Shown piece by piece: positions 1-64,000 of a DNA stretch of 64,000 bases; position 1 is the first letter of the stretch, and every line of letters begins with the position of its first letter. The notes beneath the pieces were generated by a model. That model was given only the letters and a program-made list of their open reading frames with translations. It was not told where the DNA came from and did not search any database. Source of the stretch: Haloechinothrix halophila YIM 93223 (GTDB lineage: Bacteria; Actinomycetota; Actinomycetes; Mycobacteriales; Pseudonocardiaceae); contig NZ_KI632509.1 of assembly GCF_000504245.1 (NCBI RefSeq), positions 4,491,502-4,555,501 of the forward strand. Reading direction: 5' to 3'. The position numbers were made by a program, and so were the translations under genes.

Positions 1-1526
1 GCCCACTGCTGCCGATGGAGTCCGACGGCAAGCAGATCGACTTCGAGGACCCCGACGAGGACGCCATCTTCGGTCGCGGCAAGGTTGAGGACTTCACCTG
101 GAAGGGCCTGCTCGACTTCGAGACCTGCACCGAGTGTGGCCGGTGTCAGAGCCAGTGTCCTGCGTGGAACACCGGCAAGCCGCTCTCGCCGAAGCTCGTG
201 ATCATGGACCTGCGTGATCACCTCAACGCCAAGGCGCCGTACCTGATCGAAGGCAAGGAAGCGCCCGAGGAAGGCTCGGTCACCATCGAGCCGAACGGGC
301 ACAACGGCCACGGCGTGCCGGAGTCCGGCTTCGAACGGGTGATGGGCTCCGGTCCGGACCAAGCCGCACGCCCGCTGGTCGGTACGGCCGAGCAGGGCGG
401 CGTGATCGACCCGGATGTGCTGTGGGCGTGCACCTCCTGCGGTGCCTGCGTCGAGCAGTGCCCGGTCGACATCGAGCACGTCGACCACATCATCGACATG
501 CGCCGCTACCAGGTCATGATCGAGTCGGAGTTCCCCAGTGAGCTGGGCACCCTGTTCCGCAACATGGAGAACAAGGGCAATCCGTGGGGCCAGAACAACT
601 CCGAGCGGATGGACTGGGCCAAGGAACTGGACTTCGAGGTCCCGGTCTTGGATGCCGCTGCCGGGGAGTCCTTGGACCCCGACACCGAGTACCTGTTCTG
701 GATCGGCTGCGCGGGCGCGTTCGATGACAACGCGAAGAAGACCGTGCAGGCCACGGCGGAGCTGCTGAACCTGGCGGGCGTGAAATACGTGACGCTCGGC
801 AAGGAGGAGACCTGCACGGGCGACTCCGCGCGCCGGGCTGGCAACGAGTTCCTGTTCCAGATGATGGCGCAGCAAACCGTCGAGATGCTGAACAGCGTGT
901 TCGAGAACCGCGAGCCGGTGCAGCGCAAGATCGTCACCACCTGCCCGCACTGCCTGAACACGCTCGGCAGGGAGTACCCGCAGTTGGAGGGCCACTACGA
1001 GGTCGTCCACCACACCCAGCTGCTGAACAAGCTGGTGCGGGACGGCAAGCTCACCCCGGTCAAGCCGCCCGCCGACGGCGGCGGGCCGTCGGTGACCTAC
1101 CACGACCCGTGCTACCTGGGCAGGCACAACAAGGTCTACTCCCCGCCGCGTGATCTGATCGAGGCGACCGGTATGACCCACGCCGAGATGCCCCGGCACG
1201 CCGATCGCTCGCTGTGCTGCGGCGCGGGCGGCGCGCGGATGTGGATGGAAGAGCACATCGGCAAGCGCATCAACCTGGAGCGCGTCGATGAGGCGATCGA
1301 GACGCTGGGCGCGCAGGGCGACGCCGCCGGCACCGTCGCGACCGGTTGCCCGTTCTGCAAGGTGATGGTCTCCGACGGGCTGACGCAACGCTCCAGCGAG
1401 AACGTCGGCAGCAACGTCGGCGTCAAGGACGTCTCGCAGCTCCTGTTGGAGTCCGTCAAGCGTAACGACAAGACCGCGTCCGCCTCGACGACGTCTGGCG
1501 AGTCGACGTCGGACAGCGACGGCTGA
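1..1526 (+). CDS. (Fe-S)-binding heterodisulfide-reductase-like oxidoreductase, 5' partial
   Basis: The reading frame is open to the left edge (Pro-Leu-Leu-Pro precedes the first Met at 15), so this is the C-terminal part of a longer protein. Two 4Fe-4S ferredoxin-type motifs are visible, CTECGRCQSQCP and CTSCGACVEQCP. Two CCG-type cysteine-rich domains follow, with CPHC, a later CCGAGG segment and CPFC. This order matches the actinobacterial GlpC/HdrD-like Fe-S reductase family, which usually carries an N-terminal membrane domain; that part lies outside the window. The role is probably membrane-associated electron transfer with an unknown substrate. The tail after about residue 485 is a low-complexity Ser/Thr/Asp stretch. 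The gene ends at a strong hairpin shared with the convergent MMPL gene. Confidence 0.9.
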   Translation, partial: PLLPMESDGKQIDFEDPDEDAIFGRGKVEDFTWKGLLDFETCTECGRCQSQCPAWNTGKPLSPKLVIMDLRDHLNAKAPYLIEGKEAPEEGSVTIEPNGHNGHGVPESGFERVMGSGPDQAARPLVGTAEQGGVIDPDVLWACTSCGACVEQCPVDIEHVDHIIDMRRYQVMIESEFPSELGTLFRNMENKGNPWGQNNSERMDWAKELDFEVPVLDAAAGESLDPDTEYLFWIGCAGAFDDNAKKTVQATAELLNLAGVKYVTLGKEETCTGDSARRAGNEFLFQMMAQQTVEMLNSVFENREPVQRKIVTTCPHCLNTLGREYPQLEGHYEVVHHTQLLNKLVRDGKLTPVKPPADGGGPSVTYHDPCYLGRHNKVYSPPRDLIEATGMTHAEMPRHADRSLCCGAGGARMWMEEHIGKRINLERVDEAIETLGAQGDAAGTVATGCPFCKVMVSDGLTQRSSENVGSNVGVKDVSQLLLESVKRNDKTASASTTSGESTSDSDG

Positions 1527-1546
1527 CGGGAAAGGGTTCCGAAACG

Positions 1547-1600
1547 GTGGATCTTGAGGCGTTCTGGTCGCTATAGCAGCCAAAACGCCTCAAGATCCAC
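1547..1600. repeat. Intergenic palindrome, copy 1 (bidirectional terminator-like)
   Basis: Perfect 17-bp arms (GTGGATCTTGAGGCGTT at 1547-1563 and its complement at 1584-1600) flank a centre, TGGTCGCTATAGCAGCCA, that is itself nearly palindromic. It lies between the convergent Fe-S protein and MMPL genes. Related sequences occur at 9204-9251, 14797-14840 and 58282-58332, each also between convergent genes. A Rho-independent, U-tract-less bidirectional terminator is the likeliest function. Confidence 0.8.
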
Positions 1601-1618
1601 ACTTCACGTCGTGAGCCG

Positions 1619-3922
1619 CTACCGCCCAGCGCTGACCAGCTCACGCTCCTCGGACTCCGCTGGACCGCGCAGCTTCTCCCCCTCGATGTCGACGCGGGGC
1701 ACGATGCGGTCCAGCCACGCCGGAAGCCACCAGGCCCAGCGGCCGAGCAGCGTCAGCAACGACGGAATGATCACCATCCGGACGATGAAGGCGTCGAAGA
1801 ACACCCCCGCGGCGAGCGCGAAGCCCATCGACCGGGCAGCGATGTCGTCCTCCAGCATGAAGGCGCTGAACACCGAGATCATGATGATCGCGGCGGCCGT
1901 GACGACGCGGGCACCGTGGTGGTACCCGTGCATCATGGCGTCCCTCGGCGAGCGGCCGTGCACGTACTCCTCACGCATCCTGGTCACCAGGAACACCTGG
2001 TAGTCCATCGCGAGGCCGAACACGAGCCCGATCAACATGATCGGCAGGAAGCTGACGATCGGATGCGGGTCGCTGACCAGCCCGAACGTACCTTCCTGGA
2101 AGATCAGCACAGTCGCGCCGAACGTCGCGGCCATCGACAGCAAGAAGCCAAGCGCCCCGGTCAGCGGCACCAAGATCGACCGGAACACCAGGATCAGCAG
2201 CAGGAACGCGGCAGTGGCGACGATCGCCATGTACGGCACGATCGAGCCGAGCAGCTTGTCGTCGATGTCGGCGTAGATCGCGGTGGTGCCGGTGACGCCA
2301 TAGACCATGCCGTACTTCGCCGCGAGCTTCTCCTCGGCGTCACGCGCATCGGTGACCAAGTCCTTGGTCTCCTGGTTGTTCGGCCCGTATAGCGGCACCG
2401 CCTGGAACAGCGCGCCCTTACCGTCCTCACTGGGACGTGGGCCGACGACGTAATCCATGGTGTCGTACGACTCGAGCTCACTCCGTAGCTCACCGAGCGC
2501 CTGGTCACGCAGCCCCTCCGGGGTGTCGGTGAGGTCGACGGCGACCATCAGCACGCCGTTGGAACCCTCTCCGAAGCCCTCGGTGCGCAGCTCGTACGCC
2601 TGCCGCACGGTGCTGTCCTCGGGCGCGCTCTCGTCACCGGGCAAGCCGAGGCTCAGGTTCAGCGCGGGCGCGGCGAGCAGGCCGAGCACGATGATGCCCG
2701 CGGTCAGCGTCAGCGCCGGTGCCTTGGCGATCAGCCGGGCGAACCGCTGCCCGTTGGTGACGTAGCTGTCGTCCTCAGGATCGTGCTTGGCTACGAACGG
2801 GATCTTCGGCTTGAACAGGAACCGCCCGAACGCCCCGAGCAGCGCGGGCATCAGCGTCAGCGCCACCAGTACGGCGAACGCCGCCGCGAGCGCCCCGCCA
2901 AGACCCATGAACGTCAGGAACTCGATGCCGACGACGCTGAGCCCGGACAACGCGATGATCACCGTCAGCCCGGCGAAGACCACTGCGGTACCCGCGGTCC
3001 CGACGGCGCGACCGGCCGCTTCCTCCTGGTTCGGCGCGACATGCAGTTCGTGCTTGTAGCGCGAGACGATGAACAGCGCGTAGTCGATGGACAGCGCGAT
3101 CCCGATCATCGAGGCGAGGAACGTCGTGAAGCTCGGCATCTCGATCACCGAGGTCCCGATCATGATCGTGGCGGTGGCCGCGCCGAGGCCGACGATCGCG
3201 GTGATGATCGGCACGAACGACGCCACGATCGCTCCGAACGCGATGATCATGACGAGGAAAGCGATGCCCATGCCGATCATCTCGGCGGTGCCGCCCGGTT
3301 CTTCCTGCTGCATCGCGATGGAACCGCTGAGCTCCACCTGGAGACCGGAATCCCGGGCGACGTCAGCAGCCGCATAGGCCGCCTCCCGATCGGCCTCCGT
3401 GATGTCCTGCCAGCTGTCGATGGTGAACGGCACGTCGAGCAGCGCGACCGAGTCCGGCCGCTCGTCGGCGAGCACGTTCAGCGGTGCCCCCGAGCACCGC
3501 GACGTGAACTCCTGCCCCTCGCGCTCGGGCGTGAGGCAGCCCATCTCCGCGGCGGCGTCGACCGGGTTCACCAGCGGCGTGCTGTGATCGACGATGTCCA
3601 AGCCGTTCAACTCGCGAATCAGCGCGTCGATGGCCTGCTTGTTCTCCGGGTCGGTGAGTTGCTCCCCCTCGGGAGCACCGATGACGTACGTGCCGGTCAC
3701 GGCGTCGAAGTCGAACTGGGCTGACATCCCGGGGAAGTGCTCGTCCATGATCTCGGTGGCCCGCTCCGAGGGCAGGCCCGACATGGTGAAGTCGTCCTCC
3801 ATCGGCTGGGAGACGACGCTGGCCAACGCGCCGAGACCGACCAGCAGGACGAGCCAGATCGGTAACACGACCCATTTGCGCCGGTAGGCGAGCTTGCCGA
3901 ACCGGTACAGGTAGACGGACAC
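1619..3922 (-). CDS. MMPL family transporter (RND superfamily)
   Basis: This is a 767-residue membrane protein of the MMPL/RND family, which exports lipids or drugs across the actinobacterial membrane. It has two repeated halves. Each starts with a hydrophobic helix, then a periplasmic loop, then a cluster of membrane helices carrying the family DY motifs (SIDYALFIVSRY near residue 280, AMDYQVFLVTRM near residue 660). The start chosen is GTG at 3922, giving MSVYLYRFGKLAYRRKW, because AAGGAG lies 6 bases upstream. An ATG 21 codons further upstream has no ribosome-binding site and encodes an atypical Cys-rich leader. It stands alone, transcribed away from the next gene. The substrate cannot be told from sequence. 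Confidence 0.9.
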   Translation of the reverse strand: MSVYLYRFGKLAYRRKWVVLPIWLVLLVGLGALASVVSQPMEDDFTMSGLPSERATEIMDEHFPGMSAQFDFDAVTGTYVIGAPEGEQLTDPENKQAIDALIRELNGLDIVDHSTPLVNPVDAAAEMGCLTPEREGQEFTSRCSGAPLNVLADERPDSVALLDVPFTIDSWQDITEADREAAYAAADVARDSGLQVELSGSIAMQQEEPGGTAEMIGMGIAFLVMIIAFGAIVASFVPIITAIVGLGAATATIMIGTSVIEMPSFTTFLASMIGIALSIDYALFIVSRYKHELHVAPNQEEAAGRAVGTAGTAVVFAGLTVIIALSGLSVVGIEFLTFMGLGGALAAAFAVLVALTLMPALLGAFGRFLFKPKIPFVAKHDPEDDSYVTNGQRFARLIAKAPALTLTAGIIVLGLLAAPALNLSLGLPGDESAPEDSTVRQAYELRTEGFGEGSNGVLMVAVDLTDTPEGLRDQALGELRSELESYDTMDYVVGPRPSEDGKGALFQAVPLYGPNNQETKDLVTDARDAEEKLAAKYGMVYGVTGTTAIYADIDDKLLGSIVPYMAIVATAAFLLLILVFRSILVPLTGALGFLLSMAATFGATVLIFQEGTFGLVSDPHPIVSFLPIMLIGLVFGLAMDYQVFLVTRMREEYVHGRSPRDAMMHGYHHGARVVTAAAIIMISVFSAFMLEDDIAARSMGFALAAGVFFDAFIVRMVIIPSLLTLLGRWAWWLPAWLDRIVPRVDIEGEKLRGPAESEERELVSAGR

Positions 3923-4139
3923 GTGGAACTCCTTTTCACAGCCCTCGCAGGAAAAACCGGATAACGCGCACATCGTGGCGTTCAAGCGATCTGCCAGACA
4001 TCAGGGATGGCCCTGATGTTCACCCCAGGAAGACCCCAAGTCGGGCGCGAGCATAGGTGAATCTTCCTCACCTGCGCCGCCGAAGCTGAGATGGGACTGA
4101 GAAAGCGGCACGTGATCTCGACCACCGGGCGGGACACCG

Positions 4140-4155
4140 GAGCCGATGTCGGCTC
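4140..4155. promoter_or_regulatory. Palindrome in the mmpL / membrane-protein divergent spacer
   Basis: The 323-base spacer 3923-4245 between two divergent genes holds a perfect 16-bp inverted repeat, GAGCCGATGTCGGCTC. It could be a regulator operator for either gene. No other feature was recognised in the spacer. Confidence 0.35.
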
Positions 4156-4245
4156 TGCCCACTCCGCTCCGCACGGTCGTTTTGCCACCTTTCCCCGCGG
4201 GTAACCGGAGGTGACCCAATTCCCACACGAGAAGGGGTGCTGGGC

Positions 4246-4806
4246 ATGACAACGAGGCAGAACTACACCAGTCCTGTTCTGATCCGGTGGGGCGCAGTAC
4301 TCGCGGGTACCATCCTCGGTTTCGGGTTGATGGTGTTGCTGGCGGCGTTCTGGGTCGCACTCGGCGGAAACATCGGCGCGATCTCCGCCAACATCCACTG
4401 GTACAACTTCGCGTCGGCAGTCATTGCCCTGTTCGTGGCCGGTCTGGCGGCGGGCCTGCTGTCCGGCATCAAGAGCACGGGCCACGGCGTCTTCCACGGG
4501 TTCACGGCATGGGGGCTGATCCTGGCCGCCACCACGTTGTTCCCGTTGCCCGCCGCGTTCGGACTGTTCAGTGTGTTCACGACACCGCTGCCGGAGATCG
4601 GCACCGGACCGGCGTGGGCATCCTTCTTCGCGTTGCTCATCGGCCTGGTGGCGGCGGCCGTCGGTGGCGCCATCGGCGGCACGCTGACACGGCCACCGGA
4701 AGCGCACGAGGAGGCCTACGGGCGGACCGCACCGGCGCCGCGCGGTGAGGAGCAGGCCGCGCGCACGCAAGAGTCGGTCTCGACGGGGCGGAGTCGCTCC
4801 GAGTAA
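4246..4806 (+). CDS. Small multi-pass membrane protein of unknown function
   Basis: About 186 residues with four hydrophobic segments: residues about 15-40 (VLIRWGAVLAGTILGFGLMV), 55-75, 85-110 and 125-150, the last being Gly/Ala-rich. A charged, presumably cytoplasmic tail of about 40 residues follows. The ATG at 4246 is preferred over the in-frame ATG at 4237 because a GAAGGGG-like ribosome-binding site lies in front of it. The layout resembles the small actinobacterial membrane proteins annotated as TIGR04086 or of unknown function. No motif suggests enzyme activity. It is transcribed divergently from the MMPL exporter. Confidence 0.7.
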   Translation: MTTRQNYTSPVLIRWGAVLAGTILGFGLMVLLAAFWVALGGNIGAISANIHWYNFASAVIALFVAGLAAGLLSGIKSTGHGVFHGFTAWGLILAATTLFPLPAAFGLFSVFTTPLPEIGTGPAWASFFALLIGLVAAAVGGAIGGTLTRPPEAHEEAYGRTAPAPRGEEQAARTQESVSTGRSRSE

Positions 4807-4901
4807 CCGGCGCAGTAGTGACAGGGGCCCGGCACCGGCCGGGTCCCTGCTCATAGTGCCAGGTGCCGGGCACTTCCTACCCGCACGTTAACCTCGCCGG
4901 T

Positions 4902-5678
4902 GTGAGTACCGTGCCGACAAGCCGCGCAGCAGCGCTGCACCTGACGGGCGAACGCACCGCGCCCGGCGTCCCTGAGGAGAACTACTGGTTCCGCAGGCAC
5001 GAGGCCGCCTATCACGCGTTGCTGCCGTACTGCGCGGACGCGCGGGTGCTGGAGGCGGGCTGCGGTGAGGGCTACGGCGCCGGGTTGATCGCCGAGACCG
5101 CCGCCAGGGTGCTCGCGCTGGACTACGACACGCCGTCGACCGAGCACATCGCCGCTCGGTATCCGCAGGTCGACGTCGCGCGCGGCAATCTCGCGTACCT
5201 GCCTGTCGCGGACGGCGCGATCGACGTCGTGGCGAACTTCCAGGTCATCGAGCACCTGTGGGACCAGGACGGCTTCCTCGCGGAGTGCTTCCGGGTACTG
5301 CGGCCGGGCGGCAGGCTGCTGTGCACCACCCCGAACCGGCTCACCTTCACCCCGGATTCCGACACCCCGTTGAACCCGTATCACACCCGTGAGCTGGCGC
5401 CGGACGAACTGGCGGACCTGTTGCGCGACGCGGGCTTCGACGTCGAACTGCTGCACGGGCTACACCACGGCGCTGGCGTGCGCGCGCTGGACGAACGATA
5501 TGGCGGGTCGATCATCGACGCGCAGCTCAACGTCGTCATGGGGCATCTGCCGGGTACCGCGCCGTGGCCGGAGCAGCTACTGGCTGACATCGATGCCATC
5601 CGGCCCGATGACTTCGACATCACCGGCGATGACCTCGACGTCAGCCTCGATCTCGTCGCGGTCGCGGTGCGGCCATGA
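4902..5678 (+). CDS. Class I SAM-dependent methyltransferase (Rv3030-like)
   Basis: A 258-residue Rossmann-fold methyltransferase. Motif I is VLEAGCGEGYGAGLI (about residues 49-63), the acidic end of strand 2 is LALDYD, and a later FQVIEHLWD plus LRPGGRLL region is typical of UbiE/Methyltransf_11 enzymes. Its stop overlaps the start of the GH57 branching enzyme by 4 bp, and the GT4 gene follows. That order matches M. tuberculosis Rv3030-Rv3031-Rv3032, which makes methylglucose lipopolysaccharide, so methylation of a glucan is the inferred role. The GTG at 4902 is chosen because TAACCT at 4889-4894 is a good -10 element placing transcription start at the codon (leaderless). An upstream ATG at 4863 is an alternative. 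Confidence 0.85.
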   Translation: MSTVPTSRAAALHLTGERTAPGVPEENYWFRRHEAAYHALLPYCADARVLEAGCGEGYGAGLIAETAARVLALDYDTPSTEHIAARYPQVDVARGNLAYLPVADGAIDVVANFQVIEHLWDQDGFLAECFRVLRPGGRLLCTTPNRLTFTPDSDTPLNPYHTRELAPDELADLLRDAGFDVELLHGLHHGAGVRALDERYGGSIIDAQLNVVMGHLPGTAPWPEQLLADIDAIRPDDFDITGDDLDVSLDLVAVAVRP

Positions 5679-7189
5679 GCGGTAACGACGGCGACCACGA
5701 AGGCACCTTCTGCCTCGTCCTGCACAGCCACCTGCCCTGGCTGCCACACCACGGGTCGTGGCCGGTCGGCGAGGAATGGCTCTACCAAGCATGGGCGCAC
5801 TCCTACCTGCCGGTTGTCGATCTGCTGCGCCGGTTCGCCGACGAGGGCAAGCGCGACGTCCTCACCCTCGGGGTCACGCCAGTACTCGCCGCGCAGCTCG
5901 ACGACCCATACACGCTGCGGGCGTTCCACGATTGGCTCGGCCACTGGCAACTGCGCTCCGAACACGCCGCCGGCCTGTGGCACGACCGCGGCCCGGTGCT
6001 CCGCGAACTCGCCGCCGCCGAGCATCGGCAGGCCTCGGAGGCCGTCGAGACATTCGAGACACGCTGGCGGCACGGCTTCTCCCCGCTGCTGCGCTCGCTG
6101 GTGGACGATGACGTCATCGAGTTGCTTGGCGGGCCGCTGACCCATCCGTTCCAGCCGCTGCTTGAGCCGAGGGTGACCGACTTCGCGCTGCGGGAGGGCC
6201 TCGCGGACACCGCGCTGCGTATCGGAACGACGCCCGAGGGGATTTGGGCGCCGGAGTGCGGCTACGCGCCCGGCATGGAACGACACTATGCGGCGGCGGG
6301 CGTGCGGCGGTTCCTGGTAGACGGCCCCGCGCTGCGCGGCGATACCTCGGCGGCCCGCACCGTCGGTGACTCAGACGTCGTGTGCTTCGGCAGAGACCTG
6401 GAGGTCACCTACCGGGTGTGGTCGCCCAAGGCGGGCTATCCCGGCCACGCGCACTACCGCGACTTCCACACCTGGGACCACGATGTCGGTATCAAGCCGT
6501 CACGGGTGACCGGCAAGCACATCGAGCCGCGTGACAAGGCGCCCTACGATCCCGAGCTGGCGCAACAGACCCTGCGCACCCACGTGAAGGACTTCGTCGA
6601 CACCGTGGTGGAGCGATTGCGGTCGTTGCGCGCGCAGCACGGCAGGGAGGCGCTCGTCGTCGCGGCGTACGACACCGAGCTGTACGGGCACTGGTGGCAC
6701 GAGGGCCCCGCGTGGTTGGAAGGCGTGCTGCGAGCGCTACCGGAGGCCGGGGTGCGGGTCACGACGCTGCGGGGCGCGCTGGAAGCGGGCCACCTCGGGC
6801 CTCGCTACGACCTGCCCGCGTCGTCCTGGGGCTCGGGCAAGGACTGGCGGGTGTGGGACGGCGAGCAGGTGTCCGACATGGTCGCCGACAACGCCGCGCT
6901 GCAGCGGGAACTGCTGGACACCCTCGACGATACGCCAACGCGGGTGCGCTCGGCCGCACGCGACCAGTTGGCGCGGGAGGCGCTGCTGGCGCTGTCCAGC
7001 GACTGGGCGTTCATGGTCACCAAGGACTCCGCCGCCGACTACGCGCGCGGCCGGGCGCACGAGCACCACGCGCGGTTCGGTGAGTTGGCGCGGCTGTTGC
7101 GCGCGGGCGACCCGGCCGCGACCGCCCGCGCCGCTGCGTTGCGGGCGCGGGACTACCCGTTCGGCCAGCTCGACGCCCGGCGACTCTGA
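5675..7189 (+). CDS. GH57 family 1,4-alpha-glucan branching enzyme
   Basis: 504 residues of glycoside hydrolase family 57, starting with the family-typical FCLVLHSHLPW. The catalytic nucleophile is the Glu of GIWAPECGYAPGM (about residue 190). The acid/base is the Asp of AAYDTELYGHWWHEG (about residue 333), followed by the family C-terminal helical domain with the WAFMVTKDSA stretch. The enzyme cuts and re-joins alpha-1,4-glucan to make alpha-1,6 branches. In mycobacteria the homologue Rv3031 serves methylglucose lipopolysaccharide synthesis. The ATGA overlap with the methyltransferase indicates translational coupling. The natural next partner, the GT4 gene, is separated from it by an inserted toxin-antitoxin pair on the other strand. 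Confidence 0.92.
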   Translation: MSGNDGDHEGTFCLVLHSHLPWLPHHGSWPVGEEWLYQAWAHSYLPVVDLLRRFADEGKRDVLTLGVTPVLAAQLDDPYTLRAFHDWLGHWQLRSEHAAGLWHDRGPVLRELAAAEHRQASEAVETFETRWRHGFSPLLRSLVDDDVIELLGGPLTHPFQPLLEPRVTDFALREGLADTALRIGTTPEGIWAPECGYAPGMERHYAAAGVRRFLVDGPALRGDTSAARTVGDSDVVCFGRDLEVTYRVWSPKAGYPGHAHYRDFHTWDHDVGIKPSRVTGKHIEPRDKAPYDPELAQQTLRTHVKDFVDTVVERLRSLRAQHGREALVVAAYDTELYGHWWHEGPAWLEGVLRALPEAGVRVTTLRGALEAGHLGPRYDLPASSWGSGKDWRVWDGEQVSDMVADNAALQRELLDTLDDTPTRVRSAARDQLAREALLALSSDWAFMVTKDSAADYARGRAHEHHARFGELARLLRAGDPAATARAAALRARDYPFGQLDARRL

Positions 7190-7190
7190 G

Positions 7191-7538
7191 TCACTGGCTC
7201 AGGCCGAAGACCTGCCGCAGTCCACGATCGACTTGTTCCATGAGGCTCATCGGCAACCGCCCCACCGGTCCATCGAGGTCGGCTTTGTTGACGGTCACGA
7301 GCGCCGTGATGTTGACCACGGAATCCTTCGGCAAGCCACTGGCCACCGAGGGCACGAAGACGTTGCCCGGCATCGCCGACAACGCGGTGTTTGACGTCAG
7401 CACGGCGGCCAACGCGGTCGCCAGTTTGCTGTCGTTGTAGGAGTCAGCTTGGACAAGCAGCACGGGACGGTGCTTGGCAGGACGACTTCCGACCGTATCG
7501 CCGAGATCGACCCAATACACGCCCCCTCGCCGGATCAC
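7191..7538 (-). CDS. mazF: MazF/PemK-type toxin endoribonuclease
   Basis: 115 residues with the MazF fold signature: RRGGVYWVDLGDTVGSRPAKHRPVLLVQ at the N-terminus, including the conserved Arg-Pro-Val-Leu strand, then a central SVVNITALVTVNK strand and the usual C-terminal amphipathic helix. Family members cleave mRNA at short motifs when freed from their antitoxin. Its ATG overlaps the antitoxin stop by 4 bp, the classic coupled arrangement. Its stop lies one base from the stop of the branching-enzyme gene, so it has no room for a terminator of its own. Confidence 0.9.
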   Translation of the reverse strand: MIRRGGVYWVDLGDTVGSRPAKHRPVLLVQADSYNDSKLATALAAVLTSNTALSAMPGNVFVPSVASGLPKDSVVNITALVTVNKADLDGPVGRLPMSLMEQVDRGLRQVFGLSQ

Positions 7539-7780
7539 CAGTCACCCGACAACGCGGCGATACTCCGACGTCCCGCAGCCGCTGCGGCATCGTTCGAGTC
7601 GTCCTCGCCCACGATCGCGATCGCCTCGTTGATCTTCTCGGAAAGCTCCGCTGACTCCAGTTCATCGAGGTAACGCTGCGCCGCCTTGGTGTAGAACTCC
7701 GAGCGGCTCATACCCGAGTGAGCGGCATACTCCTCCACCCGCTCGAACGTCGTGTCAGGTACCGAAATCGCTGTCTTCAC
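7535..7780 (-). CDS. Ribbon-helix-helix antitoxin (MazE type)
   Basis: 81 residues. The N-terminal 45 residues (KTAISVPDTTFERVEEYAAH, then SGMSRSEFYTKAAQRYLDEL) form a ribbon-helix-helix DNA-binding domain of the kind found in MazE antitoxins of actinobacterial MazEF pairs. The acidic, Ala-rich C-terminus would thread into and block the toxin. The GTG at 7780 is chosen because the sequence TATACT lies 7 bases upstream as a -10 element and fits a leaderless transcript. The protein probably represses its own operon through the direct repeats just upstream. Confidence 0.88.
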   Translation of the reverse strand: MKTAISVPDTTFERVEEYAAHSGMSRSEFYTKAAQRYLDELESAELSEKINEAIAIVGEDDSNDAAAAAGRRSIAALSGDW

Positions 7781-7784
7781 GACG

Positions 7785-7808
7785 TCGAGTATAACTCGGT
7801 ATAACCAG
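7785..7808 (-). promoter_or_regulatory. Toxin-antitoxin promoter with direct-repeat operator
   Basis: Read on the plus strand, GTATAAC occurs at 7789-7795 and again at 7799-7805, exactly 10 bp (one helical turn) apart. On the minus strand the promoter-proximal copy contains the -10 hexamer TATACT. Ribbon-helix-helix antitoxins typically bind repeats of this spacing, so this is the probable autoregulatory operator. Confidence 0.6.
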
Positions 7809-7929
7809 AGCGGCAACGCCAGACACCCGGCGACTCTGAGTCACCCCTCCGGCGCGTCGTCCTACTCACGGGTAGACAGGACCGGGCCGTGCGCAGGGGT
7901 GTTTTCACCGGATGGGAGGATCGACGTCT

Positions 7930-9186
7930 ATGCGCGTGCTGATGATGTCGTGGGAATACCCGCCCGTGGTTGTCGGTGGGCTGTCCCGGCACGTGCACGC
8001 GCTGGCCCGGCATCTCGCCGCCGGCGGCCACGACGTCGTCGTGCTGTGCAGGCATGTCGCGGGCACCGATGGGCAGACCCACCCCACCACTGATCGCGTC
8101 GTCGACGGCGTCCGGGTCATCCGGGTGGCCGAAGACCCAATGCATGTCACCTTCGAGCGTGACCTCGTGGCGTGGACGCTGGCGATGGGACACGCCATGG
8201 TGCGGGCGGGCACCGAGCTGCTGCGGCAGTGGCAGCCGGACGTCGTCCACGCGCACGACTGGCTGGTCACCCACCCCGCGATCGCGCTGAGCGAGGCCGC
8301 GGGAGTGCCGTTGGTCGGCACGGTGCACGCTACCGAGGCGGGCAGGCACTCCGGCTGGCTGTCGCACCCGCTGAACCAGCAGGTGCACTCGGTCGAGTGG
8401 TGGCTGACGCAGCGCGCGGACGAACTGATCACCTGCTCGGTGGCGATGCGGACCGAGGTGGCACACCTGTTCGACGTCGACGCCGCCGCGATCCACGTGA
8501 TCCACAACGGCATCGAGGAGCGCGGCTGGCGGGTCAGCGACGCGGAGATCACCGAGGCGCGGCAGCGGCACGGCGCCGACGCGCCACTACTGCTGTACTT
8601 CGGTCGGCTGGAGTACGAGAAAGGCGTGCAGGACCTGCTCGCCGCACTCCCCCGCATCCGCCAGCGCCACCCCGGCACCCGGCTGGTCGTGGCTGGCAAG
8701 GGCAGGCACCTGGACCCGCTGATCGAACAGGCACGCAAGCTGCGTATCCGGCGCGCGGTGGACTTCACCGGGCACCTGTCCGACCGCGACCTGTGCGCGG
8801 TGCTGTCCGCGGCGGACGCCGTGGTGTTGCCCAGCCGCTATGAACCGTTCGGCATCGTCGCGCTTGAGGCGGCGGCGGCGCAGGCGCCGCTGGTCGCGTC
8901 CACGGCAGGCGGGCTCGGCGAGGTCGTGCTGGACGGCAAGACCGGGCTGGCATTCGCACCCGGCGACGTCGACGCGCTGGCGACGGCCGTCGGCACCGTG
9001 CTCGACGACCGGGACACCGCCACCCGCCGCGCGGAGGCCGCCGCTGCCCGGCTGGCGGGCTCGTTCAACTGGGCCACCATCGCCGAGGAGACCGTCGAGG
9101 TCTACCGCCGCGCCCGGCCATCGGGACCGCGTGACATGGCGCGGCCGAAGATCCCCACTGGCAACGTCTTCGACGTCGACGCGTAG
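7930..9186 (+). CDS. GT4 alpha-1,4-glucosyltransferase (Rv3032-like glycogen synthase)
   Basis: About 418 residues with the GT-B fold. The N-terminal VLMMSWEYPPVVVGGLSRHV contains the conserved Gly-Gly loop that binds the nucleotide sugar. HAHDWLVTHPA and HNGIEER follow, then the donor-binding FGRLEYEKGVQDLL and the C-terminal PSRYEPFGIVALEAAA with the E-x7-E element of family GT4. The mycobacterial homologue Rv3032 elongates methylglucose lipopolysaccharide and glycogen. The ATG at 7930 has GGAGGA 9 bases upstream and is preferred over the ATG at 7912, which lies in front of that site. It probably has its own promoter after the toxin-antitoxin insertion. Confidence 0.9.
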   Translation: MRVLMMSWEYPPVVVGGLSRHVHALARHLAAGGHDVVVLCRHVAGTDGQTHPTTDRVVDGVRVIRVAEDPMHVTFERDLVAWTLAMGHAMVRAGTELLRQWQPDVVHAHDWLVTHPAIALSEAAGVPLVGTVHATEAGRHSGWLSHPLNQQVHSVEWWLTQRADELITCSVAMRTEVAHLFDVDAAAIHVIHNGIEERGWRVSDAEITEARQRHGADAPLLLYFGRLEYEKGVQDLLAALPRIRQRHPGTRLVVAGKGRHLDPLIEQARKLRIRRAVDFTGHLSDRDLCAVLSAADAVVLPSRYEPFGIVALEAAAAQAPLVASTAGGLGEVVLDGKTGLAFAPGDVDALATAVGTVLDDRDTATRRAEAAAARLAGSFNWATIAEETVEVYRRARPSGPRDMARPKIPTGNVFDVDA

Positions 9187-9203
9187 CGCCCGCCAACGCC
9201 GAC

Positions 9204-9251
9204 GATCATGAGGCGTTTGGGTAGTCATAGCAACCGCATTGCCTCATGATC
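9204..9251. repeat. Intergenic palindrome, copy 2 (bidirectional terminator-like)
   Basis: Arms GATCATGAGGC (9204-9214) and GCCTCATGATC (9241-9251) enclose a centre resembling the TGAGGCGTT...CATAGCA core of the copy at 1547. It sits between the convergent GT4 and P-loop ATPase genes. Confidence 0.7.
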
Positions 9252-9257
9252 AACCGC

Positions 9258-9884
9258 TCAGCCCGGACCGGCGGACGACGTGGCGTGCTGCGCACGGGGC
9301 GCATCGGCGGGGCGTAACACGAGCCGGGTGCCGCACTCGGGTCTGGGCAGCAGCCGGGCCGAGTGCCAGCCAGGCAGCCCCCGCCCGGCGGCCAGCGCGC
9401 ACCGGACCGTTCGCGCGTCACGCACGTGGCGTGCGAAGGAGCGCGGCGAGCTCACCCTGCCACGCTCCACCTGCCCACGCCACGCGTCCGCGGGATCGAC
9501 ATCCAGCCAGAGCATCCGCCGGGTGCGGCGAGCGCATACCCCGATGCAGAGCAACAGGACCCTGGTGCGTCGGCGGGTGGCGGGAATGTGCGCCACGACC
9601 GGTCCGCACGCTCGCAGCGCCACCAGCCAGATGCGCCACCGGTGCGCGAGGTGGACGAGCGGGCGGTACCACCGGTATGGCAACCACGACGGCAGGAGGG
9701 CGGCGAGCCGATGCGCGACGTGCTCCGAGTCGAGAATGACGGCGCTGGCATGGTTGTCCAGATTGTGCAGCACGGTACTTTTACCCGCGCCGGGAATCCC
9801 CGCCACGATGACGAGATCGTCCGCTCCAAGTGCGATGTCCCAATCGGACACGGGACCCGGTGTGGTCGTCGACGGTGCGGCCAT
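9258..9884 (-). CDS. P-loop NTPase / kinase-like AAA protein
   Basis: 208 residues with a clear Walker A motif, IVAGIPGAGKST (about residues 26-37), followed by LDSEHVAHRL. Later there are a LLLCIGVCARRTRRMLWLDVDP stretch and an Arg-rich lid-like segment. It resembles small actinobacterial AAA_33/zeta-like nucleotide kinases of unknown substrate. No partner gene adjoins it. It is convergent with the GT4 gene and shares a hairpin with it. The start at 9884 is the first in-frame start and the first 20 residues are poorly conserved-looking, so the true start could be internal. Confidence 0.7.
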   Translation of the reverse strand: MAAPSTTTPGPVSDWDIALGADDLVIVAGIPGAGKSTVLHNLDNHASAVILDSEHVAHRLAALLPSWLPYRWYRPLVHLAHRWRIWLVALRACGPVVAHIPATRRRTRVLLLCIGVCARRTRRMLWLDVDPADAWRGQVERGRVSSPRSFARHVRDARTVRCALAAGRGLPGWHSARLLPRPECGTRLVLRPADAPRAQHATSSAGPG

Positions 9885-9932
9885 ATCGGCAAGAACGTGA
9901 CATGATCACGAACAGTTCCCGCGACGAGAAAA

Positions 9933-9982
9933 TCCCTCCCCTCGCGTCGGTGGCGGGTGATCACCGACGCGAGCGGGAGGGA
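9933..9982. terminator. Hairpin downstream of malate synthase
   Basis: Arms TCCCTCCCCTCGCGTCGGTG (9933-9952) and its complement with a single bulged base (9962-9982) form a ~20-bp stem with a 9-base loop. It lies between the malate synthase stop and the divergently placed ATPase start, so it probably terminates the glyoxylate-gene transcript. Confidence 0.65.
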
Positions 9983-9996
9983 CGTCTTTGGGTATC

Positions 9997-10080
9997 GCAA
10001 CCGTGCCACACAACGTCGCAAATGCCGAACACAGCGTTCTGAGTGTCGGACACGGCGTCGTGAGTGCAGGACACGACGCG
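9997..10080. repeat. Degenerate 21-bp tandem repeat, about four units
   Basis: Units at 10018-10038, 10039-10059 and 10060-10080 share a TGAGTGnCGGACACnGCGT-like core. A weaker unit precedes them at 9997-10017. The period is exactly 21 bp. The array abuts the malate synthase stop codon at 10086. Confidence 0.6.
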
Positions 10081-10085
10081 GGCGG

Positions 10086-11693
<1,608 letters not shown>

Positions 11694-11746
11694 GATCGTC
11701 CCTTCGAGTCAGACACTGCGGACGCTGGAGTGAAGGTGGTGGGGTC

Positions 11747-11796
11747 GGGTCGTGAGTGGCTATCAGAGTTCTAACCCTGATAGCCACTCACGACCC
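11747..11796. terminator. Strong hairpin between isocitrate lyase and malate synthase
   Basis: Perfect 20-bp arms (GGGTCGTGAGTGGCTATCAG at 11747-11766 and its complement at 11777-11796) with a 10-base loop. It lies 12 bases beyond the isocitrate lyase stop and in front of malate synthase, and probably terminates or attenuates aceA read-through. Confidence 0.75.
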
Positions 11797-11808
11797 TGAG
11801 GGGATTGA

Positions 11809-13095
<1,287 letters not shown>

Positions 13096-13156
13096 CCGGT
13101 CTCCAGTGTTCGTGTCTGCGAGCTTGGCGCGAGGTGCGCAGACGCGGACCAAGCTC

Positions 13157-13245
13157 AAAGGTTGCAAAGGTTGCTATCCCGCATCTGCTTGCCAAGACCA
13201 TTGCACAAGCAGCAAAAATCGCGCCACCAAGCGAATTTGCAAATT
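13157..13245. promoter_or_regulatory. RamB-type operators between aceA and ramB
   Basis: A perfect 12-bp palindrome AATTTGCAAATT at 13234-13245 matches the core of the corynebacterial RamB site (TTTGCAAA-type). A 9-bp unit AAAGGTTGC is repeated in tandem at 13157-13174 and carries the same TTGCAAA half-site. The spacer 13096-13362 must hold the promoters of both divergent genes, which fits repression of aceA and autoregulation of ramB. Confidence 0.65.
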
Positions 13246-13362
13246 TATGTGAACGATCGGTAGCATCTTGTAAAGGCTGCGAAGATCGCCGTGGCGACAC
13301 TGATCAAAACGACGGCGAAACGCGGGATTAACCTGAAGAAACTGCGGGTAGAGAGGCCCTTC

Positions 13363-14790
13363 ATGGAGAAAACCTTCGCCGGGGCGAAGCTTCGACACCT
13401 CCGCGAGAGCCGTCAGATGAGTCAAGCGGATCTCGCAAGAGTGTTGGAGATCTCACCGAGCTACCTGAACCAGATCGAACATAATGCGAGGCCGCTCACA
13501 GTCCCGGTGCTGTTGCGCATCACGCAAGCATTCGGGGTCGACGCCGAGTTCTTCGCGAGCAACGACACCGCCCGGCTCGTCGCGGACGTCCGTGAAGCGC
13601 TGCTGGACGAGTCGGTCGACACCGATGTCAGCTCCGGGGAGTTGAACGACCTCGCCACGAACCTGCCGAACGTGGCAACCGCCCTGGTCAAGCTGCATCG
13701 GCGATACCGCGACGCGGTGGAGAACACCGCCGCGCTGGTCACAGAGGACGGCAGAGGCACCCACGGCAGCACCGCCGCTCCCCTGCCGCACGAAGAGGTC
13801 CGCGACTTCTTCTACGAGCGGGAGAACTACGTCGCCGAACTGGACGAACGCGCCGAGCGGATGTCGCTGGACATGAACCTGCGCCGCGGCGATCTGCGCA
13901 ACGCGCTGCGGGAGAAGCTCGCCGATGTCTACGGCGTCATCGCCACCACGGAGGGCATCGACGAGTCGACCGGCGAGCAGCACCGCTACGAGCAGGACGC
14001 GAAGGTGCTGCGCATGGCGCCCAGCCTGCGAGTAGGCCAGCAGGCGTTCCGGATGGCATCGCAGATCGCGCTGCTCGAGTACTCCGAGCTGATCAACGAG
14101 CTGGCCGACTCCTGGGCGTTCTCCGGTTCGGCAGCTCGGTCGCTGGCGCGGGTCGGGCTGGCGAACTACTTCGCGGGCGCGCTGATCCTGCCGTACACCG
14201 CGTTCCACACGACGGCCGAGCGCTATCGCTACGACATCGAGCGGCTGTGCGACCACTTCGGCGTCGGCTTCGAGACGGTCTGCCACCGGCTATCGACGTT
14301 GCAGCGGCCGAAGCAGCGCGGCGTGCCGTTCTCGTTCGTGCGGGTCGACCGGGCGGGCAACATGTCCAAACGGCAGTCGGCGGCAGGGTTCCACTTCTCC
14401 CGGGTTGGCGGTTCCTGCCCGCTGTGGAACATCTACGAGGCGTTCGCCTCGCCGGGCAAGATTCTCACCCAGGTGGCCGAGATGCCGGACGGCAAGAAGT
14501 ACTTCTGGGTGGCCCGAACCGTGTCACGCAACATCGGTGGCTACGGCAAACCAGGCAAGATCTTCTCGGTCGGACTCGGCTGCGAACTGCGGCACGCCCG
14601 CAGGCTGGTGTACTCCACCGGGCTCGACCTGGACGACTCATCGGCGGCAACGCCGATCGGCATGGGTTGTAAAGTCTGCGAACGGCAGGCATGCCCGCAG
14701 CGGGCGTTCCCGACGATCGGCAAGCAGCTCACCGTGGACGAGAACACGTCGACGTTCGTGCCGTACCCGGCGGTGCCCAAGGACGACTAA
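13363..14790 (+). CDS. ramB: RamB-like XRE / ScfR-family transcriptional regulator of acetate metabolism
   Basis: 475 residues. An N-terminal XRE helix-turn-helix (LRHLRESRQMSQADLARVLEIS, about residues 10-60) is followed by a central region with the IrrE N-terminal-like domain (SARSLARVGLANYFAGALILPY). The C-terminal short-chain fatty-acyl regulator domain carries conserved cysteines (GSCPLWN, GLGCELRHAR, GCKVCERQACPQRAF). This is the RamB architecture. In Corynebacterium and Mycobacterium RamB represses aceA/aceB when acetate is absent. The ATG at 13363 has an AGAGAGG site, and an earlier in-frame ATG at 13291 falls inside the operator region. Divergence from aceA supports the assignment. 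Confidence 0.92.
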   Translation: MEKTFAGAKLRHLRESRQMSQADLARVLEISPSYLNQIEHNARPLTVPVLLRITQAFGVDAEFFASNDTARLVADVREALLDESVDTDVSSGELNDLATNLPNVATALVKLHRRYRDAVENTAALVTEDGRGTHGSTAAPLPHEEVRDFFYERENYVAELDERAERMSLDMNLRRGDLRNALREKLADVYGVIATTEGIDESTGEQHRYEQDAKVLRMAPSLRVGQQAFRMASQIALLEYSELINELADSWAFSGSAARSLARVGLANYFAGALILPYTAFHTTAERYRYDIERLCDHFGVGFETVCHRLSTLQRPKQRGVPFSFVRVDRAGNMSKRQSAAGFHFSRVGGSCPLWNIYEAFASPGKILTQVAEMPDGKKYFWVARTVSRNIGGYGKPGKIFSVGLGCELRHARRLVYSTGLDLDDSSAATPIGMGCKVCERQACPQRAFPTIGKQLTVDENTSTFVPYPAVPKDD

Positions 14791-14796
14791 TTCCTT

Positions 14797-14840
14797 GTGG
14801 ATCTTGAGGCGTTGTGGTCGCTATCACGGCCACAACGCCT
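14797..14840. repeat. Intergenic palindrome, copy 3 (one arm degenerate)
   Basis: Begins with the same GTGGATCTTGAGGCGTT as the copy at 1547. The inner arms GGCGTTGTGG (14808-14817) and CCACAACGCC (14830-14839) pair perfectly around CGCTAT, but the distal part of the right arm has decayed. It lies between convergent ramB and the acyltransferase gene. Confidence 0.75.
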
Positions 14841-14861
14841 ACAGCTTCGCCCTAAGCGACG

Positions 14862-15608
14862 TCAGTGCTCGTCGAGGGTCTGCCGCAGCGCGGCGTTGGC
14901 CTTGCGCGCCATGTCGGCGACGGCCTCCCTGCGGGCTCGGTCGGCCTCGTAAGCGTCCTGCCTGTCCCTGAGCACCTTCGCGGGGATGCCCCCGGCGACG
15001 GCGTAGTCCGGCACGTCGCCCTTGACCACGGCATGCGCGCCGAGCACGGCGCCGCGCCCGACCCGGGTGCCCTTGGTGACGGTGACCTTGGTGCAGATCC
15101 AGGTGTCCGGGCCGATACGCACCGGGGCCTTGATGATGCCCTGGTCCTTGATCGGCAGGTTGATGTCGGTCGTGACGTGATCGAAGTCGCAGATGTAGAC
15201 CCAGTCGGCCACCAGCGTCGCGGCGCCCATCTCGATGTCGAGGTAGCAGTTGATGACGTTCTGCCGCCCGAACACGGTTTTGTCGCCGATGCGCAGTGAT
15301 CCCTCGTGGCAGCGGATGGCGTTGCCGTCACCGATGTGCACCCAGCGGCCGATCTCCAGCCGCCCGTACCCGGCGCGGGCGTGCAACTCGACGTCCTTGC
15401 CGAGGAACACCATGCCGCGCAGGATCACGTGCGGGTTCGTGAGGCGGAACTTGAGCAGCCGCCAGTACCGCACCAAGTACCAGGGCGTAAACGCTCGATT
15501 GCGCAACACCCAGCGCAGCGAGTCCCTGGTCAGGAACTTCGCCTGGCGCGGATCGTTACGGGTCTTCCGCCACGCCTGAACTCGGTCGAAAACCGGTGAA
15601 CCCCACAT
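14862..15608 (-). CDS. Left-handed beta-helix (hexapeptide-repeat) acyltransferase, Rv3034c-like
   Basis: About 248 residues. A basic N-terminal region (PWYLVRYWRLLKFRL) leads into hexapeptide turns of the LbH fold (VILRGMVFLGKDVELHARAG onward), with the active-site-like segment VYICDFDHVTTD and the closing VGRGAVLGAHAVVKGDVPDYAVAGGIPAKVL. Such enzymes transfer acyl or acetyl groups to sugars. M. tuberculosis has a comparable gene, Rv3034c, just beyond its methylglucose-lipopolysaccharide genes, which suggests conserved neighbourhood. The ATG at 15608 leaves a 31-bp gap after the upstream gene. A GTG at 15617 is an alternative, and starting further upstream would overlap that gene. Confidence 0.82.
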   Translation of the reverse strand: MWGSPVFDRVQAWRKTRNDPRQAKFLTRDSLRWVLRNRAFTPWYLVRYWRLLKFRLTNPHVILRGMVFLGKDVELHARAGYGRLEIGRWVHIGDGNAIRCHEGSLRIGDKTVFGRQNVINCYLDIEMGAATLVADWVYICDFDHVTTDINLPIKDQGIIKAPVRIGPDTWICTKVTVTKGTRVGRGAVLGAHAVVKGDVPDYAVAGGIPAKVLRDRQDAYEADRARREAVADMARKANAALRQTLDEH

Positions 15609-15639
15609 CGACGTCACGGCTGCACGGTAACCGACACGC

Positions 15640-16524
15640 TCAGCCGCTGCGAGCGTCACCCGGCCACCAGTCGGTGATCGCGGCGACGATCTCCTCGGGC
15701 GCGTCCTCCTGGATGTAGTGCGACGCGCCGCGCAGGATCCTCGTCGTGTGGTTCGGGAACGCCTGCTCCCAGCGCTCGCGGTGACGTTCCTTGAATGCCT
15801 GGTCCTTGTCCGCCCACACCAGCAGCGCGGGCTTGTCCCGTAGCGAAGCGAGCCCGGCCTCGACCTCGGCGAGCAGGTCGGTCGCTGCCAGGATCTCGTG
15901 CGGCATGACGTGCACCGGCACCCGCGACTCCGGCGTGGGATGCGGCGCCTTGTACATGGCGTGCTCAGCCGGGGTGAGCTTCTTACGTCTGATGCCGGCT
16001 TTCAGGAAGACGCTGGTGAAGACGTCGGCGTGTTTGACGAGCACGCCGCCGGGGATGCCGCTGCCGAGCAGTTTGGAGAACGTGGCGATGCTGCGGTCGT
16101 CGCGCACCGGCCAGGCCCAGGTGTTGCCGATGACGAACGCCCGGAACCGGTCCGGCTCATGGGTCGCGACCCAGAACCCGATCGGCCCGCCCCAGTCCTG
16201 CACCATGAGCGTGACGTCGCGCAGGTCGAGCTGCCGGATGAACTCCCGCACCACCCGTGCGTGCTCAGCGACCGTGTAGGCGTAGCCGTCGGGTGCGGTG
16301 GAGAGCCCGAAACCCGGGTAGTCCAGCGCGATGCAGCGGAACCGGTCCTTGAGTCCGGTCACGATGTGCCGGTACAGGAACGACCAGGTCGGGTTCCCGT
16401 GCAGACCGAGGAAGACCGGGCCTTCGCCTTCGTCGATGTAGTGCACCCGCGCGCCCGCCACCTCGGCGAAGTGGCTCTCGAACGGGAAGAGGTCGTCGTC
16501 CACCCAGCTTGGCCGCTCAGCCAT
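15640..16524 (-). CDS. Haloalkane-dehalogenase-like alpha/beta hydrolase
   Basis: 294 residues with the haloalkane dehalogenase pattern. HGNPTWSFLYR supplies the oxyanion hole and a halide-binding Trp partner, VQDWGGPIGF has Asp as nucleophile with its adjacent Trp, and a NTWAWP cap region precedes the catalytic His in GASHYIQEDAPEEI. Enzymes of this family hydrolyse a carbon-halogen bond to an alcohol. The true substrate here is unknown, since many actinobacterial members have no known natural halide. The ATG at 16524 has AAGGAG upstream. It is probably co-transcribed with the acyltransferase and divergent from the nucleoside hydrolase. Confidence 0.85.
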   Translation of the reverse strand: MAERPSWVDDDLFPFESHFAEVAGARVHYIDEGEGPVFLGLHGNPTWSFLYRHIVTGLKDRFRCIALDYPGFGLSTAPDGYAYTVAEHARVVREFIRQLDLRDVTLMVQDWGGPIGFWVATHEPDRFRAFVIGNTWAWPVRDDRSIATFSKLLGSGIPGGVLVKHADVFTSVFLKAGIRRKKLTPAEHAMYKAPHPTPESRVPVHVMPHEILAATDLLAEVEAGLASLRDKPALLVWADKDQAFKERHRERWEQAFPNHTTRILRGASHYIQEDAPEEIVAAITDWWPGDARSG

Positions 16525-16621
16525 GATGCACTCCTTACCTCGACGATTTGTCCATTCTGCTCCGGTGCCGACCGATGGGCATGCCAGCGAACCCGACTGG
16601 GGCAATGGCAGGATCGCGGGC

Positions 16622-17590
16622 ATGACGCGCCTGATCATCGACACCGACCCTGGCGTCGACGACGCCATCGCGATCGCCATCGCGGCGCTGAGCCCCAGCA
16701 CCGATCTGCTTGGCGTGACCACGGTGTTCGGCAACGTCCCATTGGCGAAGACCACCCGCAACGCGCTGCGCATCCTCGAGATGTGCGGGCGGGACGACGT
16801 CCCGGTCGCCGCGGGCGCTGCCATGCCACTGGTGCACCCGCAGGCACGCCAGGACAGCACCGCGCACGGCGACGACGGCTTGTCCGGACACGCTGACGTG
16901 CTACCCGAACCGTCTCGCGATGCCGTAGCGGATGGCGCGGTGGGGCTCATGGCGTCGCTGCTGGAACAGGCCGAGGAGCCGGTGACGATCTCGCCGATCG
17001 GCCCGCTGACCAATATCGCCGTGTTGCTTGCCGCGTATCCACACCTCAAGCCGAAGATCGAGCGCCTGGTGATCATGGGTGGCGCGCTCGAGGGTGGCAA
17101 CGTCACCGCGCGGGCCGAGTTCAACGTCTGGAGCGACCCGGAAGCCGCCCGCCGGGTGCTGGTCACCGAAGACGTCCCGTGCGTGCTGGTGCCGATGGAC
17201 CTGACCTACCGCTGCGCGGTCGACACGGATTGGCTGGAGCTGCTGGCCACGTCCGGCCGGGTGGGCGAGGCGCTGCGGGCACTCACGCCGGAGTACGTCC
17301 GGCACTACACCCGAGCGCTCGGCTGGCCGGGGATGGTGGTGCACGACGCGGTGGCCATCGTCGAAGCCATCACGCCGGGCACCCTGGTCACGGAGTCCCT
17401 GCCACTGGACATCGAGTGCTCATTCGGGCCGTCACGCGGGGCTGTGATCGCCGACCGCCGCAGGCGCGAGCAGATCGACGACACCGTGGCCCTCGATGAG
17501 GCTGGCCGGGTCGACGTCGCCATGGACACCGACATTGCTCGGCTGCGCGCAGTGCTTCTCGAGGGAATCGAGGAGAAGATGGAAGCATGA
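16622..17590 (+). CDS. Inosine-uridine-preferring nucleoside hydrolase
   Basis: 322 residues with the N-terminal calcium-binding signature LIIDTDPGVDDAIAIAIA. ISPIGPLTNIA, IMGGALEGGN, AEFNVWSDPEAA and a C-terminal VVHDAVAIVEA block (the last Asp also binds calcium) complete the family pattern. It splits ribonucleosides into ribose and free base for salvage. The in-frame ATG at 16622 starts directly at the conserved strand. Its stop overlaps the next gene by 4 bp, so the two are translationally coupled. Confidence 0.9.
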   Translation: MTRLIIDTDPGVDDAIAIAIAALSPSTDLLGVTTVFGNVPLAKTTRNALRILEMCGRDDVPVAAGAAMPLVHPQARQDSTAHGDDGLSGHADVLPEPSRDAVADGAVGLMASLLEQAEEPVTISPIGPLTNIAVLLAAYPHLKPKIERLVIMGGALEGGNVTARAEFNVWSDPEAARRVLVTEDVPCVLVPMDLTYRCAVDTDWLELLATSGRVGEALRALTPEYVRHYTRALGWPGMVVHDAVAIVEAITPGTLVTESLPLDIECSFGPSRGAVIADRRRREQIDDTVALDEAGRVDVAMDTDIARLRAVLLEGIEEKMEA

Positions 17591-18075
17591 CGGACCGGCG
17601 ACTAGCGATCCTGCGACACGCGAAGGCTGCATGGCCGGAGGGCGTAACCGACCTCGAACGACCGCTGGCCGAACGTGGCGAGCGCGACGCGCCCGCTGCC
17701 GGCCGCTGGTTGGCCGAGAACCTTCGGCGCATCGACGTCGCGGTGTGCTCCCCGGCGGCCCGCGCCCGGCAGACCTGGATTCTGGCGGCAGGCGAACTGG
17801 CAGCGACCCCGCAAACCCGCTACGACGAGCGGATCTACGACGGCTCGCCCGGCGACCTGCTCGCCGTCGTGCAGGACATCGACGAGGCGGCGAGTACGGC
17901 GGTGCTGATCGGGCACAACCCCGGGGTGTCCCAGCTGGTGACGGCACTGACCGGTCAGCAGCACGAGCTCAGCACGTCAGGCATCGCGGTGCTGACCTGG
18001 TCCGGCGACTGGGCCAACGCGGGGAGCGTGCCGGTGGAGCTGGCGGAGGTGGCGAAGCCCCGAGGTGAGCTTTAG
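17587..18075 (+). CDS. SixA-type histidine phosphatase
   Basis: 162 residues of the histidine phosphatase superfamily. LAILRHAKAAW carries the RHG-like Arg-His, followed by VCSPAARARQTW and the second His in VLIGHNPGVSQL. SixA in E. coli dephosphorylates a phosphotransfer protein, and actinobacterial relatives have less certain targets. The ATGA overlap with the nucleoside hydrolase suggests one operon. Its 3' end overlaps the convergent TfoX-domain gene by 4 bp. Confidence 0.87.
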   Translation: MTDRRLAILRHAKAAWPEGVTDLERPLAERGERDAPAAGRWLAENLRRIDVAVCSPAARARQTWILAAGELAATPQTRYDERIYDGSPGDLLAVVQDIDEAASTAVLIGHNPGVSQLVTALTGQQHELSTSGIAVLTWSGDWANAGSVPVELAEVAKPRGEL

Positions 18076-18422
18076 CGACGCGTGCTCTTGTCCTTGGCAG
18101 GCAGCGAACGCGCATAGGCAACGCCACGATTCACCCAGTCGCCGAGCTGGCGCTCGGACTTGATGGCCGCGGTATCGACCTTGAGCCACCCCCGCATCTC
18201 ACGCCCACGCATCACCATGGGTCGTACCCGCTCGTCATCGACCAAGTCAGCGGCATTGTCGGGACTCATCCTGACCAGCAGGCCACCCTGCCCGCTCGCG
18301 GCCACCGACATGTTCCCGTTGATGAGAAACGCCAGGCCGCCGAACATCCGCTGCTCGGTCACGCCTTCCGTGCCGGCCACCAATTCGCGGATACGGTCGG
18401 CTAGTTCGTGGTCATAAGCCAT
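18072..18422 (-). CDS. TfoX/Sxy N-terminal domain protein
   Basis: 116 residues. The pattern EGVTEQRMFGGLAFLINGNMSVAA followed by LLVRMSP and MRGREMRGWLKVD is that of the TfoX N-terminal domain (PF04993). The domain is named for a competence regulator, but small stand-alone actinobacterial copies have no established function. The ATG at 18422 (MAYDHELADR) begins at the domain boundary. It is monocistronic by context. Confidence 0.85.
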   Translation of the reverse strand: MAYDHELADRIRELVAGTEGVTEQRMFGGLAFLINGNMSVAASGQGGLLVRMSPDNAADLVDDERVRPMVMRGREMRGWLKVDTAAIKSERQLGDWVNRGVAYARSLPAKDKSTRR

Positions 18423-18478
18423 GGACCAAGTATCCATCGGACACCGACAATTTCGACCCAGCTCAGGCCCTGGGCGGC

Positions 18479-18889
18479 CTAGCAGTCGTTGTCGAGGCAG
18501 AAGCTGTTCTCGGCTTCGTCGGTCTTGGCGACCTTCAACGTGATTTCGATGTCCGTGCGCACGCGCTTGCCGGCGGCGGGATCCTGACCGACGATCCGCC
18601 AGTTCGCGTAGTTGGCGGCGAACGCATGGCCGTCGACCGGCAGGGGCACGATGTCGGTGAATCCTCGCTTCTCCAACTTGTGGACGCTGACCTTCAGGTT
18701 CGTTCCCTTGACAGCTGGCATCTTCACGGCAGCTGGTGCCGTCGTCTCCGGCTCAGCCTCCGACGTCACGTCCACATGTGGAGTTGACGAGACAGTCGGG
18801 GAATCGGTCGGGCCGGTGGGTGTGCCGCACGCCGAGAGACCACCCGCCAGGACCGCGGCGAACGCAACGGCGACCAGCGACTTCAACAC
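18479..18889 (-). CDS. Putative lipoprotein with a PASTA-like domain
   Basis: About 136 residues. A lipoprotein signal peptide runs from the start to the lipobox LSAC-G, with a hydrophobic stretch VAVAFAAVLAGG. A Ser/Thr/Pro-rich linker of about 40 residues follows. Then MPAVKGTNLKVSVHKLEKRG through VGQDPAAGKRVRTDIEITLKV resembles a PASTA domain, which in actinobacteria binds cell-wall fragments or acts as a surface spacer. GTG at 18889 is used because GGGAGG lies 9 bases upstream; an earlier GTG at 18913 lies ahead of that site. The C-terminus carries a Cys pair (FCLDNDC). Confidence 0.75.
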   Translation of the reverse strand: MLKSLVAVAFAAVLAGGLSACGTPTGPTDSPTVSSTPHVDVTSEAEPETTAPAAVKMPAVKGTNLKVSVHKLEKRGFTDIVPLPVDGHAFAANYANWRIVGQDPAAGKRVRTDIEITLKVAKTDEAENSFCLDNDC

Positions 18890-19045
18890 TATGGTTCCCC
18901 TCCCGACACGCACATGGCAGATCCACCGAAACGTCGCGTTCAGCCGACCTCACCGACAGCGTCCCATCGCGGCAGGATGGTGCGCGTCGCCTGGCTGTGC
19001 CCATCTTCAGGGCCGAACGGATGACATGCCCGTCGAGCAGCGGAC

Positions 19046-19930
19046 TCACAACAGCAGCACCGTCGGCACCACGACCAGCGCCACGGCCGCGAGCCGCACG
19101 GCGAACCGGGCCGCGCGCGGCAGGGGTCGCGGTGGGGACTCGATTCGCGTCAACCGCTCCCCCATCGACGCCGAGAATCGCGTCAGCGCGGCGGACTCCG
19201 CACCGCCAGCGACCGATCGCAGCGCCCCCGCCAGCTCAGCAGGGCCGGCCTCGGCCGCCGCGACGTCGTCGGCGCGCATCTCGATCAATCGCGCGACCGC
19301 TCGCTGCGCGGCGACCATTCCCGGCACGCGACGTGCGGTCGCGCCCCAGGCGACGAACGGCAACACCACGAGGTCGTGCCGTTCGCGCAGGTGCGCGCGT
19401 TCGTGCGCGAGCACGGCGTCCAATTCGGACTGCGCGAGCGTCGTCACCGCACCGGCGCTGACGACGAGGCGGGACCGGGGTCCTGGCAGGCAGTACGCCA
19501 CCGGGACCGGGTGGTCCAGCACGTGTGCCCCGGACGCCGATGGCCATGGCGTCGCGAGAACGTCCAGCAGGTCGCGGTGTTTGCGCCGCGCCCGCAACGT
19601 GCGGGTGGAAATCAGCCCAAGCACGCCAAGCAACCACGCGGCGACCACTAACGTGACCGCGAGGACGACATCGTGCAGCGGGCCGAGGTCGTGGAACTGC
19701 CCGGCCAGGATCGCGCGTCCTGCGGCCAGCAGGCCGTCGCCGAGCGGCGCGATGCCGAACGTGACACCCGCACCGAGCAGCGACAACCCGCCCGCCAAAC
19801 CGATCGCCTGCCACAGCATCAACGCGCCGACCGGGTCACGCTCGGTCCACGCCGCGGCGGCGAGCCAGCGGCTGACTGGCTCGGCCAGGGCGATCCCGAG
19901 CGCGAGCAGGATCGGCCAGGCAGTGCTCAT
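19046..19930 (-). CDS. M56 (BlaR1/MecR1-type) membrane metallopeptidase
   Basis: 294 residues. Several N-terminal membrane helices precede the zinc-binding motif H176-E-R-A-H180 in DAVLAHERAHLRERHD, with a further conserved Glu in RLIEMRADDVAA. The C-terminus holds a last membrane helix. It lacks the penicillin-sensing domain of BlaR1, so the signal sensed is not beta-lactam binding by that route. It begins 17 bp after the BlaI-type repressor on the same strand. By family precedent it cleaves, or causes cleavage of, the repressor. Confidence 0.88.
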   Translation of the reverse strand: MSTAWPILLALGIALAEPVSRWLAAAAWTERDPVGALMLWQAIGLAGGLSLLGAGVTFGIAPLGDGLLAAGRAILAGQFHDLGPLHDVVLAVTLVVAAWLLGVLGLISTRTLRARRKHRDLLDVLATPWPSASGAHVLDHPVPVAYCLPGPRSRLVVSAGAVTTLAQSELDAVLAHERAHLRERHDLVVLPFVAWGATARRVPGMVAAQRAVARLIEMRADDVAAAEAGPAELAGALRSVAGGAESAALTRFSASMGERLTRIESPPRPLPRAARFAVRLAAVALVVVPTVLLL

Positions 19931-19947
19931 GGTGAACTCATGCCGGC

Positions 19948-20289
19948 TCAGTCCAGCAGGTCGCGCAGCGTCGAGCGGTCGTCGGGCGGCACCGAACCGA
20001 GGAAGCTCGCCAGCGCGGCACCGCGGTCAGGCGCGGCATCCAGAACGTCGCGCATCAGCTCGGCGATGTGATCCTCGCGGCTGGCGGTCGGCCGGTAGCG
20101 GTGCGCGCGACCGTCCTTCGCACGAGCGAGCAGCCCCTTGCGCTCAAGACGTCCCAGCACGGTCAACACCGTGGTCGTGGCCAGGTCCCGCTCGGCGAGC
20201 GCGTCCTGCACCTCACGGGCGGTCATCGGCTCGGGCGCGGCCCACAGCGCGTCCATGATCGCGCGTTCTAGATCTCCCAATGGCGGCAC
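19948..20289 (-). CDS. blaI: BlaI/MecI/CopY-family repressor
   Basis: 113 residues with the family winged helix: LGDLERAIMDALWAAPEPMTAREVQDAL, then the recognition region TTTVLTVLGRLERKGLLAR, and a C-terminal dimerisation helix pair. The GTG start at 20289 lies 7 bases after a TAGAAT -10 element, implying a leaderless transcript. That promoter overlaps two inverted repeats which also sit at the cydA promoter on the other strand. The repressor therefore probably controls both itself and the bd oxidase. Confidence 0.92.
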   Translation of the reverse strand: MPPLGDLERAIMDALWAAPEPMTAREVQDALAERDLATTTVLTVLGRLERKGLLARAKDGRAHRYRPTASREDHIAELMRDVLDAAPDRGAALASFLGSVPPDDRSTLRDLLD

Positions 20290-20297
20290 GCAAGTTA

Positions 20298-20332
20298 TTC
20301 TACATCACGTAGAAGTTCTACAGCGTGTAGAA
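20298..20332. promoter_or_regulatory. Two BlaI-type operators between blaI and cydA
   Basis: TTCTACATCACGTAGAA (20298-20314) and TTCTACAGCGTGTAGAA (20316-20332) are adjacent inverted repeats with TTCTAC/GTAGAA arms, resembling BlaI operators (TACTACATATGTAGTA-type). Together they fill most of the 56-bp gap between the divergent blaI and cydA starts and overlap the blaI -10 element. Binding there would shut off both transcripts. Confidence 0.8.
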
Positions 20333-20345
20333 GTATGGTGACGTC

Positions 20346-21689
20346 ATGCTGGATGATCTGACCGCCGCCAGGGAGCAGATGGCGTTCTCGCTCGGGTTCC
20401 ACATCATCTTCGCGGTACTCGGCGTGGGGATGCCGTGGCTGATGCTGTGGGCGGAGTGGCGCGGCTTCCGCACCGGCGACGGCCGCTGGACGGCGCTGGC
20501 GCGACGCTGGTCGAAGGCGGTCGCGGTGTTGTTCGCGGTTGGCGCGGTCTCCGGCACGGTGCTGTCGGTCGAGTTCGGACTGCTGTGGCCGGAGTTCATG
20601 GCGCGATTCGGCTCGGCGTTCGGGATCTCGTTCACGCTGGAGTCGTTCGCGTTCTTCCTGGAAGCGATCTTCCTCGCGCTCTACCTGTACGGCTGGGACC
20701 GGCTCAGTCCCCGCGCGCACCTGCTGTGCGGCATCCCGGTAGCGGTGTCCGGGGTTGCCTCGGCGTTGTTCGTGACCACGGCGAACGCCTGGATGAACGG
20801 CCCCGTCGGGCTCGTCGAGGGTCCGGACGGCGAACTGGTGTCGACCGAACCGCTCGGCCCGTTCCTCGCGCCGACGACGGGGCCGCAGGTGGTGCACATG
20901 GTGCTCGCGGCGTTCCTGTGCACCGGGCTGGCGGTGGCGGCGGTATACGCGGTGGCGATGCTGCGCGACCCGGCCAAGCGGGACGGCTACCACCGACGCG
21001 GGTTCGCCGCCGGGGCTGTCATGGGACTCGGCCTCGCGGTACCGCAGGCCCTGGTCGGCGACTGGGCGTCGCGGGTCGTGGCCGAGTACCAGCCCGCGAA
21101 GTTCGCCGCGATGGAGGGACTGGAGCACACCACGGACGGCGCGCCGTTCTCCATCGGACCATGGGAGATTCCGAACCTGCTGTCACTGCTGCTGACGTTC
21201 GACCCGAATGCCCGCATCACCGGGCTGGACGTCGTGCCGCCCGCCGACCGGCCGCCGGTGGCGATCACCCATCTGGCCTTTCAGGTGATGATCGGCATCG
21301 GCGTCGCGCTGATCGCCCTCGGCGCGTACGCGGCATGGGCGTGGTACCGCGACCACCGGCGTGGCGCGCACGTCACCGACCGGCGCGGGCTGCTCATCGC
21401 CATGGCGGCCGCCGGCCCGGCACCGTTCGTGGCGCTGTTGGCGGGCTGGATCGTCACCGAGGTCGGCAGGCAGCCGTGGATCGTCTACCAGGTCATGCGC
21501 ACACCCGAGGCGCTGACCAGCCAGACCGGCCTCGAGACGTACTTCTACGTGACCATCGTCGTCTACCTCGCGCTGTCCGTGGCGCTGGTGGCGATCCTGC
21601 GCCGCATCGCGGCGGGACCGCATCCAGCACCGGACCGCACGCCAGAAACGCGCGACCGGCACCGCGCCTTCAGCGACCAGTGGCACTGA
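20346..21689 (+). CDS. cydA: Cytochrome bd-type quinol oxidase subunit I
   Basis: 447 residues with about nine membrane helices. Heme-ligand positions are present: His in GFHIIFAVLG near the N-terminus, His in QVVHMVLAAFL, and Met in LAFQVMIGIG. The GRQPW motif of the family (EVGRQPWIVYQVM) is also present. The quinol-binding loop is short, as in cyanide-insensitive and other short-Q-loop oxidases. The enzyme reduces oxygen to water using quinol at high oxygen affinity. It is followed by cydB; cydDC assembly genes are not in this window. Repressor operators lie directly upstream. Confidence 0.95.
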   Translation: MLDDLTAAREQMAFSLGFHIIFAVLGVGMPWLMLWAEWRGFRTGDGRWTALARRWSKAVAVLFAVGAVSGTVLSVEFGLLWPEFMARFGSAFGISFTLESFAFFLEAIFLALYLYGWDRLSPRAHLLCGIPVAVSGVASALFVTTANAWMNGPVGLVEGPDGELVSTEPLGPFLAPTTGPQVVHMVLAAFLCTGLAVAAVYAVAMLRDPAKRDGYHRRGFAAGAVMGLGLAVPQALVGDWASRVVAEYQPAKFAAMEGLEHTTDGAPFSIGPWEIPNLLSLLLTFDPNARITGLDVVPPADRPPVAITHLAFQVMIGIGVALIALGAYAAWAWYRDHRRGAHVTDRRGLLIAMAAAGPAPFVALLAGWIVTEVGRQPWIVYQVMRTPEALTSQTGLETYFYVTIVVYLALSVALVAILRRIAAGPHPAPDRTPETRDRHRAFSDQWH

Positions 21690-21737
21690 GCGCGGAGCAA
21701 GCCCGTCGGCGTGTGAGACATAGCTAAGGAGCGCGGC

Positions 21738-22733
21738 ATGACCACATCGGACATCTTGGCGCTGCTGGTGCTGGCCGGACTGACCGCCTATACCGTGCTC
21801 GGCGGGGCGGACTTCGGCGCGGGCCTGTGGGACCTCAGCCGCGACCGGCGGCAACGCGACCTCGTCGTGCGTGCGATGGGGCCGGTCTGGGAGGCCAACC
21901 ACGTGTGGCTGATCTTCGTGCTGATCGCGCTGTTCTCCGGGTTCCCAGGCGGATTCGCGACACTGTCCCGCTCGCTGACCGGGCCACTGTCGATCGCGCT
22001 GCTCGGTATCGTGCTGCGCGGCGCGGCGTTCGCGTTCCGGCAGTACGGCGCGCCGCACGGCGGACCGCCGGTGCGCGGAACCGCGCTGTGGGGCCGGGTG
22101 TTCGCGGTGTCGTCGTTGATCACACCGTTCGCGTTCGGCGCGGCGGCGGGCGGGATCACCACCGGCGCGTTGCGCGCGGACGGCTCGGCGGGGTTTCTCG
22201 CGCCGTTCCTGGCGCCGTTGCCGTTGATCGCCGGACTGCTCGCCGTCGCAGCATGCGGGTTCATCGCGGCCGTGTACCTCACCACCGACGCCGATCGGGC
22301 GGGCGAGCCGGACCTGGTGGCGAAGCTACGCACGCGCGCGCTGGCGAGCGGGCTGGCCGCTGGAGCGCTGGCGTTGCTGGCACTTCCCTTGCTGCCAAAG
22401 GGGTTCCTCGACCGACTGCCATGGCTTGCCGTCGCGGTGAGTGTCCTCAGCGGTGCGCTCGCACTGGAGCTGATGCGGCGTGGCCAGTTCCTGCTGGCGC
22501 GGGTAGCGGCCGCGGGCGCACCGGCCGGACTGCTGACCGGCTGGGCGCTGGCGTTGTACCCGTGGGTACTTCCCGGCGAGGCGGCGCTGTCCCCCGCGCC
22601 ATCGGCCACCGCCGGACTGATCGCGGGCGTGCTGATCGTCGGACTGCTGGTGGTGATCCCGAGCTACGTGTTCATGATCCGGGTGCTGCGAGCACCGGTA
22701 GATCGTACGGATGCCGTTACGGGCGTCGGCTGA
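21738..22733 (+). CDS. cydB: Cytochrome bd-type quinol oxidase subunit II
   Basis: 331 residues of hydrophobic helices with the family signatures TVLGGADFGAGLWDL near the N-terminus, GPVWEANHVWLIFVL and a later LRGAAFAFR. It pairs with CydA in the membrane oxidase. TAAGGAGC 8 bases before the ATG is a strong ribosome-binding site. The 48-bp gap after cydA and absence of a hairpin support one operon. The stop is 2 bp from the convergent P450 stop. Confidence 0.95.
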   Translation: MTTSDILALLVLAGLTAYTVLGGADFGAGLWDLSRDRRQRDLVVRAMGPVWEANHVWLIFVLIALFSGFPGGFATLSRSLTGPLSIALLGIVLRGAAFAFRQYGAPHGGPPVRGTALWGRVFAVSSLITPFAFGAAAGGITTGALRADGSAGFLAPFLAPLPLIAGLLAVAACGFIAAVYLTTDADRAGEPDLVAKLRTRALASGLAAGALALLALPLLPKGFLDRLPWLAVAVSVLSGALALELMRRGQFLLARVAAAGAPAGLLTGWALALYPWVLPGEAALSPAPSATAGLIAGVLIVGLLVVIPSYVFMIRVLRAPVDRTDAVTGVG

Positions 22734-22735
22734 TA

Positions 22736-23911
22736 TCAGTGGAACGTGACCGGCAGTTCGGTGAGGCCGCGGTTGCGGAACGACGGCTGCCAGCGCAGAT
22801 CCTCGGCGGCGACCGCGAGGGTGCAGCCGCGCCGCAGCAGCGCGGATACCGTCACCGAGGTCTCCAATTGGCTGAGCCGCGACCCGAAGCTGCGGTGGAT
22901 GCCGTGCCCGTAACTGAGATGCGGGTTCGGGGCCCTGCGCAGCCGCAGCTCATCGGGGTCGGCGAAGACATCTCCGTCGTGGTTGGCTGAGGCGATCCCC
23001 AGCAGGACGGTCTCCCCCGCTGAGATCGTCACGCCAGCGATGTCGACGTCGGTGAGCGGAAACCGGCGGATAGCGAACTGCAATGGCTGGTCGTAGCGAG
23101 TGAGTTCCTCGATGGCGCTGGGTAGCAGGGTCTCGTCGGCCCGAAGCTCGGCATACTGTTCGGGGTGGGTCAGCAACGCTCGCATGCCGTTGCCGATCAG
23201 GTTGACCACGTTCTCGTAGCCGGCCCACAGGCCAAGGAACACCAGCGATACCAGCTCGTCCTCGCTGAGCCGGTCACCGGCGTCGCGGACCGCGATCAGC
23301 TCCGAAAGCAAGTCGTCTGCCGGTTCGGCGCGCTTACGAGCCACCAGGTCGAGCAGATAGCGATGCATGTCTCCGACGGCGTCGCGCGCGGCCGTCGGAG
23401 CCTGACCTGGGCTCGGGGCGAGCAACGTGGTCGTCCACGTGCGGAACCGCGAGCGCTCGGCGGGCGGAACGCCGAACAAGTCACCGATGACCCGCACCGG
23501 AAGCGGCGCGGCGACGGTGGCGATCAGATCGACGGTCTCGCCGGGCGCGACGGCGTCCAGCAGCTCAGCGGCCGCCGCTTCAACCCGCGGGGCTAGCGCG
23601 GCCACCCGCTTCGGTGTGAAGGCACTGGCGATGAGCGAGCGCAGCCGGGTGTGATCCGGCGGATCCATGTTGAGCAGGTTCTCATCGAGTGCGGGCGGTA
23701 GCGAGTAGCCCTGGTAACCCCCGCGCGCGTTCTTCCGGTTCAGGGAGAGCCGCTCGTCTGCCAGTCCGGCACGGACGTCGTCGTAGCGGGTGATCAGCCA
23801 TGCCTTCGACCCATCCGGCAGCGACACGTGGTGTGCCCCGCCCTCGGCACGCAACCGCGCGTACGTGGGATACGGATCGGCATGGAACGCCGAGTCGAAC
23901 AGCTCGCTCAT
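22736..23911 (-). CDS. Cytochrome P450-fold protein lacking the heme-ligand cysteine
   Basis: 391 residues, full P450 length. The ExxR motif is intact (E269-L-T-R272). The heme-binding loop reads [17 protein letters not shown], so the invariant cysteine ligand is Ser341 (codon AGC at 22891-22889, one base from TGC). The I-helix reads [14 protein letters not shown], with Asn234 at the usual oxygen-activating Thr. The Asn change alone is known in active enzymes such as P450cin. Cys loss removes normal thiolate chemistry. The rest of the protein looks well conserved, so it is not an obvious pseudogene. The ATG overlaps the membrane-protein stop by 4 bp and has GGAG upstream. It is the last gene of a regulator-protease-membrane operon, which suggests a sensory, ligand-binding or non-canonical catalytic role. 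Confidence 0.9.
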
Positions 23912-25056
23912 GATGTCTCCAGGGTTGCGAAGGCTCGGGCCACGCGCACCAGCCACGCGGTCTCCTCGCGGGATCCGTCGTTCGCGGGGTCCGGTACGGC
24001 GACGGTTGGTGATGGCGATGCCGGTACCGTCGCCTTCGCCCGTGCGGCGAGCGCCGTGGCGATGGTGACGGCTTCGGCGTGGGCGCGCCTGGCGTCGTCG
24101 GCTCCGGCATCACCGGCGTCAGCGACGTCCGCGCTGTGGTACGGCCGCAACCAGCGAATCCCGTCCCTGATCTCGATTACTCTCCGGTGCAGCCGGAAGT
24201 CGAGGTCACGGACCGCGCGCCGCCCCGCGTTCGGCTCGAGCGCCAGGTCAGGGTTGGCGCTGAGCAAGGCTCGCCACAACGGGTAGAGGTCCCGGTAGGC
24301 ACGGTAGCGCCGCAGCCGCTCGCGGACGGCCCTGACCTGTGGCGCCCAGCCGGGCACGCTCCAGCCGACCAGCGCGAGGATGCCACCGACGCCCGCGCCG
24401 AGCCGGGCAAGGAACTCCCACCGCTGCGGATCGAGGTCAACCAGCTTGGCGACGACATCCGCGTACCGCACCGCGCAGTAGACGAGACCGCCGACAGCGC
24501 CTGTCGCGGCCAGCCGCAGACCGCGCCGCAACCATCTGCCGTCGACCACTCGGGCGTACTGGAAGCACCGCACAGCGATGAAGTACTCGGCTACGGCGAA
24601 CGCGGTGACATACAACATCAGGTAGACGGAGTACAGACCCTCGCCCGCGAACCGCATCGCTGCCGTTGTGGTGTCTTCCTCGGTCAGGTCAGCCAGTGTG
24701 AACAGCACGACCATAGCGACAAGCACCCCGCCGAACGCGATCACCTGCCCGCGCACCCGCCGCGTGGCCCGCTCAGGTACGTCCTCCCAGAAGGTCAGCG
24801 CCGCGAGCTGGCTGGCGGCCACGCCGATAACGCATCCCTGGGACAGCACCAGCGCCAGGTTCGGCACACCGCTCGCGCTGCCGATCATCGCCCACACCCT
24901 CGGATCGCTGATGGTGAAGGTCAGCCCCATGAACAAGTAGAAGCACCCGACCGCGGCGGCCGCATGCCCACGGTCGCGACCGAGCAAGGCAGGGATCTTG
25001 AACAGCAGCCCAATCCATGCGACCGCGGCGCATAGCGGGTACAGGATGGCGTTCAT
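23908..25056 (-). CDS. MAB_1171c-type membrane protein (putative transporter/sensor)
   Basis: 382 residues. Seven or eight hydrophobic helices fill the first ~250 residues ([18 protein letters not shown] and [13 protein letters not shown], for example). A soluble C-terminal region of about 130 residues holds [17 protein letters not shown] and [19 protein letters not shown]. These two blocks are typical of the actinobacterial family annotated MAB_1171c/DUF6545, often found next to XRE and ImmA/IrrE genes. No transport motif was recognised, so the label is by family only. It overlaps both neighbours by 4 bp (ATGA), implying a fixed stoichiometric operon. Confidence 0.8.
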
Positions 25057-25586
25057 CGCGATTCGGGATGGGACGAATGGTTGAGGGACCGGGCGATACG
25101 GCCGGCGACGTCACCACAAGACGTCGACGCTCCGGGGTTACGCAGCCGCTCCGCGAGCAGGAAAGCCATCACCTCGGCCTGCTGCTCCTGCTCGTCGCTG
25201 TAGGTGGTGCGGGCGACCATGTCGCGTACGAGTTGCGGGTCGATGTCGGGAAAGAACGCCGATGCGGTGTCTTCGTCGAGCTGACCGCTCCCACGGTGGC
25301 AGCAGATCATGTGTCCGATCTCGTGAAGAATGATGTGCTCCTGGTGCGCTCGAGTGGTGTCGGCGTCGTAGAAGATCCAATCGGCATCGGTCGCGGCGAC
25401 CCATACGCCGCATGGTTGCGAAGCCATCAGCGAGACTGGCACGACACGCAGCGGCCGTCCCCTCGCATCGGACAGGTACCGGATCAGTGCCGGCAGATCC
25501 TCGCAGTCAGGCAGTCGGAGTTCGGCGAGCAGCGCGGCGCACTCGCGCCGCACCCGGCGCAGTTCCGAGCGCCTGGACACCGCCAT
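25053..25586 (-). CDS. ImmA/IrrE-family metallopeptidase
   Basis: About 178 residues. The zinc-protease motif is H88-E-I-G-H92 in HQEHIILHEIGHMICCH, preceded by DADWIFYDADTT and followed by a conserved acidic/helical segment EQEQQAEVMAFLLAERL. ImmA and IrrE proteins cleave XRE-type repressors (ImmR, DdrO) in response to a signal. The XRE gene lies 4 bases upstream, giving an evident substrate. The ATG at 25586 is used; earlier in-frame starts would run deep into the XRE gene. Confidence 0.88.
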   Translation of the reverse strand: MAVSRRSELRRVRRECAALLAELRLPDCEDLPALIRYLSDARGRPLRVVPVSLMASQPCGVWVAATDADWIFYDADTTRAHQEHIILHEIGHMICCHRGSGQLDEDTASAFFPDIDPQLVRDMVARTTYSDEQEQQAEVMAFLLAERLRNPGASTSCGDVAGRIARSLNHSSHPESR

Positions 25587-25590
25587 CGCC

Positions 25591-26031
25591 TTAGGCCTCC
25601 GTCTCGTCATCAATCGGGGGCAAGCCCTGCTGGCGGCGGACCTGATCCAGCACGGCGGTGATGAACTCGATGTTGTCCTGCTGCAGCCCGACGGCGCGCT
25701 GTGCGATCCCGACCACGCCGTGCTTGCGCAAGGTGTCCAACTGCTCCAACTGCCGACGCACCCGCTCACCGTGACCATCGTCGTCATCGAAGAAGTAGCT
25801 GGTGCTCACGCCGAAGAACCGTGCGAGTGCGACAAGCAGATCCGTCGACGGGCTGGTGCGCTTGCCGGTGCGCAACATCGACAGGTATGCCCCGCTGACT
25901 CGCAGATCAGGATCGAGTTGCTTGATCCCCTCGGCGACCTTGGCGTTGGACCATTGCTTGCCTTGGGGACGGCTAACCCGGAACAACCGATCCAGACGGG
26001 CAGCAAGCCGTGCGCCATCGCCGTCCGACAT
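25591..26031 (-). CDS. XRE-family transcriptional regulator
   Basis: About 146 residues. A helix-turn-helix of the XRE class spans residues about 20-80 (WSNAKVAEGIKQLDPDLRVSGAYLSMLRTGKRTSPS), followed by LLVALARFFGVSTSYFF, which is typical of actinobacterial regulators of secreted-protein or membrane operons. The C-terminal half is helical and may be the cleavage-sensitive part. The ATG at 26031 follows a GGGGG-containing leader. It leads a four-gene operon, with an array of CAGTTA repeats upstream that it may bind. Confidence 0.87.
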   Translation of the reverse strand: MSDGDGARLAARLDRLFRVSRPQGKQWSNAKVAEGIKQLDPDLRVSGAYLSMLRTGKRTSPSTDLLVALARFFGVSTSYFFDDDDGHGERVRRQLEQLDTLRKHGVVGIAQRAVGLQQDNIEFITAVLDQVRRQQGLPPIDDETEA

Positions 26032-26088
26032 CGCAACCCCCACGATCTCCCTGCGTCGATAAGGCCGAATAAGTGTGGCACGGTAACC

Positions 26089-26165
26089 ATCAGTTGACAA
26101 AGCGTGGCAACACCCCGCTATTATCCGGACCCTGCGCTAACTGCCAGTTATGTCAGTTATTACTG
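26089..26165. promoter_or_regulatory. Divergent promoter with CAGTTA operator array
   Basis: TAACTGCCAGTTA (26138-26150) is a 13-bp palindrome. A further CAGTTA follows at 26154-26159 and TTACTG at 26160-26165, and CAGTTG is at 26090-26095. On the plus strand TTGACA (26094-26099) and TATTAT (about 26119-26124) form a promoter-like pair with a slightly long spacer. The same -35 region read in reverse (TTGTCA) could serve the XRE operon. The array is the probable operator of the XRE protein. Confidence 0.55.
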
Positions 26166-26175
26166 GGGGTGTGCC

Positions 26176-26424
26176 GTGAACTGGGTATCGCCAGGGATCA
26201 CGGGACCAGCCGCAGGCGGGGCTGTCGCACGATTCTCGGCGTGGGGTGCCGAAGACGTGCGGCGGCTCCGCAACACGGCCCGTAGCGACAGCTTTCGGTA
26301 CTCGATTCTCACGCCATACCCCGCAGCAACTCCTGGACCGGGGCGTCCGCGTGGATGGGTATGCCAAGCGCGCGAGCATTGCTCTCGATCAACGCGAGGA
26401 TCGAGTCGGCCAGCCTGCTGCTGA
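26176..26424 (+). CDS. Doubtful small ORF downstream of the plus-strand promoter
   Basis: A GTG at 26176 preceded by a GGGGGT site, and by the promoter-like TTGACA/TATTAT pair, opens an 82-codon frame beginning MNWVSPGITGPAAGG. The last third is antisense to the TetR gene. No family was recognised. It may be a short regulated peptide or only an untranslated transcript; evidence is limited to position and signals. The rest of the spacer 26032-26308 holds only the operator array described separately. Confidence 0.22.
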   Translation: MNWVSPGITGPAAGGAVARFSAWGAEDVRRLRNTARSDSFRYSILTPYPAATPGPGRPRGWVCQAREHCSRSTRGSSRPACC

Positions 26425-27007
26425 CCTCCGCCGGAGCCACGACGGAGGCCGGGTCGCTTCGCCAAGCATTGACCACCCCGTCCACCAGGCCGATCACCCC
26501 GAACGCCATCGGCCTCGCGAAGGACGTGTCCTTCCCGAAATGGGCGAGCGCTTCGGTGAACAGGGCCGCCAGCTGCGCCGCGATGGCATCGCGCGCTCCG
26601 CTGACCACCGACGATCCGGTGGCGCGTTCGTGGTGCCGCCCGGTGCCGAGAAAGTGATGCAACCGCGGATGCCGCTCGACCCAGCTGAGGTAGGTGCCCA
26701 CGGCGTGCCGGACGGCTTCGGCGACCGTGCCGCCCGGGTGCAGCGCTGGCTCCAGCTCCGCCAGCAACATCTCGAGGATGCGAGCCCTGATCTGCTCGTC
26801 GAGGTCCGTGCGCCCGTTGAAATGGCGGTACACCACCGGCCTCGGCAACCCCAGCCGGTCGGCGATCTGCTTCACCGTCACGCCGACGCCGTGCCGCTCG
26901 ATCGCCTCGATCGCCGCGTCGAGCACGTCCAGCCTGCGCCGCGCGTTGTGTTCATCCCACCGGCTACTTCTGCCGTCGGCGGCGTGGCGTTCGGTCACTC
27001 GTGACAC
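26309..27007 (-). CDS. TetR-family transcriptional regulator
   Basis: About 232 residues. The helix-turn-helix is RLDVLDAAIEAIERHGVGVTVKQIADRLGLPRPVVYRHFNGRTDL in the first 70 residues. A variable all-helical ligand domain follows and contains VERHPRLHHFLGTG and MAFGVIGLVDGVVNAWR. A GTG at 27007 is chosen because TATCGT 7 bases upstream gives a leaderless start; a GTG at 27031 is the alternative. It is divergent from the AurF-like oxygenase and is its likely regulator. Confidence 0.87.
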   Translation of the reverse strand: MSRVTERHAADGRSSRWDEHNARRRLDVLDAAIEAIERHGVGVTVKQIADRLGLPRPVVYRHFNGRTDLDEQIRARILEMLLAELEPALHPGGTVAEAVRHAVGTYLSWVERHPRLHHFLGTGRHHERATGSSVVSGARDAIAAQLAALFTEALAHFGKDTSFARPMAFGVIGLVDGVVNAWRSDPASVVAPAEVSSRLADSILALIESNARALGIPIHADAPVQELLRGMA

Positions 27008-27108
27008 GTCGAGAACGATACCGCCACCCACTTGCCTGATACACGATGTCTCACTTAATGTAGGTGTGACACGAAGTAATAGATACTTGCGAGCAAGGGA
27101 GCTCGGTC

Positions 27109-28008
27109 ATGGCGAACACGGTCGGCAGCGACCCGCGCGAGAAGGTCGCGCAGCGGTTACTCGGCGGCTCAGTGAAGCGGTCCTACGACCCAGACGTCGA
27201 CATGGACTGGGACGCGCCACTCGATCCGGACAAGTTCTTCCTGCCGGCCGAGGTGCTGTCGCTCTACGGCACGCCGATGTGGCAGCGGATGACACACCAG
27301 CAACGCCAGGAACTCTCCCGCCAGGAGTTGGCGAACGTTCTCAGCGTCGGCATCTGGTTCGAGAACATCCTGAACCGGATGCTGTTGCGGGATCTGATCG
27401 ACGAGGACCCAACCAGCAAGCACGCCCACTACACGCTGACCGAGATGGGCGACGAATGCAGGCACATGGTGATGTTCGGCAGGGTGATCGACCGGGTCGG
27501 CGCCAAGCCGTACTGGCCGAAGGGTCTCGACGCGCTGTTCGTCAAGGCGTTGCCGTTCTTCCTGCGCAGGTCGATGGTGTGGACCGGGGCGCTGCTCGGC
27601 GAGGAGATCTTCGATGCGCTGCAACGCCGCATCATGGCCAACCCTGACCTGCAGCCGCTGGTCGCACGGCTGATGCGGATCCACGTCACCGAGGAGGCCC
27701 GCCACATCCGCTTCGCACGGGAAGCCATCGCCCGCGACGCTGGCACCCTGCCCGCGTGGGAGCGCCGCTACACCCAGACGTTGACGGCGATCGCCGCACC
27801 GCTGTTCGCCGACATGTTCACCAACCGGCACATGTACCGGCGCGCCGGGCTCGACGCCCGCGAAGCCAAGCGCGAGGCGATGGCCAACCCGCACTTCCGC
27901 CAAGCCCGCGAAACCGGCGCCGCCAGCCTGGCCGAGTTCCTCGACGACGTCGGCCTGATGGGCAGGCACACCAAGGCGTCGTGGCGGCGGTGGGGATTCC
28001 TGGCATGA
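27109..28008 (+). CDS. AurF-like diiron oxygenase
   Basis: 299 residues, all-helical, with carboxylate/His ligands of a diiron centre: Glu in GIWFENILNRML, ECRH in EMGDECRHMVMF, EE in LLGEEIFDAL and EEARH in HVTEEARHIRFAR. This matches the AurF family (PF11583), whose founder oxidises aryl amines to nitro compounds. The substrate here is unknown. The strong site AAGGGAG lies before the ATG. The stop overlaps the small DUF4873 gene by 4 bp, so the two products probably act together. The TetR gene is divergent across 100 bp. Confidence 0.85.
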   Translation: MANTVGSDPREKVAQRLLGGSVKRSYDPDVDMDWDAPLDPDKFFLPAEVLSLYGTPMWQRMTHQQRQELSRQELANVLSVGIWFENILNRMLLRDLIDEDPTSKHAHYTLTEMGDECRHMVMFGRVIDRVGAKPYWPKGLDALFVKALPFFLRRSMVWTGALLGEEIFDALQRRIMANPDLQPLVARLMRIHVTEEARHIRFAREAIARDAGTLPAWERRYTQTLTAIAAPLFADMFTNRHMYRRAGLDAREAKREAMANPHFRQARETGAASLAEFLDDVGLMGRHTKASWRRWGFLA

Positions 28009-28322
28009 GCGAGGACTACCGCGGCCCCGCCACACTGGCCTGCGGCGACACCCACATTCCGGTGAGCGTGGTGCTCGGCGGTCACCGGGAACCGCTCGAC
28101 GGCAAGTTCCACTGGTACGGCCGGATCAACACCGATGCCCGGGTGCGGTCACTCAAGGAGTCGGGGCGCTCGGACGTAGCCGTGACACTGCCTGACGGCG
28201 ACCCGACGCCCGCCAAGCTCGGTGAGATCGACCCGTGGGGGCACGTGCGCGTCACCGGCGTCGGCACGCCGCCGTTCCCGCTGGAGACGCTCGAGGACAT
28301 CGAGGGCTCGCTCGACGTCTAA
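28005..28322 (+). CDS. Stand-alone DUF4873 domain protein
   Basis: 105 residues starting at ATG 28005, overlapping the diiron oxygenase stop (ATGA). The blocks YRGPATLACGDTHIPVSVVLGGHREPLDGKFHWYGRI, VTLPDGDPTPAKLGEIDPWGH and TGVGTPPFPLE match DUF4873. That domain is usually seen as the C-terminal extension of flavin monooxygenases. Here it is a separate polypeptide coupled to a diiron enzyme. A flavin monooxygenase without that extension is encoded 1.5 kb away on the other strand. The function is unknown and a binding or accessory role is possible. Confidence 0.8.
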   Translation: MSEDYRGPATLACGDTHIPVSVVLGGHREPLDGKFHWYGRINTDARVRSLKESGRSDVAVTLPDGDPTPAKLGEIDPWGHVRVTGVGTPPFPLETLEDIEGSLDV

Positions 28323-28401
28323 TCGAACGGCTGCCGCCTCGCGACACTAGAGCCGACCGGCCTGGCTCACCGATGAGCACTCCACCGAGGCGTCGGCGTT
28401 G

Positions 28402-28968
28402 TCAGCCTCGCTTACGTTCCCGGAACGCGGCGGCTTTGACCCGGTTCTGGCAGGCGGTGGAGCAGAACCGGCGCGTGCCGTTGCGGGAGGTATCGACGAA
28501 CACTCGATCGCACGCCGACGCGGTACACACGCCGAGCCGGTCGTGCACCGGGTTGCCCAGCACAACGGCAAGTCCGGTCGCCATCGACGCCGCGCAGTTA
28601 CGCGCCCACTCGTCGTCGATGGCGTGAAAGTGCAGGTGCCACGGCTCGTTGTCGTGCCGGGCGAGCACCGGCGCCGCGCGCGTCTCCCACAACACAGCGT
28701 TGGTGCGCTCACAAGCGTCGTCCATATTCCCCGCGTCGACGTCGGCGAATACCGCGTAGAGGCGCGCGGCGTACTCACTCAACTGGTCGATCTCGGCCGC
28801 GGTCGGCACGTGGCCAGGCCGGGAACTGCGGGGGCTCAACAGGCGCCGCAGTTCGTCACGGGGATCAGTCACACGGTATTCGCGACCGCGCGCGTGGCCC
28901 GGCACCAACAGGTTGACCACCGCGACGGCGGTCGCGACCACATCGCTTGTGTGACTGTCAAAATTCAC
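28402..28968 (-). CDS. CGNR zinc-finger (ABATE domain) regulator
   Basis: About 188 residues. The C-terminal CGNR zinc finger is LGVCTASACDRVFVDTSRNGTRRFCSTACQNRVKAAAFRER, with four cysteines and the Cys-Gln-Asn-Arg variant of the family name motif. The N-terminal half (VAVVNLLVPG onward, with HFHAIDDEW) corresponds to the ABATE domain thought to sense a ligand. Such proteins are probable DNA-binding stress regulators. GTG 28968 follows a TAGGAG site. It is divergent from the methyltransferase gene. Confidence 0.85.
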   Translation of the reverse strand: MNFDSHTSDVVATAVAVVNLLVPGHARGREYRVTDPRDELRRLLSPRSSRPGHVPTAAEIDQLSEYAARLYAVFADVDAGNMDDACERTNAVLWETRAAPVLARHDNEPWHLHFHAIDDEWARNCAASMATGLAVVLGNPVHDRLGVCTASACDRVFVDTSRNGTRRFCSTACQNRVKAAAFRERKRG

Positions 28969-28997
28969 TTGACCAGTTACTCCTAGCGCCGTAAGTT
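28969..28997 (+). promoter_or_regulatory. Promoter-like pair in the CGNR / methyltransferase spacer
   Basis: TTGACC (28969-28974) and TAAGTT (28992-28997) are separated by 17 bp and face the methyltransferase gene. A TACGAT at 29011-29016 is an alternative -10 element. The assignment is by consensus only. Confidence 0.35.
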
Positions 28998-29038
28998 CGT
29001 CACTACTCAATACGATAATGACAGTGACGGAGGGGACC

Positions 29039-29842
29039 GTGACTTATCAGATCAACGCACCGACCGTACCCAGCGACGTCGCCGCGACCTGGCTGCGCCG
29101 CTGGGACACGCAACAAGAGCGCTACATCGCCGATCGCGAGGAACGATTCGCCGTCATCTGCGACATCGTTGACACCGTGCTCGCGGACGAAGCGGAACCT
29201 GTCATCGTCGACCTCGGCTGCGGACCCGGCTCCCTTGCCGCGCGGCTCCACGAACGGCGTCCCACGGCCCGCATCATCGGCATCGACTCGGACCCGCTGT
29301 TGCTCGCACTGGCGCGCTCGCACTACGGCGACGTCGCGGATTGGATCGATGCCGACCTCAGCGGGACGGCATGGCACGATCAGCTGCCACCAACCATCCA
29401 CGCCGCCGTGTCCACCACCGCGCTGCACTGGCTCGCGCCCAATCAGCTTGCCGAGCTGTACCTCACCCTCGGCAGCCTGATCGCGCCGGGCGGCGTCTTC
29501 GTCAACGGCGACCACCTCGGACTGGGTGACGAGCGGATGCACACGCTCGCTCGGACGCTGCGCGATCGCAGAGCCCAGCGCGTCGGCGTGCGGGACAACG
29601 AGGAGTGGCACGCCTGGTGGGACACCATCCTCGCCGATCAGCACTTCACCGACGTCGCTCGCGACCGAGCGCAGCGGCTCAGCGCGCCCAACACGCCGTC
29701 CCCCGCTGGCGACTCGCACAGCCACGGCGACAACGGCGTCACCCTCGCCGAACACATCGATCTGTTGCGAAACGCCGGCTTCGGCAGCGTGTCACCGCTG
29801 TGGCAGGTCGGCGACGATCACGTGCTCGCCGCCGTGCGGTAG
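29039..29842 (+). CDS. Class I SAM-dependent methyltransferase
   Basis: About 267 residues. Motif I is VIVDLGCGPGSLAARLHER, followed by IIGIDSDPLLLALAR (acidic strand-2 end) and STTALHWLAPNQLAELY. The pattern is the small-molecule Methyltransf_25 type. The GTG at 29039 is preferred because GGAGGGG lies 3-4 bases before it; the ATG at 29018 lies ahead of that site. The last 25 bp overlap the convergent flavin monooxygenase. Divergence from the CGNR regulator suggests control by it. Confidence 0.85.
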   Translation: MTYQINAPTVPSDVAATWLRRWDTQQERYIADREERFAVICDIVDTVLADEAEPVIVDLGCGPGSLAARLHERRPTARIIGIDSDPLLLALARSHYGDVADWIDADLSGTAWHDQLPPTIHAAVSTTALHWLAPNQLAELYLTLGSLIAPGGVFVNGDHLGLGDERMHTLARTLRDRRAQRVGVRDNEEWHAWWDTILADQHFTDVARDRAQRLSAPNTPSPAGDSHSHGDNGVTLAEHIDLLRNAGFGSVSPLWQVGDDHVLAAVR

Positions 29843-31308
29843 CCGCCGTCCGACGTCGTGAGAGCGACCGTGTAATCCTCGAGGTCCACACGGGACAGCT
29901 GACGGACGTACTGGGTGGCGAAACCGGGATACATGGTGGCGTTGAAGCCGTCCTCGGTGAGATACCAGCTCTGGCACCCCGAGTTCCAGGTTGTGGACTC
30001 GAGCCGCCGCTGGATATCGCGGTTGAACTCGTCCTGCCTGTCCTTGCGGACGTCGATAGCGCGCACCCCTTCGGCACGCATCAGCCGGATCGCGCTGACG
30101 ATGTAGTCGATCTGCGCCTCGTTGTAGACAAGCACGGAGTTGTGGCCGGGCCCGGAGTTCGGGCCAAACGTGAAGAACAAGTTGGGAAACCCGGCGACGT
30201 TGACGCTCTTGTACGCGTACGCACCAGTGGCCCATTCCTCGCCGAGAACGCGCCCACCACTACCGGTGATCGGAAATGGCGTACCGGTCTTGCTCACGTC
30301 GAATCCCGTGGCGAAGACGATGCAGTCGAGTTCGTGCTCAACGCCCTCGGCCGTGCGGATGCCGTTGGGCGAGATCGCATACATCGGCCAGGTGATCAGC
30401 TTGCAGTTGTTCTGCTGCAGGGCCGGATAATAGTCGCTGGTCATCAGGATGCGCTTGCAGCCGATGCGGAAGTCAGGGGTGAGCTGGCGGCGCAACCACT
30501 TGTCCTTGACCGTGAGCCGCAGATGCGCCCGAGCTATGCCTTGCACGGCTGTGGTGGCAACCGAATCCCACACCACACCGAGTGCCACCACCTCGTGCAG
30601 CCAGAACAGCGCCTGGCGGGCCGCGCTCTGCACGGCGGGACGCCGCCGGAACGCGGCATTGAGCCAGTGCGGATGGGGCGGATTGGGTTTGGGCAGCACC
30701 CACCCTGGCGTCCGCTGAAACACCTTCACGCTGCTGGCCCGTTCGACCAGTTCCGGCACGATCTGTACCGCACTCGCGCCGGTGCCGATCACACCGACAC
30801 GCTTGTCGGTGACGTCGTAGTCGTGGTCCCACCGTGCACTGTGGATGGTCTTTCCGGTGAAACCGTCGATGCCGGGAATATCCGGCCAGTCTGGATTCGC
30901 CAGCGGCCCGGCGGCCATGACCGCCGTCCGCCCGGTGAAATCGCGACCGTCCTCGGTGTGTGCGGTCCACGTAGCGGACTCGTCGTCGTAGTGCAATCCG
31001 ATGACGTTGGCGCCGAAGTGGATGTGCGGACGGAGATCGAACCGCTCCACCATGGAGTCGATGTAGGCCAGGATCTCGGCGCTGCCGGAGTAGGCCCTGC
31101 TCCAGTCGGGGTTGGGCACGAAGGAGAACGAGTACATCAACGACGGGATGTCACAAGCGGCGCCGGGGTAGGTGTTGTCCCGCCAGGTACCGCCAACCTG
31201 ACTGCCTCGTTCCAGGATGACGATGTCGGTGATTCCGGCTTGTTTGAGGCGGATCGCGGTGCCGAGACCGGCGAAACCGGCGCCGATGATGAGCACGGTA
31301 TCTGTCAT
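29818..31308 (-). CDS. Flavin-containing Baeyer-Villiger-type monooxygenase (MymA-like)
   Basis: 496 residues. The FAD site is VLIIGAGFAGLGTAIRLKQ at the N-terminus. The BVMO fingerprint FTGKTIHSARW (FxGxxxHxxxW) lies near residue 165, and the NADPH-binding Rossmann motif is VGVIGTGASAVQI. The enzyme inserts oxygen next to a carbonyl or oxidises a heteroatom using NADPH. Upstream on the same strand come a diiron protein, an SDR and an esterase. That set resembles the mycobacterial mymA-lipR-SDR operon and would convert an alcohol through ketone and ester to simpler acids. The ATG at 31308 starts directly before the FAD motif. Confidence 0.9.
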   Translation of the reverse strand: MTDTVLIIGAGFAGLGTAIRLKQAGITDIVILERGSQVGGTWRDNTYPGAACDIPSLMYSFSFVPNPDWSRAYSGSAEILAYIDSMVERFDLRPHIHFGANVIGLHYDDESATWTAHTEDGRDFTGRTAVMAAGPLANPDWPDIPGIDGFTGKTIHSARWDHDYDVTDKRVGVIGTGASAVQIVPELVERASSVKVFQRTPGWVLPKPNPPHPHWLNAAFRRRPAVQSAARQALFWLHEVVALGVVWDSVATTAVQGIARAHLRLTVKDKWLRRQLTPDFRIGCKRILMTSDYYPALQQNNCKLITWPMYAISPNGIRTAEGVEHELDCIVFATGFDVSKTGTPFPITGSGGRVLGEEWATGAYAYKSVNVAGFPNLFFTFGPNSGPGHNSVLVYNEAQIDYIVSAIRLMRAEGVRAIDVRKDRQDEFNRDIQRRLESTTWNSGCQSWYLTEDGFNATMYPGFATQYVRQLSRVDLEDYTVALTTSDGGYRTAAST

Positions 31309-31337
31309 GCTGCTGCCCTTCGCCTGGGATGGTGTGC

Positions 31338-32264
31338 TCACTTGGCCACCGGTTCGTGGGTGAGTTCCTTCGACCAGGACGGCTGTTTGCCCATCAGCCG
31401 CGCCGGGATGCGGTTGGTGACCTTGACCATCGGATCGGCGAGGTAGCGGTGGTAGCCGTGGCCACGGTCCACGACCATCCGCGCCTGTGCCTTGAACACG
31501 TGATACACCGGGATCCGTTTGGTGTTCTCGCTGCGGTCACCGTTGCTGACGAAGCGCTTGACGGCGTTGTAGAGCTTGTGCTCGGGCAGCCCCATGGCCG
31601 CGATGTTGTCCCGCATCTTGTTCAGCAGCGGCACGAACACCACGATCAACCCGAGCAACATGTGCGGCTGCATCGCTGAGGCTGTCTCGATGAGCAGCCT
31701 GCGCGCGGGACCGGCGCCGACCAGGTCGAGCACCTGGAAGTCCACGGCGATGTGCCGGGACTCGTCGGAGTTGATGTGCCGGAACACCTCGTGGCACAGC
31801 GGATCGGCGACCTCGTCGAGCAGGAACTTCACCAGGGCGCCGTCGAGTGCGCATTCCAGCATGGGAATGAGCGTGGCGAGCGCGCTCAGCGGGATGTCGT
31901 CGCCGTAGGTGTCCAGCACCTTGATCGCCATCCGGATCTGGGTGTTCGGCGCGGGCTGTTCGCCGTCGGCCAGCATGCCCCAGCGCCGCATCAGCGCCAG
32001 TTCGGCATTGGCATGCTTCTGCTCCTCGGCGTGGAAGTACTCGTAGATCCGCTTGACGGTGTCGTTCGGGGCCTTCCGCGCCAGCGCGGCGAATCCGCGC
32101 GCCCCGATGTTCTCGATCCACACCAGATCGGACATGAATTGCTTGAGCTGAGGCCGTTGCTCCTCGGTGATCAGGTCGGCGCCGGGCGCGTCCCAGTCGA
32201 TATCGGCCAGCGACCATTGCTTGTCCTTGATGGTGCGCAACATGGTGTCGAAGTCGAACGCCAT
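31338..32264 (-). CDS. Ferritin-like diiron protein of the oxygenase operon
   Basis: 308 residues, helical. Diiron-type ligand motifs are Glu in LVWIENIGARGFA, EEQKH in YFHAEEQKHANAE, a Glu in LIPMLECALDGALVKF and ESRH in NSDESRHIAVDFQ. It is distantly similar in layout, including an N-terminal DWDAP, to the AurF-like protein at 27109. The enzyme class is uncertain: N-oxygenase, desaturase-like or hydroxylase. It lies 29 bp before the flavin monooxygenase and 33 bp after the SDR, so it belongs to their operon and probably supplies an oxidation step. Confidence 0.78.
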   Translation of the reverse strand: MAFDFDTMLRTIKDKQWSLADIDWDAPGADLITEEQRPQLKQFMSDLVWIENIGARGFAALARKAPNDTVKRIYEYFHAEEQKHANAELALMRRWGMLADGEQPAPNTQIRMAIKVLDTYGDDIPLSALATLIPMLECALDGALVKFLLDEVADPLCHEVFRHINSDESRHIAVDFQVLDLVGAGPARRLLIETASAMQPHMLLGLIVVFVPLLNKMRDNIAAMGLPEHKLYNAVKRFVSNGDRSENTKRIPVYHVFKAQARMVVDRGHGYHRYLADPMVKVTNRIPARLMGKQPSWSKELTHEPVAK

Positions 32265-32297
32265 TGTTCTCTCCCCTTCTGTGGTACGGCCACGGAA

Positions 32298-33128
32298 TTA
32301 CGACGACGGCAGCACTCGGCCGAGCAGGCCGAGTGCGCGGGTATAGGGCACGGGCAGCAGCCGCTTCATGCGCCAGATCAGGCGTGCGTCCCACTGCGGC
32401 ACGACGTAGAGACGTCCCCGGTCGTGCGCGTCGAGGGTGGTCCTGGCGATGTCGTCCGGCGAGGCACCGGTTAGCCGCATCAGCCGGTCGGCGAGCCGGG
32501 TGGCCGCCGCACCGATCAACTCGCCCGAGGTGATGTTGGTCGTGACGAACGTCGGACAGAGCACGGTCACCGCCACACCAGTGCCGGACAGTTCGGCGGC
32601 CAGCGTTTCGGACAGCGCGAGCACGGCGGCTTTGCTCACGTTGTAGGCGCCCATCCGGGGTGCGGCGGCGAAACTCGCGGCGGAGGCGACGTTGATGATC
32701 CCGCCGCCCTCGGCGAGCCGAAGCCACGGTGTGAAGACATGACAGCCGTGAACGACACCCCACAGGTTCACGCCAAGGGTGCGCCGCCAGTCGCCGAGCG
32801 GGGTCTCCCCCACCACGTCACCACCCGCGCCGACGCCGGCATTGTTGATCACGAGGGTCGGCTGCGCGCCCAGCCAGTGCTCCGCGGTCTCGCTCAGCTC
32901 CCACACCTGCTGTTCGACGGCGACGTCGCAGGTCACCGCCAAGCCCTGCGCACCGAGCGCTTCGATCATCCTGACGGTCTCTTTGGCACCGCGTTCGTCC
33001 ACGTCCGCGCACACGATGCGGCCGCACCTGCGGGCGAGTTCCAGCGCGAAAGCACGGCCGATACCGCTGCCGGCGCCGGTCACCACCGCCCGCGCATGGT
33101 AGGTACGGGCATCCACGGGACGCCTCAT
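32298..33128 (-). CDS. Short-chain dehydrogenase/reductase
   Basis: 276 residues of the classical SDR type. The cofactor site is AVVTGAGSGIGRAFALEL, with an Asp at the end of strand 2 (CADVDERG) favouring NAD. NNAG and the catalytic Ser plus Y-N-V-S-K (INVASAASF, AYNVSKAAV) are intact. The C-terminal tail is longer than minimal and basic (IWRMKRLLPVPYTRALG), as in lipid-acting SDRs. It overlaps the esterase stop by 4 bp. The likely role is oxidation of an alcohol to the ketone used by the flavin monooxygenase. Confidence 0.88.
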   Translation of the reverse strand: MRRPVDARTYHARAVVTGAGSGIGRAFALELARRCGRIVCADVDERGAKETVRMIEALGAQGLAVTCDVAVEQQVWELSETAEHWLGAQPTLVINNAGVGAGGDVVGETPLGDWRRTLGVNLWGVVHGCHVFTPWLRLAEGGGIINVASAASFAAAPRMGAYNVSKAAVLALSETLAAELSGTGVAVTVLCPTFVTTNITSGELIGAAATRLADRLMRLTGASPDDIARTTLDAHDRGRLYVVPQWDARLIWRMKRLLPVPYTRALGLLGRVLPSS

Positions 33129-34156
33129 GAGGCCACCTCCAGCTCAGCAGGAATCGTGTCGAGTTCGGCGTCTACGAACGCCGCCGCCTCCGCCAGCGCC
33201 CGTCCGGCTTCCGGAACGAGCACTGGCAGGGCCTGGAAGACATGCATCTGGTCTGGCCACACGTCCAATTCGCACCGGCCGCCCGCGGCGCGGATGCCAT
33301 CCGCGAGATGCTCGGCATCGGCGGTGAGCATCTCCCGCTCACCGGCCTGGATCAGGGTGGGCGGAAACCGCCGCGCCGAGGTGACGTCCAGCGCAAGCCG
33401 GGGATGTGCGGGGCTAGCGTCCCTGGTGTAGAGCGCGACCAGCCGACGCGCGCGGTCAGCGGAGATCATCGGGTCACGGCGCCGGGTTTCTCGCTCACGG
33501 GCAAAGCCGAGGCTGAGGTCGATCAGCGGCGAGAACAGCACCATCGCCGCGGGCGGGGTCGCGCCGCGCCGGAGTAGCTCCAGCACGAGGTCAACGGCGA
33601 GGTGGCCGCCGGCGGAGTCCCCTGCCAGCACAATTCGCTCCGGTGGGAACCCCTGGCCGGTGAGCCAGTCGAACGCGGCCCGCACGTCCTCGGCCGCTGC
33701 CGGAAACCGGTGTCCTGGTGCCAGCCGATAGCCGCAGGCGAACACCGGCACCCCGGCCCGCACCGCCAGACGCGTTGTCAGGCCTCGGTGGGTGCGCGGG
33801 GAGCACACCGTGTACGCACTGCCGTGGAGGTACAGCACCACGGCACTCTCGCGATGCTCACCGGGCGGGCGCACCCATTCGCCCCGGACCCGCGTCCCAC
33901 CAGGCGTGGCGACGTCGACCAGCTCGATTCCGGTGTCTCGCTCGGCAGGTCCGAACAGGGCTAACGAACCCGCCACGATGCGGCGGAACAGCCACACCCG
34001 GCGATCGGTAGCGGGAACCGCCGTGGTGAACGGGCGCAGGGTGGCGGCGGTGACCTTGGCCAACGCTCGTGCCTGCCAGGAACCTCGGCCGCGACGTGAT
34101 CGGTCGGGCGGCGCATCCCGACATTCTGAGGTCGCTTGCCCTCTCTGATGGCGCAT
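33125..34156 (-). CDS. Hormone-sensitive-lipase-family esterase (LipR-like)
   Basis: 343 residues. The alpha/beta hydrolase features are VVLYLHGSAYTVCS, an HGGG-type oxyanion motif with Ser in the third position, the nucleophile elbow IVLAGDSAGGHLA and the catalytic His in WPDQMHVFQ. HSL-family enzymes hydrolyse short acyl esters and lactones. It is first in the operon with the SDR, diiron protein and flavin monooxygenase, so it may open the ester made by that monooxygenase. The ATG at 34156 sits 6 bases after a -10 element, giving a leaderless or near-leaderless start. The first ~20 residues are weakly conserved in appearance. Confidence 0.87.
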   Translation of the reverse strand: MRHQRGQATSECRDAPPDRSRRGRGSWQARALAKVTAATLRPFTTAVPATDRRVWLFRRIVAGSLALFGPAERDTGIELVDVATPGGTRVRGEWVRPPGEHRESAVVLYLHGSAYTVCSPRTHRGLTTRLAVRAGVPVFACGYRLAPGHRFPAAAEDVRAAFDWLTGQGFPPERIVLAGDSAGGHLAVDLVLELLRRGATPPAAMVLFSPLIDLSLGFARERETRRRDPMISADRARRLVALYTRDASPAHPRLALDVTSARRFPPTLIQAGEREMLTADAEHLADGIRAAGGRCELDVWPDQMHVFQALPVLVPEAGRALAEAAAFVDAELDTIPAELEVAS

Positions 34157-34162
34157 GCCCTC

Positions 34163-34191
34163 AGATTGAGCGAGGCGGATAACCTTGTCAA
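34163..34191 (-). promoter_or_regulatory. Promoter of the esterase-SDR-monooxygenase operon
   Basis: On the minus strand TTGACA (34191-34186) and CAATCT (34168-34163) are 17 bp apart, and the esterase ATG follows 6 bases after the -10. The promoter occupies the 41-bp gap to the divergent TetR gene. Confidence 0.55.
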
Positions 34192-34197
34192 GATGAG

Positions 34198-34851
34198 GTG
34201 GTGGGCAGCACAAAGAAGAAGTCCGGCATCTACGGCGGACTCAGTGCGGAAGAGCGCAAGGCCGAGCGGCGCGAGAAGCTGATCAACGCTGCCCTGAGCA
34301 TCTGGCAGGAGCACGGCTGGGCGGCCGTCACCATGCGCGGTGTGTGCGCACAGGCTGGGCTGATCGACCGGTACTTCTACGAGAGCTTCAGCGACCGGGA
34401 CGCGCTACTGGCCGCGGCATGGGACCACGTCCGCGACCAGACCCTCGCCATGCTGCTCCACTCGATCGCCGACAAGTTCGACCAGCCTCCGCTCGCTCAG
34501 CTACGGACGGCCATCGAAGCCTTCGTGCGTCACCTCGTAGCCGATCCGCGCCGGGCGCAGATCTTCTTCGGCGAGCACGCGGGCAGCGAGGTGCTCGAGC
34601 GCCGCCGCCACGACACGCTGCAACGCGCCACCGATCTACTCACCGAACAAGCCCGGCCCTTCCTGAAAGCCGGCGTCGACGAGGACGAGTTCCGAATGAC
34701 CGTCTTGATGGGAATCGGCGGTTTCGTCGAGCTCATCACCGCCTGGCAATCCGGCATCGTCAAGGTCGACGCCGATCAGATCATCGAGCGGGCCGCCCAG
34801 TTCGGTTCCGTCCTCGGCAGCCAGTTCCTCCCTGACGAGTTCACACGCTGA
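34198..34851 (+). CDS. TetR-family transcriptional regulator
   Basis: 217 residues. A basic N-terminus (STKKKSGIYGGLSAEERKAERREKL) leads into the helix-turn-helix (LINAALSIWQEHGWAAVTMRGVCAQAGLIDRYFYESFSDRDALL). The helical ligand-binding domain ends near GIVKVDADQII. Starts GTG 34198 and GTG 34201 are equally possible. It is divergent from the esterase operon with only 41 bp between, so it very probably represses that operon and itself. Confidence 0.88.
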   Translation: MVGSTKKKSGIYGGLSAEERKAERREKLINAALSIWQEHGWAAVTMRGVCAQAGLIDRYFYESFSDRDALLAAAWDHVRDQTLAMLLHSIADKFDQPPLAQLRTAIEAFVRHLVADPRRAQIFFGEHAGSEVLERRRHDTLQRATDLLTEQARPFLKAGVDEDEFRMTVLMGIGGFVELITAWQSGIVKVDADQIIERAAQFGSVLGSQFLPDEFTR

Positions 34852-34880
34852 TCGTTCGCCGACTACGCGGATGCGGTTCC

Positions 34881-36056
34881 TCACGGAATCCGTTTCGCCT
34901 CGCACAGGAAGGCCATCGGACCGCGGCCGATCCGGGTCAGCACCACGCTCAGCTCTGCGGGGCCACGCAGCTTCAGCCGGGGCCGCAGCGCGTTCGGATC
35001 GACGTCGAGACCCCTGACCAGGATCTCCACTCGACCGACGTCCAGTTCCCGCAGCCGAGAACGCAGTTCCTTCTCTCGGTACGGCCCGAACTCCAGCACG
35101 TGGAACGCGCGGATGCCAGGCGGCGGTTCGTCGCCGGTCAGGTAGGCGATGCGCTCGTCGAGTTGCCACAACCCGTGCCGCGCCGCGTAATGGCGCACCA
35201 GCCCGGCCCGCACGACAGCGCCATCCGGATCGATCAGCCACTCCCCCGGCTCGCCGACCTCACAGTCGTCCGGCTCGTCATCGGAGATGGACCAACTCTT
35301 CCCCGAGTTGCGCAGCACGGTCGCCCGCCGCCCCGCGGTGGCGACCGACCCCGCCCACAGGCACGCCTCCCGCACTTGGCCGTCCAGCGACACGACCTCG
35401 AACTCGTCCGCCCACGGCACCGCGTCCGGATCGATACCCGGCGCGGACTTCACCACGAGGTCCCGGCCCCGGTACGCCGCAGCGAGCGCGTCGAGCGGCG
35501 GCTGGAAGTCATCCGTCCGCCAGCGCCTGCGGCCGCGCGCGTCGCGGCGAGCGGGGTCGGCAACGACGACGGCGTCCCGGGTGACCGGGCGCAGCGCGTC
35601 CGCGCGCACCAGCGCGGGCGCGACACCCGCGCGTTCGCAGTTGTGCCGCGTCATGGCGAGCCGGACCTCGTCCAGGTCGGAGCCGACGCACCGGCTGGCC
35701 GTCGCCGTGATGGGCACCAGGTCCGACCCGATGGAGCAGGTGACGTCGTGCACGTCGCGGCCAGCGAGGCGTTCCGCACGGCGCTGGGCGACGGCGGTGG
35801 GGCTCGCCTGCTGCAATGCCTCATCGGTGAGCAGCCAGTCGTCCGACAAGTCCAGTTTGGACGCGGCTTTGCGCCGCAGCAGCACGGTCTCAAGCACGGC
35901 GGCCGCCCGGTCCTCGCCGACCAGTTCCCTGGCGCGCCGGACGTCGCGCAACCGTGTCGCGTCGGTCAGCTCCAGATCGGCACACGCGACGACGGCGTCC
36001 GTCCCCGCTGCCGAGCGCAGGAACGCGACGTCGTCCATGGTGAAGGCATACCCCAC
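34881..36056 (-). CDS. THUMP-like domain class I methyltransferase-fold protein
   Basis: 391 residues. It begins with MGYAFTMDDVAFLR-type sequence and an N-terminal helical region. A degenerate SAM-binding fold follows (DVTCSIGSDLVPIT, SRCVGSDLDEVRLAMTRHN, VVVADPARRDARGRRRW), then a C-terminal THUMP-like part (LEFGPYREKELRSRLRELDVGRVEILVRG). The family is widespread in actinobacteria and is presumed to act on RNA, but the substrate is not known. GTG 36056 is chosen because TAGCGT lies 7 bases upstream (leaderless). It is convergent with the TetR gene and stands alone. Confidence 0.82.
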   Translation of the reverse strand: MGYAFTMDDVAFLRSAAGTDAVVACADLELTDATRLRDVRRARELVGEDRAAAVLETVLLRRKAASKLDLSDDWLLTDEALQQASPTAVAQRRAERLAGRDVHDVTCSIGSDLVPITATASRCVGSDLDEVRLAMTRHNCERAGVAPALVRADALRPVTRDAVVVADPARRDARGRRRWRTDDFQPPLDALAAAYRGRDLVVKSAPGIDPDAVPWADEFEVVSLDGQVREACLWAGSVATAGRRATVLRNSGKSWSISDDEPDDCEVGEPGEWLIDPDGAVVRAGLVRHYAARHGLWQLDERIAYLTGDEPPPGIRAFHVLEFGPYREKELRSRLRELDVGRVEILVRGLDVDPNALRPRLKLRGPAELSVVLTRIGRGPMAFLCEAKRIP

Positions 36057-36248
36057 GGCGCTGACGCTACCGGGCACACATCACCAGACCGGCGAGGCCC
36101 CGCGCGCATAGTTGATCAACTTACCGCGCGCCGTGACCATCACAATCGGACGAATCGGACACGACGTGGTCACAGCGCGCAGGGAGTTGATCGACTCGGA
36201 CCACCGGCAAACCCACGGCCGCGACGGTATAGACAGCCACTCGAACTA

Positions 36249-36286
36249 CGCTAATATCTTAGCGAGTGCATTCTTACTCATAAATA
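36249..36286. promoter_or_regulatory. Inverted repeats upstream of the MarR gene
   Basis: CGCTAATATCTTAGCG (36249-36264) has 6-bp perfect arms, and a second A+T-rich dyad, CTTACTCATAAATAAG, follows just before the ribosome-binding site. The trailing ATAAGCTAG resembles GTAAGCTAA at the aldehyde dehydrogenase promoter. MarR proteins bind such dyads, so these are likely autoregulatory sites. Confidence 0.5.
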
Positions 36287-36301
36287 AGCTAGGGGATGGA
36301 C

Positions 36302-36844
36302 ATGGCACGACGCGGGACTCCACAGCCCGACGCGGTCGATCTGATGCTGGAGCAATGGCGCCGCGAGCGCCCCGATGTCGACACGTCGCCGCTGGGCGTG
36401 TTCGGCAGGCTGCACCGCTCATTCAACCGATACCAGAACCAGCTCACCAAACTCTTCGACAGCTACGACCTGAGCATGGCCGGGTTCGGCCTGCTGGCAG
36501 CGCTGCGCAGGCTGGGCGCACCGTACCGCTGCACGGCTGGCCAGCTCGCCGACACCATCCTGCTCTCCACCGGCGGTATCACGCAGCGCGTCGACAAACT
36601 GGAGACGGCGGGACTGGTACGCCGCGACCGCGACCCAGTCGACCGCAGGGTGGTCTACGTCGAGCTGACCGACAAGGGCCTCGCCTTGATCGACGAGGTC
36701 GCCGCGGCGCACTTCGCCAACGAGGCGCGCATGCTGAGCGGGCTCACACAGTCGGAGCAGGCGCAGCTCGCGAAGTTGCTGAGCCGCCTGGAGCACTCGC
36801 TCGATCTGGCGGAAATGAGCGCCAACTCCAGCACCGGAACATAG
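36302..36844 (+). CDS. MarR-family transcriptional regulator
   Basis: About 180 residues. The winged helix-turn-helix is LSMAGFGLLAALRRLGAPYRCTAGQLADTILLSTGGITQRVDKLETAGLVRRDRDPVDRRVVYVELTDKG, with the classic D-x-R-D/R wing. MarR proteins in catabolic islands usually release DNA when an aromatic acid or its CoA thioester binds. ATG 36302 is used because an AGGGG site precedes it with usable spacing. It borders the island with the divergent cupin/aldehyde dehydrogenase promoters. A short GC hairpin (36890-36908) in the 100-bp convergent gap may terminate it. Confidence 0.9.
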   Translation: MARRGTPQPDAVDLMLEQWRRERPDVDTSPLGVFGRLHRSFNRYQNQLTKLFDSYDLSMAGFGLLAALRRLGAPYRCTAGQLADTILLSTGGITQRVDKLETAGLVRRDRDPVDRRVVYVELTDKGLALIDEVAAAHFANEARMLSGLTQSEQAQLAKLLSRLEHSLDLAEMSANSSTGT

Positions 36845-36944
36845 CCTCCAGCGGAGTGCCTCATCGAGCACGCCGCGACCCAGCGCGAAGCCGCCCCAAC
36901 CAGGCGGCCGCGTGGCACGGCGACCAACCCGCCCCAGACAGCGC

Positions 36945-38429
36945 TCAACCCCGCGCCCAGGGCAACGGCTCCTCGTTGAGCCCGAAGTACACGCTCTTCT
37001 GCCGCTGGTAAGCACGGATGCCGTCCCGCCCCTTCTCCGTGCCGATCCCACTCGCCTTCATCCCGCTGAACGGCGTGGCGATACTGAATTGCTTATAGGT
37101 GTTGATCCACACAGTGCCAGCCTCGATCCGCCGCGCCAGCGACCACGCCGTGCGGTAATCCCGCGTCCAGATCCCGCACGCGAGCCCGTACACCGTGTCG
37201 TTGGCCTGCTCCACCAGGTCGTCGACGTCGTCGAACGGCAGCACCACCCCGACCGGGCCGAAGATCTCCTCCTGGCATGTCTTGCTGTCGTTGGCCAGCC
37301 CGGCAAGCAGCGTCGGCAGGTAGTACGCACCCCGCGCGAGCGCCGGGTCATCCGGGACGTCGCCGCCGCAGAGCACCCGCGCGCCTTCCTCGCTGGCGCG
37401 GTCGACCAGCGCCGCCACCCGGCCGCGGTGCGCGAACGTCGCCAGCGGTCCCACCTGGGTCGCCGAATCGGTACCCGGCCCGACCCGCAGCGATGTCGCC
37501 GCGCGCACCAGCCGGTCGACGAACTCCTCGTGGACGTCGCGGTGCACGAAGATCCGTGACCCGGCGATGCAGCTCTGCCCGGTCGAGGAGAAGACCCCGT
37601 ACAGCACCCCGGCGACGGCGTGGTCAAGATCGGCGTCGGCGCACACGATCGTCGGCGACTTACCACCCAGTTCGGTGGTCACCGGCATGACCTTGTCGGC
37701 GGCGAGCCTGCCGATGAGCCGCCCGGTGTCGGTGCCGCCGGTGAACGACACCTTGCCTACCTTCGGGTGCCGCACGATCGCCTCGCCGACGACCCTGCCA
37801 GCACCCGGCAACACCGAGATCAGCCCCGGCGGAAACCCTGCTTCCAGCAGAAACGCCCCCAGCGCGAGCGAGACCAGCGGCGTCACCTCGGCCGGTTTCA
37901 GCAGCACGGCGTTGCCCCCGGCGAGCGCGGGCGCGACCTTCTGCGCGTCGCTGGCTATCGGCGAGTTCCACGGCGTGATCGCGCCAACGACGCCGATCGG
38001 CTCGTACATGCTCATGGCCAGGTGTGGCCCACGCGGCGGCGTCAACTCCGAGGATGCGGTTTCCAGCGCGGCGGCGTAGAACCGGAACGTCCCCGCGGCA
38101 CTGCCAACCAGCGCGCGAGTCTCCGCCAGCGTCTTGCCGGTGTCGCGAGTCTGCAGCAGTGCCAGGCGTTCGGTGTCCCGCTCGATGAGGTCGGCTGCGG
38201 TGGCGAGCAGCCGCGCCCGCTGGTGCGGCAGCATGTCGCGCCACCCGGCTTCCGATGCCGCTCGCGACGCCCGCTCGGCAGCATGGTCGACGTCGTCAGC
38301 ATCGGCACCGTGCAGCCTGGCGATCACCTCGCCCGTCGCGGGGTCGACCGTCTCGATGATCGGACCGTGACCGTGCCGCCACTCTCCCGCGACCAGGATC
38401 TCGCCGGGTGCGTCCCGCGAACCCGCCAT
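36945..38429 (-). CDS. NAD-dependent aldehyde dehydrogenase
   Basis: 494 residues of the ALDH superfamily: GVVGAITPWNSPI (oxyanion Asn), LLKPAEVTPL, the NAD-binding FTGGTDTGR, the catalytic Glu in VTTELGGKSP, the catalytic Cys in SSTGQSCIAGSR, and EEIFGPVGVVLPF. It oxidises an aldehyde to the acid, probably an intermediate of the adjacent catabolic pathway. The ATG at 38429 has GGAGGAG 5 bases upstream. It is divergent from the cupin-led operon and shares its regulatory spacer. Confidence 0.93.
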   Translation of the reverse strand: MAGSRDAPGEILVAGEWRHGHGPIIETVDPATGEVIARLHGADADDVDHAAERASRAASEAGWRDMLPHQRARLLATAADLIERDTERLALLQTRDTGKTLAETRALVGSAAGTFRFYAAALETASSELTPPRGPHLAMSMYEPIGVVGAITPWNSPIASDAQKVAPALAGGNAVLLKPAEVTPLVSLALGAFLLEAGFPPGLISVLPGAGRVVGEAIVRHPKVGKVSFTGGTDTGRLIGRLAADKVMPVTTELGGKSPTIVCADADLDHAVAGVLYGVFSSTGQSCIAGSRIFVHRDVHEEFVDRLVRAATSLRVGPGTDSATQVGPLATFAHRGRVAALVDRASEEGARVLCGGDVPDDPALARGAYYLPTLLAGLANDSKTCQEEIFGPVGVVLPFDDVDDLVEQANDTVYGLACGIWTRDYRTAWSLARRIEAGTVWINTYKQFSIATPFSGMKASGIGTEKGRDGIRAYQRQKSVYFGLNEEPLPWARG

Positions 38430-38451
38430 GACAACTCCTCCACTCACCTAG

Positions 38452-38622
38452 TTAGCTTACTTCTAAGATTTATCGGATACCGAGACCATGCGCAAGCCCT
38501 CCCGATAGCGCACCCGCACGCACACCCCCTCTTAAAGGCCCTATTCACCGAGCAAGCGCACGAGGGCTTGCCATCAGGGCCAGCCAGTGCTACAAGTTTA
38601 GAAGTAGTTCGTTTAGCTCTAA
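38452..38622. promoter_or_regulatory. Divergent aldehyde dehydrogenase / cupin control region
   Basis: The 9-mer TTAGAAGTA occurs on the plus strand at 38598-38606 and on the minus strand within 38452-38467 (TTAGCTTACTTCTAAG on the plus strand), pointing at each gene from its own side. A TTAGCTCTAA dyad lies at 38613-38622. These look like binding sites for the island's MarR protein. The remaining spacer shows nothing else. Confidence 0.5.
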
Positions 38623-38643
38623 GAGATCTAGTGAGGTGTGGAC

Positions 38644-39162
38644 ATGAGCGCCCCTTCGGACACGGCCGTGGACCTGGAGACGTTGATCGACTCCTGCATC
38701 GCGAGCAAGAAGTCGCGCGACGAGGACTGGGACACGCTGGGCTTCCAAGCCCAGGCGGGCGAGCAGTTCCGCCGCGCGCAGATTCGCTACATCGGCTCCG
38801 GCGCGACCGGCGACCACTCCGGCGACGACCGGATCCTGCCGTCGGAGCACTTCACGTTCTCCAACATGCGGCTGCCAGTCGGCGCGATCGGCCCCGAGCA
38901 CACCCACCACGACGTCGAAGAGGTCTTCTTCGTGCTGGAGGGCAACCTCGAGGTCACCGTGCACGACGTCGAGGACGGCACGAAGACCGCCAGCCGCGTG
39001 CTCGGCTACCGCGACCTCATCCGCGTACCGGCAGGGGTTCCGCGCAGCCTGCGCAACATCGGTGACGTCGACGCGCTGTTCTGCGTGATCATCGGCGCAC
39101 AGCGGCCGCAGCTGCCCACCTACCCGTCGACCTCGCCGATGCACGGCCTGAGCCGGGACTGA
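38644..39162 (+). CDS. Cupin-domain protein
   Basis: 172 residues with one beta-barrel cupin. Motif 1 is IGPEHTHHDVEEVFFVLEGNLEV, with His/His/Glu metal ligands, and motif 2 is around VPAGVPRSLRN, where the usual His is replaced. A small enzyme (isomerase, decarboxylase or dioxygenase) or an effector-binding accessory is possible. It is the first gene of the long plus-strand operon. The ATG at 38644 follows a GAGG site. Confidence 0.82.
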   Translation: MSAPSDTAVDLETLIDSCIASKKSRDEDWDTLGFQAQAGEQFRRAQIRYIGSGATGDHSGDDRILPSEHFTFSNMRLPVGAIGPEHTHHDVEEVFFVLEGNLEVTVHDVEDGTKTASRVLGYRDLIRVPAGVPRSLRNIGDVDALFCVIIGAQRPQLPTYPSTSPMHGLSRD

Positions 39163-39194
39163 TCCCAGACGGCGGGAAATACGAGGTGAGGGAC

Positions 39195-40130
39195 ATGGCC
39201 ATCACGTTACGGGTGCAGCAGACGACCTGGCTGGCACACGGCGTCGTGCGCGTCGACCTGCGCCACCCGGGAGGCGACGCGCTGCCGGAGTGGCAACCGG
39301 GCGCACACCTGACGCTCCACCTGGCGAACGGGCTGCAGCGGCAGTACTCGCTGTGCGGCGACCCCGCTGACCGCCACGTCTACTCCGTCGCGGTGCTGCG
39401 CGAGCCGGCGTCGCGGGGTGGCAGCGCCTGGGTGCACGAGCGGTTGACCGCGGGCACCCTGCTCGACGTCGACGGCCCGAGGAACAACTTCTCGCTCACC
39501 GAGGCCGAGCGCTACCTGCTCATCGCGGGCGGCATCGGCATCACCCCGATCCTGCCGATGGCGCGACACCTGGCTGCCCGCGATCGGCCGTGGCAGCTGC
39601 TCTACTGCGGCCGATCGCGGGATTCCATGGCGTTTCTGCCCGAACTGACGCGCGACGAGGTCAGGGTGCACGCCGACGACGAGCGCGGTGGTCCGCCCGA
39701 TCTGGCATCGGCGCTCGCGGACGTCGCCCCGGGCACGGCCGTGTACTGCTGCGGACCCGAGCCGCTGCTCGCCGCCGTAGAGCAGGCCGTGCCCGACGAC
39801 GTCGACCTGCATGTCGAGCGGTTCCGGCCCGCCGCATCCCCGGCGACCGCCGCCGAGGACACCACCTTCGACGTCGTCTGCGCCGGATCGGGCACGCGCG
39901 TGCGGGTCGACGCGGACATCTCCATCCTCGACGCGCTCGCCACGGCGGGTGTCGCCGTGCCCAGCTCATGCCGCGAAGGGGTGTGCGGCACCTGCGAGAC
40001 CAAGGTGCTCTCCGGTGAACCGGACCACCGCGACGTCCTGCTGACCGACGACGAGAAGGCGTCGGGCGCCACCATGCTCCCCTGCGTCTCCCGCTGCCGG
40101 TCGTCCGAACTCGTCCTCGACCTCAGCTAG
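39195..40130 (+). CDS. Phthalate-dioxygenase-type ferredoxin reductase
   Basis: About 311 residues in the order FMN-binding barrel (QRQYSLCGDP), NAD-binding domain (YLLIAGGIGITPILPM, YCCGPEPLL) and C-terminal plant-type 2Fe-2S domain (SCREGVCGTCETKVL ... LPCVSR, with four cysteines). This one-protein reductase passes electrons from NADH to a Rieske oxygenase, which is encoded 0.5 kb downstream. The ATG at 39195 is preceded by GTGAGGGAC. Its presence means no separate ferredoxin is required. Confidence 0.92.
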   Translation: MAITLRVQQTTWLAHGVVRVDLRHPGGDALPEWQPGAHLTLHLANGLQRQYSLCGDPADRHVYSVAVLREPASRGGSAWVHERLTAGTLLDVDGPRNNFSLTEAERYLLIAGGIGITPILPMARHLAARDRPWQLLYCGRSRDSMAFLPELTRDEVRVHADDERGGPPDLASALADVAPGTAVYCCGPEPLLAAVEQAVPDDVDLHVERFRPAASPATAAEDTTFDVVCAGSGTRVRVDADISILDALATAGVAVPSSCREGVCGTCETKVLSGEPDHRDVLLTDDEKASGATMLPCVSRCRSSELVLDLS

Positions 40131-40141
40131 CGGAGCCGATC

Positions 40142-40399
40142 ATGAAAGCCTGCGTGAACTTCCGCCAGCGAGCCATGCTGCGCGCCGTCGCGGCCGGGCA
40201 CGCCGAGATCACCTGCAGCTGCGAACCGGACCTCTACGTCGACGGCCTGCCGTGCTGCGACCAGACGGCCGCCCGCGAGCTGGTGCGCGCAGGACTGCTG
40301 CGAGCAGCCCGGCCCGGCCGCGTCGGCCAGCGGGTGCCCGCGCTGCTCACCGAACCTGGCCACGCGGCGCTGTCCGACCAGCTCGACCGCGCCGGCTGA
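40142..40399 (+). CDS. Small conserved-looking protein of the oxygenase operon
   Basis: 85 residues with four cysteines in a CSCEPDLYVDGLPCCDQ segment, which could bind a metal. An adjacent helix-rich part, TAARELVRAGLLRAARPGRVGQRVPALLTEPG, resembles a winged-helix-like fold. No family name can be given. It lies 11 bp after the reductase stop with a GGAG site, in the same direction as the Rieske oxygenase genes. Confidence 0.6.
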   Translation: MKACVNFRQRAMLRAVAAGHAEITCSCEPDLYVDGLPCCDQTAARELVRAGLLRAARPGRVGQRVPALLTEPGHAALSDQLDRAG

Positions 40400-40426
40400 G
40401 CCCCTGACTAACGAGGAGAACCCGAC

Positions 40427-40660
40427 ATGTCGCTCACCTTGCGACCAGTGCAGACCCGGACCCATCCCCCGGCCAGCTACGAGAACGCGCTCGCCGACGA
40501 GCTGGAGTCGATCTACGGCAGGGGCGTGCACGACCTGCCGGGCGTCGTCGCCGCGCTCAACGACAGCGGCGTCCGCCCGCCGGCCGGCACTGACTGGACC
40601 GAGGAGTCGTTCACCGCCGAGCTCGCCCGGCTCGGCGGCCCCGAGGAGGCACGGCCATGA
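40427..40660 (+). CDS. Recombinase-like helix-turn-helix small protein
   Basis: 77 residues: SYENALADELESIYGRGVHDLPGVVAALNDSGVRPPAGTDWTEESFTAELARLG. This matches the small recombinase-like helix-turn-helix proteins that accompany Rieske aromatic oxygenases. The resemblance is to the C-terminal helix-turn-helix of serine recombinases, but there is no catalytic domain. Its role, accessory or structural, is unknown. A GAGGAG site precedes it, and its stop overlaps the Rieske oxygenase start by 4 bp. Confidence 0.75.
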   Translation: MSLTLRPVQTRTHPPASYENALADELESIYGRGVHDLPGVVAALNDSGVRPPAGTDWTEESFTAELARLGGPEEARP

Positions 40661-41730
40661 TCGCACCGACCCAACCACTCGACACCGCCGAAGGCATCCT
40701 CGCGCTGGGATTGCGCGACCGCTGGTACCCGCTGTGCCCTTCCGAGCAGGTGCGACGCGGCGAGCTGACCCGCATCGACCGTGCGGGCGAGGAACTGCTG
40801 CTGTGGCGCGACGCCAGCGGCAGGGTGCACGTCCAGGAGGACCGCTGCCCGCACCGGGGCGCACGGCTCTCGCTCGGCGTGCACATGGGCGATCGGATCG
40901 CGTGCAACTACCACGGCGTCCAGCTCGACGCAGCAGGCACGGTCGTGTCCGTGCCTGGTAGCCCCGGCTGCTCGCTGGAGGGCAGGCGGGCGCTGCGCAC
41001 CTTCCCCGCCGAGGAGCACGCGGGCGCCATCTTCGCCTGGTTCGGCCTCGACGAGCAGACCCCGCCCGCCCCGCTGCACATCCCCGACCCGATCGCCGAC
41101 GGGGGAGAGTGGGCGCACTTCTTGTGCTACGTCGAGTGGGACGCGCCTTACCTGTACTCGCTGGACAACCTGCTCGACCCGATGCACGGCGCGTTCCTGC
41201 ACCGCGATAGCCACACCATGTTCGCGGGCAAGCAGGAGGCGGAGTTCCAGATCCGCGCCAACGACAACGGCTTCGTGTTCGAGAAGACCGACCAACGCGG
41301 CGTGAACTTCGACTGGGTGCAGCTCACCGACGCGGGCGCGCAGTGGATCACCCTCGACATCCCCTACCCCGACACCGCCGGTCCTGGCGGTCCCTTCACC
41401 ATCGTCGCCGCGCTGGTGGCGATCAACGAACACCAGCACGCCGGGTTCTTCTGGCGCTGCCGCAAGGTGACCGGCTGGCAGCGCGACTCGTGGCGCTTCC
41501 TCTACCGCAACCGGCTGGAAGCCAGGCACTGGCAGGTGCTGGAGCAGGACCGGGGCATGGCCGAGGCGATGCCCGCAGACGCCTGGGCGCGGGAGAACCC
41601 CTACCAGCACGACATCGCGCTGATCCGGATGCGCCGCATGCTGCGCGCCGAGGCGAGTAAGCAGGCCGGTGCTCGCACCCAACCCGCGAACGGCAAGGCC
41701 GCCGCCGCCAGCCAGCCCGCCACCCACTGA
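40657..41730 (+). CDS. Rieske non-heme iron aromatic oxygenase, alpha subunit
   Basis: 357 residues. The Rieske 2Fe-2S site is C64-P-H66 ... C83-N-Y-H86. The mononuclear iron site follows in DNLLDPMHGAFLHRDS, which has the bridging Asp and two His, with a later Asp in the C-terminal domain. The size and absence of a beta subunit place it with the phthalate/vanillate-type oxygenases that demethylate or hydroxylate aromatic acids. The C-terminal 30 residues are low-complexity. Partners are the reductase and the two small proteins just upstream. Confidence 0.92.
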   Translation: MIAPTQPLDTAEGILALGLRDRWYPLCPSEQVRRGELTRIDRAGEELLLWRDASGRVHVQEDRCPHRGARLSLGVHMGDRIACNYHGVQLDAAGTVVSVPGSPGCSLEGRRALRTFPAEEHAGAIFAWFGLDEQTPPAPLHIPDPIADGGEWAHFLCYVEWDAPYLYSLDNLLDPMHGAFLHRDSHTMFAGKQEAEFQIRANDNGFVFEKTDQRGVNFDWVQLTDAGAQWITLDIPYPDTAGPGGPFTIVAALVAINEHQHAGFFWRCRKVTGWQRDSWRFLYRNRLEARHWQVLEQDRGMAEAMPADAWARENPYQHDIALIRMRRMLRAEASKQAGARTQPANGKAAAASQPATH

Positions 41731-41754
41731 GAGCGCTGAGAACAGGAGCACCCG

Positions 41755-42690
41755 ATGACGTCGACTACCCCAGGGCCCATCGCGCGGCTGCGCGCGCTGC
41801 GCTCGGTCACGCTGCGCTCCACCGCCTGCGCCGACGCGGCCGAGTTCTACCACGAAGTGTGGGGACTGCGGCCGGTCGAGCACGACACCGGCGCGGTGTG
41901 GCTGCGCGGCACGAGCCCCGAGCACCACGTGCTGCAACTCCAGCAGGCCGAGCAGAACGCGCTCGGTAAGGTCGCCTTCGCCGTCGCCACCCCGGCCGAC
42001 GTCGATGCGGCCGCCCACCGGCTCGCCGCGCACGGCGTGCCGCTCGTCACCGAGCCGGGCAAGCTCGACCAGGTCGGCGGCGGTTACGGGCTGCGGTTCG
42101 CCGACCCCGAGGGGCGGCTGATCGAGCTGTCCGCCGACGTCGACGCCGTCGTGCCGGACGACCCCGACGGGCATCCAGCCGTGCCGCGCAAAATCGCGCA
42201 TGTCGTGCTCAACACCGCCGACATCGACACCGCCTGCGAGTTCTATACCCGCGTGCTCGGTATGCGGATCTCCGACTGGTCCGAGCACCAGATGGCGTTC
42301 CTGCGCTGCAACGCCGACCACCACGTGATCGCGTTCAACCAGGCGGAGTTCCCGTCGATCAACCACGTCGCCTACGAGATGCCCTCGATCGATCACTTCA
42401 TGCGCGGCATCGGCAGGCTGCGGCACAACGGCATCACGCCATTGTGGGGACCCGGCAGGCACGGGCCGGGCAACAACACCTTCAGCTACTTCGCCGACCC
42501 GGCAGGGCTGGTCTGCGAGTACACCTCCGAGGTGGAGCAGATCGTGGAGGATGCCTGGCTGTGCCGGGTGTGGCGGCGCACCCCCGAGCTGTCCGACCTG
42601 TGGGGCACGGCGGGTCCGCCGTCGAAGGACGTCCGCGCACACATGAAGGGCGTGCCCGACCCCGGCTACACCGCGTGGTGGCAGGCATGA
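41755..42690 (+). CDS. Extradiol (VOC-fold) ring-cleavage dioxygenase
   Basis: 311 residues with two VOC domains. Metal ligands of the type I extradiol enzymes are in the second domain: His in KIAHVVLNTADID, His in SINHVAYEMP and Glu in LVCEYTSEVEQ. It would split a catecholic ring next to the hydroxyls using Fe(II) and oxygen. Following a Rieske oxygenase and preceding an alpha/beta hydrolase, it fits a meta-cleavage pathway. The GAACAGGAG site supports the start. The stop overlaps the next start (ATGA). Confidence 0.9.
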   Translation: MTSTTPGPIARLRALRSVTLRSTACADAAEFYHEVWGLRPVEHDTGAVWLRGTSPEHHVLQLQQAEQNALGKVAFAVATPADVDAAAHRLAAHGVPLVTEPGKLDQVGGGYGLRFADPEGRLIELSADVDAVVPDDPDGHPAVPRKIAHVVLNTADIDTACEFYTRVLGMRISDWSEHQMAFLRCNADHHVIAFNQAEFPSINHVAYEMPSIDHFMRGIGRLRHNGITPLWGPGRHGPGNNTFSYFADPAGLVCEYTSEVEQIVEDAWLCRVWRRTPELSDLWGTAGPPSKDVRAHMKGVPDPGYTAWWQA

Positions 42691-43469
42691 AGGTCGGCGT
42701 ACTTGGCGCGGGCGCCATCGGCGGGATCGTCGCGCGGGCGCTGCGCGACGGCCAGGTGCCTGGTGCCGCGTTGACCGGCGTGGCCCACGACGGCGCCGCC
42801 GATCCCGACGGCCTGCCGGTGCTGGCCATGCCCGACTTGATCGCTGGCTCCGACCTGGTCGTCGAGGCGGCGGGGCAGCACGCGCTGGCGGAGCACGGTC
42901 CCGCCGTGCTCGATGCGGGCACCGACCTGCTCGTGGTCTCCGTCGGAGCACTGGCCAACACCGCGCTGTTCGACCGGCTCCTCGCAGCAGGCCCGGGTGC
43001 GCTGCACCTGTCTACTGGCGCGATCGGCGGCCTTGACCTGCTCCGCGCCGCCGCGCGAATGGCGCCGCTCGACCGGGTGGAGATCGTCACCACCAAGCGC
43101 GCCACCAGCCTGATCCAGCCGTGGATGGACGACGCCGAACGCGCAAGGCTGCACAGCGCGACCGCGCCCATCGAACTGCGCCGCGGCCCGGCCCGCGATA
43201 TCACCGCGGCCTTCCCCAAGTCGGCCAACGTCGCGGCGTCGGTGGCCCTCGCGGCTGGCGACTGGGACGTCGTCGAGGCTGCCGTCGTCGCCGACCCGGC
43301 CGCCGCCACCACCTCGCACGTCATCACGGCCGACGGTGCGGCGGGCGAATACCGGTTCGAGATCCGCAACCAGCCATCCCCGCAGACCCCGACCAGCAGC
43401 CAGGTCGTGCCGTACGCGGTGCTGTCCGCACTCACCGCGCTGGCCACACCGAAGGGAGCGTTCCGGTGA
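42687..43469 (+). CDS. Aspartate-dehydrogenase-like oxidoreductase (NadX family)
   Basis: 260 residues. The N-terminal dinucleotide site is KVGVLGAGAIGGIVARAL. DLVVEAAGQHAL and LLVVSVGALAN follow, then a C-terminal domain with HLSTGAIGGLDLLRAA, TKRATSLI and FPKSANVAASVAL, as in L-aspartate dehydrogenases (PF01958/PF03447). NadX makes iminoaspartate for NAD synthesis, but in a catabolic operon the enzyme may instead act on an amino- or imino-dicarboxylate intermediate. It overlaps both neighbours by 4 bp. Confidence 0.85.
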   Translation: MKVGVLGAGAIGGIVARALRDGQVPGAALTGVAHDGAADPDGLPVLAMPDLIAGSDLVVEAAGQHALAEHGPAVLDAGTDLLVVSVGALANTALFDRLLAAGPGALHLSTGAIGGLDLLRAAARMAPLDRVEIVTTKRATSLIQPWMDDAERARLHSATAPIELRRGPARDITAAFPKSANVAASVALAAGDWDVVEAAVVADPAAATTSHVITADGAAGEYRFEIRNQPSPQTPTSSQVVPYAVLSALTALATPKGAFR

Positions 43470-44278
43470 ACGTGAACGGCATCCACCTGCACACCGCTGG
43501 CGACACCGGCTCGCCTGTACTGCTGCTGCACGGCATCGGCGGATCGGGCCGGTCGTTCGACGCCCAGCTACCGGAGCTGGGGCGCGGGCACCGAGCCTTC
43601 GCCTGGGACGCCCCTGGATACGGCGCTTCCGCCGATCCACATGGCTATCCCGGCATGTCCGGCTACGCCGCCAGCGTCGTCGACGTGCTGGACGGGCTCG
43701 GTGCCGACAGCGCCCACCTGGTTGGCGTGTCCTGGGGTGGGGTCATCGCGACCCGCACCGCGCTGCTGCACCCCGACCGGGTGCGCTCGCTGGTGCTAGC
43801 GGACTCCACCCGGGGCTCCAGGCTCACCGAGGAGTCGGCCTCGCGGATGCGTGCCCGCGCGCGAGAGCGCGCCAGGCTCGGCAGGCTGGCGTTCGCCCGG
43901 GAACGCGGTCCCCGGCTTACCGCCCCTCACGCCAACCCGGACGTCGTCGAGCAGGTCATCACGCTGATGAGCGAGCTGCGGCTACCCGGGTACGCGGCGG
44001 CGGTGGAGTCGATGGCCGAGACCGACCATTCCGACGCGCTCGCGCACCTGAGCGTGCCGACGCTGGTGGTGGTCGGCGCGCAGGACCGCGTCACAGGGGT
44101 GGCCGAGAGCCGGGCGCTCGCCGAGGGAATCCCCGGCGCGAGACTGCGGATCATTCCCGGCGGCCACGCCGCCAACCAGGAGCACCCTGGCGAGTTCAAC
44201 GCAGCCGTACGCGAGTTCCTGTCCGACGTGGACAGTGCGGTGCCCGCTGGGCCCGCCTGCCAAGCGGGAGGTGCCTGA
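43466..44278 (+). CDS. Alpha/beta hydrolase, probable meta-cleavage product hydrolase
   Basis: 270 residues from GTG 43466, overlapping the previous stop. It has LLLHGIGGSGRSF (oxyanion), the nucleophile Ser in LVGVSWGGVIATR, the acid Asp in VVGAQDRVT and the catalytic His in PGGHAANQEHP. The size and context after an extradiol dioxygenase fit hydrolysis of a ring-fission carbon-carbon bond. A general esterase is the alternative. The start of the following SDR overlaps its stop (TGATG). Confidence 0.88.
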   Translation: MNVNGIHLHTAGDTGSPVLLLHGIGGSGRSFDAQLPELGRGHRAFAWDAPGYGASADPHGYPGMSGYAASVVDVLDGLGADSAHLVGVSWGGVIATRTALLHPDRVRSLVLADSTRGSRLTEESASRMRARARERARLGRLAFARERGPRLTAPHANPDVVEQVITLMSELRLPGYAAAVESMAETDHSDALAHLSVPTLVVVGAQDRVTGVAESRALAEGIPGARLRIIPGGHAANQEHPGEFNAAVREFLSDVDSAVPAGPACQAGGA

Positions 44279-45024
44279 TGTCGCTGCACGGCAAGCGCAT
44301 CGTCGTCACCGGAGCGGGGCGCGGGCTCGGCTATGCCATCGCCGCCGCGATCGGCGCGCATGGTGGGTCGGTGGTGCTCGCCGAACGCGACGCGGAGCTG
44401 GCCGAGCGGGCCACGGCGGAACTGACCGCAGCGGGCGTCGACGTCACCCGGGTCGATACCGACGTCGCCGATCCGGATTCCGTGCGCGGACTCGCCGAGC
44501 GGGTGGCCGAGACCGGCGGGACGGACGGGCTGGTGAACAACGCGGCACTGGCCGACGGTGTTGGCGGCAAGCATTTCGCCGAACTGGACGTAGCCGCATG
44601 GGACCGGCTGATGACCGTGAACGCGCGCGGCCCGTGGCTGGTGTCGGCCGCGCTGTATCCGCAGCTCGCCGCGCGGTCGGGACGGATCGTGCAGCTCGCC
44701 TCCGACGCCGCGCTGTACGGCTCACCCCTGCTGGCGCACTACATCGCGTCCAAGGGCGCGGTGATGGCGCTGACCAGGGCGATGGCCCGCGACGCTGGCC
44801 CGGACGGCGTCACCGTCAACGCCGTCGCGCCTGGCCTGACCGAAGTCGAGGCCACCGAGGCGGTGCCCCAGGAGCGGCACCAGCTCTACGCCCACAATCG
44901 GGCGCTGGACCGCGCCCAGCAGCCTGAGGACGTCGTGGGTGCCGTGACCTTCCTGCTCTCCGACGCCGCATCGTTCATCACCGGTCACACGCTCGTCGTC
45001 AACGGCGGGTTCGTCTTCAGCTAG
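44278..45024 (+). CDS. Short-chain dehydrogenase/reductase
   Basis: 248 residues with an intact SDR core: VVTGAGRGLGYAIAAAI, VNNAAL in place of NNAG, Ser in LASDAALYGS and the catalytic Y-I-A-S-K. The C-terminus GHTLVVNGGFVFS is typical. It overlaps the hydrolase stop by one base and has GGGAGG upstream. It probably oxidises or reduces a hydroxyl or keto intermediate of the pathway. The next gene is a second SDR with altered catalytic residues. Confidence 0.88.
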   Translation: MSLHGKRIVVTGAGRGLGYAIAAAIGAHGGSVVLAERDAELAERATAELTAAGVDVTRVDTDVADPDSVRGLAERVAETGGTDGLVNNAALADGVGGKHFAELDVAAWDRLMTVNARGPWLVSAALYPQLAARSGRIVQLASDAALYGSPLLAHYIASKGAVMALTRAMARDAGPDGVTVNAVAPGLTEVEATEAVPQERHQLYAHNRALDRAQQPEDVVGAVTFLLSDAASFITGHTLVVNGGFVFS

Positions 45025-45033
45025 GAGCTCCTC

Positions 45034-45822
45034 ATGGATCTGGGACTTTCCGGCCGCAGCGTGCTGGTCACCGGTGCCAGTTCCGGCGTTGGCCTGGCCA
45101 CCGCCGCCGCGCTGCTGGCCGAGGGCGCGAACGTCGCGGCCTGCGCGCGGGACAAAGCGCGGCTGGACGTCGCGCTCGCTGAGCTGCCGCGTGCGGAGAA
45201 GGCGCGCGTGGTCACCGCCGCCTGCGACGTGCTCGACGCCGAATCGGTCGACCAGTTCGTCGCCGACGCGGCCGCCGAACTGGGCGGCATCGACGGCGTG
45301 GTCAACAACGCGGGACGCTCGCTGCTGGCGCGGCTGGCCGAGACCACCGACGAGCAGTGGCGGGCCGAGCTGGAGCTGAAGATCTTCAGCGTGCTGCACG
45401 TGGTGCGCGCGGCGGTGCCGCGGTTGCGCCGCTCCCCCGCCGCGTCGGTGGTCAACGTCAACGCGATCCTCGCCCGCCAGCCGGAGCCGAAACTCGCCGC
45501 GACCTCGGCGGCACGGGCGGCGCTGCTGAACCTGTCGACGACGTTGGCTAGCGAACTCGCGCCGGAAGGCATCCGGGTGAACTCGGTGTGCCTCGGGTTG
45601 ATCGACACCGGCCAGTGGCGCCGCCGCTACGAGACATCCGGTAGCCCGCTGAGGTTCGAGGAGTGGAGCGCCGAGCTGGCGGCCGACCGCGGCATCCCGC
45701 TGGGTCGGCTCGGCACCGCCGACGAGGTCGCCTACGCGGTGCTGTCGCTGCTCTCGCCCCGCGCGTCCTACATCACCGGCAGCTCCCTCGACGTCGGCGG
45801 CGGCGTCGCCCGTTACGTCTAG
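45034..45822 (+). CDS. SDR-fold protein lacking the catalytic Tyr and Lys
   Basis: 262 residues. The nucleotide site VLVTGASSGVGLATAAAL and NNAG are intact. Where YxxxK is expected the sequence is T157-S-A-A-R161, and the catalytic Ser position falls at NVNAILAR. The fold and cofactor site are preserved, so it may bind NAD(P) without ordinary dehydrogenase chemistry. It could also be a partner for the preceding SDR, or use other residues. It lies 9 bp after that SDR and 12 bp before the TPP enzyme. Confidence 0.85.
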   Translation: MDLGLSGRSVLVTGASSGVGLATAAALLAEGANVAACARDKARLDVALAELPRAEKARVVTAACDVLDAESVDQFVADAAAELGGIDGVVNNAGRSLLARLAETTDEQWRAELELKIFSVLHVVRAAVPRLRRSPAASVVNVNAILARQPEPKLAATSAARAALLNLSTTLASELAPEGIRVNSVCLGLIDTGQWRRRYETSGSPLRFEEWSAELAADRGIPLGRLGTADEVAYAVLSLLSPRASYITGSSLDVGGGVARYV

Positions 45823-45834
45823 AAAGGACTCTCC

Positions 45835-47499
45835 ATGCCCGAGACAACCGGCGGTGACCTGCTGGTGCGGCTGCTGCGTGAGCACGGTGTCAACACCGCG
45901 TTCGGCGTGGTCAGCGTGCACAACCTGCCCCTCGTCGATGCCATCGCTCATGAGCTCCGGTTCGTGCCAGTGCGCCACGAGGCCGCCGCGGTCAACGCCG
46001 CGGACGGCTACGCCCGCGCTACTGGCGGGCTGGGCGTCGCGGTCACCAGCACCGGAACCGGGGCGGGCAATGCCGCCGGGTCCATGATCGAAGCACTGTC
46101 GGCGGGCAGCAGGGTGCTGCACGTGACCGGCCAAGTCGACTCCGAGTTCATCGGCACCAATGGTGGCGTCAGGGGTGTTATTCATGAGACGCGCGATCAG
46201 CTCGGCATGCTCACCGCGATCTCCAAGCACGCCGCGACAGTGGCCTCGGCGGCGACGGCGGAACACACGCTGCGGGAGGCCATCGCGGCGGCACTGACCG
46301 CGCCGACCGGTCCTGCCAGCGTGGAATGGCCTATCGACCTGCAGTACGCCCGGCTCGGCGGCGCTGCCGTCGACGACGACACCGTCGCGACTGCCAGCAC
46401 CACTCCTGCCACGCCGCCAGTCGACGAGGACGCGCTCGCTCGCGCTGTCAACGCCCTCACCGGCGCGCGTCGCCCCGCGATCTGGGCGGGCGGCGGCGCG
46501 ACCTGCGCACGCGAGCAGGTGCGCGCGCTGGCCGAACGGCTCGGCGCGGCGGTGTTCACCAGCAACTCCGGCCGTGGCACACTCCCCGAGGACCACGACC
46601 TCGTGATCGGCAACTTCGCCGCCGCACCGGATGGTGCCGCGCTGCTCGCGGACGCCGACGTGCTGCTGTCGGTCGGCACGCACTTCCGCTCCAACGAGAC
46701 CAAGCACTACCAGCTCACGCTGCCCGCCACCCATGTGCAGCTCGACATCGACTCCGCCGCGCTCGGCCGCTCCTACCCCGCCGACGTCGCGCTGCACGGC
46801 GACGCCGCCATCGTGCTGGACGCGCTGCTCGCGACGCTCGGCGAGCCCGCGACCGAACCGGGCTGGCGGGAACGGGTGACCGCGACCCGCATCGCGGTGC
46901 GGGACCGGCTCCGCGCCGCGATCGGCCCGTACGCGCTCATGTGCGACGCACTCCGGGAGCAGCTGCCGCGTGACGCGGTGATCGCCCGCGACGTCACCAT
47001 CCCGTCGAGCCAGTGGGGCAACCGACTACTGGAGATCTACGACCCCGACACCAACGTCTTCCCGGTCGGCGGCGGCATCGGACAGGGCCTGGCCACCGGC
47101 ATCGGCGCCGCCCTGGCCCGGCCAGACGCGCCCACCGTGGTCATGGTCGGCGACGGCGGTCTCGCCGTGCACCTCGGGGAGCTGGCCACGCTGGCGCAGG
47201 AACGACCGTGGCTGGTCGTCGTGCTGTTCAACGACGGTGGCTACGGCGTGCTCCGCAACATGCAAGAACGCCACAGCGGACGGCGCAGCGGCGTGGACCT
47301 CTTCACCCCGGACTTCCACCGGCTCGCCCGCGCCGTCGACCTGCCGTACGAGCTGGTCCACCGCGCCGAGCAGTTCCCAGCCGCGTTGACCAAGGCGCTG
47401 GATCAGCACGGTCCCGCCGTGCTGGAGGTGGACGTGACCGCGCTGGAGCCCGCGCCGGAGCCGTTCGTGCCGCCGGTGCACGTGCCGAACCAGGAGTGA
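45835..47499 (+). CDS. Thiamine-diphosphate-dependent enzyme (acetolactate-synthase-like)
   Basis: 554 residues with three domains. The N-terminal PYR domain carries the cofactor-activating Glu in VRHEAAAVNAADGYAR. The central domain contains ARRPAIWAGGG. The C-terminal PP domain has the TPP/Mg motif MVGDGGLAVHLGEL...FNDGGYG. Relatives include acetolactate synthase, benzoylformate decarboxylase and cyclohexanedione hydrolase. In this operon, decarboxylation of a 2-oxo acid or carbon-carbon cleavage is plausible. AGAAAGGA lies upstream of the ATG. Confidence 0.9.
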   Translation: MPETTGGDLLVRLLREHGVNTAFGVVSVHNLPLVDAIAHELRFVPVRHEAAAVNAADGYARATGGLGVAVTSTGTGAGNAAGSMIEALSAGSRVLHVTGQVDSEFIGTNGGVRGVIHETRDQLGMLTAISKHAATVASAATAEHTLREAIAAALTAPTGPASVEWPIDLQYARLGGAAVDDDTVATASTTPATPPVDEDALARAVNALTGARRPAIWAGGGATCAREQVRALAERLGAAVFTSNSGRGTLPEDHDLVIGNFAAAPDGAALLADADVLLSVGTHFRSNETKHYQLTLPATHVQLDIDSAALGRSYPADVALHGDAAIVLDALLATLGEPATEPGWRERVTATRIAVRDRLRAAIGPYALMCDALREQLPRDAVIARDVTIPSSQWGNRLLEIYDPDTNVFPVGGGIGQGLATGIGAALARPDAPTVVMVGDGGLAVHLGELATLAQERPWLVVVLFNDGGYGVLRNMQERHSGRRSGVDLFTPDFHRLARAVDLPYELVHRAEQFPAALTKALDQHGPAVLEVDVTALEPAPEPFVPPVHVPNQE

Positions 47500-47527
47500 C
47501 ACCGCTGAGTTACCGAGGAGTCCGCCC

Positions 47528-48022
47528 ATGACCTCATCGACCAGCCCGCTCGACCATCACCACACGCACGGCCCAGCCAACCGGGGCCGTCGCGTGCTGG
47601 AGACGTCGGCGCCGCTGTTCGTGCGCTGGCCCGAGACACCGCCGCGTGGCGCCGTCGTGGTGCTGCACGACGTCTACGGGCTCACCGAGGACGTCGAACG
47701 CCGCTGCGCCACGCTGGCGGCACACGGAGAGCTCGCGGTCGCGCCGTACTTCTACTACGAGACCGGCGGCCGGGAGTTCACCACCACCTCCCCGGAGCGT
47801 GCCTGGCGTGCGTGGGCGCGGCTGACCGAGGCAAGCAAGCTCGCCGACGTCGCGGGGGCGTTAGACCACCTGCGACGTCGCTGCGGCATTCCGCAGGACG
47901 CCATCACGCTGCTTGGCATCGGCGCCGGTGCTGACGTCGCCGCGGCGGCGAGCGTCATTTCGAGCGGTCATACGCTCGCCCGCTGGCGTGCGTCGGTCAC
48001 GACCTCTTCAGCCCATCGGTAG
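47528..48022 (+). pseudogene. Truncated dienelactone-hydrolase-family protein
   Basis: 164 codons; full enzymes have about 230 or more. The N-terminal part is recognisable (RGAVVVLHDVYGLTEDVERRC...LAVAPYFYYETGGREF...DVAGALDHLRRR). At the nucleophile elbow, where GxCxGG is expected, it reads G130-I-G-A-G134. About ten residues later the family similarity stops and the frame runs through the 3' end of the convergent acyl-CoA synthetase gene. The catalytic Asp and His region is missing. It appears to have lost its 3' half at this junction. The intact start has a GAGGAG site. Confidence 0.75.
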
Positions 48023-49645
48023 TCGGCCTTGCCGGTGGGTGCGCGCACGACGCGGTCCACGCGAACGACCGCCTTGGGCACTTTGTACCGCGCCACGTGC
48101 CGACCGCATTCGGCCAGCAGCTCCTCGTCGCGCACCGCGACATCGTCCTGAAGTTCCACGACGGCGACCACCTCGCTGCCCCACCGGCTGCTCGGCCGGC
48201 CTACCACGATGACGTCGCGCACGGCGGGATGTCCGATGATCGCGCGCTCGACCTCTTCGACGAAGATCTTCTCCCCGCCCGAGTTGATCGTGATGTTGTC
48301 GCGCCCGAGCAGCGCGATGCGGCCGTCGTCGAGCAGGTCGGCCCGGTCACCGGGAACCGCCCAGCGGACACCGTCCACCGTGGGGAAGGTGCGCGCGGTC
48401 TTGTCGGAGTCGCCGAGGTAGCCGAGGGGGACGCGGTCGCGGCGCGCGAGCCAGCCACCGCCCTCGCCGGGCTCAAGCACCCGGGTCAAGGCATCGTCGA
48501 GCACCGCGGTGTCCGGCTGCGGAGTGAAAATCGCTGCCTCCACCTCCGCGCCCTTGACCGACACGGAACTCATCTGGATTCCCGTCTCCGACGAGCCGGC
48601 GCCGTCAAGCAGGAGCACGTGCGGGATGGCTTCGAGTAGCCGGCTCCGCAGGCTGGGGCTGAGCGGAGCACCGCCGTTGTTCACCGCGGCGACCGATGAC
48701 AGGTCGTACCCGGCCCCGGCAGCGGACGCCCGCTCCACCTCTTCCACCAGCGGCAGCGCCATCGCGTCCCCGACCACCGGAATGCTGATCACGCGTTCCC
48801 GCTGCACCAGGTCGAGCGTGTCCGCGGCCGAGAAATGCCGGGTGTCGTCCGGAAGGACGACCGTCCCGCCGCCGGTGATCGTGTAGAAGCTGGACCATTG
48901 GGCGTTGCCATGCATGAACGGCGCCACGACGAGCAACTTCATCTGGGCCTCGCCGGACCGGGCATGCTCCGCGATCGCGTCGTAGGATGCGTGCGGCTCC
49001 GGCGCCCCCGAACGGGGTGCCGCCCATGGAGGACACGAAGATGTCGTCCTGCCGCCACAGCACGCCTTTCGGCATACCGGTCGTCCCCCCGGTGTAGAGG
49101 ACGTAGAGATCGTCCGGACTCGGCACCGGCATTCCGGTGGCGGGTGCCGGGGTGGTGACGATCGACTCGTAGTCGATCGCGCCGGGCAGCAGTTCGTTGC
49201 CGGACTCGTCGGCCACCTGGATCAGGATCGTCAGCTCGGGCAGTCGCTCACGGATGGCCCGCACGCGCGGCGCGAACTCCGCGTGGAAGACCAGCGCCCG
49301 CACCCTGGCGTCGGTCAGCAGGTAGACGAGCTCGTCCTCGACGTAGCGGTAGTTCACGTTCACCGGGGCCACCCGGGCGCGATAGCTGGCCACCATCGCC
49401 TCGAGATACTCGTTGCCGTTGCGGAGGTAGAGGCCGACGTGGTCCTGGCCAGACTCGTGACCGGCAAGGTTCGCCCGTTCGACATGGCAACCAAGGCCAT
49501 GGCCGGCCAGGAAGTGCGCTACGCCGTCGATGCGCGTGTCCACCTCGGCGTACGTCAGCCGCCGGTCCCGCCACACCAGCACCTCGCGGTCGGGCACGGC
49601 GTCGGCGACGGTGCGGAAAACGGTCGCGAGATTGAACGCGGTCAT
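47968..49645 (-). pseudogene. Acyl-CoA synthetase (FadD-type) with a frameshift
   Basis: The two halves lie in different frames but join into a complete ~558-residue AMP-forming synthetase. The N-part holds LYVLYTGGTTGMPKGVLW (P-loop) and ends in frame at SSMGGTPFG. The C-part continues with HASYDAIAEHARSGEAQMKLLVVAPFMHG, then LLLDGAGSSETG, PGDRADLLDDGRIALLGRD and the Lys-bearing PTGKADYRWAEE. The shift sits at a run of five C (49005-49009); removing one base restores the frame. It may be a true inactivation or a sequencing error in the homopolymer. It is the last gene of the minus-strand set and overlaps the truncated hydrolase gene. Confidence 0.85.
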
Positions 49646-49687
49646 GGTTCCTCCGATTGACAGTGCACCCGTTCCCCACGGTCGTGG

Positions 49688-50422
49688 TCAGAGTTTGTGC
49701 GGAATGTTCTGCACAGTGCCGCCGTCCATGACGAACTCGGTGCCGGTCGCGTAGGAGGACTCGTCGCTGGCGAGGAACAGGACGAAGCTCGCGACCTCGT
49801 CGGCAGTGCCTGCCCTGCCGAGCGGAATGGAGATCATATCGTCGGGGATGCCCTCGGTCAGCGGCGTGCGGATCAATCCGGGGTGGAGCGAGTTGACTCG
49901 GACTCCGTGCGGCGCCAGCTCCATCGCGACGGACTTGGTCAGGCCGCGGACACCCCATTTCGAGGCGACATACCCGTGCGCCCACGGGGTGCCGCGGAGA
50001 CCTTCGATCGAGGAGACGTTGATGATCGATCCGCCACCCGCTTCGATGATCGCGTCGGCTGCGGCCTGGATGCCGTAGAAGGTCCCGGTCAGGTTGATCG
50101 CGATGATGCGGTCCCACTCGCCGTGGTCGAACCGCTGGACCGTGCTGCCGTTCGCGATGCCTGCGTTGTTGACCAGGACGGTGAGCTTGCCAAACGCCTC
50201 GACCGCCGTCGCCACCGCCGCCCGCCAGTCATCGGGCTGGGTGACGTCGAGGTGGACGTAGCGCGCGGCAGCGCCCAGCTCATCGGCCAGCGCCTTGCCC
50301 TCGTCGTCGCGCACATCGCCGATGACCACTTTGGCGCCCTCTGCCACCAAGAGCCGGGCGTCGGCCTCGCCGATGCCCCGCGCGCCGCCGCTGATGAGCG
50401 CGACCTTGCCGCTAACCCGCAT
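49688..50422 (-). CDS. SDR oxidoreductase (hydroxysteroid/3-oxoacyl type)
   Basis: 244 residues with intact SDR motifs: VALISGGARGIGEADARLL, NNAG, Ser in INVSSIEGLRG and catalytic Y-V-A-S-K. An Asp ends strand 2 (VIGDVRDDEG), which favours NAD. It resembles the classical 3-alpha/20-beta-hydroxysteroid dehydrogenases. Beta-oxidation-like steps with the downstream acyl-CoA synthetase are plausible. It follows the dihydrodipicolinate-reductase-like gene by 15 bp. Confidence 0.88.
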   Translation of the reverse strand: MRVSGKVALISGGARGIGEADARLLVAEGAKVVIGDVRDDEGKALADELGAAARYVHLDVTQPDDWRAAVATAVEAFGKLTVLVNNAGIANGSTVQRFDHGEWDRIIAINLTGTFYGIQAAADAIIEAGGGSIINVSSIEGLRGTPWAHGYVASKWGVRGLTKSVAMELAPHGVRVNSLHPGLIRTPLTEGIPDDMISIPLGRAGTADEVASFVLFLASDESSYATGTEFVMDGGTVQNIPHKL

Positions 50423-50437
50423 GTCGGTTCCCTTCTG

Positions 50438-51520
50438 TCATTCCTGGCTGACGGTGCCGAAGCCGTTGCCTGCCACCAGCGGGAGGTCGAGTGTCGTCCT
50501 GATACCCGGTTCGGCGGCCATCACCGCTGGGATGGCGTTCACGATCCGGCCCGCACCAGCGAGGATCGCGGCGTGGTTGTGGTCACCCTCACGACTCGCC
50601 GGGCAGATGTCCACCGTGTATGACGGCTCCCCTGTGATCTCGATGCGGTACGAGCCGCCCGGCTGCGCGGGCTGCGCCCAGTCCGGCCGCAGCTCAGCGC
50701 GCAGTCGCGTGACATGCTCGACCACCAGCACCGGCCGCCCGGCCGACATACCGCTGACCTGGAAGCGCAACGCGGCCATGCCGCCCTTGGGGATGTGTCC
50801 CGCGGCGACGTCGAACGCCTCAGGCGCAGGCTCCCGCTCGTAACTCTCGACGATCTCGTCGATCTCGATTCCGAGTCCCGTCGCGAGCTGGCGGATGGTC
50901 ACGCCCCATGCGCTGCTGAGCACGCCAGGGATCAGCAGCAGCGGCGTCTTCTCTTCCTGGAGGCCGAAGCCCATCACGTCGAACATCACCGTAGCGCCGG
51001 CATACGACGCGTAGTCGGCGATCTCGACGCAGCGGACCTGTTCGATAGTCCGGCAGGTACCGGCAAGCGTGAGCGGCATCAGGTCGTTGGCGAAGCCAGG
51101 GTCGACCCCGTTCACGAAGATGCTCACGCCCGCAGAGCGGGCGGCGTCCTCGATCGGATCGACCCACTTGTCGGGCAGCACCTGCCACGGATAGATCAGA
51201 GACGTCGGTGCCGTGCCGACGACGTTGGTCCCTGACTCGAGGATCCGGCGGCAGTCCTCCATCGCCTCCCGAAGACGGTTGTCGCCCATCGCGCAGTAGA
51301 CGACAACCTCCGGCCGGGTGGCCAACACGGCGTCGAGCTCCCCTGCAGCCTTGATACCCGTGTCGGCGTCGAGTCCCGCGAGCTCGCCGGCATCGCGGCC
51401 CACCTTCTCCTCGGTGGAAACGCAGACACCAGTGAGCTCGAAGCGAGGATCGTCGATCACGTGCCGCAGCGCCAGGCGGCCGACAGTGCCGGTGCCCACA
51501 TGCGCTACGCGGATCGGCAT
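50438..51520 (-). CDS. Dihydrodipicolinate-reductase-like oxidoreductase
   Basis: 360 residues. The N-terminal dinucleotide site is IRVAHVGTGTVGRLALRHV, followed by VVVYCAMGDNRLREA and VVGTAPTSLIYP. The middle contains VNGVDPGFANDLMPL and a long C-terminal domain ending VAGNGFGTV. This matches the large actinobacterial DapB-like/NAD(P)H-dependent amine dehydrogenase-type family found in steroid and terpenoid clusters, not the lysine-pathway enzyme, which is about 100 residues shorter. GGAGAGG precedes the ATG at 51520. It starts an operon with its own palindrome-overlapped promoter. Confidence 0.82.
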   Translation of the reverse strand: MPIRVAHVGTGTVGRLALRHVIDDPRFELTGVCVSTEEKVGRDAGELAGLDADTGIKAAGELDAVLATRPEVVVYCAMGDNRLREAMEDCRRILESGTNVVGTAPTSLIYPWQVLPDKWVDPIEDAARSAGVSIFVNGVDPGFANDLMPLTLAGTCRTIEQVRCVEIADYASYAGATVMFDVMGFGLQEEKTPLLLIPGVLSSAWGVTIRQLATGLGIEIDEIVESYEREPAPEAFDVAAGHIPKGGMAALRFQVSGMSAGRPVLVVEHVTRLRAELRPDWAQPAQPGGSYRIEITGEPSYTVDICPASREGDHNHAAILAGAGRIVNAIPAVMAAEPGIRTTLDLPLVAGNGFGTVSQE

Positions 51521-51579
51521 GGACCTCTCCTCACCCGATCGCGCCGGAGGCGCCGATCGTGGAAACAAGAACACGTTCC

Positions 51580-51613
51580 ACCAAGGATAGACATATGACT
51601 GGACATCTGTCCA
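51580..51613 (-). promoter_or_regulatory. Promoter with TGGACA palindrome
   Basis: TGGACATCTGTCCA (51600-51613) is a perfect inverted repeat. Read on the minus strand its first half serves as a -35 (TGGACA) 18 bp ahead of TATCCT. A regulator bound there would block the operon of the dihydrodipicolinate-reductase-like gene. Confidence 0.5.
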
Positions 51614-51662
51614 TACGCGCACGAAATGCTGCTAGATCACGCTCTTTCCCTGCGCGCCAGGC

Positions 51663-52820
51663 TCAGACCGCCACGGACGCGGCGTGCCCCGCCGGACCGA
51701 GCGGCACCCGCCAGGCGTCGTAGGCGTACACCCAGTCCGCGTCGCCGGAGTCCTTCAGCCAGTTGTTGCCGCGCGAGCCGAGCTGGATGCGTGCGGTGCG
51801 TTCCCGTCGCGCCGCCTCGTACCGCCGCAGCGCATCCGCCACCGACGCGCTGTCCACGCCGGACAGTGCCCGCGCCAGCACCACGGCGTCCTCCACCGCC
51901 GTGCCAGCGCCCTGCGCCATGAACGGCATCATCGGATGGCAGGCATCGCCGAGCAGCGTCACCGTCCCCGCCGACCATCGCGGCAGCGGATCGCGCACGT
52001 ACAGCGCGGACTTCAGTACCTCGTCGCAGGCGTCCAGCAGCGCACGGGCGTCCGGATGAAAGGCGCGGTAACGCTCCCGCAGCTCGGTCACGCTGCCCGG
52101 CATGGTCCACGACTCGTGCGTCCAGTCGTCCTGCGGCGCGGTGGCGAACACGAACGTCTCGGTGCCTCGGTTCAGCGGGAACGTCACGATCTGCGTGTCC
52201 GGGTCAGGTCCCCACCACTTCGTGAACGCCGTGATGTCCGGCACCGCGCGCACCCGCTCCGTCGGCACCACCGCGCGGTAGGCGACCACCCCGGTGAACG
52301 TCGGATGCTCAGGACCGAACAGCGCGGTGCGCACCGCAGAGTGGATGCCGTCCGCGCCGATCAGGACGTCGACCTCGGCGTCGGTGTCGTCGTCGAACCG
52401 CAGCCGGGACCGCTCACCCGGCTCCACGGCGGTCAGCCGTTTGCCGAACTCGATCACGCCGCCCGGCAGCGCGCCGGTGAGCGCCGCAAGCAAGTCCGCG
52501 CGATGAATCGTGAGCTGGGGCGAGCCGTAGCGCTCCTCGGCGGCGTGCGACATCGCCAGCCGGGACGTCTCATGCCCGGTGTCCCACATACGGCTGATGC
52601 GGTGCGTGGGGCGCGCCGCCGTCGCACGCAGCCGGTCACCGAGTCCAAGGCCGTCGAGGGCGGTGACGGCGTTCGGGGTCAGGTTGACGTCGGCGCCGAC
52701 GCGGGCGAAGCCGGGTGCCTGCTCGAAGACCCGGACCTGGTGGCCGAAGCTCCGCAGCGCGATGGCCGCGGCGAGCCCGCCGATGCCGCCGCCGACGATT
52801 CCGATAACTCTGTCGCTCAT
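51663..52820 (-). CDS. FAD-dependent aromatic hydroxylase (salicylate-hydroxylase type)
   Basis: 385 residues of the class A flavoprotein monooxygenases. The FAD motif is VIGIVGGGIGGLAAAIAL, with the DG fingerprint VDVLIGADGIHSAVR and the GD motif VTLLGDACHPMMPFMAQGA. It hydroxylates an activated aromatic ring using NAD(P)H and oxygen. It lies between the sulfatase and the dihydrodipicolinate-reductase-like gene on the same strand. Desulfation followed by ring hydroxylation is an attractive order for the two enzymes. Confidence 0.9.
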   Translation of the reverse strand: MSDRVIGIVGGGIGGLAAAIALRSFGHQVRVFEQAPGFARVGADVNLTPNAVTALDGLGLGDRLRATAARPTHRISRMWDTGHETSRLAMSHAAEERYGSPQLTIHRADLLAALTGALPGGVIEFGKRLTAVEPGERSRLRFDDDTDAEVDVLIGADGIHSAVRTALFGPEHPTFTGVVAYRAVVPTERVRAVPDITAFTKWWGPDPDTQIVTFPLNRGTETFVFATAPQDDWTHESWTMPGSVTELRERYRAFHPDARALLDACDEVLKSALYVRDPLPRWSAGTVTLLGDACHPMMPFMAQGAGTAVEDAVVLARALSGVDSASVADALRRYEAARRERTARIQLGSRGNNWLKDSGDADWVYAYDAWRVPLGPAGHAASVAV

Positions 52821-52902
52821 GGGGCTGTCCTCTCTGTCGTGCGCCGCGGACGCCGGGGCGCGCCCGTGGCGCGGTGTACCGCTGCCGGTGAGTGCCGGGC
52901 CG

Positions 52903-54465
52903 TCATGCGGTGTGGGTGGGGGTCACGCCCTCGTCGGCGTGCGCGAGCATCGTCTGGACAAGCAGGTCGGTGAGGTCCGCGCGCAAGCCGCGGGAACGGT
53001 CGTGGTGCCAGCGGTTACGCATTTCCAGCGGGTCGGCGTCGTGGTCGAACAGCTCCCCGTCGTCGTGCCCCGCGTAGGTGGTCAGCCGCGCGTGCTCCGT
53101 GACCAACGAGCGCATCCGGATCGGACCAGGCAGGCCGGGCAGGCTGAACAGCTCGTCTTCCTCGACCAGCAGCGTCTCCCGCGGCCGCGCACGCGGATTG
53201 GTCAGCAGCGGCACCAGCGACTGGCCCTGCATCCCCCGGTACTCACGCGCGCCGCACAGGTCGAGGATGGTGCTGGCGATGTCCAGCGAGGACACCAGCG
53301 CGTCGCTCACGCCGGGCTCGTAGCCGGGCGCCCGAACCACCAGCGGTACCCGGACGCAGGCCTCGTAGTGCATGGCGTGCTTGAGCATCATGCCGTGGTC
53401 GCCGAACATGTCGCCGTGGTCGCTGGTGAAGATCACCACGGTGTTGTCGTCGAGGCCAAGTCGTTCCAGCGCGGCCATGAGCCTGCCGACGCCCTCGTCG
53501 ACCATGGTGATCATGCCGAACTGGACGGCCGCGGCGACCCGGAACTGTTCCTCGGTGGGTGCCCAGCCGGTGAAGAACGTGCGCGCGTGCCCCCGTTCGG
53601 CGGCCATCGCGCGATAGTGCGGCATGGAGTGCTCGTGCGTGTCCGCGAAGGACTCCGGCAGGTCCACGTCGCTGGGCGAGTACATCTCGTAGTGCCGCTT
53701 CGGTGGCGCGAACGGGTGGTGCGGGTCGGGGAACGAGCACCACAGCAGGAACGGCTCGTCGTCGCCTGCGCGGTCGCTGAGGAAGTCGATGCTGCGGTCG
53801 ACGATGTAGTTCGTCGGATACAGCTCCTCTGGCATCGGGGTCTGCCACACCTGGTTCCAGTCGTCGTAGCGCTGGGCGGCGTTCTGCCGCCCCTGCAGCA
53901 GCTCAGGGTCGACGCCCTGGCGCAGCAGCCACTGGTAGTAGTGCCCTGATGCGTTGGCGGAGTAGCCGCCGACCAGCCGGACGTGGTCGAAGCCGTAGAA
54001 ATCCTCCGGAAGTTCGACGTCGGCGTGCCGGTGGCGTTCGACATCCTCCCACTGGTCCCACCCGTGCGGGTGATTTCTGGTCACGGCGTCGCCCTCGCGT
54101 TCGGCCAGCAGCTCCAGCACCTGTTCGGCACCTTTGCCAAGATTCTGCAGGTGGGACTTGCCGACCAGCCCGGTGCGATAGCCCTGCGCGCGCAGCACGC
54201 GGGCGAAGGTGTTGGCGTCGGGGTCGAGTGAGATGCCGTTGACCCTGGTGCCATGCGCCGAAGGCAGCCGGCCAGTCAGGATCGACGCCCGATTGGGCAT
54301 ACATATCGGGTTTGCGACGAATGCCCGGTCGAACCGCGTCCCAGACCGCGCCAACGCGTCCAGGTGCGGCGTCGCCACCAGCGGGTTTCCGCCGAATCCG
54401 ACGTGGTCAGCACGTTGTTCGTCGGTCATGATCACCACGACATTCGGTGCTCCGGCACGCGGCAT
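52903..54465 (-). CDS. Type I sulfatase
   Basis: 520 residues. The formylglycine site is C55-M-P-N-R59 in NPICMPNRASILTGR, the C-x-P-x-R sulfatase signature. Metal-binding blocks are PNVVVIMTDEQRADHVG and FTSDHGDMFGDHGM, with KSHLQN and the C-terminal VRAPG region also present. It should hydrolyse a sulfate ester after maturation by a formylglycine-generating enzyme, which is not encoded in the window. The ATG at 54465 has AAGGAG upstream. It is divergent from the ABC importer genes across a spacer with AAACCTC repeats. Confidence 0.92.
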   Translation of the reverse strand: MPRAGAPNVVVIMTDEQRADHVGFGGNPLVATPHLDALARSGTRFDRAFVANPICMPNRASILTGRLPSAHGTRVNGISLDPDANTFARVLRAQGYRTGLVGKSHLQNLGKGAEQVLELLAEREGDAVTRNHPHGWDQWEDVERHRHADVELPEDFYGFDHVRLVGGYSANASGHYYQWLLRQGVDPELLQGRQNAAQRYDDWNQVWQTPMPEELYPTNYIVDRSIDFLSDRAGDDEPFLLWCSFPDPHHPFAPPKRHYEMYSPSDVDLPESFADTHEHSMPHYRAMAAERGHARTFFTGWAPTEEQFRVAAAVQFGMITMVDEGVGRLMAALERLGLDDNTVVIFTSDHGDMFGDHGMMLKHAMHYEACVRVPLVVRAPGYEPGVSDALVSSLDIASTILDLCGAREYRGMQGQSLVPLLTNPRARPRETLLVEEDELFSLPGLPGPIRMRSLVTEHARLTTYAGHDDGELFDHDADPLEMRNRWHHDRSRGLRADLTDLLVQTMLAHADEGVTPTHTA

Positions 54466-54574
54466 CACTCACTCCTTCCCCGTCGTCGACGTCTCGGGAC
54501 GCCGCTGTTCTGCGGGCAGCGGCCCAGCGGAGGAGGCTTTCTCCACCCGAACCCTTGCGATCAGGCGACCGAGT

Positions 54575-54601
54575 GAGGTAAACCTCTTAGTGCTAAACCT
54601 C
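54575..54601. promoter_or_regulatory. Repeated TAAACCTC motif between sulfatase and importer
   Basis: TAAACCTC occurs at 54579-54586 and 54594-54601, 15 bp apart. The first copy lies in the imperfect dyad GAGGTAAACCTC (54575-54586). This is a candidate operator for the divergent sulfatase and ABC-importer genes. Confidence 0.45.
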
Positions 54602-54684
54602 ATACTAGCAAGATAGTTGCTGGAGTCACCCCCCGGATTTCCCCGGCAGGCCCGAGGACGGTCCGCCAGAGAAGGAGCCCCGCA

Positions 54685-55755
54685 ATGCCAGGAACGAGAT
54701 CACTGAGAGCTGTCGGCGCAGCGATCAGCGCACTCGGAGTGGCCGCAACGCTGGTCGCGTGCGGCGATCAGGGCGAAGCCGCCGCGCAGCTCGCCAACGC
54801 GCCCCGCTGCGCGGACGTCGACCTGTCGACACCGCCGCAGGAACCGGTCGAGATCCGGCTCGGGGTGCAGCCTTCCGTCATCGAGCCGCTACAGATCCAG
54901 TACGTGGACCCAGAGTTCGCGGGCGCCGAGCACTACGGCGAGTGGTACACCGTCAAGGCCACCACCTATGCGCCCGCCGATCGGCTGGACGCCTTCCAGG
55001 CGGGCCAGATCGACGGCGGCACCGCGTCCGCCCCGCAGCTCATCCGCGCGGTGGCCCAGGGCCTGCCGCTGCGGGTCGCGGCGTCGATCACGACGGAGTC
55101 CAGCGAGGGCTTCACCACCAAGTTCGCCACGCTCTCCGACAGCGGGATCACCGAGCTTGCTGACCTCAAGGGCAAGCGCATCGGCATTCTCGACCCGGTG
55201 ACGTCCACCGCCTACTGGGCGCGCAGCACCGTCGCCAGCGCGGGGCTCGATCCCGACCGCGACGTCGAGTTCGTCACCATCCCGGTCGCCGAGCAGGAGA
55301 AGGCGCTGCGCGCGGGCACCATCGACGTCGCGGTGCTGCCGCAGCCCTTCTTCGACATGGCCAACGGCAGCGGCGGCATCGAGGTGCTGTTCGACTCTCG
55401 TACCGGCCCCGGCATCGACCAGGAGCTGATCGACGTCTTCTTCGGCGTCGAGTTCATCGCGAACAACCCGGAGGCGTACTGCGCGTGGCGGGCCGACTAC
55501 CAGTCCGCCGTCAGCGCCTACCAGCAGGACCGCGCGACCGCGGTGACAACGCTCAACGAGGCGGAGGCCATCCGCGTCATGGACCTGGAGGCGTTCATCG
55601 AGGCGGAGGACTACGCCCGGCCCGATGACGGCAAGATCGACCTGGCCAACCTCGACGCGATGATCGACAACATGGCTGACGTCGGCTTCCTCAAGCCGAA
55701 CCAGACGGTGCCCGCAGCCGACCTCGTCGCGGAGGGATACTCCCTTGTTAAGTAG
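54685..55755 (+). CDS. ABC importer substrate-binding lipoprotein (SsuA/TauA-like)
   Basis: 356 residues. The signal peptide ends at the lipobox TLVAC-G. The mature protein has the NMT1/SsuA fold markers IRLGVQPSVIEPLQIQYV, FQAGQIDGGTASAPQLIRA, LKGKRIGILDPVTSTAYW and AGTIDVAVLPQPFF. It would capture the substrate outside the membrane and deliver it to the two permeases. Sulfonate, nitrate and aromatic-acid uptake all occur in the family. The neighbouring sulfatase makes a sulfated or sulfonated substrate worth considering. Confidence 0.9.
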   Translation: MPGTRSLRAVGAAISALGVAATLVACGDQGEAAAQLANAPRCADVDLSTPPQEPVEIRLGVQPSVIEPLQIQYVDPEFAGAEHYGEWYTVKATTYAPADRLDAFQAGQIDGGTASAPQLIRAVAQGLPLRVAASITTESSEGFTTKFATLSDSGITELADLKGKRIGILDPVTSTAYWARSTVASAGLDPDRDVEFVTIPVAEQEKALRAGTIDVAVLPQPFFDMANGSGGIEVLFDSRTGPGIDQELIDVFFGVEFIANNPEAYCAWRADYQSAVSAYQQDRATAVTTLNEAEAIRVMDLEAFIEAEDYARPDDGKIDLANLDAMIDNMADVGFLKPNQTVPAADLVAEGYSLVK

Positions 55756-56605
55756 CAATGCCGCGCCCTCGGGCGCCACGACGATGGAAGCGATCACGGA
55801 CCAGCCGCAGCTACGCCTCACCGGCGTCAGGAAGACGTTCCACCGCGACCGCAAGACGGTCGAGGCGCTGCGCGACGTCTCCTTCGAGGTGCCGCGCGGG
55901 CAGTTCCTGTCCGCGCTGGGACCGAGTGGGTGCGGCAAGAGCACGATGCTGCACATCATCGGCGGGTTCGAGACGGCGACCTCCGGCTCGGTGCACCTCG
56001 ACGGCAAGCCGGTGACAGCGCCGGGCCGCGACCGGGGCATGATGTTCCAGCAGGCCACGCTGTTCCCGTGGAAGACCGTGCAAGCCAACGTCGCGTGGCC
56101 GCTGCTCGTCGACGGCTGGAAGCGCAAGCATGCTCGCGAGCGAGCGCGGGAACTGCTGGCCACGGTCGGACTGAGCGGGTTCGAGCACTCCTATCCCGCC
56201 GAGCTGTCCGGCGGGATGCGCCAGCGCGCCGCACTGGCCCGCACCCTTGGGCTCGCCCCGGACATCCTGCTCATGGACGAGCCGTTCGGCGCGCTGGACG
56301 CGCAGACCAGGGAGCTGATGCAGGAGGAACTGACCCGGATCTGGCAGGAATCCCAGCTCACCGTCATCTTCATCACCCACGACATCAACGAGGCGGTGTT
56401 CCTCGGCGATCGCGTGCTGGTGATGGGCGCGCGGCCGGGCCGGATCATCGCCGACGTCGAGATCGAGCTGGATCGGCCACGCGGCGCGCACACCAAGCGT
56501 GATCCGAAGCTGGTCGAGTACCACAACGAGTTCTGGGACCTGATTCGCCAGGAGGCAGGCCCGCAGCCGTCCGGCTCACGGGACGCGGGAGAGACACCGT
56601 CATGA
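55745..56605 (+). CDS. ABC importer ATP-binding protein (SsuB/TauB-like)
   Basis: 286 residues. Walker A is LGPSGCGKST, the Q-loop FQQATLFPWKTV, the signature LSGGMRQRAALAR, Walker B ILLMDEPFGALD and the H-loop FITHDINEAV. The family's GALDAQTRELMQEEL follows. The start is uncertain. A TTG at 55745 has GGAGG 9 bases upstream and overlaps the binding-protein stop, whereas an ATG at 55784 lacks a clear site. It energises the two permeases encoded next, with a 4-bp overlap to the first. Confidence 0.9.
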   Translation: MLSSNAAPSGATTMEAITDQPQLRLTGVRKTFHRDRKTVEALRDVSFEVPRGQFLSALGPSGCGKSTMLHIIGGFETATSGSVHLDGKPVTAPGRDRGMMFQQATLFPWKTVQANVAWPLLVDGWKRKHARERARELLATVGLSGFEHSYPAELSGGMRQRAALARTLGLAPDILLMDEPFGALDAQTRELMQEELTRIWQESQLTVIFITHDINEAVFLGDRVLVMGARPGRIIADVEIELDRPRGAHTKRDPKLVEYHNEFWDLIRQEAGPQPSGSRDAGETPS

Positions 56606-57438
56606 CCGCCACGCTGACCCCCGAATCACGGGTGGGCAGGCGCGAATGGGCGGAGTGGATGCTCGACCGGCGCTGGCCGGTCGCCACGGCCGTCGTGCTG
56701 GTGCTGCTCGCCGCGTGGCAGACCTACGGCGTCATCGCCGGGCTGCCGGAATACATCCTCACGCCGTTCGAGATCGCGGGCTCCGTCACGGAGCTGTTGG
56801 CGTCCGGACGGCTGGTCGAGCTGAGCTCGGCCAGCCTCGGGCGGCTGACGGCAGGCTTCCTGCTCGGCACAACGAGCGGCGTGCTGATCGGCCTGCTCTC
56901 CGGAGTGTCGCGCTGGTTCGGTGACATCGTGGACGGCGCGGTCGGGTTCACCTACCCGATCCCGAAGATCACCCTGCTGCCGATCCTCGCGATCTGGCTC
57001 GGCTTCACCGACTCCACGCGAATCCTGGTGATCGCCATCGCGGTGTTCTTCCCCGCCTACATCAACGCCAACGCCGCGACCCGCGGTGTGGACCAGGAAC
57101 TGGTGTGGGTCGCCAAGAACGCGGGCGCGGGCACCCTGCGCACCGTGCTGCAGGTGGTACTGCCCGCGGCGCTACCGAGAACGGTCGCCGGGATCAGGCA
57201 GAGTCTCGCGCTGTCGTTCATCTTCATGTTCGCCACGGAAGCCATCGGCAGCTCGACCGGTGCCGACGCGGGGCTCGGCGGGGAGATGTTCGCCGCCCGC
57301 GCCAACGGCGAGTACGACGTGCTGTGGGCCGCGCTGGCCACCGTCGCCGTGCTCGGCGGGACGATCGACGCCGGGTTCCGCTGGCTCGTCGGACGTCTGA
57401 TGCGTGGGCAGGAGCTGGAGGTGACCGGTCGTGGCTAA
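56602..57438 (+). CDS. ABC importer permease (SsuC/TauC-like)
   Basis: 278 residues with about six membrane helices. It carries the BPD_transp_1 region (GRLTAGFLLGTTSGVLIGLL, TYPIPKITLLPILAIWLGF) and the EAA-type loop WVAKNAGAGTLRTVLQVVLPAALP, which docks to the ATPase. Its start overlaps the ATPase stop (ATGA), and its end overlaps the second permease by 8 bp. Two different permease genes in one importer imply a heterodimeric channel. Confidence 0.9.
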   Translation: MTATLTPESRVGRREWAEWMLDRRWPVATAVVLVLLAAWQTYGVIAGLPEYILTPFEIAGSVTELLASGRLVELSSASLGRLTAGFLLGTTSGVLIGLLSGVSRWFGDIVDGAVGFTYPIPKITLLPILAIWLGFTDSTRILVIAIAVFFPAYINANAATRGVDQELVWVAKNAGAGTLRTVLQVVLPAALPRTVAGIRQSLALSFIFMFATEAIGSSTGADAGLGGEMFAARANGEYDVLWAALATVAVLGGTIDAGFRWLVGRLMRGQELEVTGRG

Positions 57439-58228
57439 CGTGACCTTTCCGCGCGCCCTCGCGCCACGGAACCTGCTGACGGGCGCCGCGCTGCGCCGGT
57501 TGCTCGGCGTCGCCGCGCTGCTCGGCGGCTGGGAACTGGTCGCTCGGCTTGGTGGTACCCGGCTGACGCCGACGCTGGACGAGATCGCCATCCGCGTGCT
57601 CTACGACATCGAGACCGGCACGCTGCTCTTCCACGCGCAGCGGACGCTGCTGCTGGCGTTCAGTGGGCTGGCGATCGCGGTGGTGGTCGGGTGCGCCGTC
57701 GGGCTGCTGATGGCACGGAGCCGCTGGGCCGAGGCCGCGCTGCAGCCGCTGCTCGGGGCGACGTATCCGATCCCCCGGCTGGCGCTGTATCCGGTGTTGA
57801 TCCTGCTGTTCGGCCTCGGCGCCGCGCCGAAGATCGTGCTGGTCTCGCTGGAGTGCCTGTATCCGATGGCGCTCGGTGCGTACGTCGGTGCCCGATCGGT
57901 GACCACGACCCAGCTGTGGCTGGCCCGCAACGTCGGCGCGAGCTGGTCACGCACCCTGCGCGACGTGATCGTGCCCGCCGCTTTGCCGTCGATGTTGACC
58001 GGACTTCGGGCGGCGGCCCCTGTGATGCTGATCGTGATCGTGGTGACCGAGATGATCGGCGAGAACCGGGGACTCGGCTACATGATCATGCTGGCGCGGG
58101 CGAACTTCGAGCCGGACGGTGTGCTCGCTGTCGTCGCTGTCCTCGCGGTGCTCGGCTTCGCCTTCGACCGTGCGGTCGTGCTGCTCAGCCGGGTCCTGGT
58201 GTTCTGGGAACGCGACGTCCGGTTGTAG
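57431..58228 (+). CDS. ABC importer permease, second subunit
   Basis: 265 residues of the same family as its neighbour. It has a helix around LLLAFSGLAIAVVVGCAVGLL, TYPIPRLALYPVLILLFGLG, and the EAA loop ARNVGASWSRTLRDVIVPAALPSMLTGL. The GTG at 57431 overlaps the first permease. It ends the importer operon, and a palindromic repeat lies shortly downstream before the convergent methyltransferase. Confidence 0.9.
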   Translation: MANVTFPRALAPRNLLTGAALRRLLGVAALLGGWELVARLGGTRLTPTLDEIAIRVLYDIETGTLLFHAQRTLLLAFSGLAIAVVVGCAVGLLMARSRWAEAALQPLLGATYPIPRLALYPVLILLFGLGAAPKIVLVSLECLYPMALGAYVGARSVTTTQLWLARNVGASWSRTLRDVIVPAALPSMLTGLRAAAPVMLIVIVVTEMIGENRGLGYMIMLARANFEPDGVLAVVAVLAVLGFAFDRAVVLLSRVLVFWERDVRL

Positions 58229-58281
58229 GTTGCCGCGGGCCGGGCGATGCGCCCGGCCCCGGGCCTCGGGCCGCTGCCCGC

Positions 58282-58332
58282 GATCTTTAGACGTTTGGGG
58301 TGCTCCAGCGACCACAACGCCTCAAGATCCAC
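58282..58332. repeat. Intergenic palindrome, copy 4 (inverted orientation)
   Basis: Read on the minus strand it starts with GTGGATCTTGAGGCGTT and TGGTCGCT like the copy at 1547. The other arm is mutated (AAACGTCTAAAGATC), so the stem is imperfect. It lies between the convergent permease and methyltransferase genes. Confidence 0.72.
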
Positions 58333-58379
58333 AGGTCGAGCAGCCGCACGCCGGGTCGAGCGCAGGGGATCTCGCCGCG

Positions 58380-59372
58380 CTACAGCGCCACGGGCCCCGG
58401 CGGCTTCGTCCCGGCGATCATCACGTTGTAGAACACCGAACGCGGCAGCACCTTCGCCAGCACGCGTTTGTCGAGCTCGGACAGCCGCAGCCACGCCTTG
58501 TACGCGAACAGCCGCCACTGCGGCGTCAGCTTCTCGTCACGCACGGCGGCCTCGAAGGTGCGCACCGGCCAGCCGAACAGCGCGCCGGCGAACTCCTCGG
58601 TCACCGCCTGGACGTCGATCGCGCCGGCACCGAGCGCCCAGCGCTCCAGCTCGGCCGGGTCGAAGGTGTGCAGGTCGACGACGGCCTCCAGCGCCGCGGC
58701 GCGGGACGACTCGTCCAGCTCGGCCTGCGGACGTCGCCAGCCACGCAGCGCGGGCAGCTTGGTCAGGTTCGTCGTCGCCCACCAGGTGAGCTGGCCGAGC
58801 TTGCGGGCGTAGGTGTCACCGATCCGCGTCGGCTCGCCACAGAACACGAACCGCCCGCCCGGCTTGAGCACCCGAAGCACCTCGCGGAACGCGGCTTGCA
58901 CGTCCGGGATGTGGTGCAGCACCGCGTGCCCGATGACCAGGTCGAAGCTGTCGTCGTCGTACGGCAGCCGCTCGGCGTCGGCGACCCTGCCGTCCACGTC
59001 GAGGCCGAGGTGTTCGGCGTTGCGCAGCGCGGCCTGCACCATGCCGGGTGAGAGGTCGGTGACCGAACCCTGCTTGATCACCCCGCCTTGCATCAGATTG
59101 AGCAGGAAGAACCCGGTGCCGCTGCCCAGCTCCATCGCCGTCTCGTACGGCGTGTCCTCCACACCGGCCGCGGCACGGAAGACATCGACGGCGTAGGTGA
59201 TGCAGCGCTCGTCGTAGGAGATCGACCACTTCTCGTCGTAGGTGCCAGCCTCCCAGTCGTGGTAGAGCACGTTGGCGAGCTTCGGGTCGTCGTAGGCTGC
59301 CTGCACCTCGGCCTCGGTGGCGTGCGGGTGCGGCGCCGGATCGGACGGCTCCGGCTTGATCGCTTCGGTCAC
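58380..59372 (-). CDS. Class I SAM-dependent methyltransferase
   Basis: 330 residues. Before the domain there is a DDPKLANVLYHDWEAGTYDEKWSISYDERC block. Motif I is AMELGSGTGFFLLNL, followed by VTDLSPGMVQAALRNA, FDLVIGHAVLHHIPD and LRVLKPGGRFVFCGEP. The C-terminal 100 residues are helical and specific to this actinobacterial family, whose substrate is unknown. GTG 59372 lies 7 bp after the enoyl-CoA hydratase stop, so the two are probably co-transcribed. Confidence 0.87.
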   Translation of the reverse strand: MTEAIKPEPSDPAPHPHATEAEVQAAYDDPKLANVLYHDWEAGTYDEKWSISYDERCITYAVDVFRAAAGVEDTPYETAMELGSGTGFFLLNLMQGGVIKQGSVTDLSPGMVQAALRNAEHLGLDVDGRVADAERLPYDDDSFDLVIGHAVLHHIPDVQAAFREVLRVLKPGGRFVFCGEPTRIGDTYARKLGQLTWWATTNLTKLPALRGWRRPQAELDESSRAAALEAVVDLHTFDPAELERWALGAGAIDVQAVTEEFAGALFGWPVRTFEAAVRDEKLTPQWRLFAYKAWLRLSELDKRVLAKVLPRSVFYNVMIAGTKPPGPVAL

Positions 59373-59379
59373 GGAGTGC

Positions 59380-60159
59380 TCACTTTCCGGAGAAGGTCGC
59401 CTTGCCGGGACCGTGTTCGAGGAACGACCGCATGCCTTCTGCCCTGTCCTCGGTGGCGAACAGTCCGGCGAACAGGTGGCTTTCCAGCTTGAGACCACTG
59501 GCGAGATCGTTGTCCAGACCGCCGTCGATGGCGGCCTTCGCGGCGGCGAGCGCCCTGCTCGCCGCGCCGACGAACTGCTCGGCCCAGGCGCGCGCGGCGC
59601 GGTAGACGTCGTCCGGTGCGACGACCTCGTCGACGATGCCAAGCCGCAGCGCCTCGTCCGGCTTGACGAACCGGCCGGTGTAGACAAGGTCCTTGGCCTT
59701 GCTCGGGCCGACGAGCCGCGCGAGTCGCTGCGTGCCTCCGGCGCCGGGGATGATGCCGAGCAGGATCTCCGGCTGGCCGACCTTGACGTTGTCACCAATC
59801 ACGCGACGGTCGGCGGCCAACGCCAGTTCGAGCCCGCCGCCGAGCGCGTAACCGGTGATCGCGGCGACGGTCGGCTTCGGGATCTCGGCGATGGACGACA
59901 GCGAGGAGCTGAGGCCAGGCGCGCGGGCAGCCATGTCGGCGTACGACATCGCGGCGAACTCCTTGACATCCGCGCCACCAGCGAAGGTCTTCTCGCCGCC
60001 GTAGATGATCACCGCGGCGACGTCGTCGCGCTCGGTCGCCTCGTGGGCTGCCGCGCGGATCTCCTCCTGCATCTGCTTGTTCAGCGCGTTGACCGGGGGC
60101 CGGTCCAGCCGGATCGTGCCGATACCGGCCTCGACCTCAAAGCGTACGAACTCTGCCAC
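59380..60159 (-). CDS. Enoyl-CoA hydratase/isomerase
   Basis: 259 residues of the crotonase family. The oxyanion-hole segments are KTFAGGADVKEF and AITGYALGGGLELALAAD. The two catalytic Glu positions are filled, in GGGLELALA and in GQPEILLGIIPGAGGTQRL. It adds water to 2-enoyl-CoA in fatty-acid beta-oxidation. GTG 60159 has a perfect AGGAGG 6 bases upstream; ATG starts further up lie before that site. A palindrome in its promoter suggests regulated expression. Confidence 0.92.
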   Translation of the reverse strand: MAEFVRFEVEAGIGTIRLDRPPVNALNKQMQEEIRAAAHEATERDDVAAVIIYGGEKTFAGGADVKEFAAMSYADMAARAPGLSSSLSSIAEIPKPTVAAITGYALGGGLELALAADRRVIGDNVKVGQPEILLGIIPGAGGTQRLARLVGPSKAKDLVYTGRFVKPDEALRLGIVDEVVAPDDVYRAARAWAEQFVGAASRALAAAKAAIDGGLDNDLASGLKLESHLFAGLFATEDRAEGMRSFLEHGPGKATFSGK

Positions 60160-60205
60160 GCGCTTCCTCCTCATCTCCACGGCCACGGACGACGTACTCG
60201 AATGC

Positions 60206-60217
60206 TACTCGCGAGTA
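60206..60217. promoter_or_regulatory. Palindrome upstream of enoyl-CoA hydratase
   Basis: TACTCGCGAGTA is a perfect 12-bp inverted repeat 47 bases before the start codon, of the size and position used by TetR-type lipid-metabolism repressors. Confidence 0.45.
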
Positions 60218-60378
60218 TCTTCGGCGCTGCGACAGGCTACGCCCGGTGCGGGTCGCAAAAATGGGAACACGTGTCGAAGCACTCCGCAGCACCTTGTGAT
60301 CAAGACCCCGTTATCGGAGCCACAGTCTCACGACAACCTACCGTGCCCAGGAAGACAACTCGTGAACGAGATACCGCG

Positions 60379-61224
60379 TCAACGGCGGCGCGCGAAGAAC
60401 CGATCACCCGAACGTTCCAGGACCAGCTGCTGGTCGAACGTCTCGGACAGGCTCTCGCTGCTGAGGACGTCCTCGATCAGGCCGCTGGCAACCTCCTCGC
60501 CGTCACGCAGTAGCAGCACGTGAGTGAAGCCGGGCGGGATCTCCTCGACGTGGTGGGTGACCAGCACCGTCGCGGGCGCATCCGGGTCCATGGCCAGCAC
60601 GGAAAGCCGCGCGACCAGGTCCTCACGGCCGCCGAGGTCGAGTCCGGCCGCCGGTTCGTCAAGCAGCAGCATTTCCGGGTCGGTCATCAGCGACCGGGCG
60701 ATCAGCGCGCGCTTGCGCTCGCCCTCGGAGAGCGTGCCGAACTTGCGGTCGGCCAGGGTCGCGATGCCGAGCCCGCCGAGCAACTCCTCCGCCCGGTCGT
60801 GGTCGATCTCGTCGTAGTGCTCGCGCCACCGGCCCATCACCGCGTACCCGGCACTGAGCACGACGTCACGGGCGGTCTCATCCGGCGGCACCCGATTCGC
60901 CAGTGCGGCCGAGGTGAAGCCGATCCTGGGCCGCAGCTCGAAGACGTCCGTCTTACCGAGCTGTTCCCCCAGCAGGTGCACCGACCCGGACGTGGGATGC
61001 AGCTCGGCGGCCGCGATCCGCAATAGCGTGGTCTTGCCGGCCCCGTTCGCGCCGAGCACGACCCAGCGTTCGTCCAGCTCGACCGACCAGGTGAGCTTGT
61101 TGAGCAGTGAGTTCTGCCCGCGCCGCACGACGACGTCGTCCATGTGCACGACAAGATCGTCCAGCACGACAGGCGGCGAGCTGATGGTCTCCGAGGCGTT
61201 CGGTGTCGATCGATCGGGGGTCAC
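60379..61224 (-). CDS. ABC transporter ATP-binding protein
   Basis: About 281 residues. Walker A is LGANGAGKTTLL, the signature LSEGERKRALIARSL, Walker B MLLLDEPAAGLDLGG and the H-loop VLVTHHVEEIP. The C-terminus (FDQQLVLERSGDRFFARRR) is typical of the actinobacterial ModF-like or energy-coupling single-ATPase family. No permease adjoins it. GTG 61224 is chosen because a CAGAAT -10-like element sits 6 bases ahead. Longer starts up to an ATG at 61344 cannot be excluded. Confidence 0.85.
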   Translation of the reverse strand: MTPDRSTPNASETISSPPVVLDDLVVHMDDVVVRRGQNSLLNKLTWSVELDERWVVLGANGAGKTTLLRIAAAELHPTSGSVHLLGEQLGKTDVFELRPRIGFTSAALANRVPPDETARDVVLSAGYAVMGRWREHYDEIDHDRAEELLGGLGIATLADRKFGTLSEGERKRALIARSLMTDPEMLLLDEPAAGLDLGGREDLVARLSVLAMDPDAPATVLVTHHVEEIPPGFTHVLLLRDGEEVASGLIEDVLSSESLSETFDQQLVLERSGDRFFARRR

Positions 61225-61364
61225 CGCGCCATTCTGTCCTAGCCGGCCGCCAGGCTCCCCGACGCCCGGCATCAGCTCGTCTTGTTCACCAAGCGGCTTG
61301 CGCCACTGCTCAAGCATCTGCATCGCTGAGCGCGCCCACCCCATCGGCCGTCATCACCTCGCCG

Positions 61365-61439
61365 TCATTTCCTCGGCAGCGCTTCGAGCTCGATCATCAG
61401 GCCGACCTTCGATCGACCAGCAGCGATCAGCACTGTCAC
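61365..61439 (-). pseudogene. Possible remnant of a RidA-family gene
   Basis: A 24-codon tail reading VTVLIAAGRSKVGLMIELEALPRK then stop resembles the C-terminal strand pair of RidA/YjgF proteins. Nothing upstream in frame matches the rest. It lies in the 411-base gap 61225-61635, which otherwise holds only the hairpin at 61561-61639. Confidence 0.3.
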
Positions 61440-61560
61440 CGATTGCCACCGTCCGCCACCATGACATCACCCACATCGGTAGCGGGCGCCACTTGACCCT
61501 GGCGCTGTGAACACAGTACCGGCATCCTCGCGCGACCCGCAGCCGCTACTGCGCCGGTAG

Positions 61561-61639
61561 GTAGCAATCCGACCGGAAGTCAGCAAACGCGCAGGAAAGC
61601 CAGGGTGGCACGTCCGCTGACTTCCGGTCTGCTTGCTAC
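61561..61639. terminator. Long hairpin at the end of glgP
   Basis: 24-base arms at 61561-61584 and 61616-61639 share GACCGGAAGTCAGC and GTAGCAA with three mismatches, around a 31-base loop. The right arm includes the phosphorylase stop codon. This is probably the terminator of glgP. Confidence 0.6.
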
Positions 61640-64000
61640 TGCAACACGACCTTGCCCAGCTCAGCGGGGCTCGCAAGCAGATTGTGACGCGGCAGCACCC
61701 GCACGGTGTAGCCGAGCGCGCCCGCATGGGGCAACGGCACCTCGGCAGCGAATCCCCCGTCCGGCTCACGCCGCATCGAGGTGGTGACGACGTCATGTAG
61801 ATCCTCGGTATCGCCGACCTTGCCCAGCACCGCCTGGACGTCGACCTCATCGGGCGACAACCCGGCCAGTTCGACCTTCGCCGTGATCCGCACCGGCGTT
61901 CCGACGACTAGCTCGCTTCTGCCATCGGTACCGGTCAGCGCGGAGTCGGACACCCTGACGTGCTCCCACGCCCTGTCGAGCCGCGCGCGGTAGCCCGCCA
62001 GTTCGCGCGCGCCGTGGTAGTCGTCGGCCGACGTCGCCGCGACCGACGCCGCGGCAGGCAGGTAGTAGCGCTCAACGTACTCGCGCAGCATCCGGGAGGT
62101 CTGCACGCTCGGGCCGAGCGTGGCCAGCGTGTGCCACACCATCGACAGCCAGCCCTTCGGCACCCCGCCACCGTCACCGCCGTCGCGGTCGTAGAACAGC
62201 GGCGCGACCTGCTGCGTCATCAGCTCGTACAGCGCGGCGGCCTCCAGGTCATCGCGGCGCAGCGGATCCTTGATGCCGTCGGCGGCCGGGATCGCCCAGC
62301 CGTTGCTGCCGTCGTAGTAGTACTCCCACCAGCCGTCCTTGATGGACAGGTTGAGCCCGCCGTTGAGCGCCGATTTCATGCCTGAGGTGCCGCACGCCTC
62401 CAGCGGCCGGGTCGGGTTGTTCAGCCAGACGTCGCAGCCCCAGTACAGGTAGCGGGCCAGCGACATGTCGTAGTCCGGCAGGAACACGATCCGGTGGCGG
62501 ACGTCGGCGTCGTCGGCGAACCGCACGATCTGCTGGATCAACGCCTTCCCACCCTCGTCTGCCGGGTGCGACTTGCCCGCGACGACGACCTGCACCGGCC
62601 TGCGTTCGTCGAGCAGGATGCGGCGCAGCCGTTCGGGATCGCGCAGCATCAGCGTGAGCCGCTTGTAGGTCGGCACCCTGCGGGCAAAGCCGACGGTGAG
62701 CACCTCGGGATCGAAGACCCGCTCTGTCCAGCCAAGCTCAAGCGCCGACGCGCCCCGCTGCAACCAGGACTCCCGCAGCCTGCGCCGCACCTCACCGATC
62801 AGCCGTTGCCGAAGCTCGCAGCGCACCCGCCACAGGTCGGCGTCGGTGACGTCGTCGTCGGCGAGCAGTTCGCTCATCTCACGGGCGGTCCAGGTCGGCC
62901 CGTGCACGCCGTTGGTGACCGAGCGAAGCGGGATCTCGTCCTCGGCGAGCCCTGGCCAGAGTCGTTTGAACATCCGCCGCGATACCGCGCCGTGCAGCCG
63001 GGAGACGGCGTTCGCGCGCTGCGCCAGCCGCAGCCCCATGTGCGCCATGTTGAACAAGCCAGGGTTGTCCTCGGCACCGAGCTCAAGCACCCGCTCGACG
63101 TCGATGCCTGGCACGAGCCTGCCGTCGCCGAAGTAGCGGCGCATCTTCTCGATCGGGAACCGGTCGATACCGGCTGGCACCGGGGTGTGGGTGGTGAACA
63201 CGGTGCCCGCTCGCACCGCGGAGACAGCCTCGTCGAACGACAGCCCGGCGTCGGCGACCAGTTCCCGCGCCCGCTCGACGCCGAGGAACCCGGCGTGCCC
63301 CTCATTGGTGTGGAACACCTCGGGGTGCGGGTGGCCGGACAGCGCGCAGTATCGGCGCACCGCACGCACCCCGCCAATGCCCGCGAGCAGTTCCTGCCGG
63401 ATGCGGTGGTCGGTGTCGCCGCCATAGAGACGGTCGGTGACCGAGCGCAGGTCCTCGTCGTTCTCCTCGATATCGGTGTCGAGCAGCAGCAGCGGCGCCC
63501 TGCCAACGGTGGCTTGCCACACCTGCGCGAGCAGGTCCCGGCCGCATGGCATGGCGACGTCGACCAGCACGGGCTCGCCGTCGTCGTCCTCCATCCTGGA
63601 CAGCGGGAGCCCGCTGGGGTCGATCACCGGGTAGTGCTCGATCTGCCAGCCGTCGATCGACAGCGACTGCCTGAAATACCCCGCGCGGTAGAGCAGCCCG
63701 ACACCGATCACCGGGACGCCCAGGTCGGAGGCCGATTTCAGGTGGTCGGCCGCGAGCACGCCGAGACCGCCCGAGTAGTTCGGCAACGCCTCGGTGACCC
63801 CGAACTCCATCGAGAAGTACGCGATGCCGCGCGGCAGCGGCCTGCCATCGTTGTCCTGCTCGGCCAGCCGCTGGTACCAGCCGGGTTCGGTGAGGTAGCG
63901 GTGCAGCTCCTCGCTGGCCGTCCTGGTGCGGGCGATGAAATCCTCGTCGGCGGCGAGTTCGTCCAGCCGCGCCGGGGTCACGCCGGTAAGGATGCGCAGC
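61636..64000 (-). CDS. glgP: Alpha-glucan phosphorylase (GlgP), 5' partial
   Basis: 788 residues are visible. The frame continues to the right edge (LRILTGVTPARLDEL), so the N-terminal part of about 60-80 residues lies outside. Family blocks are IAYFSMEFGVTEALPNYSGGLGVLAADHLKSASDLG, VFHTNEGHAGFL, TVFTTHTPVPAGIDRF, SVTNGVHGPTW and FARRVPTYKRL. The pyridoxal-phosphate lysine lies in EACGTSGMKSALNG. It releases glucose-1-phosphate from alpha-1,4-glucans. With the branching enzyme and GT4 near the left end, the window carries several alpha-glucan genes, though these are more than 50 kb apart. Confidence 0.95.
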   Translation of the reverse strand, partial: LRILTGVTPARLDELAADEDFIARTRTASEELHRYLTEPGWYQRLAEQDNDGRPLPRGIAYFSMEFGVTEALPNYSGGLGVLAADHLKSASDLGVPVIGVGLLYRAGYFRQSLSIDGWQIEHYPVIDPSGLPLSRMEDDDGEPVLVDVAMPCGRDLLAQVWQATVGRAPLLLLDTDIEENDEDLRSVTDRLYGGDTDHRIRQELLAGIGGVRAVRRYCALSGHPHPEVFHTNEGHAGFLGVERARELVADAGLSFDEAVSAVRAGTVFTTHTPVPAGIDRFPIEKMRRYFGDGRLVPGIDVERVLELGAEDNPGLFNMAHMGLRLAQRANAVSRLHGAVSRRMFKRLWPGLAEDEIPLRSVTNGVHGPTWTAREMSELLADDDVTDADLWRVRCELRQRLIGEVRRRLRESWLQRGASALELGWTERVFDPEVLTVGFARRVPTYKRLTLMLRDPERLRRILLDERRPVQVVVAGKSHPADEGGKALIQQIVRFADDADVRHRIVFLPDYDMSLARYLYWGCDVWLNNPTRPLEACGTSGMKSALNGGLNLSIKDGWWEYYYDGSNGWAIPAADGIKDPLRRDDLEAAALYELMTQQVAPLFYDRDGGDGGGVPKGWLSMVWHTLATLGPSVQTSRMLREYVERYYLPAAASVAATSADDYHGARELAGYRARLDRAWEHVRVSDSALTGTDGRSELVVGTPVRITAKVELAGLSPDEVDVQAVLGKVGDTEDLHDVVTTSMRREPDGGFAAEVPLPHAGALGYTVRVLPRHNLLASPAELGKVVLQ

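Follow-up and report, generated by a model that had tools for sequence, protein, structure and literature searches.

The window (the whole 64-kb stretch of DNA that was analysed) carries the genes of an aromatic pathway and, adjoining them, a sulfatase-like gene with a flavin hydroxylase and further genes behind it, which is divergent from an ABC importer. The features, with their coordinates in the window and strand, are as follows:

36296..36844, + strand, MarR-family regulator, candidate operator reader (PF12802, 3.4e-11)
36945..38447, - strand, aldehyde dehydrogenase (ALDH) of the pathway (PF00171, 1.2e-163)
38613..38622, no strand assigned, candidate operator TTAGCTCTAA in the pathway's ALDH/cupin divergent spacer (pattern match)
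38638..47499, + strand, pathway genes for a cupin, a ferredoxin reductase, an HTH_62 protein, a Rieske oxygenase, an extradiol dioxygenase, an aspartate-dehydrogenase-like protein, a hydrolase, two short-chain dehydrogenases (SDRs) and a TPP enzyme
47968..49645, - strand, acyl-CoA synthetase in two reading frames (PRK07798, 8.6e-79 over the first 213 aa)
49688..50422, - strand, SDR, partner of the reductase (PF13561, 7.2e-64)
50438..51622, - strand, DAP_DH_C-type reductase (PF19328, 1.6e-14)
51663..52820, - strand, group A flavin monooxygenase (PF01494, 3.1e-28)
52903..54468, - strand, type I sulfatase-like hydrolase, 521 aa (PF00884, E 1.8e-53; model pLDDT 79.8)
54579..54601, + strand, two TAAACCTC copies flanking the operator (starts 54579 and 54594)
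54587..54596, no strand assigned, candidate operator TTAGTGCTAA in the sulfatase/SBP spacer, 88 bp upstream of the SBP start and 118 bp upstream of the sulfatase start
54685..55755, + strand, NMT1-type substrate-binding lipoprotein (SBP; PF09084, 2.1e-15)
55745..56605, + strand, ABC ATPase (PF00005, 1.2e-31)
56602..57438, + strand, ABC permease 1 (PF00528, 3.5e-17)
57431..58228, + strand, ABC permease 2 (PF00528, BPD_transp_1, 8.8e-21)

The first-pass annotation had placed the sulfatase gene (-) divergent from a complete importer with two permeases, and the open reading frames and Pfam matches (PF00884, PF09084, PF00005 and PF00528) agree with this. The spacer between the sulfatase and the SBP is 216 bp long, the importer reading frames (SBP, ATPase, permease 1 and permease 2) overlap successively by 11, 4 and 8 bp, and the flavin hydroxylase gene follows 82 bp behind the sulfatase gene on the same (-) strand. 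The hydroxylase had been counted in the group as well; its reading frame and PF01494 match are genuine, although it lies outside the span 52903-58228 that had been given for the group. Recent transfer was rejected on composition: in GC content and tetranucleotides, the stretches with the sulfatase and the importer lie within the range of window slices.

The TAAACCTC repeats that had been described in the shared spacer are present, and the pair is the sole perfect one genome-wide, but by themselves the copies are no more than chance would give: when the spacer was shuffled with its dinucleotides preserved, 239 of 2000 shuffles contained an exact 8-mer direct repeat at most 40 bp apart and 118/2000 a repeat matching 10 of 11 bases, as did 42/256 window slices. 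The copies bracket the palindrome TTAGTGCTAA at 54587. Neither sigma-70-like promoters nor terminators were found in the sulfatase/SBP spacer, and no words of 10 bases are common to it and the two pathway spacers.

The palindrome pattern TTAGNNCTAA has two sites in the 64-kb window (54587 and 38613), while none of 100 shuffles contained two (mean 0.01). Among 13 relatives, 9 also carry it at promoters of this pathway, and in the other 4 it is absent from the fetched stretches. Altogether 23 sites were counted in 29 loci, against 0–2 for each of 11 permuted half-sites, and no site of these loci falls within a matched gene. The 10-base core was cut from a 12-base form after both window sites had been seen to miss one outer base, and the shuffle and permuted half-site controls were run with the identical 10-base form; the 12-base form with up to two mismatches gave 6 sites vs. 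3.64 expected, which was reached by 14/100 shuffles and is not significant. Because the window's ALDH/cupin spacer was in the alignment yielding the pattern, only the site at 54587 is an independent find. Regulon membership was judged by a pathway operator in the promoter, and TTAGTGCTAA at 54587 is such an operator. The presence of TTAGNNCTAA at both divergent promoters and in the pathway promoters of relatives argues for a common regulon, in which the sulfatase, hydroxylase and importer probably stand together with the adjoining aromatic pathway. The candidate reader of TTAGNNCTAA would be the MarR protein, a homologue of which is present among the loci fetched for 11 of the 13 relatives.

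The pathway genes of 38638..47499 are conserved in 13 other genomes. In the literature searched we found neither a description of this widespread Rieske/extradiol/TPP aromatic pathway nor a paper under PA3505-type gene names. Riboflavin catabolism was considered and rejected, since the Rieske oxygenase there has alpha and beta subunits, and there is a P450 step in addition (PMC12746152). A flavin hydroxylase homologue at least 65% identical is found in 7 of the 13 other pathway genomes, and 5 of 25 matched plasmid records carry one that is 62–68% identical; going by sequence, the hydroxylase is a gene of the adjoining pathway. With this and the operator common to both, the earlier idea that the group feeds the pathway is probably right. 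Assignment of the hydroxylase as a 6-hydroxynicotinate 3-monooxygenase (5eow, 280 bits) was rejected, since H47, H211, Y215 and H302, which we take to be the catalytic residues of 5eow, were counted in the alignment as not kept. Of the genes behind it, the DAP_DH_C-type reductase adjoins the same SDR in 5/5 loci read, and the acyl-CoA synthetase gene is split, the part beyond the first 213 aa running on in another frame.

The sulfatase, the sole PF00884 protein of the genome, has both the PF00884 fold and the catalytic-type residues of a type I (formylglycine) S1 sulfatase. Its signature is C56-M-P-N-R60 (C/S-X-P-X-R type), and D16, N77, K104, H106, H250, H251, D350, H351 and K363, with putative catalytic roles, are kept together with C-X-P-X-R in 22/22 aligned sequences. 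A signal peptide is not visible, which is consistent with import ahead of desulfation, as had been proposed. SpAS1/SpAS2 sulfatases and phosphonate monoester hydrolases (4upi, 4upl, 2vqr and 2w8s) are alike in fold (VIA Z 34.6–35.7, with 4upi as the top Foldseek rank), although the identity is just 23–28%, and glycan sulfatases match the model equally well (6pt4, Z 36.8).

No canonical formylglycine-generating enzyme (FGE) was found in this genome or in five other genomes with the sulfatase clade (0/6); of the two PF03781 proteins here, one is a SenA equivalog and the other an HTH fusion without one active-site cysteine. In this genome, the one searched for anSME, the best match was 20.7 bits vs. 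a cut-off of 349. Five FGE control genomes were picked for having other sulfatases; G190 and G200 (two further matches, 334–351 bits) served solely as FGE controls. It could be argued from this, and from phosphonate monoester hydrolases being among the closest folds, that there is no working sulfatase in this host, i.e., that an unmodified cysteine leaves it idle or hydrolysing a phosphonate- or phosphodiester-like ester. We consider this quite unlikely, given the complete conservation of the catalytic-type residues, the SulP- or TauE-type exporter genes that adjoin sulfatase relatives (in G413, a TauE/SafE exporter gene adjoins the sulfatase-clade gene), and E. coli, which modifies such enzymes by an unknown enzyme (PMC5870055). 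It is possible, if on the whole doubtful, that this cysteine-type clade works without a known FGE, either by a new maturase, as in E. coli, or with an unmodified cysteine. If true, this genome and the five actinobacteria with the clade would be natural sources for seeking such a maturase; that none of the six has a recognised one bears on which enzyme matures sulfatases where FGE is absent.

Within the importer, the SBP has a lipobox LVAC (read by eye), and its structure model was discarded (mean pLDDT 39.7). The best NCBIfam match of the SBP is SsuA_fam (71.2 bits, cut-off 163.5), the ATPase scores 196.7 bits vs. an Ssu cut-off of 395, and the permeases 101 and 105.6 vs. 347. The description "SsuABC-like" therefore stands at the superfamily level but not as a family assignment, since SBP, ATPase and permeases are all under the SsuA/B/C cut-offs, and the suggested import of sulfonates loses its support. 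Sulfur scavenging, i.e., Ssu/Ats-like import of sulfonates or sulfate esters as a sulfur source in starvation, had also been suggested; SsuA_fam as top match is in line with it, as is the arylsulfatase atsA of P. aeruginosa, up more than 95-fold under sulfur starvation (PMC12581299). However, all importer parts also score under the Ssu/Tau cut-offs, the Pfam-scanned genes at 27–61 kb of the window include neither an SsuD- nor a TauD-type oxygenase, and the claim is unsupported because the shared operator belongs to the carbon pathway, at which it points. We regard sulfur scavenging as very improbable.

Among the sequences sampled, the importer is closest to a haloarchaeal one: the SBP pairs with that of Halostella, whose aromatic cluster encodes subunits of a ring-hydroxylating dioxygenase, has TPP and aspartate-dehydrogenase genes, and is without this sulfatase. 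The SBP tree places the window/Halostella pair beside sulfatase-linked SBPs (87/87) and not beside pathway-linked ones, and in the ATPase tree pathway-linked importers of G618 and G615 group with sulfatase-linked importers; these importer trees have 11–18 rows and long branches, and disagree on the neighbour of the pair. The sulfatase clade is in 0/13 other pathway genomes, so a recurrent association of sulfatase and pathway is not seen, and the sulfatase is an addition of this genome. In G671, G540, G723, G027 and G734 an MFS carrier gene is located next to those of the pathway (in G554 at a second locus), with no MFS homologue within the window, and SBP-type importers are also found in pathway clusters that showed no relative of this sulfatase. 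It could be supposed from this that the importer carries the ordinary unsulfated aromatic acid of the pathway, replacing the MFS carrier of relatives, with the sulfatase co-regulated and acting on a different or minor substrate. This is unlikely in our opinion, as sulfatase and importer have a common divergent promoter and operator, and elsewhere, in 5 actinobacterial loci, genes of the clade are likewise linked with importers.

We slightly favour the reading in which the group serves the adjoining aromatic pathway by uptake and unmasking of its substrate, under the same regulator; it would then be an extra entry route for the O-sulfated form of an aromatic, the substrate being putative. The sequence itself gives the genes, the shared operator, the catalytic-type residues, the hydroxylase's origin and the importer's nearest sampled relative; this substrate, the order of steps, MarR as the reader and the activity of the sulfatase are inferred. 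In this order, the lipoprotein SBP would bind a sulfate-ester aromatic, which would enter the cell whole; in the cytoplasm, the sulfatase would take the sulfate off; and the flavin monooxygenase would ready the freed ring for entry into the Rieske/extradiol/TPP pathway, perhaps assisted by the SDR, the reductase and the CoA ligase encoded behind it. Both divergent promoters would be controlled via TTAGNNCTAA (38613 and 54587) by the MarR regulator (36296-36844) in response to a pathway compound. Counted in favour of this reading were the operator counts, the conserved hydroxylase, the Halostella-type SBP, the SBP-type importers in the pathway clusters of G618, G615, G532 and Nitratireductor, and, elsewhere, the linkage of the sulfatase clade with importers and its TauE/SafE exporter neighbour in G413. 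Counted against it were the 0/13 co-occurrence of the sulfatase, the lack of canonical FGE and anSME, and the SBP-tree position, as well as the 4/13 relatives without the operator in the fetched stretches, the non-significant 12-base form and the frame-split CoA ligase. The locus suggests that this soil-type bacterium may feed on a sulfate-tagged ring compound, its pathway seemingly widened to a sulfate-masked substrate through genes put under what looks like the same switch, and MarR/TTAGNNCTAA offers a testable regulon for a widespread aromatic pathway.

The atsRBCA cluster of P. aeruginosa is a sulfatase with a dedicated importer, and clusters of this type likewise have a sulfatase gene adjoining an ABC importer for its substrate; unlike them, the present group is tied by its operator to an aromatic carbon pathway, and its importer falls below the cut-offs for the Ssu type. 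Actinobacterial Amidohydro_3-sulfatase-importer operons (G233, G328, G213 and Citricoccus) have the same sulfatase clade by an SBP-type ABC importer (the G413 operon of this type has permeases and ATPase, with no SBP seen), whereas here the amidohydrolase is absent, the sulfatase falls outside their subclade (100/100) and the importer is on separate tree branches. The Rieske/extradiol/TPP clusters found in relatives and on plasmids of Caballeronia, Nitratireductor, Acinetobacter and Novosphingobium have the same pathway genes and share the hydroxylase, and the pathway operator is common to the present window and 9 of the 13 relatives; the relatives differ in having an MFS carrier or another importer, with the sulfatase clade not found in 13/13 of them.

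The source genome forms one contig (5.55-Mb, 98.87% complete), of which the window covers bases 4491502-4555501, and here the physical arrangement proposed in the first-pass annotation, with a sulfatase divergent from a two-permease importer and accompanied by a flavin hydroxylase, is borne out, with the genes read as follows.

Genes of the two divergent groups and the MarR regulator (window coordinates)
36296-36844, MarR regulator
47968-49645, minus strand, acyl-CoA synthetase, split over two frames
49688-50422, minus strand, SDR
50438-51622, minus strand, DAP_DH_C-type reductase
51663-52820, minus strand, flavin monooxygenase (hydroxylase)
52903-54468, minus strand, sulfatase
54685-58228, opposite direction to the sulfatase group, importer: substrate-binding lipoprotein (SBP), ATPase and two permeases

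Intergenic gaps in the sulfatase-side group are 15-133 bp (reductase start taken at the inner ATG), and the importer genes overlap one another. The acyl-CoA synthetase gene is split near the end of its first third by a frame change or a sequence error.

The strongest evidence in the whole analysis is a palindrome shared with the adjoining aromatic ring-cleavage pathway. Alignment of the pathway's divergent ALDH/cupin spacer with those of seven relatives revealed the recurrent palindrome CTTAGNNCTAAG, whose 10-base core, TTAGNNCTAA, has exactly two sites in the window, at 38613 (ALDH/cupin spacer) and 54587 (sulfatase/SBP spacer); shuffled sequences held 0.01 sites on average, and two sites in 0 of 100 cases. 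In 29 loci, of which 25 are stretches from 13 relatives with the pathway and the rest come from Caballeronia, Cupriavidus, Nitratireductor and Halostella, 23 sites were counted, while composition predicts 1.4 and 11 permuted half-sites give 0-2 each. The matched genes closest to the sites were ALDH, cupin, extradiol, reductase or MarR, none of the sites fell within a matched gene, and one, in the relative G734, was 549 bp away from the closest. The core is present in 9 of the 13 relatives; it was not found in the fetched stretches of G027, G618, G615 and G612, nor in any of the four other organisms surveyed. Upstream of ALDH in the relative G532, CTTAGTGCTAAACC is identical to the sulfatase/SBP spacer site, and the loci fetched from 11 of the 13 relatives include a MarR homologue (45-70% identical). 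Through this predicted operator, which is common to both spacers and to the relatives' pathway loci, the sulfatase and importer are probably members of the pathway regulon, and the two window sites support the suggested link of this group to the pathway. The TAAACCTC pair noted earlier in the sulfatase/SBP spacer is indeed present; repeats as good arise in 6-12% of shuffles, so it is not significant by itself, yet it is seated on the predicted operator, which does exceed chance.

The pathway genes recur in relatives: ALDH, cupin, reductase, HTH_62 protein, Rieske oxygenase, extradiol dioxygenase, aspartate-dehydrogenase-like protein, hydrolase, two SDRs and TPP enzyme. A search of 377 genomes of the order at E 1e-60 gave Rieske homologues in 14, the own genome among them, and pathway gene sets surround the homologue in all 13 others. 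Similar clusters are annotated on Caballeronia, Nitratireductor, Acinetobacter and Novosphingobium plasmids; literature searches found no paper describing the cluster. Seven of the 13 genomes have a counterpart of the hydroxylase with 65% identity or more, which lies about 17 kb or less from the Rieske gene in six and elsewhere in G554. The 77-aa HTH_62 "recombinase-like" protein (40427-40660, 1.1e-28) adjoins the Rieske gene in relatives too. An A. baumannii plasmid record (L160) carries a pathway gene set of similar make-up; in PMC5757984, genes A1S_0956-0958 (named L-aspartate dehydrogenase, betaine-aldehyde dehydrogenase and acetolactate synthase), which may be a counterpart of that cluster, have values of 2.2-2.4 with mucin. 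Elsewhere in the window, near FMO-like and SDR genes, an AurF-type N-oxygenase lies at 27109-28008 (8.8e-99) and a second, weak match to AurF at 31338-32264 (1.7e-6).

The sulfatase is the genome's only PF00884 protein. Catalytic-type residues are conserved in 22 of 22 sulfatase sequences, and the folds closest to its model are those of glycan sulfatases, SpAS1/2 and phosphonate monoester hydrolases. Since direct reading finds no signal peptide on the sulfatase, while the SBP has a lipobox, desulfation would take place in the cytoplasm, following import of the substrate. The sulfur scavenging also proposed for the group is not supported.

Sulfatase matches at E 1e-90 occur in 8 of 394 genomes of the class, own included (surroundings were read for five of the others), and nine relatives, 46-57% identical, were found in genome contigs. 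Five actinobacterial loci (Citricoccus, G233, G328, G213, G413) join the clade with an Amidohydro_3 gene and an ABC importer; no SBP was seen in G413, whose sulfatase gene is adjoined, and overlapped at its end, by a TauE/SafE exporter gene. At a sixth locus, G336, the contig stops just beyond the sulfatase. Carriers of the Amidohydro_3-sulfatase-importer set (L134, L136, L138, L137, L030) are small-genome actinobacteria. In the tree the window enzyme falls outside the Amidohydro_3-linked subclade (100/100), and the sequence closest to it there comes from a MAG labelled Deltaproteobacteria (57%). Near wider relatives (33-43% identical), TTT, TRAP, SulP or ABC transporter genes lie in 6 of 7 plasmid regions read, with none of these types in the seventh (Haloprofundus). 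A tblastn search with the sulfatase over 29 pathway loci (609 kb; Halostella as a 16.9-kb form) found nothing at E 1e-3. The clade occurs in 0 of 13 other pathway genomes, which makes the sulfatase an addition to the pathway peculiar to this genome.

The reductase and SDR are adjacent in all five high-scoring loci read (99 genomes have the reductase) and on a Gordonia plasmid, and since they stay neighbours there, the predicted sulfatase-side operon is a mosaic. Similarity of the dienelactone-hydrolase-like gene (47528-48022) to relatives ends at 47896, beyond which their genes run on, and the window has no MFS homologue; together these may mark the joint of a new block, a possible rearrangement.

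Maturation of the sulfatase was approached through PF03781, which finds two proteins in the genome. One is SenA, selenoneine synthase, above cut-off (473/420 bits; G000:C1:41603-42364, L021 967-2274); the other is an HTH fusion with a domain like the formylglycine-generating enzyme (FGE; G000:C1:434463-434942, L022 1204-2088), which has only one of the two cysteines aligned with the FGE active site, the first being missing. With a canonical FGE as query, all 5 control genomes, which have other sulfatases, gave proteins of 48-50% identity; no such protein appeared in the own genome, G213, G233, G328, G336 or G413, apart from one weak G233 match with the motif missing; gaps in fragmented genomes may explain single absences. 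The other maturase, anSME, scored 20.7 bits in the own genome against a cut-off of 349. According to PMC5870055, E. coli modifies such sulfatases through an unknown enzyme, so the window enzyme may yet be matured.

No SBP homologue at E 1e-30 was found in 396 other genomes, and at E 1e-20 the 72,556 plasmid records gave one match, Halostella (29%). In trees the window SBP pairs with it (100/99), permease 2 with one Halostella permease (98/95), permease 1 with the other (81/84), and the ATPase groups with those of Halostella, Nitratireductor and G532 (100/99). Separate branches hold the sulfatase-linked importers of Citricoccus, G233, G328, G213 and G413 (the last without SBP); the window/Halostella pair has pathway-linked importers as neighbours in the trees of the ATPase and the permeases, and sulfatase-linked SBPs in that of the SBP (87/87). 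Import of a sulfonate, as once suggested, finds no support. In 49 kb of the Halostella plasmid no relative of the window sulfatase was found; the plasmid does carry ring-hydroxylating dioxygenase alpha and beta subunits, aspartate dehydrogenase, and TPP and SDR relatives. An SBP-type importer also lies inside the pathway cluster of G618, G615, G532 and Nitratireductor, whereas an MFS carrier is present in G671, G540, G723, G027 and G734, and at a second locus in G554.
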